Virus record (IMG/VR): IMGVR_UViG_3300036901_000143
Location: 1-22,520 of that record
Reading direction: 5' to 3' (one strand)
Source: a virus
Length of the DNA: 22,520 bases
Part shown: piece by piece, positions 1 to 22,520 of the stretch
How positions within the stretch are numbered: the first letter of the stretch is position 1
How the letters are laid out: each line of letters opens with the position of its first letter
Made by a program: the position numbers and the translations under genes
The notes under the pieces: generated by a model
Told to the model about the DNA's origin: nothing
Seen by the model: only the letters and a program-made list of their open reading frames with translations
The model's database searches: none

Positions 1-639
1 ATGAGGGGAATACAAGGGCCCCTGAAGGGCTTTCCAACCATCAGCGTCGCAGACTGGGGAGACGGAATCAGATATTGCGGGCCGGCGCGCGACTTGATTG
101 CCGCTGGCGTGGCTGCCCCTGAAATGCTCGCGCCCGGGCCAAGCAAGCGTCGGGACTGTGATGGTGATGAATTCCGGATTGAACGGTACTGGAGGCATAC
201 GCGGGGGAAACAAATCCCATGCATTCGGCTCATCCGCTCTAAGCCGGAGTGCCGCATGCGCAGCCTGCCCGGGGCCGACGCGGTAATGGCGGAGCGCAAG
301 GAGGGCGAACGATGGCGCGCCAAATCGGCGGAGGTGACTCGCGTCCGTGCGATTGTGTCAGCGGTTGCTCTCGGCCTGGACTTCGCCGCGGCTCCTGACT
401 CGGCCGCCTGCGCGCAAATGCTCGAGGAGATCGCCGAGGAGGCTGACGCGCTTCCGGCAGAAACGTTGGTTCCCGTCCTAAGCGTGCGGATTGGGTGTCT
501 CATGTATTGGGTAAAGCATGGGCTTCCGCTGCCCGCGAACCTGCCCGACACCTTGCGCGCGACCGCCGTGCTGTCGGCCATGGGAGTCCACATAGCAGCC
601 CTGGTGCAGCGGCAAGCCCTAGCCGAGAAGCGGGCATGA
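1..639 (+). CDS. Hypothetical protein, first gene of a coupled trio
   Basis: A 212-residue protein opening with ATG at the first base of the window, so its own promoter is not visible. I do not recognise the family. Residues about 55-80 are basic and polar and include ERYWRHTRGK. Residues about 105-205 are Ala/Leu-rich and probably helical. No signal peptide or clear membrane segment is seen. The stop overlaps the next start as ATGA, so the two are probably translationally coupled. Small coupled genes of this kind are common in prophage and island accessory operons; that context is inference. An internal ATG at 124 could be the true start, but it has no better ribosome binding site. Confidence 0.6.
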   Translation: MRGIQGPLKGFPTISVADWGDGIRYCGPARDLIAAGVAAPEMLAPGPSKRRDCDGDEFRIERYWRHTRGKQIPCIRLIRSKPECRMRSLPGADAVMAERKEGERWRAKSAEVTRVRAIVSAVALGLDFAAAPDSAACAQMLEEIAEEADALPAETLVPVLSVRIGCLMYWVKHGLPLPANLPDTLRATAVLSAMGVHIAALVQRQALAEKRA

Positions 640-905
640 GCAACATCATTCCGTTCCGCGATCCCGACGCCCCGCTCGATGGCGCCGAGCGCAAGGCGGC
701 AATCAAGGCTTACTGGAAGGCGGCCGAGGCGGTCGCAGCGTACACGGTCGCCAAGGCCTTCAGCGCAGCGTGCAGGCAGCCAGGTTGCGGCAGGTTGGGC
801 TGTGAGGACGCACTGCCGCTGTTCGTCACCGCCTTCCGGCGCGAACTGAGCAAGATGGACTATTGCCTGCATCAGCGATCCGGGCAGACGATAGAACGCG
901 AATGA
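636..905 (+). CDS. Small hypothetical protein, second gene of a coupled trio
   Basis: An 89-residue protein. The ATG at 636 was chosen because it overlaps the previous stop (ATGA) and follows a purine-rich GAGAAG. It begins MSNIIPFRDPD, an opening often seen in small phage and island proteins. The middle is Ala-rich and probably helical. Two cysteine pairs (CRQPGCGRLGC) might bind metal but do not form a classic zinc-ribbon spacing. It ends in another ATGA overlap with the next gene, making a three-gene unit. Function unknown. Confidence 0.6.
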   Translation: MSNIIPFRDPDAPLDGAERKAAIKAYWKAAEAVAAYTVAKAFSAACRQPGCGRLGCEDALPLFVTAFRRELSKMDYCLHQRSGQTIERE

Positions 906-1249
906 CGCCGCGGCCAAACTCGAGGCTTCGCCCGCGCAACCGTGCCGGGCGTTGCTTCGAACTATCGGGACGCTATCAGATCGATGACCCGACATGGACG
1001 CTTGTGCACGGCACCCTCTACTCGGCCGAGTTCGACATCTGCTACGGGCATGCATGGCTCAAGCGCGACGGCTGGGTATATGACGCGGTTCAGAACGAGA
1101 CCTTCTGCGCCGAGGAATATGCAACCCGGTTCGGTGCGGAGGAAATCGGGAGTTTCAGTTATCGTGAGGCCGCCCGAGCCGTGCTTGACTCTGGGCGCTG
1201 GGGCCCGTGGGTCACATACGACAAAAACGTCATGGTCCGCGCGGGCTGA
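902..1249 (+). CDS. Hypothetical protein with a possible Cys-His-Asp triad
   Basis: A 115-residue protein starting at the ATG of the ATGA overlap. An upstream in-frame start at 863 lies inside the previous gene and is less likely. After a basic N-terminus, GRCFE places Cys18. GHAWLKRDGWVYD then places His50 and Asp61 on what look like consecutive strands. The order and spacing Cys, about 32, His, about 11, Asp resemble small papain- or transglutaminase-like folds. This is a pattern resemblance only, and no family was identified. It is the last gene of the coupled trio and converges on the minus-strand gene ending at 1308. Confidence 0.6.
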   Translation: MTPRPNSRLRPRNRAGRCFELSGRYQIDDPTWTLVHGTLYSAEFDICYGHAWLKRDGWVYDAVQNETFCAEEYATRFGAEEIGSFSYREAARAVLDSGRWGPWVTYDKNVMVRAG

Positions 1250-1307
1250 TTCGCCTGATCACCTAGGGGCGGCGCCTGCGGCCGCCATGCGCGACCTGGC
1301 GAAGCGA

Positions 1308-1703
1308 TCAAGGCGGTCCCGTCCACCACTTGGCGATGTAGCTGCCCTTCGGGTGCTCTGGATTGACCGACTCGCCCAGGACGTCCTCGACGATATCCTG
1401 AAAGGGCGGCAGAGACCACCTTGCATTCTTATTCATCTTCAAGCAGCTTTCGATCTTATCGGCCTGATCGGCCGTGACGTTTGAGACGGTCAGGCAAATC
1501 CAACGGTCGCCAGTAACCGCGACATAGCTCGCCATTCGAGATGGGGCGTGGTAGAACTTTTTGTGCGATGGCTCTTTCCCTGATTCCCGCGGTGTACTCA
1601 GAAATTGCCGAATCTCATCGGCGTTGCGGATCATCGCCAGAAAGGAATCATTTAGGAGCTTTTCGGCCGGCCTCGCCTGTAAGCCTAGAATGGTGCTACC
1701 CAT
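1308..1703 (-). CDS. Hypothetical soluble protein
   Basis: A 131-residue protein. The ATG at 1703 is preceded by GGAGGAG four bases away, a strong ribosome binding site, so the upstream in-frame start at 1754 was rejected. No membrane segment or signal peptide is visible. The central part (YVAVTGDRWICLTV) looks like paired beta strands and the flanks look helical. Family not recognised. It is convergent with the trio on its left and divergent from the gene at 1823, and the 119 bases between hold short GC-rich palindromes such as CCTGGCCAGG (1724-1733). Confidence 0.6.
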   Translation of the reverse strand: MGSTILGLQARPAEKLLNDSFLAMIRNADEIRQFLSTPRESGKEPSHKKFYHAPSRMASYVAVTGDRWICLTVSNVTADQADKIESCLKMNKNARWSLPPFQDIVEDVLGESVNPEHPKGSYIAKWWTGPP

Positions 1704-1822
1704 GGCACTCCTCCATCGATTGCCCTGGCCAGGTCCCGCTCGGTGTACCACCACCGGCCGGGGCCGCTTCCCGATTGTGCCACGTTACGCGGTCCGCTCC
1801 GCATTGAGTGAGGAGAATGCCG

Positions 1823-2083
1823 ATGAACCAGCCAGAATCCGTTCAAACGTCGTGCGAGCAGCTGCGCAAGTTCCTCAATTTGGGCCCGCTGGACGACGTA
1901 GGGGCCGCCAACGAAGCGGAGAGGCTGGTGACAAAGATCAGCGAACGCGCCCCTCCTGGATCTGATGCAGCACGGTTGGCAGTCGAGCTCACGGGGCAAC
2001 TGCATGGTTCGTTCACCGGACAGGCCCCAAGCAACCGTGAGGCGATCGCGAGGATGCGCGGCGAGCTGGCCAGCCCTCATTGA
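1823..2083 (+). CDS. Small hypothetical helical protein
   Basis: An 86-residue protein. The ATG at 1823 was chosen because AGGAG (1811-1815) lies seven bases upstream. The GTG at 1808 and ATG at 1817 in the same frame are too far upstream of or too close to that site. The sequence is rich in Ala, Glu, Leu and Arg and probably all helical, with no cysteine cluster or membrane segment. Not recognised. Its end overlaps the end of a tiny minus-strand ORF (2077-2160). Confidence 0.55.
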   Translation: MNQPESVQTSCEQLRKFLNLGPLDDVGAANEAERLVTKISERAPPGSDAARLAVELTGQLHGSFTGQAPSNREAIARMRGELASPH

Positions 2084-2160
2084 TCCATTTCAGTGAAAAC
2101 GATTCGATCTCCCGACGCTGCGCGGGTGCTGACCCGCATATACTCGATTACTTCTGACAT
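2077..2160 (-). CDS. Candidate 27-residue micro-ORF
   Basis: A 27-codon ORF whose ATG at 2160 is preceded by GGGAGGG about eight bases away. A longer in-frame ORF (start 2307) exists, but it would cross the ribosome binding site and start of the plus-strand gene at 2272. The peptide includes YMRVST, which echoes the YVRVST catalytic motif at the N-terminus of serine resolvases. It could be a tiny remnant of one, but 27 residues cannot prove it. Low confidence. Confidence 0.25.
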   Translation of the reverse strand: MSEVIEYMRVSTRAASGDRIVFTEMDQ

Positions 2161-2271
2161 CGTGACGCCCTCCCATGGATGGCGTCGGGATAGGCCGTGT
2201 CCTTGCGCCGGAAATTGTGGTTGTAGCCGCCGTCGGGCCAACGTGCGCGACGACCTCGGCAGGAGGATCTC

Positions 2272-2439
2272 ATGACTCTGGAGCAGGCGCTGAAGCTCAT
2301 ACAGCAAACCCGTTCATTCATCGGCACTATCTATTCCAACGAAGTGGTGTTGGACGGTAAGTTCAAGCCGGAAGAACTCGAGGCAATTTTATTCGTGATG
2401 CGAAATCGGCCTGCTCCGCCGTACGAGACGGCAGGGTGA
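2272..2439 (+). CDS. Small ORF (55 residues) with a perfect AGGAGG site
   Basis: A 55-codon ORF from ATG 2272 to TGA 2439, preceded by AGGAGG (2261-2266) five bases before the start. The peptide begins MTLEQALKLIQQTRSF and is amphipathic, with two probable helices around a short VVLDGKFKP turn and a Pro-rich tail. No domain is recognised. The ideal ribosome binding site and helical composition make translation likely. A longer overlapping ORF in another frame (from 2175) has no such site. Confidence 0.5.
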   Translation: MTLEQALKLIQQTRSFIGTIYSNEVVLDGKFKPEELEAILFVMRNRPAPPYETAG

Positions 2440-2489
2440 CTATAGCCATCGCGGTGCTAACGCAGTCCCGTTTACGCGCTATTGGTCGT

Positions 2490-2506
2490 GCCCGTCGGTG
2501 GGCTTT
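2490..2506 (+). terminator. Weak candidate terminator
   Basis: GCCC, a six-base loop and GGGC followed by TTT lie 50 bases after the 55-residue ORF. The stem is only four pairs and the T-run is short, so this is a marginal rho-independent terminator. The rest of 2440-2647 shows no gene or clear promoter. Confidence 0.2.
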
Positions 2507-2647
2507 CTGTGCCGGCTTCTCAAGGCGTTATCCGCTGATGACGGCAATGCGGCTGTGCAGCACGCGGCCGTGTAGGCGGCCAGCTAGATCGAAATAAACT
2601 GTGATCCGCGTCGGGGACGGGAATACCAGGGCCGTTAAAGTTGGACC

Positions 2648-4072
2648 TTGGAAACGAACCTACCCCCTGGCGTCGCACCCAGCCCCATAAGGGGTGCGAC
2701 TGCGGTTCCCGATAAGGAACACGCGCGGCTGCTCGCGCTGCATTCCTATGACATCCTAGATACGCCTGCGGAAGAAGTATTCGACGAGTTTGCGCGATTG
2801 GCGGCTTCGATCGTAGGCACGCCGATAGGCTTGGTCAGCCTTGTTGATGGCAATCGTCAATGGTTCAAGGCCAAAGTCGGTCTGGAGGTGTCCGAGACCC
2901 CGCGCGACGTGGCATTTTGTGCTCACGCCATCGGCGGCACTGATGTTTTCGTGATTCCGAATGCCTTCGAGGACGAGCGCTTTAGCGGCAATCCTCTAGT
3001 CACTGGCGGACCGAAAATCCGCTTTTACGCCGGCGCCCCACTGATTACCTCTGGAGGCGACGCGCTCGGCACGCTGTGCGTCATTGACTATGTCCCTCGT
3101 CACATCACCCCGGAGCAGCAGGCCGCCCTGCAGATTCTAAGTCGCCATGTCATGGCGCAGCTGGAATTGCGCAGACGTCTCAACGACTTCACGCGCGGCG
3201 ACGCGCCCCGAAAAAAGGCAATCGCAGCGTTGCGCTGTGCTCTTGATGTTGGCCAATTCGTACTGCATTACCAGCCCAAAGTGGATGTGCGGACGAGCCG
3301 TATCATGGGGCTGGAAGCTCTCATCCGTTGGAATTGCCCCGGAAAGGGAATCATTCCGCCAGCGCGCTTTATCCCGCTGCTGGAAGAAAGTGGGCTGATC
3401 GTTGAGGTGGGCAGCTGGGTGATGCAACAGGCGATAAGCGATTATCGTGACTGGAAATCGAAGGGGCTGACTGTGCCTACCATTGCCGTGAATGTCTCCC
3501 CTCACCAGCTGCGCAACCCAGGCTTCATTGGACAGCTCGAGCACGCGTTGGGCACCGAGGGGCCAAGGCGCAGTCCCTTGGACATAGAGATTACCGAAGG
3601 TGTCCTGCTGGAGAAGACGGAAGAGGTCATCGGAAAGCTGCACAAGACCCGCTGCATGGGCGTGGGAGTGGCCATTGATGACTTCGGCACCGGATACTCT
3701 TCCCTGCGATACCTGGCGCACCTGCCGATAGACACGCTGAAGATCGATCGCTCGTTCGTCATCGCCATGACCGACGATGCCGATGACATGGCAATAGTCT
3801 CTAGCATCATCGCGCTCGCTCACGGGCTTGACCTCAATGTTGTGGCGGAGGGCGTCGAGACTGATGAGCAGCGAAAACTGCTACGGCTGTTGCGGTGCGA
3901 TCAAATGCAAGGGTATCTCTTCAGTCGCCCGGTCGCTAAAGACAAGCTCGAAGAGATGCTCAGAGCTGAGAGCAACACGATCACGCAGCGCTCGCTGCAG
4001 CTCGAGGACCCCGCAGGAGCAGAGTTTGCCGAGCGCCGCCTCCCCCGACGCAAGTCCATGCCAGGCGGTTGA
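2648..4072 (+). CDS. GAF-EAL cyclic di-GMP phosphodiesterase
   Basis: A 474-residue cytoplasmic protein predicted to hydrolyse c-di-GMP to pGpG. Residues about 40-175 form a GAF sensor domain (VSLVDGNRQWF, DVAFCAHAI, GTLCVIDYVPR). Residues about 190-440 form an EAL domain. The family's metal-binding and catalytic positions are present: E223-A-L, N282 in NVSP, E314 in EITE, D344-D345 in DDFGTGYSS, K365 in LKIDRSF, E401 in AEGVET, and QGYLFSRP. An active enzyme is expected. No membrane segment is seen. The only usable start is TTG at 2648, because TAA lies in frame at 2636; its ribosome binding site is weak, suggesting low expression. The diguanylate cyclase downstream is an obvious functional partner, but 0.6 kb apart and probably transcribed separately. 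Confidence 0.9.
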   Translation: METNLPPGVAPSPIRGATAVPDKEHARLLALHSYDILDTPAEEVFDEFARLAASIVGTPIGLVSLVDGNRQWFKAKVGLEVSETPRDVAFCAHAIGGTDVFVIPNAFEDERFSGNPLVTGGPKIRFYAGAPLITSGGDALGTLCVIDYVPRHITPEQQAALQILSRHVMAQLELRRRLNDFTRGDAPRKKAIAALRCALDVGQFVLHYQPKVDVRTSRIMGLEALIRWNCPGKGIIPPARFIPLLEESGLIVEVGSWVMQQAISDYRDWKSKGLTVPTIAVNVSPHQLRNPGFIGQLEHALGTEGPRRSPLDIEITEGVLLEKTEEVIGKLHKTRCMGVGVAIDDFGTGYSSLRYLAHLPIDTLKIDRSFVIAMTDDADDMAIVSSIIALAHGLDLNVVAEGVETDEQRKLLRLLRCDQMQGYLFSRPVAKDKLEEMLRAESNTITQRSLQLEDPAGAEFAERRLPRRKSMPGG

Positions 4073-4668
4073 ATACAGGTATGCATATATCGTGGCCCAT
4101 AGTACCAGGGCCCGCCATGTGTCAGGAATGCTCTGCCTCCCGGCTGATTCGATCGAGCGCTTACGGCATGGCCGGGATCGGCATCGCGGCATACAACCGG
4201 AGGAAATAGCCTCAACCCAAGCCCCGACGGCTTAGTCGTGATGCCCCGGGCTCTCGGTTAGGTGTGCCGCGCCATAGCCCGGTAACTGACCAGGATTCAG
4301 ACTTGCGTCCAAGCTGCTGCCGGTGGCAGCTGAGATCGGATGTGGAAATCGGGTCACAGTTGAGATCGCGCCCGCTTTTGATAATGTGCGCCGCGGCCAA
4401 ATATGGAACTGTGAAAACGTTGTTGACGCATTGCGGGGGCAAGCTCCCGATTGCGCTCAATTATTCCGGACGTGGAAGTCGCATCTAAGAACTTTCCGGC
4501 GTTCCCACAAATCCTAAAACTCGACGACTCGCGGACCACGACTTTGTGACGTAGGTCTCATAGAACACTCAAAGAGCGCGTTGTCACTCACGCTGCAAAT
4601 ACAACCGCCGCGCGAGCATTGGGAACCCTGTTTTCGGCGGCGTTGCGGTGAGGCCTACAAGGTGCGAG
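4073..4668 (+). other. Gene-poor spacer between the two c-di-GMP genes
   Basis: About 600 bases with only short ORFs lacking ribosome binding sites and protein-like composition. It holds a pair of related repeats (4327-4369) that look like the end of a decayed insertion element. I saw no GEMM-type c-di-GMP riboswitch core and no good terminator. It presumably contains the promoter of the cyclase gene, which I cannot place. Confidence 0.4.
4327..4369. repeat. Two 13-base direct repeats, possible IS relic
   Basis: CAGCTGAGATCGG (4327-4339) recurs as CAGTTGAGATCGC (4357-4369), 30 bases apart, with the related AAATCGGGTCAC between. Multiple short related repeats of this type occur near the ends of IS21-like elements from GC-rich proteobacteria. 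No transposase remains here. The insertion-element origin is inferred from memory of such termini. Confidence 0.3.
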
Positions 4669-5778
4669 ATGACTTCTACTAGGCAAAGAGCGATGGAGTC
4701 ACGCGACGTAAGCTGCGACACCGGCAGTCGTGAATCGCCGACGCAGCTCGTGCGGCAGATTTTGAGACACCGTGACCCTGTCTCCCAACCAGCCAACGGC
4801 GAGGAAGACATCGCGGCGACCGTGTCGGTCATGCTCCGCGTACAGCCCCCTTCAAAGGCCTTATTGATCGTTGATGCAGAGCTTTGTGAACGACTCCGTC
4901 TCGCGCTCCAAGAGGCGGGCTTTGAGGTTACGATCGCACCTACCAAGGATCGAGCTATCGACGCCTTGGCATCTCACCACCACACTTTGGCGGTGACTGA
5001 TCGTCTTGAGTTTGTACGGAGCTTACGCGCACTCGGAACATCGCGGGTGTTGCAGATTATTCAGATCACCAGCGGTCTCGACGGAGAACTCGAAGCGGCG
5101 CTTAGCTGCGGCGCAGATGAGTGCCTTAGCGGCAAAGCGCCTGACATGCTCCTTCAGGCGCGATTCTCGGCGGCGCGGCGGATGAGTGACCTGGAGTCCG
5201 CGCTGCGCGCTACGTTCATTGTCGGCCACCGTCTGGCGACGACGGACCAGTTAACAGGAGTCGCCAACCGTCGATTCTACGCGAAACACTATCCCCGAGA
5301 GATTTCTCGCGCGGCGCGCTATGGGCATGCCGTTTCGGTCGCGATGTGTGACATAGACCACTTCAAGCGCGCCAACGACGAGTACGGCCATGCCGCCGGA
5401 GATATGATCCTGCGGGAATGTGCGCAGCGGATGCAGCAGTGCTTGCACCGAGGTTCGGATTGGATGGCGCGCGTAGGCGGGGATGAATTCGCGGTAGTCT
5501 TTCCGGAGACGGCCATTGACCGGGCGCTCGATATCTGTCGCAAGATGCGCGACGCGGTTTCGAGCACACCGTTTGTCGGCGACGGGATGCAGGTGAGTCT
5601 CACAGCGAGCTTCGGACTGGCTTCGCTCTGGGGTGCACCTAAAGACGCCAAGAGGCTTGCCGAACGCCTGCTCAGTGCTGCCGATCAAGCACTATATCAA
5701 CGCAAGGCGGCGGGCCGAAATGGCGTCACCGCGACGAAATTGCAGTTCGGGTCAGATAACTCGACGCAACCTGCCTGA
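4669..5778 (+). CDS. Diguanylate cyclase, degenerate receiver plus GGDEF
   Basis: A 369-residue protein predicted to make c-di-GMP from two GTP. Residues about 62-170 are a receiver-like domain: D69 in LLIVDAE, possible phospho-acceptor D111 in LAVTD, and K156 after CGADECLSG. One of the usual paired N-terminal acids is replaced by Ala and the MP after the acceptor is missing, so phosphorylation is uncertain. Residues about 185-360 are a GGDEF domain with DIDHFK, intact GGDEF at 270-274, and an intact inhibitory site RGSD (261-264) five residues before it. The enzyme should be active and product-inhibited. The ATG at 4669 has AAGG six bases upstream; GTG 4648 and ATG 4693 are alternatives. 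Confidence 0.88.
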   Translation: MTSTRQRAMESRDVSCDTGSRESPTQLVRQILRHRDPVSQPANGEEDIAATVSVMLRVQPPSKALLIVDAELCERLRLALQEAGFEVTIAPTKDRAIDALASHHHTLAVTDRLEFVRSLRALGTSRVLQIIQITSGLDGELEAALSCGADECLSGKAPDMLLQARFSAARRMSDLESALRATFIVGHRLATTDQLTGVANRRFYAKHYPREISRAARYGHAVSVAMCDIDHFKRANDEYGHAAGDMILRECAQRMQQCLHRGSDWMARVGGDEFAVVFPETAIDRALDICRKMRDAVSSTPFVGDGMQVSLTASFGLASLWGAPKDAKRLAERLLSAADQALYQRKAAGRNGVTATKLQFGSDNSTQPA

Positions 5779-5898
5779 GAGGAATAGGAGAGCATAAAGG
5801 GCTCGAGCTTCAAGTAATGCGCTGCGCGCGCCGCGCACCACGTACCAGCGCGGCTCGCTGGTCGGCTCCAGGGGGTCGAAGACGTTGCGGCGAACCAT
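5752..5898 (-). CDS. Candidate 48-residue protein
   Basis: A 48-codon ORF from ATG 5898 to TGA 5752, antisense to the last 27 bases of the cyclase gene. The peptide reads like a real protein: it opens MVRRNVFDPLEPTSEPRWYV and continues into a Leu/Ala-rich helix ending RLRRVI. The ribosome binding site is weak. It lies 93 bases downstream of the unknown operon and could be its last gene, or a fragment of a decayed gene. Family not recognised. Confidence 0.35.
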   Translation of the reverse strand: MVRRNVFDPLEPTSEPRWYVVRGARSALLEARALYALLFLSGRLRRVI

Positions 5899-5991
5899 GC
5901 TCGACCGTAGCGGGGTGGTCGGCCGACCATCTATCCAGTAGTCCGCGGTGCAGCAAGCTGTACGACGTTTTTTAAGCCAGTCCGATTCGCT

Positions 5992-6546
5992 TCAGTTCAT
6001 CGGCGTTTCGACATCTTTCTTTTGGGTTCGATCCCGCGTTACAAAGAAAGCGACGATTGCGGTCTGCAGCCGCTCGCGACCCTCATCGGAAAGCGAGGCA
6101 ACGCGCTTAAACGAATCGACAAAATCACGCGCTAGCGGACAGATAAAGCGCAGGTCAACACACGACTCCGGAATCTCCCCGATCGCTGGTAGGTACATGT
6201 ATGCAAGATGAGCTTGGTTGCGCACCTGATCTTGGACCTTGGGGTCAAGCGCTTCCAGTGGACTGAGCGGTGCAAAAAGGAATCGCGTGGTTCTATTCGG
6301 CTTATCGATCGCGCAGTCATGCGAGACCACGATACCGTGGCCCATTCGATAGTGAGCTAGGCAGTGCTTGGGCTGCGTCACACCGACGTCGCCTCCTTCC
6401 GATGGGATCCACATGACGCTGACGTTTTTCGCCGAACCCTTTGTGAGATGAGTCAGTGGTTCCTTGGGTGTGCTGAATGGCACACCGGAGAACACGTCGC
6501 CCTGGCTGATATCCGCGCGAAGCGCGGCCGCATACCAGCCGGTCAC
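5992..6546 (-). CDS. Unknown operon, third gene (SHDC-motif protein)
   Basis: A 184-residue protein, not recognised. The GTG at 6546 sits one base after the stop of the preceding gene, implying coupled translation. ORF-compatible sequence continues further upstream but overlaps that gene. Visible landmarks are DISQGDVF (12-19), GHGIVVSHDCAI (69-80), RFLFAPLSPLEAL (88-100) and YLPAIGEIPESCVDL (118-132), giving an alternating strand pattern. The Ser-His-x-Cys cluster (75-78) is the best candidate for a functional or metal-binding site. No signal peptide or membrane segment is seen. It always reads as part of the three-gene unit, so the proteins probably act together. Confidence 0.7.
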   Translation of the reverse strand: MTGWYAAALRADISQGDVFSGVPFSTPKEPLTHLTKGSAKNVSVMWIPSEGGDVGVTQPKHCLAHYRMGHGIVVSHDCAIDKPNRTTRFLFAPLSPLEALDPKVQDQVRNQAHLAYMYLPAIGEIPESCVDLRFICPLARDFVDSFKRVASLSDEGRERLQTAIVAFFVTRDRTQKKDVETPMN

Positions 6547-6547
6547 G

Positions 6548-6919
6548 TTAGATGAAGGGCGGAATCTCCGGATCCCCCGCCTCTTCAATCGGCTTCCACG
6601 AGCGCATCTCGCCAGCGAGATCCGTCCAGAATTGATAGGGGGAACCAACGATCAAATCTCGGCCAATGGGCTGCTGCAAAAGCTGGGCGATTGCGCGCCC
6701 GGACGCTATTGGAGGTGCCCCCGATGCCGCAGTCGCCGTGGTAGCGTCGATGATGGATGCGCCTGCGCTTACCAGGAGCGTGCTCGCCAAGGTCAACTGA
6801 GCTGGCCAGTTCCTGTCACGCTTTTTGGTGACCCACTGCGTTATGGCCTTGACGTGCCGCGTGAGACCTTCAACGGTCCAGGCTCCGATGTCGAAGGCCT
6901 CGAAGTCAATCATGTTCAT
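6548..6919 (-). CDS. Unknown operon, second gene
   Basis: A 123-residue protein, not recognised. The ATG at 6919 is preceded by GGAG eight bases away and overlaps the end of the first gene by 14 bases. The N-terminal 45 residues are amphipathic (WTVEGLTRHVKAITQWVTKK). Residues about 41-75 are small and hydrophobic (LTLASTLLVSAGASII), possibly a single membrane or buried helix. The C-terminus contains PYQFWTDLAGEMRSW. It is probably a small partner of the flanking products. Confidence 0.65.
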   Translation of the reverse strand: MNMIDFEAFDIGAWTVEGLTRHVKAITQWVTKKRDRNWPAQLTLASTLLVSAGASIIDATTATAASGAPPIASGRAIAQLLQQPIGRDLIVGSPYQFWTDLAGEMRSWKPIEEAGDPEIPPFI

Positions 6920-7565
6920 TTGTAATCTCCGCGTCTTCCGCGGGTAGTGTGGACTTTGGTAGCTGTGGCGCGATCTGCCGAAGCTTTTCGAGAAGATCCA
7001 GCATCAACGAACTCGGCAGGTCGACACGTACAACAGGATCGACCGCGAGTTTTTTCGAGTGCGCAGCAGACATCATTGCGAATGGCGAAGCCCGGAAAAA
7101 ATCAAGGCATGCCTCATCGTTTGACATTGCGCTCATAACCATGCTCGCGCTGAGAGCGACGGTTTGAGTCGGCTCCTCGGCAATTTTTATACCAGCCTGG
7201 GCATTGATTCCCGCAATCTTTGCCGCTTGATCGAATGGCTGATTCATCCCATCCAGCGAAGAAAGAAAGCGCCTTACGCAGCTGGGGCTCATTTGGATAA
7301 TTAATAACGATCGCAGCTCGCCTTTCCCGATGCGCTCCTGCCCGAACAGAAAGGTCACGGCGCTAGGCTTGTACCTAACATCGCAGGTCTCAGCTAAATA
7401 TTTCCGTTCCGGCACGGGCGCCGATCTCATGTCGATGGCAAGCGCCTGCACCGTCTGACCATTGACGTGAACCGTACGGTTCTGGATCAAATCGACAGTG
7501 GGCCCCTCTCCCGGTCGATTGAGCGGGATGGCGACGACTTGCCGCGATGAGATTCCTTTAGCCAT
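6906..7565 (-). CDS. Unknown operon, first gene (possible DUF3467-like repeats)
   Basis: A 219-residue soluble protein. Two stretches share a layout. One is residues about 62-105, a strand VTFLFGQ followed by LLIIQMSPSCVRRFLSSL. The other is residues about 150-200, EACLDFFRASPF followed by VVRVDLPSSLMLDLLEKL. The pattern of LDF strand, then strand, then a serine or proline helix cap and an amphipathic helix weakly recalls DUF3467 proteins. That is only a resemblance. The ATG at 7565 has no clear Shine-Dalgarno site, and a TATAAA lies only five bases upstream, so the message may be leaderless. It heads the operon 7565 to 5992. Confidence 0.65.
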   Translation of the reverse strand: MAKGISSRQVVAIPLNRPGEGPTVDLIQNRTVHVNGQTVQALAIDMRSAPVPERKYLAETCDVRYKPSAVTFLFGQERIGKGELRSLLIIQMSPSCVRRFLSSLDGMNQPFDQAAKIAGINAQAGIKIAEEPTQTVALSASMVMSAMSNDEACLDFFRASPFAMMSAAHSKKLAVDPVVRVDLPSSLMLDLLEKLRQIAPQLPKSTLPAEDAEITNEHD

Positions 7566-7677
7566 GGCACTTTATAGTCTATCTGATAGTACCTTAATGG
7601 GTAGATCTTGCCGCATTTTCAAGAGGTTGCGCACATTTTAATAGCATCGATCGAATTATGTTTAGGTCATCTGCGGC
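7566..7677 (-). promoter_or_regulatory. AT-rich upstream region of the unknown operon
   Basis: This gap between the recombinase end and the operon start is more AT-rich than its surroundings. On the minus strand it contains TATAAA (7576-7571) immediately before the start codon, and TTGAAA (7622-7617). The spacing does not make a clean sigma-70 promoter. CTATCTGATAG (7579-7589) is a perfect 11-base palindrome next to the TATAAA and could be an operator. Confidence 0.3.
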
Positions 7678-8364
7678 CTATCTGAGGCCGAGGCGCCTGG
7701 CAGCCTTCAGCAGCGACGGCGCATGCCACCGGCCGCCGCCAGGGGATTCGATACCCCGCGCGTTGAGAGCTTCGGCCGCCTGACGCAGCGATGCACCGCC
7801 CTTGAGCGCGAACTCGATCTGCGGTTGCAGCGCCTTGATGCGCTCCATGGCGGCCATCTGGTTGGCTTTGGCACCACTGGCTGCGATCTGCCGCACCTGG
7901 CTCTTATTCCGAGCTGACATGCCGAGCTTCGTACCCCGCGCTTTCGCCGCAGCCAGCCCGGCCTTCGTGCGGGCGGAGATCATTCCACGCTCCTTCTCTG
8001 CCAAGGCTGCGTAGAGGTGGAGCACGAACGGATCCGGTTGGCGGCCGAGGTCGGCAACTACGAACTCGACCCGGTGCGTCATCAATCCGGAGATGAAATG
8101 CACGTCCCTCGAGAGGCGATCGAGCTTGGCGACCATGACAGGGGACTTTGTCTGGCGTGCTGCTTTGAGGGCGGCGGCGAGCTGCGGGCGACGGTCCATT
8201 GCATCCGAACCCGATCCCGTCTCGATCTCTTCGTAGACCTGGGTGATATCGAGGCCTTCGGCTTCGGCAAACCGGGCGATCGCTGCCCGCTGTGCTTCCA
8301 GCCCGAGCCCGGACCGACCCTGGGCTGAAGTGCTGACCCGTACATATCCGATTGCTGCTGTCAT
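7678..8364 (-). CDS. Serine recombinase, resolvase/invertase family
   Basis: A 228-residue site-specific recombinase acting on DNA through a serine nucleophile. The N-terminus has IGYVRVST with catalytic Ser11. [12 protein letters not shown] (77-87) carries the conserved arginines, and [16 protein letters not shown] (122-137) matches the long E-helix. The C-terminal part (185-225, [15 protein letters not shown]) is a helix-turn-helix for site binding. The ATG at 8364 follows GGGGA; the longer in-frame start at 8439 has no ribosome binding site. Length is normal for the small-recombinase group. Its target sites were not identified. The family includes phage and plasmid resolvases and DNA invertases, and it may have moved the neighbouring cargo. 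Confidence 0.88.
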
Positions 8365-8448
8365 TTTGAGCGTCCCCGATCTGTATGGGGACAACTTTAG
8401 ACCAGCAATCAGCCTTTGTAAATGCCTCTTGACGCTCATTGAGTCTTA

Positions 8449-9210
8449 TTAACAGAGTGGCCAAAGCAGGATCAGGGCAAGGATGGCCATGCCAATCGGC
8501 AACAACGCATCGAGTAGAAGCCACCGGACGTTCTGGCTGGTTAGAAAATGGCGATATGCCTGGTCGAATCTATCCAAGCTGGCTGGGATTCGAAGTGACC
8601 GCAGGGTTTTTCCCATGCTCTCGATTGCCCCCTTCAGCTCATTCGCGGCCTGTCTTACTTGGCCCAGTAGTGCAGTGGCATTGTCTACATTGATCGGATT
8701 GCCGGTCAGGCACGCTTCGCGAATAGCGGCTTCTTGCGCAGCAAGCATATCGATCAGAGGCCCAACTCCCTTGGAAAGGTTCCCGACACGCGGCGCCGAC
8801 TGGCCCCACCAATTCGCCAGCGTCGATTGCCGGGGATCGCGCGGATAGTCAGCTTCCTCATTCCCGAAAATGCCAGCAGTAACGAAGGCGACGCGAGTCC
8901 CTGTGAGCCGCAGTCGCCATTCGGCGAAGCTCTCCCATGCCATCCAGATGAAATGGACAAGCAGATAAGCGACGGCGAGGCCCAGAGCGTCGTGCACAGC
9001 ACGATCGGTGAGCCCGGTCAGGCTGAATCCGAATACCGTCGCCTGCGTGTCGACGCGCAATTTGAACCACACGACGCCAATCGCGACAAGAGACACAACG
9101 AGCAGCTGTGTGCGGGCGCGCCAGGCGCGATCGGTCAATCCGACTGCGATCGGCTCCCCGAGAATCTTCTGAACTGCCTCAATGTCCTTCGCCGGTGGCC
9201 TGACCCACAT
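8449..9210 (-). CDS. Membrane protein, three predicted helices
   Basis: A 253-residue inner-membrane protein of unknown function. Likely membrane helices lie at about 35-50 (LLVVSLVAIGVVWFKL), 75-92 (ALGLAVAYLLVHFIWMAW) and 230-251 (LLLDALLPIGMAILALILL). Between the second and third is a soluble region of about 130 residues with a probable coiled coil at 175-210. The ATG at 9210 has GGGAG six bases upstream. It lies 84 bases upstream of the recombinase on the same strand, so the two may be co-transcribed. This layout is seen in some phage exclusion and defence membrane proteins, but no family was recognised. Confidence 0.7.
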   Translation of the reverse strand: MWVRPPAKDIEAVQKILGEPIAVGLTDRAWRARTQLLVVSLVAIGVVWFKLRVDTQATVFGFSLTGLTDRAVHDALGLAVAYLLVHFIWMAWESFAEWRLRLTGTRVAFVTAGIFGNEEADYPRDPRQSTLANWWGQSAPRVGNLSKGVGPLIDMLAAQEAAIREACLTGNPINVDNATALLGQVRQAANELKGAIESMGKTLRSLRIPASLDRFDQAYRHFLTSQNVRWLLLDALLPIGMAILALILLWPLC

Positions 9211-9282
9211 ATCGTTCTCCCAACACCCTTCCTTTGATTACCCTCCAGCGCAGCGCGCACCCCGTCAGCTTGCTCTGCACCG

Positions 9283-9308
9283 TCCTCCATGGGGTTGGTT
9301 TTCCCAGA
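9283..9308 (+). repeat. CCATGGGG repeat, diverged copy 1
   Basis: TCCTCCATGGGGTTGGTTTT followed by CCCAGA shares the core CCATGGGGTT..TTTT with two better-matched copies at 9555-9585 and 9617-9650, in the same orientation. Confidence 0.4.
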
Positions 9309-9340
9309 GGCCTGGGCGAGTTAGAAGTGATGGCACAACA

Positions 9341-9370
9341 CCTCGGCACAGTACGTCGCCTCGGCACAGT
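9341..9370. repeat. Tandem CCTCGGCACAGT repeats
   Basis: CCTCGGCACAGT occurs at 9341-9352 and again, identical, at 9359-9370, an 18-base period. A partial GGCACA core also occurs at 9332-9337. An AT-rich TATATATT (9383-9390) follows. Spacing of under two helical turns suggests a binding site for a dimeric protein, but no partner is known. Confidence 0.5.
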
Positions 9371-9397
9371 CGGCTTTTACCCTATATATTCCTACGA

Positions 9398-9415
9398 CAA
9401 AGGCCGTAGCCTTTG
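9398..9415. repeat. Perfect hairpin CAAAGGC-CGTA-GCCTTTG
   Basis: A 7-base-pair inverted repeat with a four-base loop. No T-run follows on either strand, so it is not a typical rho-independent terminator. Confidence 0.45.
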
Positions 9416-9554
9416 CTAGTCACGGAAGTTTGGCAAATGGGACCGCTGCCTGATGTGCCACCACCACGGTCAATTATGCTCCTCCGCCGCGCCCCGCTCC
9501 CGCGGGCGCTATCACGTCGATCTCGCCGTAGGCGCTGCCTTAGCGGCTTGACAG

Positions 9555-9585
9555 GGCCTTCCATGGGGTTGTTTCGCAAAATGCG
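9555..9585 (+). repeat. CCATGGGG repeat, copy 2
   Basis: CTTCCATGGGGTT-GTTTCGCAAAAT matches copy 3 over about 26 positions, with one gap and one substitution. It straddles the stop codon of the zinc-finger gene's downstream flank. Confidence 0.55.
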
Positions 9586-9586
9586 T

Positions 9587-9970
9587 CTATCGCGCCATCG
9601 CGGCCGGCAGATAGACCTCTTCCATGGGGTTTGTTTTGCAAAATAGGGCGCCGGCCGATTGAGAGCGAGTTGAAGCCGCGCGCACGGCCGGTGTGCGCCC
9701 GCGCACCACCGCCTCCAGTTCAATCTGCCGGAATATCTCGACCACCATGCCTGGCATGACCAATAACGCGTTGTCGCGGTCCGTGGCCGAAAAACGGAGC
9801 GTGACCGATGCATCGCCCTGGCTGCACACCTTGACCGATCTCACGGTCCCACGGAGCGCTCCGTCACCTCGGGTCACGGCGTAGTGCGCCATCCGGCAGC
9901 GCTTTCTGCAATACACCTGGTGCGGCCGACGCGGTTCGAATTCTCTGCGACATTGCGGGCAGGCGCTCAT
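9587..9970 (-). CDS. Zinc-finger protein with repeat-derived tail
   Basis: A 127-residue protein. The N-terminus has Cys4-x2-Cys7-x13-Cys21-x3-Cys25 followed by an Arg-rich helix, a small treble-clef or zinc-knuckle motif likely to bind nucleic acid. Residues about 40-95 appear to be beta-rich. Residues about 108-118 (ALFCKTNPMEE) are encoded by the CCATGGGG repeat, so the original stop may have been lost and the tail extended. The ribosome binding site is weak. The same cysteine spacing recurs in the phage-region protein at 18882-19247. It follows the gene at 10011 by 40 bases on the same strand. Confidence 0.7.
   Translation of the reverse strand: MSACPQCRREFEPRRPHQVYCRKRCRMAHYAVTRGDGALRGTVRSVKVCSQGDASVTLRFSATDRDNALLVMPGMVVEIFRQIELEAVVRGRTPAVRAASTRSQSAGALFCKTNPMEEVYLPAAMAR
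9617..9650 (+). repeat. CCATGGGG repeat, copy 3 (inside coding sequence)
   Basis: CTTCCATGGGGTTTGTTTTG followed by CAAAAT is the longest copy. It lies within the 3' end of the zinc-finger gene and encodes its CKTNPMEE tail. Confidence 0.55.
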
Positions 9971-10010
9971 GTCGCGAGCGTGTCCGGAATACTACCAATT
10001 GCCACCGTCC

Positions 10011-10229
10011 TCATGCCTCGTAGCCGACACGGCCCAGCGCTTGCCTCTGATCGCGCAGCAGCCCGGCCAATCGACGCATGAATGGCCGATCGCCGCCCTT
10101 GTACGCGTTCCTGGACACCCGCGTCTTACCCTTGGCCGTCACCGGTCCGGTTGATCGAAGCCACGGCCGCCACCGGTGAATCAGCGCTGCCTGTCGAGCC
10201 CGCCGTTCCGCACTCCAACCGCTCCGCAT
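10011..10229 (-). CDS. Small conserved basic protein (RRWRPWxxSTGP family)
   Basis: A 72-residue, Arg-rich protein. The layout of an ERRARQAALI helix, then RWRPWLRSTGP, then KGKTRVSRNA matches a small uncharacterised family I recall from prophages and islands of Burkholderiales and Xanthomonadales. The ATG at 10229 has GGAG seven bases upstream. It overlaps the end of the upstream gene by 104 bases in another frame, an arrangement typical of this pair. Its basic character suggests nucleic-acid contact, but function is unknown. Confidence 0.75.
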   Translation of the reverse strand: MRSGWSAERRARQAALIHRWRPWLRSTGPVTAKGKTRVSRNAYKGGDRPFMRRLAGLLRDQRQALGRVGYEA

Positions 10230-10935
10230 TCTGCTGCTCCAATAGTTTGCTTGGCTCGCTTTCGATTTCCCGCGCGCGCGCGCGCGTGGGTTCGTCGGTC
10301 GCGGGCCCGTTGTTCACTTGCTGCGGGCCGGTGGCGATGTTGGCCTGGCCTGCGCGCACGAAGGTTGACTGGCGGGGATGTTTCAGCTCGTTCAGAGTTT
10401 CGAGCGTCATGCGGCACTGATTCTGCGCCTTCATCGCCATCGAAAATAATCGTTCACTGCGTTGCAGAAATTCCTGATTCAGTACGCGCTGGGCCATATT
10501 GGTGAAAATTGATTGGAGGGCTACCGCCTGGCCCATCAGCATCGCCTCACACTGCCGCATATCTCCGGCATGGACCTGCGCTATGGAATCCTTCAGCCCC
10601 TCGCTCAGCGCCCATAAATTCTGTTCACCGAACGACCCCTTGGCGAACGGCCTCACTACTAACGCAGCGTTGTCGCTAGATTTTATTGTCATTTCGGCGC
10701 GGGCAAATGCCTTCGCCTTCTCGAGCGCCTCAACCGGCGCGGCAAAGGTGGCTATCGCCCGCGCTGGTTGCGATGCGGCGACCGCCGGCGCAGATGTCGG
10801 TAGATCCGATTGCGCACTATGTTCACCGGCGCTGATTGCTCCGGCGCGCGCCGCTGGGCTGCTGCGCGCAATCTCTCCTGCCTTGGACGTTCGGCGAGCT
10901 GTCGCAGCTCCACGCTGCTTTCCCGTCGGTTTCAC
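10126..10935 (-). CDS. Conserved hypothetical protein of the phage cargo pair
   Basis: A 269-residue soluble protein. GTG 10935 was chosen because AGGAGAGG lies ten bases upstream. An in-frame ATG at 10968, which overlaps the spike gene's stop as ATGA, is the alternative. Residues 1-60 are a basic Ala/Ser-rich linker. Residues about 85-195 are helical with SIFTNMAQRVLNQEFLQR and MAMKAQNQCRMTLETL. ANIATGPQQVNNG follows, then a polar tail. The QCRxTLETL and QQVNNG signatures match a family of unknown function often found beside the 72-residue protein downstream. A CG-repeat tract encodes the TRARARE stretch. Confidence 0.75.
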   Translation of the reverse strand: MKPTGKQRGAATARRTSKAGEIARSSPAARAGAISAGEHSAQSDLPTSAPAVAASQPARAIATFAAPVEALEKAKAFARAEMTIKSSDNAALVVRPFAKGSFGEQNLWALSEGLKDSIAQVHAGDMRQCEAMLMGQAVALQSIFTNMAQRVLNQEFLQRSERLFSMAMKAQNQCRMTLETLNELKHPRQSTFVRAGQANIATGPQQVNNGPATDEPTRARAREIESEPSKLLEQQNAERLECGTAGSTGSADSPVAAVASINRTGDGQG

Positions 10936-10964
10936 GGCTTGATGTCCTCTCCTGAGGCTGGCGC

Positions 10965-11573
10965 TCATCCGGTTGGCCCTCCGGTATTGCCGTCGCCAGG
11001 CATGACGCCACCGTGGTCATGCGCGTTCGCGCTGCTCATCACATCGGTGACAAGGTCCGCGCAGGTGACGTTCTGGCTCACGTCCAGCGCTCCGATGACG
11101 TTTATGTCGCCGGTGTGATTCCAAGTATTGGCGGCCGATGTGATCGTGCCGTCGCCGTTGAGTACGACGCTGGCCCCCTGGCCGTCCGACACGGTGAGCT
11201 TGCCGTCGTTGGTGAGCTTCAGGAACTGCCCATTCACATGTACCAGCCAGAACTCGCCCGACGGCACCGTCAGGGGCCGGTCTTGGTTGTTGTAGTGCCT
11301 GGCCTGCACGTACCCAGTGTTGAGCTTGCCATCGATGAAGACGACGGTGACCATCTCGTTAATTGATGGCGGGCAGTACATGCCCCAACCGTTCCCAACC
11401 CAATTCGAATCAATTGGCAACCAGCCTGTGGGGCTGCCGTCCGGCTGCAATGCAACCTTGGCCATGTACCGCGTCGGATCGTAGTTTGTGACGAGCCCGA
11501 TCCGGCTGACCACGGTATGCGCCGCGGCGCGCAGCGCCTGCAGGCGCATGGCATTGTCTAAGACAGCTCTCAC
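10965..11573 (-). CDS. Baseplate spike protein, gpV / Mu gp45-like
   Basis: A 202-residue protein of the contractile-tail puncturing device. Residues about 20-97 fit the OB-fold that caps the hub. Residues about 105-175 are regular short strands (NGQFLKLTNDGKLTV, SVVLNGDGTI) typical of the trimeric beta-helix. The tip has AHDHGG with His185-x-His187, which in P2 gpV and Mu gp45 binds iron at the apex. GTG 11573 overlaps the hub gene's stop as GTGA. In phages, baseplate wedge genes usually follow; here they are absent. Confidence 0.88.
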   Translation of the reverse strand: MRAVLDNAMRLQALRAAAHTVVSRIGLVTNYDPTRYMAKVALQPDGSPTGWLPIDSNWVGNGWGMYCPPSINEMVTVVFIDGKLNTGYVQARHYNNQDRPLTVPSGEFWLVHVNGQFLKLTNDGKLTVSDGQGASVVLNGDGTITSAANTWNHTGDINVIGALDVSQNVTCADLVTDVMSSANAHDHGGVMPGDGNTGGPTG

Positions 11574-12757
11574 GCAGCACCCACGTCCGAGGATTCGACG
11601 GCGAGGTTGGGAGTGAAGTTCTGCGCCTCCACCGTCATCGCGTAGCCTTCCTCGACACTCAGTGTCCTGGTGACGCTGCGCGGGTAGTAAGTCTGATCGT
11701 AGGCGGTGCCGGTGCCGTTCACGTTTATGATCACGCCGCGAGGTGCGAGCACCCCATCGGCCGGAAGCCTCGCAGTCAATTTCATCGCGTGCGAGGTGAT
11801 GAGCTTGTATTGGTTGATCGCGAAGTTTTCCACCGCAACAGTCGACATGTCCGCTGGCAGCCAGTAGGTGTAGAGCGTCGTCGGTCCGTAGGCGGTCGCC
11901 TTTCCCGGCGTGATCGCTTTCGGCGCCGTTGGGTAGTAGCGCGTAACAGACGCCTTATTGGCGTGCCCCGGGCTCATTGCCTTGACCGTGACTCCCTTCA
12001 CGATGGTGAGCGAGCGGCTGAAGGTCAGATCGACAACGCTTGCGGTCGGATAGTCCACGTCCTTGGTCGGCGGCGTCCACGTGATCTGGTACGTATCTGG
12101 ATCGCCGCTCTCGGGCTGAAAGTATAGGCCCTGCTGTTCTACATAGCAGATGAATCCTGCCTGGCGCGCGAGCATCGCCAGCAGATCCCAGTCGCTGCCC
12201 TGCGTCTGGATGAGCTCGACGTCGCCGTTAGGTTGAGTCGTGCCAACTCTGCCCGTGGTCGCCGTGACGACAGGTATCAGATTGTGCTGGCTGGCGAGGT
12301 CGGTCGCGATGTAGCTCGCCGACTGATTCGTATAGTCCCGCGGCAACTTGGCATCGATGAGAGCACCCGTCAGATCGCGCCCGGTGAGCGTTATCGTGCG
12401 CAGCTTCGGGTTGTACTCGATGTCATCGACCCGGCCATAGATGAGCGAGCTCATTTCGCTCGGATCGGGTTTGTCGGGATTCGATACGCGAACGGCCGCC
12501 AGGATCTCTACGAAAGTGTCAGTCGCGATCTCGGAGAACCATGTGGCGTCGTACAAAGCATCCGGGGCAACCATTTGGGTGAGCGCGGTTGCCGAATAGG
12601 TCACACGGAACGTGTCCGCCTCAAAATAGGTATTGTTGGTGACGCTGAAATCGATCCACCCGGGCACGTTGTTGCCGTTGATCTTCACCGCGCCACGCGG
12701 TTGCCTGACAGTGGATCCAGCTGGAGGGTAGTTTATCTGCGCGCTCGAGGCGATCAT
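11570..12757 (-). CDS. Baseplate hub protein, gpD / Mu gp44-like
   Basis: A 395-residue late-control-D-type hub protein that joins the tail tube to the spike. Features include RGAVKINGNNVPGWIDF near the start, YGRVDDIEYNPKLRTITLTG in the middle (about 105-130), and the characteristic QTQGSDWDLLAMLARQAGF followed by YVEQQGLYF (about 180-215). ATG 12757 overlaps the tape measure stop as TGATG, with GGGGGAT just upstream, so the in-frame start at 12781 was not used. Its position between tape measure and spike matches Mu and related myophages. Confidence 0.88.
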   Translation of the reverse strand: MIASSAQINYPPAGSTVRQPRGAVKINGNNVPGWIDFSVTNNTYFEADTFRVTYSATALTQMVAPDALYDATWFSEIATDTFVEILAAVRVSNPDKPDPSEMSSLIYGRVDDIEYNPKLRTITLTGRDLTGALIDAKLPRDYTNQSASYIATDLASQHNLIPVVTATTGRVGTTQPNGDVELIQTQGSDWDLLAMLARQAGFICYVEQQGLYFQPESGDPDTYQITWTPPTKDVDYPTASVVDLTFSRSLTIVKGVTVKAMSPGHANKASVTRYYPTAPKAITPGKATAYGPTTLYTYWLPADMSTVAVENFAINQYKLITSHAMKLTARLPADGVLAPRGVIINVNGTGTAYDQTYYPRSVTRTLSVEEGYAMTVEAQNFTPNLAVESSDVGAA

Positions 12758-14703
12758 CAGAATCCCCCGCCCGCCGGCCACGGTGCCAGGGTGCCATCGA
12801 AGGACATCAGTCCGGTCTGTGGCGCGGCGGAGGCCTTGGCCTGCTGCTGGGTAACCATCGTCGTCAGGCCATTGCGATCAAGTTTGTTGACGACGGTAAC
12901 GTTGATGGGGGCCCGCGCGGCCATCGTAGGCAGGGATTTGAGCCACGCATCAATGAGTTTCGCCTCCGGACTGTTCACCGAGATTATGGGGTTGCGCGGA
13001 TCGGGTTTCGGCCAGGCCGATGGGCCGGTCGGATTGGGCGAGCCAGGTGTATCCCAGCTTCCCGTGGCGCCACCTCCCCACTGTCCGGTCGCGCCGCTGC
13101 GCTGCTTGGGATGCATAAGGTTCGTCAACCATTCCCACTTCTGCTGCATCCAATCGAGCAGCCCACTGACACCCGATCGAATAGCCTCCCAGGCCGCCTT
13201 GAGCTTCGGCCCGATGACATCCCAATGCTTCCAGAGCTCGTAGGCGGCAAACCCGATGAGAGCAATCACGCCGCCGACCACGCCCAGTGGGATCAATGCG
13301 CGGGCGATTATCGGGCCGATGCCTAGGAACTTGATGAGTCCGGCGGTCATCAGCACCTTACCCAGCACGGAGAAGGCGATCGCCACGCCGCCCAGCCCGA
13401 AGACAATCCCATTTGTCAGGTCCGGGTGGTCCTGCATCCATTGCGACACGTTGTCTAGCGTGTCGGCGAACTTGATCATGTACGGAATCAGCCGCGGCAG
13501 GATCTTGAAGCCGATGGTGGCCAGGATGTTCTGCCACTGATTGTGCAACGCCTGCTCGGCGAGCTGCGGATTGGTTTGCAGCAGCTTCTGGTACGTGTCG
13601 TAGCTGTTGCCGCCACTCTCGATGAGCTTGCGATCGCGCTCGAACTGGGGCCTCTTGACAAGCAATGTGTAGAGCGCCCACTGCGCATTCGACTGATTCG
13701 TCATGGCCGAAACCGTCTGCAGCAGACTGAGCTTGTGAGCTGCAGCGTAGCGCTCGATCGCCGGCGCGTACTTCTCCGCCCACTTGAGCGGATTCTCCGA
13801 CTCGAGCTGCGCACCCGCGACGCCCCCGGGTCGAATCTGCCAGGTCCCCGTGGCATTTCTCACGACATCGCTCGGCTTGATGAGGCCCATCTCCTCCCAC
13901 ACTGGAATCGCGGACTTGGGTATCACGCCCTGCACAATCACCTTCGACAGCGCCCTCAGAGCGGTCCCCGCCGTCGAGGTATTGCCCATCATTCCGGAGC
14001 CGGCTTTCACTTCCTGCATCAGCGTCGGCAGGTAGTCGTAGGTAAATTCATCGCTCCAGCTAAGCGCGCTGTTCTTGGCGTATTTGAGGGTCATCAGGTA
14101 ATCGTGAACGTCGAGCGTGCCGCCCATCCCCATGAGCGTGCGGCCCATGAGGTCTGCATTACGCTGCAGCGATGCACCCGACATCAGGCCGCTCGTGCGA
14201 AGGTCAACGGCCTTCACGACCTCGAAGGCGACGTTGTCCTGCGCTTTTCCGGTGAGAGCCTCGAGCGTCGCCTTGATTCGCTGCACTGTCGGCAGGATCC
14301 CGTAGGTCTCATTCAGGCGATCGGGGCCCAGCACGGTGCGCAGCTCTCGGATCGACTTCAAATTGTCGGCCGCGGTGCTGGTAATGACATCCCGCGAAGT
14401 CTTCCAGGCCGCCGCGGTGGCTTCTGCGATGTCCTTCTGCGTCATGCCGGCAGCGTTCATCAGCGACAGCTGGCGGGTGTACTCCTTGCTCGCATCGACG
14501 GACTTCTCCAGGAAGCCGAGGATCCCCGAGCCGATCTTCTCCATGCCGTAGCCGACGGCGACGAGCTTCAGGGCTGAGAGCTTACCCTTGAGATTGTCGG
14601 CGGCTTTGCTGGCCACGAACAGGTCGCCGGCGAGCAGGCGTAGGCCCTGGCTCGCAAGATTTGCGACTGTCAGCTTGATTGCTACAGAATAGTCGAATGA
14701 CAT
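12757..14703 (-). CDS. Tail tape measure protein
   Basis: A 648-residue protein that sets tail length and is ejected with the DNA. The N-terminal 400 residues are largely helical with many Ala/Leu/Lys repeats. A hydrophobic region at about 432-488 (GIVFGLGGVAIAFSVLG, LGVVGGVIALIGFAA) fits the membrane segments usual in tape measures. A Gly/Pro/Trp-rich linker follows at about 535-575. ATG 14703 has GAGGAG eight bases upstream. By the usual 0.15 nm per residue the tail would be about 97 nm. It lies between the chaperones and the hub, as in other phages. Confidence 0.9.
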   Translation of the reverse strand: MSFDYSVAIKLTVANLASQGLRLLAGDLFVASKAADNLKGKLSALKLVAVGYGMEKIGSGILGFLEKSVDASKEYTRQLSLMNAAGMTQKDIAEATAAAWKTSRDVITSTAADNLKSIRELRTVLGPDRLNETYGILPTVQRIKATLEALTGKAQDNVAFEVVKAVDLRTSGLMSGASLQRNADLMGRTLMGMGGTLDVHDYLMTLKYAKNSALSWSDEFTYDYLPTLMQEVKAGSGMMGNTSTAGTALRALSKVIVQGVIPKSAIPVWEEMGLIKPSDVVRNATGTWQIRPGGVAGAQLESENPLKWAEKYAPAIERYAAAHKLSLLQTVSAMTNQSNAQWALYTLLVKRPQFERDRKLIESGGNSYDTYQKLLQTNPQLAEQALHNQWQNILATIGFKILPRLIPYMIKFADTLDNVSQWMQDHPDLTNGIVFGLGGVAIAFSVLGKVLMTAGLIKFLGIGPIIARALIPLGVVGGVIALIGFAAYELWKHWDVIGPKLKAAWEAIRSGVSGLLDWMQQKWEWLTNLMHPKQRSGATGQWGGGATGSWDTPGSPNPTGPSAWPKPDPRNPIISVNSPEAKLIDAWLKSLPTMAARAPINVTVVNKLDRNGLTTMVTQQQAKASAAPQTGLMSFDGTLAPWPAGGGF

Positions 14704-14915
14704 CGTCCTTACTCCTCAGGCGGGCGCACGAATGGGGCGCCGATCATTTCCGCTTCATCCAATACCCGCGCATGCCGCGCCGGGTGTACGGGGCGAGTTC
14801 CCCGAGCTGGCTCGACGTGGCGCTGAAATGGATGCTGTTCTCCTGGCTGATGTTCCTGATCTGGGGTGGCGTCGCGTTCTGGGCATGCGTTGCGCTCCTA
14901 CTGCTACTCACGTGA
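14697..14915 (+). CDS. Candidate small membrane protein, antisense to the tail operon
   Basis: A 72-residue plus-strand ORF in the only sizeable gap of the tail operon. Residues about 40-70 are strongly hydrophobic (WMLFSWLMFLIWGGVAFWAC, then a Leu run), one or two membrane helices, with a basic N-terminal half. Third positions are GC-rich, but the antisense frame shares that property, so codon use does not decide. No ribosome binding site precedes ATG 14697 or the alternative ATG 14772. It could be a small holin-like or moron protein, or chance. A 27-residue hydrophobic run is hard to get from a non-coding strand. Confidence 0.35.
   Translation: MTSSLLLRRAHEWGADHFRFIQYPRMPRRVYGASSPSWLDVALKWMLFSWLMFLIWGGVAFWACVALLLLLT
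14744..14911 (-). CDS. Candidate small phage protein, alternative to the antisense ORF
   Basis: A 55-codon ORF whose GTG at 14911 lies five bases after the stop of the gp10-like gene. It would fill the gap before the tape measure. The peptide is polar, rich in Ser, Gln and Asn, ending RGMRGYWMKRK. It is the reverse strand of the hydrophobic plus-strand ORF with shared third codon positions, so at most one of the two is likely to be real. Operon direction favours this one; composition favours the other. Confidence 0.25.
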   Translation of the reverse strand: MSSSRSATHAQNATPPQIRNISQENSIHFSATSSQLGELAPYTRRGMRGYWMKRK

Positions 14916-14916
14916 C

Positions 14917-15441
14917 CTAAGAATCGCTGGGCTCGCCGCCGATCGGTCCGATACCAGTTTCCTTCGAGAATCGATATCCGAGCCGCTGCCCGCATATGAC
15001 GGCGTGCGCTTCGGCGCCGATCAGCTTCTCGATGGCATCGACATTGCGCAGCAGCGCGGGGCCTACCACCGGGCGCGGCGGCATCTTTGTCGTCCCGAAC
15101 TCGTGGAACTCCATCACCGGATCCGTCGACCCGATGATCGCTTCGTTGTCACCGACGAGCTCGCTGCGAAAGCTCTTCTCAAGATCACCGAACCGCTCGA
15201 GCGGGGCCTCGGCCGGCGCGCCGATGCGCGCTTTCTCGTCTTCGGTGCTTTCCGCCAACGGCTCCCAGGCCGGATAGTCTCCGAGCGCATCCTGGTACTG
15301 GCCGATCTGCTTGCGCATGTCGTCCTTCAGGATCTTCGCTGCCGCAGTGAGCGAATGTCGGTTCGCCACCTCGATATCGGCAACGACGGCTCCCGCCAGG
15401 TGCGTCGCGAGCGCCGACATGCTGTCAAACTCAATCGTCAC
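14917..15441 (-). CDS. HK97 gp10-like tail completion protein
   Basis: A 174-residue protein resembling the HK97 gp10 family, which completes the head-proximal end of the tail. The N-terminal helices (SLTAAAKILKDDMRKQIGQY) and the C-terminal signature EFGTTKMPPRPVVGPALLRN (about 112-131) are typical. GTG 15441 is preceded by GAGGAGGA, and its first bases overlap the stop of the frameshifted chaperone extension (15438-15440). In many phages this gene precedes the tube gene; here it lies between chaperones and tape measure, and no tube gene is present. Confidence 0.8.
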   Translation of the reverse strand: MTIEFDSMSALATHLAGAVVADIEVANRHSLTAAAKILKDDMRKQIGQYQDALGDYPAWEPLAESTEDEKARIGAPAEAPLERFGDLEKSFRSELVGDNEAIIGSTDPVMEFHEFGTTKMPPRPVVGPALLRNVDAIEKLIGAEAHAVICGQRLGYRFSKETGIGPIGGEPSDS

Positions 15442-15994
15442 TTATCCTCCTCGAACTCAAGCGTGTGCCAGTTGAATCTCCGGCCGCTTTCCATTTCAGA
15501 AAACATGATGCACCAGGCCGTGCGTGTGGCATCGTCCACGCCGAAGGCGACGTCGAAGGGTATGCCGTTCTTGATGAGCCACAGCGATGCCCTGATCGAC
15601 GGCGCCTGTGTCAGTTTTTTGCGGTGGTCTGGTCCTCCTGGGCGTTCTGGGCCCCGAAATGCTCCTGCACGCCGGCCATCACCGCATTGATGCCGTCTTC
15701 GTCAAGGCGCTGGATCAGCGCTTCGACTTGTATCTTCGTAAAGGGCACCGACTCCGGCTCCCCATTTATCGCGGTAACATAGATCAGCGGCAATACCATG
15801 CCCATATAAACCCGGTTCTCTGCGCTCTCCTGGAGTGCTTCGATCAGTCGGTATTGCGACAGCACGGTCGGTTTCCTCAGTGTGAACCGTCGGCCGCGCG
15901 CGTCGACGACCTCGAACGTTGCAGCCGCTTTAGCAAGCGCTTGCTGCGTTGGTGTGTTCTCGTGGATGGTCACTTTCGGGGGCTTGTCAGTCAC
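15438..15994 (-). CDS. Tail assembly chaperone, -1 frameshift fusion (G-T type)
   Basis: The product expected if ribosomes slip -1 at 15620-15614. It has the 127 residues of the short chaperone followed by 58 more from the -1 frame (beginning LTQAPSIRASLWLIKNGIPF, ending LEFEEDK), 185 in total. The extension has no start of its own, runs open from the slip site to TGA 15440-15438, and ends exactly at the start of the gp10-like gene. Its content (NGIPFDVAF, then an Asp/Glu/Trp-rich tail) resembles T extensions of other tail chaperones, which recruit the tube subunit to the tape measure. Read codons with a -1 join at base 15614. Confidence 0.8.
15611..15994 (-). CDS. Tail assembly chaperone, short form (G type)
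   Basis: A 127-residue soluble protein, analogous to lambda gpG, that binds the tape measure during tail assembly. GTG 15994 follows AGGAG by seven bases. The sequence has RRFTLRKPTVLSQYRLIEAL (about 35-54), an Ala/Glu-rich helical body and KIQVEALIQRLDEDGINAVM (about 87-106), the usual layout. The terminal codons are GCA AAA AAC TGA, which form the slip site. Most ribosomes should stop here and a few should make the longer fusion. Confidence 0.8.
   Translation of the reverse strand: MTDKPPKVTIHENTPTQQALAKAAATFEVVDARGRRFTLRKPTVLSQYRLIEALQESAENRVYMGMVLPLIYVTAINGEPESVPFTKIQVEALIQRLDEDGINAVMAGVQEHFGAQNAQEDQTTAKN
15614..15620 (-). promoter_or_regulatory. Slippery heptamer A AAA AAC for -1 frameshifting
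   Basis: On the minus strand, the zero frame reads gcA AAA AAC TGA, a canonical X XXY YYZ heptamer immediately before the stop codon. The -1 frame continues open for 58 codons. A GC-rich GGCGCC lies a few bases downstream and could contribute structure. The position, between chaperone and tape measure, is where phages conserve this event. Confidence 0.82.
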
Positions 15995-15997
15995 GAT

Positions 15998-16219
15998 TCA
16001 TCTCCTGGGAAATATGGGAAACAGTTGCGACAGGGCTTCGCGGGCCTTGGGCGAGAACGCAGGGAAGATGCTCTCGAGGACTTCGCGATTCTTCGGTACG
16101 AGCGTCGGGAATAGGCTTCCCACTGCTTGAGTGGCGCGGATGTAGGCGCAAAGGGACCACGGGTCTGCAAGCCTCGTGGCACTGTGATCGAAGAGATCTG
16201 CGCTAGTAATTTGCGTCAT
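15998..16219 (-). CDS. Small phage protein upstream of the chaperones
   Basis: A 73-residue protein. ATG 16219 follows AGGA eight bases upstream, and its stop is three bases from the chaperone's GTG. It is probably helical, with a repeated Phe-Pro pattern (SLFPTLVP, SIFPAFSP, QLFPIFP) spaced about 14 residues apart. Family not recognised. Its position is where a tail tube gene would be expected, but it is far too short for that. Confidence 0.65.
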   Translation of the reverse strand: MTQITSADLFDHSATRLADPWSLCAYIRATQAVGSLFPTLVPKNREVLESIFPAFSPKAREALSQLFPIFPRR

Positions 16220-16249
16220 GTGATTTTCCTGTAAGAGTCTTGCTGGCGT

Positions 16250-16612
16250 TCATTCCGGCCAAAGTTTCAGGTTCGTCTGCAGCTTCTCGAGGTTTTCGAG
16301 CAGCTGCTTCTGTGCCAATTCGGCATATCGAATTTGATCAGCGGCCGCACCTTGCTTCCGCATCATCTGAATGTCGCTCGTGAGATTCACGACGCTGGCG
16401 CGAGCGCTTTTCAGCGGAGCACGCAGCTCCTCCACGCTAGTGGGCGCCGTCGCCGCCGCGGAATCGTGCAGCTTGACCACTTGGTCGAGGACACGGTTGA
16501 TCGCGGAATTGATGCTATGCAGGCCATTTGGCGTCAGCACTTTTGGGATAGTGAGTAGGCCCGCGGCGGTTCTGAAAACGATCGCGCGGTCGGTATTAGC
16601 TATTGGTTGCAT
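16250..16612 (-). CDS. Hypothetical helical phage protein
   Basis: A 120-residue protein. ATG 16612 has CGGAG about six bases upstream. The second half (about 60-120) has heptad-like Leu/Ala/Gln spacing and is a likely coiled coil (RYAELAQKQLLENLEKLQTN). No membrane segment or known domain is seen. It lies at the boundary between the replication genes and the tail genes and may belong to either. Confidence 0.65.
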   Translation of the reverse strand: MQPIANTDRAIVFRTAAGLLTIPKVLTPNGLHSINSAINRVLDQVVKLHDSAAATAPTSVEELRAPLKSARASVVNLTSDIQMMRKQGAAADQIRYAELAQKQLLENLEKLQTNLKLWPE

Positions 16613-16637
16613 GGGTGCTCCGAAAGTTGTCGTGTGA

Positions 16638-17552
16638 TCATTGTTCGTAAGCCTGGTCAGGGATGAAGCGCATCGGCGGGTCGATCGCGCGGTACTTCAG
16701 CTGACGGGAGGGTCGGTCGTAGTGCAGGCGTATGCACCCGATCCAGTTGATATCCCCGCGCTGCTTCCAGATGGTCAGTTCTGCATCCCACTGGCGGTCG
16801 TCGCCGTGTTTGCGCTCGAGCGTCACGACGCTGTCGGCCTGGGCAACCAGATCCTGCGCGCCGCGGATGTCGTACAAGTCCATCGACTGACGGCTGTTGA
16901 GGGTCTTGCGCGGGTGCGCGACCAGGTGGATGTGCACACCGGCGAGGCGCGCGACGCGCGAGATGAGGTTGCCCATCTGGCGCTGGCCTTCGTAGTCGTC
17001 GGCCGCAATCGCCAGGCGCATCAGCGAGTCGATTACTACGTGCGTGATGCCGTACTTTTTCGCCGCGAAGTGCACCAGCCCGAGCAGGCGTTCTGGCGCA
17101 ATCATCTCCGTGCTATCGAAGACGAATAGCCGGTCACACCAAATATCGAGGCAATCCGCGATGAACTGCGAGGAGGGTTCGCGCGTATGCGCGCAGGTAG
17201 CAATAAATTCCCGGAACACTTCGAGGGGCTCCTCCTCGAGGCTGGCGAAGAACACCCGCTGCCCGCTCTTAAGCGCCCAGAGCATCAGCTGGCGCAGGAA
17301 TTGAGTCTTGCCGCTGAACGTCGGCCCGCTCCAAATCGTCGTCTTGCCTGGTAGGAACCTGACGGAGTCATGCACCTCCGGCCACGGCAGTGTCAGTGCA
17401 TTATTTGCCGATGGCGCGAACTGCCGGACGAGGCTCTGCGCGATGTCGCCCGTGCTGGTGAGCAGCCGGGATTCACCATCGGCACCTGCGAGGCCTTCGA
17501 GCCACGCGCCGTCGTCCTTGACGAGGCTGAAGCGGCTGCTATTGAGCTGCAT
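16638..17552 (-). CDS. DnaB-like replicative helicase ATPase
   Basis: A 304-residue RecA-fold ATPase resembling the C-terminal domain of DnaB without its N-terminal primase-interaction domain. Walker A is GPTFSGKT (76-83, Lys82), followed by FASLEEEP with the probable catalytic Glu. Walker B is HVVIDS (171-176). Later motifs are VHIHLVAHPRK (206-216) and DIRGAQDLVAQADSVVTLER (228-247), the arginine-bearing DnaB motif. ATG 17552 has GGGAG five bases upstream; ATG 17564 in frame does not. It overlaps the preceding gene and probably works with the initiator gene two genes upstream to replicate the element. Confidence 0.85.
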   Translation of the reverse strand: MQLNSSRFSLVKDDGAWLEGLAGADGESRLLTSTGDIAQSLVRQFAPSANNALTLPWPEVHDSVRFLPGKTTIWSGPTFSGKTQFLRQLMLWALKSGQRVFFASLEEEPLEVFREFIATCAHTREPSSQFIADCLDIWCDRLFVFDSTEMIAPERLLGLVHFAAKKYGITHVVIDSLMRLAIAADDYEGQRQMGNLISRVARLAGVHIHLVAHPRKTLNSRQSMDLYDIRGAQDLVAQADSVVTLERKHGDDRQWDAELTIWKQRGDINWIGCIRLHYDRPSRQLKYRAIDPPMRFIPDQAYEQ

Positions 17553-17904
17553 ACGGTCTCCCATCGAGCGGATCGTGGGGATGTGGCACAGGCCATTGCC
17601 ACCGGTCGCGCTTCGCAGGATTGCCGACCATCATGCAGAACGGTGCTACCGCCGCGATGCGGACGCACAGCTCCTGGATCCATGCGACGTCCGGTCGATG
17701 GACGGCGACAATGAGCGCAAGGCCCGCGAGCGCCGCAAGCTCGTAGTGCTCGCCGTCGCGGATCAGGCCGACGAAGAATCCGCTCTTGGCCATGTGCTCG
17801 AGGTAGGGCAGCATGGTGGAGAGGACTGCTCCGCCTGCAGGGCGGGTGCCGTTGCGCCGGATCGCCAGCAGCTCGTGCGACCAGTTGCGACGCTCAGTTC
17901 GCAT
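17539..17904 (-). CDS. Hypothetical protein between initiator and helicase
   Basis: A 121-residue protein starting at ATG 17904, 11 bases inside the end of the initiator gene, and ending inside the start of the helicase gene. Residues about 28-90 alternate helical and hydrophobic stretches (GAVLSTMLPYLEHMAKSGFF, ALAGLALIVAVHRP), more like buried helices than membrane spans. The C-terminus is Pro/His-rich. Not recognised. Tight overlaps on both sides indicate a replication-module protein. Longer in-frame starts up to 18141 lie inside the initiator gene and were rejected. Confidence 0.65.
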   Translation of the reverse strand: MRTERRNWSHELLAIRRNGTRPAGGAVLSTMLPYLEHMAKSGFFVGLIRDGEHYELAALAGLALIVAVHRPDVAWIQELCVRIAAVAPFCMMVGNPAKRDRWQWPVPHPHDPLDGRPYAAQ

Positions 17905-18697
17905 AGGGCATTCCCGATGCGGCGCGACCGTGCGGCGCCTCCTGGCTGACTTGGACCCCGGCTGCGTTGCTACGCCGCTTCTGATATCCGAGCCGCGGAG
18001 CGTTCGATATCCACGTGTCGAGCGCCCGGTCCCAGTCGGCGAACTTGTTGTCCCGAGCGTCGTGGTGCGCAGTGAAGGCGTCGAAGAGGGCCTCCGAGTC
18101 GGCGTCTGGAAGCTTGTTCTGGATCCGAGCGCGGCGCTCATCGGTCAGTGTGAAGTCGCCGGGCCTCGGGAGACTTGGCCGCTTCCGGGTCGAAGGGCCA
18201 GTTCGCGTCCGCGAACGGGAGTCTTTTCTTGTGTCTGAGTCTGTGTCTGAGTCTGAGAGCGGGACAGCGCGGGACGCGTCGGGACGCGTCGGGTTATCGC
18301 GGGTAGCAGCCCGGGCGGAGCGCTTACGCTCGGCATCTTGACCACTCGCGGTACGATCGGCGTCATAGGCCGCCTTGCGTGCCTTCTCCCGGTACTTCCC
18401 ATGGTTGACGACTTTCCAACCCCAGTCGCGGTGTTCCGGGTCGATCAGCACCAGGCGGGCGCCGGCCACCTCGGTCGAGCGGCTGTACGCATCCGGTTCG
18501 CAGAACCGCTTCAGGCAGGCCGTCACTTCATCGAGACCAAGACCCGTGACGCTCGCAATGTACGCGGCCGTAACGTCGACCAAACCATGCTTGTCTGCGA
18601 GAGACAGTACGATCGGCCAGAGGCCGATGTCTGGCCACTTGCCGCACAGCGTGCCGGTCGACAACGACTGGAACAGCGGTGTATAGCCGCCGCTCAT
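17894..18697 (-). CDS. Phage replication initiator / helicase-loader-like protein
   Basis: A 267-residue protein. Residues about 5-110 resemble a winged-helix DNA-binding region (CGKWPDIGLWPIVLSLADKH, DVTAAYIASVTGLGLDEV, WGWKVVNHGKYREKARK). Residues about 112-165 are a charged, low-complexity linker containing SDSDTDSDT. Residues about 165-235 resemble the C-terminal domain of phage O or DnaT-type proteins (FTAHHDARDNKFADWDRALD, then W). It likely binds the element's origin and brings in the helicase. ATG 18697 overlaps the previous stop as ATGA. Confidence 0.78.
   Translation of the reverse strand: MSGGYTPLFQSLSTGTLCGKWPDIGLWPIVLSLADKHGLVDVTAAYIASVTGLGLDEVTACLKRFCEPDAYSRSTEVAGARLVLIDPEHRDWGWKVVNHGKYREKARKAAYDADRTASGQDAERKRSARAATRDNPTRPDASRAVPLSDSDTDSDTRKDSRSRTRTGPSTRKRPSLPRPGDFTLTDERRARIQNKLPDADSEALFDAFTAHHDARDNKFADWDRALDTWISNAPRLGYQKRRSNAAGVQVSQEAPHGRAASGMPYAN
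18231..18256. repeat. 12-base tandem repeat inside the initiator gene
   Basis: GTGTCTGAGTCT occurs twice head-to-tail plus two further bases and encodes the SDSDTDSD linker. Just beyond, GGGACGCGTC is also duplicated (18271-18290). Both preserve the frame only when whole or codon-multiple units change. Confidence 0.6.
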
Positions 18698-18885
18698 CGG
18701 TAGCCGCCGGCGCGCAGCTGGTGAAATGCGCTATCAGCAGCAGCCATCGCACGCAGGGCGCGCGCCCACCAGAAGCAGGGGTGGCATAGACCACCGTCAT
18801 CTGGCTGCGGCCGATAGTGCGAGCCGCACTTACGACAATTGGCGATGCGCGCCGCTGTGCGGAATTGCAGGATGTCCGCGCTCAT
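18694..18885 (-). CDS. Small zinc-ribbon protein
   Basis: A 63-residue protein with Cys17-x2-Cys20-x13-Cys34-x2-Cys37, a four-cysteine zinc ribbon. The flanks are basic and aromatic (CHPCFWWARALRAMAAAD). ATG 18885 overlaps the upstream stop as ATGA, and its own end overlaps the initiator start the same way, so three genes are chained. An in-frame start at 19041 lies inside the previous gene and was rejected. Likely a nucleic-acid-binding accessory of the early phage region. Confidence 0.7.
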   Translation of the reverse strand: MSADILQFRTAARIANCRKCGSHYRPQPDDGGLCHPCFWWARALRAMAAADSAFHQLRAGGYR

Positions 18886-19247
18886 GCAGCCACCCGACGC
18901 CGGCGATACGCCGCCTGGCGACAGCGCCCGCTGCAGAACTTGGCACTGAGCCGCGGAGGCGTGAATTCGGCGGAACACTCTGCGCACGGTTTGAGGCCTG
19001 CTGGAGTGGCATTTCGCGTAACGCGGCGCCGCGGTCGCCAAAGTGGATCAGGCGGAAGTCCGTCAGATTGCCGGATGAGACGGGGCGCGGCGTCCGCGAT
19101 CATCGAGGGCGCTGACGCACAGCGCATGCATTTGCGTCCGTGATCGGCGTCGCGGTGTCCGATCAGTTCGCCACCGCACTCGCGACAGCGAGCACTAGGT
19201 TGCGACTTAGCTTGCGGCCGCTGCGTCGAAGGATTTATGATCATCAT
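18882..19247 (-). CDS. Double zinc-finger protein
   Basis: A 121-residue protein with two cysteine clusters: Cys21-x2-Cys24-x15-Cys40-x2-Cys43 and Cys88-x2-Cys91-x13-Cys105-x3-Cys109. The second is followed by a strongly basic tail (RCRQAAYRRRR). It probably binds nucleic acid. ATG 19247 (or 19244) has no good ribosome binding site, and a GTG at 19283 is an alternative that would run into the terminator-like hairpin. The second finger has the same spacing as the protein at 9587-9970. Confidence 0.68.
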   Translation of the reverse strand: MMIINPSTQRPQAKSQPSARCRECGGELIGHRDADHGRKCMRCASAPSMIADAAPRLIRQSDGLPPDPLWRPRRRVTRNATPAGLKPCAECSAEFTPPRLSAKFCSGRCRQAAYRRRRVAA

Positions 19248-19277
19248 GTTGGTGGTCTGCTGTTGAGATGAGATTGG

Positions 19278-19311
19278 CGCCACCGGGAAGTCGTGAGCCC
19301 GGTGGCGTTTT
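19278..19311 (+). terminator. Rho-independent terminator-like hairpin, plus-strand polarity
   Basis: CGCCACCGGG and CCCGGTGGCG form a perfect ten-base-pair stem around a ten-base loop, followed by TTTT. On the minus strand no T-run follows, so the polarity is plus. No plus-strand gene lies upstream within 3 kb, which makes its purpose unclear. Confidence 0.65.
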
Positions 19312-19334
19312 CATTTGTGGGGATCCAGAAGTCA

Positions 19335-19589
19335 TTAGGCCGCCGCCTGTCTGGCGCCAATGACCGGTGTCGCCCTGGCGAACTCTCCGGCAAGCGCCGC
19401 TACCTTCCACTTGCGATAGGTGCTCGCCCGCCAGAAATTCTTTCCGCCAATGTTTGCATCGGGTGCAGGGAACGCGCCCCGGGAGATCTGTTTGCGTAGA
19501 CCGCGGTCCGTGAGGTCGCGATCGGCCGTGATGAAGGAAGTCGGCAGCAGCTGGTCATGAATGATGTCAACCGCCTCGGATTCGCTCAT
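19335..19589 (-). CDS. AlpA-like transcriptional regulator / excisionase
   Basis: An 84-residue protein with a single MerR-like helix-turn-helix. TDRGLRKQISRGAFPAPDAN (about 27-46) and IGGKNFWRASTYRKW (about 47-61) match the AlpA layout of helix, turn, G-x-FP-x-P, then a Trp-containing wing. AlpA-type proteins control integrase and excision genes in P4-like elements. ATG 19589 has GGAG seven bases upstream; the longer start at 19664 crosses the dyad at 19605 and was rejected. Divergent from the HEPN gene, it probably autoregulates from the shared 116-base region. Confidence 0.78.
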   Translation of the reverse strand: MSESEAVDIIHDQLLPTSFITADRDLTDRGLRKQISRGAFPAPDANIGGKNFWRASTYRKWKVAALAGEFARATPVIGARQAAA

Positions 19590-19604
19590 AGATTGCTCCA
19601 ATTG

Positions 19605-19626
19605 CGTTCCGGCACTTGTCGGAACG
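19605..19626. promoter_or_regulatory. 22-base near-perfect palindrome (candidate operator)
   Basis: CGTTCCG and CGGAACG flank GCACTTGT. Reading inward, TTCCGGCA pairs with TGTCGGAA except for one position, so the dyad is nearly complete. It lies 16 bases upstream of the AlpA-like start, in the divergent region, a place expected for a repressor or AlpA site. Confidence 0.55.
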
Positions 19627-19656
19627 TCTATGGAGGCAGAACATTCCTTAGTTCGA

Positions 19657-19686
19657 TGTGCCAATCAAAGGGGATTCATTGGCACA
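19657..19686. promoter_or_regulatory. Nine-base inverted repeat before the HEPN gene
   Basis: TGTGCCAAT and ATTGGCACA form a perfect inverted repeat around a 12-base spacer. It ends a few bases before the GAGGAG ribosome binding site of the HEPN gene, so it may be an operator or an RNA hairpin controlling its translation. Confidence 0.55.
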
Positions 19687-19705
19687 GCAGAGAGGAGTTG
19701 GGCGA

Positions 19706-20449
19706 ATGCCATCAGATGTGCGGGATTTCAGCGATAAAGACATCACGCGTCTTCGAGCAATGGTTCGAGCGGCGCACCAGGATTTCGATCAGACGGCGGC
19801 GTTCCATGAGGCGTGGCGCCCGACAGCTTTCGACGAGCAGCTTCATGCGCGCATGGAAACATCGTTTGCGACGCAAACCTTCAAGGTCATACGGGTTGCA
19901 CTTCGACGTGAAGTGCTGTTGGGGCTGGTCCGACTCTGGGATACGCGAAGTGACACGCTCAAGATGGAATTCGTAGCTGCGCAACTTCGGAGGAGCGCCG
20001 TTCTCGATGCGTTGGCCGGCGATCGAGCGGACAAGACCGCATTGCCTATAGTTGATCCGATGAGACGGGAGCTCGGCCGGATTGCCAGCGAGGCGCTGAC
20101 AATTATTGAGAAATACTCCAAGGATGGAGAGCGACACGCCGTGCTCGAGGTGGTCCGCAAATTGCGGCACACGCGGCTCGCCCACCGGGAGGCCGTGAGC
20201 GAACTCTCCGCCGCTTCCGCGATCGTTCCCGACGCGTCAGCGGAGGAGATCGAGGAACTCTATCAAGACAGCGCGAATCTAGTGCGTCTGCTGCTCAAGG
20301 TTGCCGTTGGCCATGCGTATGACCCGCGCGAAGCCGCTGGAGTGTTTAGCCAATATGCGCAGGCCTTTTGGGCTTCGGTGCGGGGTGAACGGACGGAGGG
20401 TCATCCAAATTATGCGCGGAAGCTCAGTTCGCGCGACATCGAAGGTTAG
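19706..20449 (+). CDS. HEPN/AbiU2-like putative abortive-infection protein
   Basis: A 247-residue helical protein, the only clear plus-strand gene in the phage block. Residues about 25-165 resemble the AbiU2 group of HEPN proteins: a long helix pair with TFKVIRVALRREVLLGLVRL (59-78), WDTRSDTLKM, then RKLRHTRLAHRE (151-162). In that last stretch, Arg154 and His160 fit the R-x4-6-H HEPN ribonuclease motif. HEPN proteins cut RNA and often block phage growth by stopping the infected cell. ATG 19706 follows GAGGAG; the GTG at 19658 in frame was rejected. Its stop overlaps the stop of the HTH gene tail-to-tail. Family call from pattern recognition only. Confidence 0.7.
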   Translation: MPSDVRDFSDKDITRLRAMVRAAHQDFDQTAAFHEAWRPTAFDEQLHARMETSFATQTFKVIRVALRREVLLGLVRLWDTRSDTLKMEFVAAQLRRSAVLDALAGDRADKTALPIVDPMRRELGRIASEALTIIEKYSKDGERHAVLEVVRKLRHTRLAHREAVSELSAASAIVPDASAEEIEELYQDSANLVRLLLKVAVGHAYDPREAAGVFSQYAQAFWASVRGERTEGHPNYARKLSSRDIEG

Positions 20450-21126
20450 TGGCCGAATTTGATTCGCTGCTGGCGCCGCTTGGCCTTTTTGTTCTTGCGG
20501 CCAGAGTTGGGGAGCTGGCGATTTTTGAATGCCAGCGTGGCCTCGGCGCTCCGAGCCGACTGTGCGATTTGCTTTGCCCACTTCGCCTGCCAGGGCTCTC
20601 GCTTTTTCAGCTGTTGCCAGTATCTGGTGACGGTCCGGGTCCCAATCCCCATGACCTTGGCGATCTGCGATGCTATCGTCCGTTCAGATTGGTAAGCCGC
20701 GGTCTTTTGCATGTGGTTGTATGCGGCGATCCAGTGCTTAACGGCTGTCGATTGCTGTCGTCTGAGTTCAGTGTCATACGGAGACGAGCCTCGCCCAATG
20801 CGCAGGGCGGCTCGAATCTTGGATAGCTGGTCATCTTTGGCCCCTGGCTTATCGCAAAATGACAGCACCGCGCGGACGACCTGATCCAGGTCGGCCAGTA
20901 CGTGAAGCATGATCAGTTCGGCGCGAGCGGCGTTGCTCTCCGCTGTCGGAAGGCCTGCTTCCATCTTGGCAATAAGTCCCCTGCAACGGGCCACCGTACT
21001 CCGTCGGTCGGCCTTTCGTCGCTGCAGATATGCGCGGAACAGGTCAATGCCGCCCCCGTGCGTACGATATCTCGTGAGCGCTGCGGCGCCGAATGGTCGA
21101 CGCAGCCGTGGCGCGCGCGCAGTCAC
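20446..21126 (-). CDS. Helix-turn-helix protein coupled to the integrase
   Basis: A 226-residue protein. GTG 21126 overlaps the integrase stop as GTGA; the longer ORF start at 21363 lies inside the integrase gene and was rejected. Residues about 26-110 are helical (EAGLPTAESNAARAELIMLH). Residues about 148-172 (RTIASQIAKVMGIGTRTVTR) are a helix-turn-helix of the MarR/Trp-repressor-like type. The last 30 residues are very basic (RKNKKAKRRQQRIK). It may regulate the element or assist recombination as a DNA-binding factor. Family not recognised. Confidence 0.7.
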   Translation of the reverse strand: MTARAPRLRRPFGAAALTRYRTHGGGIDLFRAYLQRRKADRRSTVARCRGLIAKMEAGLPTAESNAARAELIMLHVLADLDQVVRAVLSFCDKPGAKDDQLSKIRAALRIGRGSSPYDTELRRQQSTAVKHWIAAYNHMQKTAAYQSERTIASQIAKVMGIGTRTVTRYWQQLKKREPWQAKWAKQIAQSARSAEATLAFKNRQLPNSGRKNKKAKRRQQRIKFGH

Positions 21127-22520
21127 GCGCTGGCCGCTTTCGGCATTGGCACGATGTTGGATTTCTTGCCGGTGATGATATCGGTTACGTGCGCGCCCCA
21201 CCGTTCGAGCGCCACGCGCTTTTCCGCTAGATAGTCGTGCCGGTCGTATACCTCGGCGATGTCGCCGGTGGAATGATTGAGGACCTTCTCGACGTGCAGC
21301 CGAGGAGTGCCGAGCATTGTCATGAAGCTCGCCGCGGTGCGGCGCAAATCGTGCGGGGTCCAATGCGGGATACCGAAGTGCTCCTCATTGACTCGCACGG
21401 CATGCGATAGGGCGCTTTCGGAATACGGGAGATTCTTCGTCGGATCCACGCGAGTCGGCAGTACATAGATACCGTCGGCTGTCAGCGACTGCAATTGCTC
21501 GAGCAGCGATACGGCCAGCGGGCTAAGCGGCACATGGTGCGGCTGCGGTGTGCGCTTCGTATGGCTGCTCTTGAGCAGTTCGACCGGGATTGTCCAGAGC
21601 TTTGCGGCCAGATCAAAGTGAGCCCATTTGGCGAGAGTCAGTTCTCCGCGGCGCTGACCGGTCACGAGTAACAGCTTGAGCGCCAGTCGGGTAGAGGCTG
21701 CCATGTCGGCATCGGCCAGCTTGTGCCAGAAAGTCTTGATCTCATCAGAATTCAAGATGCGCTCGCGGCCGCGTTCAATGCCGCCCGGGCGCTCGACACC
21801 TACCATGGGAGACGCCGGCAACAGATCTTTGGCGCAGGCCCACCGAAAGAGCTGCACTAGCAGCGCTTGTGTGCGATTGGCGGCCACAGGCGCGCCGCGG
21901 TCCACGATCTCATCCAACAGCGCGATTAACTGGCGCTTGGTCAGATCGCGTGCGTTGAGATGCCCGTACTTCGAGATCAGTGTCGGCTTCTTTGTCCTGC
22001 TGCTTCTCAGGGGCTCTCGCGCGCCCTGGTCGCTGTAGCCGAGCAGGGAGTCAGCCTCATGGGGGCGCTTGCGGGCCTTCGTCTTGTTCTTTTCATCCCT
22101 CACCCACGCGCCGCGGGCCTCATCCCAGCGCTCGGCTCGGATCCTACGATGGAGGAATTGCTCGACCAGGGCGGTTACCGTACCGGTGCCGGCGCGTTCG
22201 TCTCTTGCGCGCTGGGCGACGTCTTTGCGCTTGCGACGCTCCTCTTTCGGATCCAGGCCGAGCTCGCGCTCGCGCTGTGCTTGATGATGCTGGTCGAAGG
22301 CGTCAGCCAGAGACAGGCCGCCGGCGCCGAACTTCCCAAGCACCAGGTAGTCTCGGCCGCGGCCACCGGGCAGCGTGTACCTGTATACGAAGCTCGTGGC
22401 GCCGCTCGGGTAGATCCGCACCATCAGACCCTCGCGGCCATCCACGGTCTCCTCGTAGCGCTTCTTGGGCCGATTACGGGGCTCTTTGCGTGTCTGGAGC
22501 CACGTCGTCGTGATCTTCAT
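21123..22520 (-). CDS. int: P4-type tyrosine integrase
   Basis: A 465-residue site-specific recombinase that integrates the element, usually at a tRNA gene end. Residues about 20-95 are the DUF4102-like arm-binding domain (GLMVRIYPSG, RDYLVLGKFG). Residues about 110-235 are the core-binding domain. The catalytic domain follows: Arg290 in TGQRRGEL, Lys317 in LLKSSHTKR, His390-x-x-Arg393 in HDLRRT, His416 in LNHST, and nucleophile Tyr425 in AEVYDRHDY. All key residues are intact. It starts at ATG 22520, the window edge, so its promoter and the expected attachment site lie outside. It overlaps the HTH gene by four bases. Confidence 0.93.
   Translation of the reverse strand: MKITTTWLQTRKEPRNRPKKRYEETVDGREGLMVRIYPSGATSFVYRYTLPGGRGRDYLVLGKFGAGGLSLADAFDQHHQAQRERELGLDPKEERRKRKDVAQRARDERAGTGTVTALVEQFLHRRIRAERWDEARGAWVRDEKNKTKARKRPHEADSLLGYSDQGAREPLRSSRTKKPTLISKYGHLNARDLTKRQLIALLDEIVDRGAPVAANRTQALLVQLFRWACAKDLLPASPMVGVERPGGIERGRERILNSDEIKTFWHKLADADMAASTRLALKLLLVTGQRRGELTLAKWAHFDLAAKLWTIPVELLKSSHTKRTPQPHHVPLSPLAVSLLEQLQSLTADGIYVLPTRVDPTKNLPYSESALSHAVRVNEEHFGIPHWTPHDLRRTAASFMTMLGTPRLHVEKVLNHSTGDIAEVYDRHDYLAEKRVALERWGAHVTDIITGKKSNIVPMPKAASA

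Follow-up and report, generated by a model that had tools for sequence, protein, structure and literature searches.

Organization of the locus

The window analysed here, i.e. the whole stretch of 22,520 bases, is a virus record with phage tail genes (baseplate, tail protein and tape measure), a helicase-like gene and, at one prophage end, a tyrosine integrase gene (22520-21123). Over positions 1-12992 it shares 99.9% identity with a MAG contig of Gammaproteobacteria palsa_1209 except for one 27-base gap, the stretch at 3302-3328 being present in the window and missing from the otherwise 99.9% identical MAG copy. The operon studied consists of ORF1 (P0003, 219 aa, 6906..7565), ORF2 (P0002, 123 aa, 6548..6919) and ORF3 (P0001, 184 aa, GTG start, 5992..6546), all on the minus strand and in this order of transcription. 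ORF1 and ORF2 overlap by 14 bases and ORF2 and ORF3 are separated by a single base. The three coupled same-strand genes of 219, 123 and 184 codons were thus found exactly where the initial annotation had placed them.

The gap upstream of ORF1 (7566..7677, minus strand) is presumed to be the promoter region. With 41% GC compared to 53-64% in the surrounding 500-base bins it is AT-rich, as had been noted before, and it contains one weak sigma-70-like match (TAAACA-18-TAAAAT, 7664 to 7635), which taken alone is not above chance. The palindrome previously reported for this region is at chance level as well, the best perfect one, CTATCTGATAG, being equalled in 103 of 500 shuffles.

Next to the gap, a gene with a Resolvase domain (8439-7678, E=2e-26) accounts for the serine recombinase described beside the operon. 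This recombinase is incidental to the three-gene unit and lies outside of it, since it is missing from relatives of the operon, which are flanked by tyrosine integrases, tRNA genes or plain chromosomal DNA. In L026, the longer copy of a viral contig (L005) with a related triad, only a 27% match to the recombinase was detected, on the strand opposite to the triad and more than 5 kb away from it. Upstream of the recombinase, a minus-strand gene at 8449-9210 encodes a 253-aa protein with hydrophobic stretches recognizable by eye and without a convincing family match. Directly adjoining the triad on the opposite strand are GAF-EAL and GGDEF cyclic-di-GMP genes (2648-4072 and 4648-5778), which probably belong to the host or else are unusual cargo of the prophage. 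Close to the integrase, at the opposite prophage end, the plus-strand gene at 19658-20449 encodes a protein with a HEPN_AbiU2 domain (PF18734, E=3e-14) and is a candidate abortive-infection gene; its presence in the same prophage fits a defence-loaded cargo and proves nothing on the ORF1-ORF2-ORF3 operon. An 82-base stretch 3′ of the triad (window 5833-5912; L026 10095-10175) is 83% identical between the window and L026, and in L005/L026 it adjoins what appears by eye to be a broken SRAP (SOS-associated peptidase) gene. In another lineage (L021), an SRAP gene (PF02586) is located immediately upstream of the triad.

Coding status of the three genes

On the different viral contig L005 all three genes are present in the same order, with protein identities of 64, 65 and 68% to the window. 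Between the two loci third codon positions are least conserved (0.41-0.52) and second positions reach 0.82-0.85, and the dN/dS ratios (NG86) are 0.126 for ORF1, 0.218 for ORF2 and 0.069 for ORF3. The codon-position pattern and the dN/dS values indicate that the three proteins are under purifying selection; ORF1, ORF2 and ORF3 are genuine coding genes. None of them was matched in Pfam, NCBIfam or PADLOC searches, and the PADLOC-DB 2.0.0 models gave zero matches for the window proteins and for representatives of their relatives. The earlier statement that none of the proteins is recognizable holds for these collections and fails for ORF3, which matches phrog_4575, a family of unknown function (E=1e-6).

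Distribution and genomic sites of the cassette

Relatives were collected via phrog_4575 and a profile built from its members. ORF3 relatives are patchily distributed, occurring in 8 of the 398 genomes sampled from the host phylum, and were further found on additional viral contigs, in the Pseudomonas phages VW-6S and Dobby, in a prophage of P. aeruginosa PACL and on a Phocaeicola plasmid. No close relatives of P0001, P0003 or the L005 ORF1 were present in phage and plasmid records. Not counting the copy in L024, which is cut by the contig end, the order ORF1-ORF2-ORF3 is kept in all readable lineages (13/13), with adjacent genes overlapping or spaced by no more than about 16 bases, so that the co-occurrence proposed as a check by the initial annotation was observed throughout. 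Single homologues with housekeeping roles, which the same annotation had named as evidence against its reading, did not occur for ORF3.

The cassette occupies sites on phages, on elements linked to integrases and, as isolated insertions, flanked by housekeeping genes. In Dobby it is located between the integrase and portal genes, adjoining the latter, and this portal gene flanks the cos-proximal hotspot known from P2, where the cos/portal region has been validated as a hotspot of anti-phage systems (PMC9122126). In VW-6S the flanking genes are those of the CI repressor and the integrase, and in the P. aeruginosa PACL prophage the cassette is situated just inside the 27-bp attL. In three further lineages (L019, L032 and L036) a tyrosine integrase gene precedes it, and in L019 it also lies behind tRNA genes. 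The cassettes of L023 and L044 adjoin tRNA genes, that of L023 being flanked by peptidase M16 and trpE-like genes, and the cassette of L020 adjoins lptF/lptG-type genes. These sites match the distribution of accessory mobile cassettes. No defence island was observed near the chromosomal copies examined, and the clustering with known defence genes that had been suggested as a test was not found, save for the AbiU2-like gene in the same prophage.

ORF3 is predicted to carry a toxin fold

An AlphaFold2 model of ORF3, built with 13 sequences, shows a well-defined barrel and a C-terminal helix, with 68 core residues at a pLDDT of at least 90 and low confidence at residues 27-63. In a Foldseek comparison with the PDB, the first 50 matches were all MazF, CcdB and CptN toxins, with S. 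aureus MazF at the top (E=4.2e-4, probability 1.00, TM 0.72 on the target); the probability was 1.00 for MazF as well as for CcdB. Among viral models, a phage PemK-like protein was the best match. ORF3 is therefore predicted from its model to carry the MazF/CcdB/ToxN toxin fold.

A sequence search of solved structures yielded nothing meaningful for ORF3, and PF02452 (MazF/PemK) matched neither P0001 at E values up to 1 nor the ORF3 of L032 at E values up to 10. The profile alignment between ORF3 and PemK/MazF, although weak, is collinear along the fold (P=0.004 and 0.026 in the two query orders, compared to 0.62 for SecB): a GD in the first strand is followed by a VLS/VVS strand, a P-L/P-I strand end and the final helix. 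The P value of 0.004 is suggestive of a remote kinship with PF02452. The positions of the catalytic Arg (RPxxV) and Thr (PxT) of MazF appear unconserved among ORF3 relatives in this alignment, which is itself weak. The residues conserved in the ORF3 family are instead QGD in the first strand (residues 15-17) and S-[N/H]-x-C, with which the second long strand ends. The latter corresponds to SHDC at residues 75-78 and is part of the GIVVSHDC motif (residues 71-78) highlighted in the initial annotation; within the family S75 and C78 hardly vary, and H76 is confined to the clade of the window and replaced by N elsewhere. From the topology of an antiparallel barrel, as opposed to coordinates, both motifs should lie close together at the pole that lies across the barrel from the MazF RNase site. 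Many RNA-acting toxins are basic; the pI of ORF3 proteins is mostly 5-7 and thus not basic. As the canonical Arg and Thr are apparently unconserved, the active site gives no prediction of toxicity for ORF3. Relatives of ORF3 also differ from MazF/PemK in their frequent N-terminal extension and in belonging to an operon of three genes rather than two.

ORF2 is a small acidic protein with one hydrophobic stretch

ORF2 of the window is acidic (pI 5.0), has no DNA-binding domain and contains a single hydrophobic stretch at about residues 42-60. Its relatives are always about 97-134 aa long with one such stretch, and the pI is 4.2-5.7 in 11 of the 12 aligned. The stretch comprises 15-19 residues in every aligned ORF2, the remaining sequence being highly variable. 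It is Ala/Ser/Gly-rich and marginal for a membrane span (mean Kyte-Doolittle values of 0.8-1.75 over 19 residues). The best-conserved part of the protein is not this stretch but a C-terminal segment, which is typically present and in its commonest type reads FYxxLxxxQxPLGxExxxVLxxNLWDLYxD.

The first gene is exchangeable

In most relatives the slot of ORF1 is held by TIGR04255 proteins, a family of unknown function like phrog_4575 and the usual first gene accompanying ORF3. A first gene of this type was assigned in ten lineages, two by NCBIfam, three genomes via the family model and the rest by alignment. The window ORF1 falls outside this family: it has no family match in Pfam, phrog, PADLOC or NCBIfam searches and does not match TIGR04255.1, and ORF1 proteins of the window type have no detectable similarity to TIGR04255 in profile comparison. 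The first gene of L021 represents a third type, likewise without detectable similarity to TIGR04255. The first-gene slot is thus exchanged between TIGR04255, the window type (window and L005) and the third type.

Conversely, of the TIGR04255 genes inspected at 17 loci, three are at the head of the ORF2-ORF3 core and others head different coupled genes. At L105 (2292-3751), TIGR04255 is followed by an HTH_3 protein, the HTH_3 type of middle protein being a feature of many antitoxins, and by a protein of 271 aa whose QGA and IVVTHAC motifs recall ORF3. A relationship of this third protein to ORF3 was dismissed, as the two have only the motif IVVTHACTVVYEN in common, which is not significant. In L102, L109 and L110, TIGR04255 heads another pair, a protein of about 165 aa (WDG[YC]-x-A near the middle) followed by one of 93-137 aa, which constitutes a second recurring three-gene layout of unknown function. 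The association of TIGR04255 with various partners, together with the varied types of ORF1, indicates that first genes and downstream pairs have been swapped in both directions.

Several candidate identities for ORF1 were rejected. Comparison by hhalign of the alignments of both ORF1 types with 26 SecB sequences revealed no similarity that would make ORF1 or TIGR04255 a SecB-like chaperone, and ORF1 resembles neither SecB nor any known chaperone or sensor and has no Pfam match. A resemblance to DUF3467 suspected by eye found no support when the complete protein and its halves were scanned with Pfam, and 56 genomes of the host class contained no DUF3467. A weak match of the window-type ORF1 in one genome (G712) contains internal stops and was considered noise. 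The AlphaFold2 model of ORF1, built from 2 sequences, was unusable (pLDDT 36.6). The two similar strand-helix blocks previously perceived in ORF1 did not withstand profile comparison of its halves, in which 99 of 100 shuffles scored at least as high as the real sequence.

Discussion

The layout recurs on phages and mobile elements that are unrelated, which is suggestive of a three-part system, either toxin-antitoxin or anti-phage, that has so far been uncharacterised. For the initial assumption of a defence or toxin-type system, the toxin half gains support from the predicted MazF/CcdB fold of ORF3 and from the fixed co-occurrence of the genes on mobile elements, but the defence half is not accompanied by clustering with known defence genes, apart from the AbiU2-like gene of the same prophage. 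In the best-supported reading, which we consider somewhat probable, the cassette would be a tripartite module of the toxin-antitoxin-like type that includes a regulatory third part and is carried as prophage cargo; that it serves prophage maintenance or the exclusion of other phages belongs to this reading and is held with the same guarded preference.

ORF3 would be a MazF/CcdB-like toxin that stops growth when free, its site probably being other than the MazF RNase site and located around QGD and S-[N/H]-x-C. ORF2 would be the cognate antitoxin, whose conserved C-terminal segment could bind the toxin and whose hydrophobic stretch might render it unstable or partner-dependent. ORF1 would act as an exchangeable third component, i.e. 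a regulator, sensor or chaperone, which keeps the ORF2-ORF3 pair inactive until a cue, e.g. an infecting second phage, triggers its release, following the logic of toxin-antitoxin-chaperone systems, cf. CmdTAC. Toxicity, the antitoxin and regulator roles, the trigger and the benefit to the prophage are thus what we infer for this module.

The SecB-like chaperones of toxin-antitoxin-chaperone systems accompany various antitoxin families (PMC5105189), and the chaperone of CmdTAC serves as a sensor of a phage capsid protein (PMC11618068). HigBA1-SecB-TA of M. tuberculosis and CmdTAC (PMC5105189, PMC11618068) likewise consist of three coupled genes on mobile DNA, with a third component that occurs with varied toxin-antitoxin partners and a small partner with a hydrophobic segment. 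Three co-conserved genes and the reuse of the third component with other partners, which characterize such systems, were both found here. In contrast to them, ORF1 and TIGR04255 have no profile similarity to SecB, the gene order would be regulator-antitoxin-toxin, and in ORF2 the hydrophobic stretch does not constitute a C-terminal addiction tail. Since no kinship with SecB was found at the sequence level for ORF1 or TIGR04255, the resemblance would be one of working and not of membership.

A farther-reaching version can be put forward only tentatively. The cassettes may represent an undescribed widespread defence family with an ORF2-ORF3 core, a MazF-fold effector with a new active site formed by QGD and S-[N/H]-x-C, and exchangeable first genes (TIGR04255, window type and others) as phage sensors, the TIGR04255 sensors also driving several unrelated effector pairs.

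It is unlikely that the genes are neither toxin nor defence genes but serve lysogenic conversion or regulation, with the MazF-like fold reused for binding, e.g. in a phage or host regulator. The missing PADLOC matches and the seemingly lost catalytic residues would agree with this, but the patchy occurrence (8/398 genomes), the fixed coupling, the exchange of modules and the insertions beside integrases, tRNA genes, portal or att sites form the pattern of selfish or defence modules and not that of regulators. A sensor-effector defence operon, with ORF2 killing via a membrane-inserted hydrophobic segment and ORF3 acting as a recognition or enzymatic switch instead of the toxin, is quite improbable. 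The persistence of the 15-19 residue stretch in otherwise highly variable ORF2 proteins and the apparently unconserved MazF catalytic residues of ORF3 speak for such an arrangement; against it, the stretch is only marginally hydrophobic and Ala/Ser/Gly-rich, and the strongest conservation of ORF2 lies in the C-terminal segment. Alternatively, ORF3 might be an mRNA interferase of the orthodox MazEF type that cuts RNA like MazF, with ORF2 as its MazE and an additional gene in the operon. This would account for the predicted-fold match and the collinear profile alignment, but is very improbable given that the Arg and Thr positions appear unconserved in the weak profile alignment and that PF02452 gives no match.

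A conserved, mobile three-gene module with an effector of predicted toxin fold is new. Its presence on the culturable Pseudomonas phages Dobby and VW-6S makes toxicity and superinfection exclusion directly testable. If the toxin-antitoxin-like reading holds true, it would provide a function for the uncharacterised families phrog_4575 and TIGR04255 and would add a three-part toxin module whose toxin fold has seemingly lost the MazF RNase site.

Follow-up and report, generated by a model that had tools for sequence, protein, structure and literature searches.

The window analysed here, the whole of IMG/VR virus record IMGVR_UViG_3300036901_000143, is 22,520 bases long, and its edges coincide with gene ends, a pattern suggestive of a trimmed provirus. 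On the minus strand it encodes, in this order, an integrase, p20446, a small regulator, a CxxC protein, a replication initiator candidate, a helicase, the tail assembly chaperones G and GT, a gpS/gp10-like protein (hereafter gp10), a tape measure protein (TMP), a baseplate hub and a spike, followed by p10126, p8449 and a serine recombinase. The element occupies some 15 kb or more, as it reaches from the integrase to the resolvase at least. We found no convincing att pair in the window, where the best direct repeat is 13 bp long. The features are (window coordinates):

21123–22520, minus strand: P4-type tyrosine integrase, at the host junction (PF00589, 4e-19; PF13356, Arm-DNA-bind_3, 1e-11)
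20446–21363, minus strand: p20446, weak HTH matches
19658–20449, plus strand: AbiU2-like HEPN abortive-infection protein, cargo (PF18734, 3e-14, above the cut-off)
19335–19664, minus strand: AlpA/excisionase-like small regulator, named solely from sequence pattern and position
18694–19041, minus strand: small CxxC protein, no Pfam or PHROG match
17894–18697, minus strand: replication initiator candidate, no Pfam or PHROG match, counterpart in L166
16638–17564, minus strand: DnaB/RepA-like replicative helicase (phrog_239, 3e-35; PF13481, 1e-10)
16250–16612, minus strand: p16250, small protein
15998–16219, minus strand: p15998, small ORF ahead of the chaperone, relatives within this population only
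15611–15994, minus strand: tail assembly chaperone G (phrog_20383, 6e-39)
15438–15620, minus strand: GT, the -1 frameshift extension of the chaperone, with the slippery sequence A AAA AAC at 15614–15620
14917–15441, minus strand: gpS/gp10-like tail completion protein (phrog_26, 2e-10; PF05069, 1e-4, just under the cut-off)
14679–14915, plus strand: small antisense membrane ORF between gp10 and TMP (HMM)
12757–14703, minus strand: tape measure protein, 648 aa (phrog_28, 3e-23)
12986–12992: target site (7 bp, duplicated) of the IS found in the TMP of other copies; the window copy is uninterrupted
11570–12781, minus strand: baseplate hub (phrog_52, 2e-20)
10965–11573, minus strand: spike with OB domain and apex motif (PF04717, 9e-9; PF18946, 1e-6)
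10126–10968, minus strand: p10126 (QVNNG protein), common to L119 and L116
10011–10229, minus strand: 72-aa companion of p10126, relatives in L119 and, by eye, L116
7678–8439, minus strand: serine recombinase (resolvase) (PF00239, 2e-26)

The run from the helicase and initiator genes into the tail core had been described as tightly spaced and intact, which the gene calls and gap lengths bear out. The helicase and p16250 are separated by 25 bp, p16250 and p15998 by 30 bp, and p15998 and chaperone G by 3 bp; 4-bp overlaps occur at GT/gp10, hub/spike and spike/p10126, and a 25-bp overlap at TMP/hub. There are wider gaps too, between initiator and helicase (329 bp) and between gp10 and TMP (213 bp), the latter containing the small antisense membrane ORF. 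This ORF was considered as a satellite marker and rejected, since an HMM finds it in the same position family-wide in phages. The preliminary description had also reported no deletion scar, and no broken genes were found in the window copy. Its chaperone assignment holds for the pair G and GT but not for p15998, which is no recognised chaperone. The slippery heptamer opens straight into GT. The hub profile matches solved hubs/VgrG (3cdd, 9gtr).

Outside the tail core, the PF00589 and Arm-DNA-bind_3 matches support the P4-type label previously given to the integrase. The listed TTG start of p20446 overlaps the integrase, and the true start probably lies later. A Pfam scan of 19335–19664, the regulator labelled AlpA, gave no match; this small protein is 39% identical to the gene in the same position of the head-less relative L166, where the ORF in the position of the CxxC protein likewise has CxxC motifs. 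The initiator candidate is 76% identical to its L166 counterpart over 152 aa, and further phage contigs (L250, L255, L256) carry a member of its family close to a related helicase. As a marker of the element the initiator was discarded: among 22 contigs the tail core accompanies it only in the window's population and L166, and the remaining contigs are other phages or unlabelled, four of them with TerL. The helicase domain stands without a primase in the window, and PADLOC gave no match for the AbiU2-like gene. The resolvase is 59% identical to that of L146 and 56% to that of L119. Both p10126 and the resolvase were likewise set aside: among gp10 loci with 10-kb flanks they occur in sheath-less contigs only, but p10126 relatives are also found on two small Polaromonas plasmids.

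Missing virion modules and host surroundings

Virion modules had been reported as absent, and we found no clear relative of portal, capsid, sheath, tube, wedge or fibre in the window. A search with 21 proteins of the complete phage L003 gave clear matches solely for G, gp10, TMP, hub and spike, along with a chance-level match of the L3_hub query (E 0.006); the same search gave no clear relative of LysM, gp25, gpJ or gpI either. Neither a terminase nor a capsid-remodelling or packaging gene was recognised in the window, and lysis genes are also missing. The locus is a small integrative element without the virion genes it would need, as is characteristic of a phage satellite.

The same element is present in a MAG titled Gammaproteobacteria bacterium palsa_1209 (PKWJ01, G003), where its two halves lie on separate contigs. 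Past the integrase (contig C14 of G003) a host MFS gene lies 286 bp away, followed by leucine and isoleucine/valine synthesis genes; the scraps beyond window position 1 look like an ICE (repressor-like, pilin-like, SSB-like), and host genes come after them (gene names on both sides assigned by eye). Head and tube genes adjoining the block, which the preliminary description had named as the finding that would overturn it, were looked for and are absent from the flanks read on both sides. Host and mobile-element DNA at both ends of the element rules out head genes just beyond the window, and an HMM scan of 80 kb of the host contig ends holding both element halves detected no tested structural family beyond the element's own genes. 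No TerL was found in the host MAG. A complete helper in this MAG was considered and rejected: its one sheath match (phrog_23) is an isolated gene in a chromosomal neighbourhood, and G004 has a counterpart.

Complete and head-less relatives

Relatives were gathered by IMG/VR scans with TMP and gp10 alignments; all of them came from tail probes, and most are fragments. The scans reveal numerous complete contractile phages that form one large family, their genes running portal, scaffold, capsid, ..., sheath, tube, G, GT, gp10, TMP, LysM protein, hub, spike, gp25, J, I, fibre; chaperone G occupies the same place in them, ahead of GT, gp10 and TMP. L003-type complete phages share the G-GT-gp10-TMP-hub-spike order with the window; portal, capsid, sheath, tube, LysM, gp25, J, I and fibre are present in these phages and not in the window. 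The tail parts of the window are mosaic, with TMP 61% identical to L003, gp10 61% to L037 and 64% to L013, and hub 46% to L040. On sequence comparison, the tail core is derived from this well-populated family. The question whether close relatives are complete phages, raised beforehand, has a divided answer: complete phages carry the tail module at 37–61% identity, but none is a near copy from which the element differs by two deletions.

After merging identical sequences, 135 distinct gp10 were obtained, of which 112 come with a sheath and nine are head-less (9/121 of those labelled), with 14 contigs unlabelled. Head-less labels require at least five changes on the gp10 tree, against 8.8 in shuffles, which indicates several origins with some clustering. 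Carriers are few in class- and order-wide genome searches (TMP in 2/396, one of them weak; gp10 in 6/369, one strong, and in 2/396, namely G003 and G004).

The head-less state of the window is shared by at least eight further lineages, several of which have replication genes adjoining the same core. The order initiator-helicase-small genes-G-GT-gp10-TMP-hub is the same in L166, L091 and the window. L166 follows the window order with a full DnaB and a hub of 43% identity, and no spike was found in it; L091 encodes initiator, helicase, G, GT, gp10, TMP, hub and spike. The recurrence that the preliminary description had proposed as a check is thus found, also in variant form. L048 carries integrase, initiator, DnaB, TMP, G, GT and gp10; L146 and L218 carry TerL, G, GT, gp10 and TMP; L119 has integrase, p10126, resolvase, TMP and gp10, with a TerL end on the same contig, so that TerL occurs on the contigs of three head-less variants. 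In L013, which lies in a second MAG of the same order, a DUF6651 gene is followed by G, GT, gp10 and TMP, and L116 contains an initiator-like ORF, DnaB, tube, p10126 and gp10, lacks a sheath and gave no TMP. The tail-gene subset varies among head-less elements, some being without spike or hub. No head or packaging PHROG was found in 20 further ORFs of L091, L166 and L048.

The retained tail-gene subset is not arbitrary. A LysM gene lies between TMP and hub in 84/84 complete phages and in none of the three head-less elements with TMP and hub; gp25/gpJ follow the hub in 58/58 complete phages, compared to 0/3. Sheath and tube lie upstream in 90/90 complete phages versus 0/8 head-less elements, a contrast that is circular for the sheath because the complete label rests on it; those for LysM and gp25/gpJ are not. 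The slippery heptamer opening into GT is found in all seven head-less elements with G and in 108 of the 111 complete phages. The same heptamer rule, applied as a control to nine other genes, gave 0–4 hits of 66–131.

Ratios of dN/dS (Nei-Gojobori) between the window and L013 are 0.13 for gp10, 0.20 for TMP and 0.15 for chaperone G, and between the window and L166 0.31 for the hub and 0.45 for gp10; with dS near saturation and part of the history perhaps spent in complete phages, these low values are support rather than proof of constraint. Three of the six population contigs that cover the site have an IS in TMP (L005/L008, L006 and the MAG), and TMP is uninterrupted in the window, L002 and L004. 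The terminal repeats of the IS suggest an IS21-like element, and the IS repeat had no match elsewhere in the host MAG.

Interpretation and comparison with known satellites

We consider it reasonably probable that the window holds an integrative, capsid-less phage satellite with its own tail core, working in a PLE-like manner without being a PLE. Such an element would integrate by its P4-type integrase and replicate with its own initiator and helicase. With a contractile-tailed helper growing in the cell, it would supply G/GT, the tail-completion protein, TMP, hub and spike; these core parts would combine with the tube, sheath, baseplate wedge and fibres of the helper into chimeric tails, placed on helper capsids loaded with the satellite genome. 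Packaging and transfer would both depend on the helper. Since the head-less layout recurs in relatives, the element probably rides in helper particles, swapping in its own tail core. The re-tooling of a helper tail by a satellite, called speculative at the outset, has an experimental precedent in PLE satellites, as described in passages of PMC12987554. Counted against the satellite reading are the IS in TMP of three of the six contigs, the failure to find a helper in the host MAG, the lack of a recognised capsid-remodelling or packaging gene and of an att pair in the window, the variable tail-gene subset, the recovery of every relative through tail probes and mostly in fragments, and a dS close to saturation.

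A reduced prophage would be a chimeric myophage from which clean deletions removed the head, tube, sheath, wedge, lysis and packaging genes, leaving the tail core as a useless remnant. It would account for a TMP interrupted in half of the population's contigs, for a tail module nested among complete phages on the tree, and for the ICE scraps beside the element, which mark a graveyard region. However, the layout is the same in several divergent lineages, LysM is missing in all three elements with TMP and hub, every head-less element with G keeps the frameshift signal, and the window copy combines unbroken genes with low dN/dS. The same head-less order in different lineages, together with missing genes that do not adjoin the block, favours a satellite over decay, as do recurrence, intact genes and constraint over simple decay in particular; we therefore regard a reduced prophage as unlikely.

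The AbiU2-like gene within the element also invites a reading as a phage-interference island, in which TMP, hub and chaperones are decoys that poison phage tail assembly, with the AbiU2-like protein as a second defence and without particle transfer. Defences encoded by satellites and prophages are known to act on tail assembly, according to passages of PMC11364771 and PMC12987554. A decoy would nevertheless need neither spike nor tail completion protein nor a preserved frameshift pair, and several relatives carry a terminase, which makes such an island quite improbable. A draft MAG could miss contigs, and a split or complete phage might then have its head genes elsewhere in the same genome; given host genes from 286 bp past the integrase, 80 kb of contig ends without the tested head or tail families and no TerL in the MAG, this is the least credible reading, with very little probability.

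Beyond the proposed satellite in the window, the head-less relatives may constitute a recurrent, undescribed class of non-Vibrio tail-core satellites, a proposal for and against which we see about equal weight. These would be capsid-less integrative elements that arose on different replicons on five or more occasions, equipped with a whole ejection core (frameshifted chaperones, tail completion, TMP, hub and spike) and in some cases a terminase, rebuilding the inside of the helper's contractile tail and stealing the outside. If true, replacement of helper TMP and hub, demonstrated so far only in Vibrio PLEs, would be a general satellite strategy that has arisen repeatedly. It would also separate the tail parts that a satellite has to encode itself (chaperones, completion protein, TMP, often hub and spike) from those that can be stolen, and would offer natural pairs in which to examine what parts of a tail need to match. 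Routine annotation would mistake such elements for defective prophages.

Among the closest known systems are satellites that build chimeric tails. As described in passages of PMC12987554 (2026), PLE11 brings TMP, chaperone and hub genes of its own and forms chimeric tails with the tube, sheath, baseplate and fibres of ICP1, and deletion of the PLE tmp lowers transduction by 96–99.9%. The Vibrio cholerae elements PLE11, PLE1 and PLE4 resemble the window in having their own TMP and chaperone, with a hub in PLE11 (PMC12987554). On its gene content, the window likewise pairs its own TMP and chaperone, without tube or sheath, with its own hub; it goes beyond PLEs in also carrying a spike, a gpS/gp10-like tail completion protein and a frameshifted G/GT pair. 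The integrase, initiator and helicase of PLEs probably differ from those of the window. Neither host nor helper of the PLE family (Vibrio, ICP1) was found here, the host MAG being Gammaproteobacteria bacterium palsa_1209, presumably not a Vibrio judging from title and habitat.

According to the same source, tmp genes also occur both in elements resembling PLEs from further species of Vibrio and in some of the cf-PICIs (PMC12987554); the latter, with tmp genes predicted in its Extended Data Fig. 10, are like the window in this respect. Unlike the window, in which no capsid, portal or terminase was recognised, cf-PICIs carry capsid and packaging genes. PICIs are marked by an AlpA-type regulator, for which the window offers a candidate by sequence pattern and position, with no Pfam match. 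P4-like satellites are also integrative, with a P4-type integrase and their own replication genes, but the window has no alpha primase, Sid, Psu or Delta among the ORFs scanned and carries tail genes. Pseudomonas AH14b is a small satellite-like element as well, an inducible prophage of ~17 kb in which its authors found no head-neck-tail genes and only a tail assembly protein I homologue, in contrast to the tail core of the window (PMC4936722). A search of open-access full text, with subscription papers and preprints outside its scope, returned no paper on satellite tape measures besides PMC12987554. Satellite tail chimeras are thus already known from PLEs; by our comparison, what appears to be new here is the fuller core, with spike and completion protein, in an element without capsid genes and outside the PLE family.

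Tape measure gene and the gp10-like gene gap

In half of the contigs of the window's own population, the tape measure gene is split by an IS insertion, which generated a 7-bp target duplication (ACCCCAT) and contains 21-bp subterminal repeats. By its look, this IS is IS21-like. The gap between the gpS/gp10-like tail completion gene and the tape measure gene contains a membrane ORF that is kept throughout the family of complete contractile phages sharing the tail core and possibly encodes an exclusion or immunity protein.

12986-12992, IS insertion site (also L005 1-127, L006 1-55 and the end of L011)
14679-14915, +, small one-helix membrane ORF, antisense in the gap

Neighboring genes and lone sheath-like genes

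The c-di-GMP gene pair beside the element represents either cargo or host genes.

2648-4072 and 4648-5778, +, adjacent GAF-EAL and GGDEF genes flanking the element
19658-20449, +, AbiU2-like HEPN protein gene, located within the element and oriented divergently to the regulator gene

Two MAGs, G003 (palsa_1209, carrying the same element) and G004, each encode a sheath-like gene surrounded by ordinary chromosomal genes, with no further tail genes seen nearby.

G003 C23:80568-82157, sheath-like gene (L266, L275)
G004 C38:157144-158400, sheath-like gene

Small proteins of head-less elements

Three other head-less elements share a small protein ending in a GxYxIxxGLAxKRP-like motif, possibly a head-tail joining protein.

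L146 8126-8572; L218 2104-2436; L091 12279-12845, motif protein
10011-10968, -, QVNNG protein p10126 and 72-aa companion

Head-less elements repeatedly carry p10126, accompanied by the 72-aa protein in the window, L119 and L116. No p10126 relatives were found among 50,697 phage records; relatives are also encoded by two small Polaromonas plasmids (NZ_MG869627 and NZ_MG869621).
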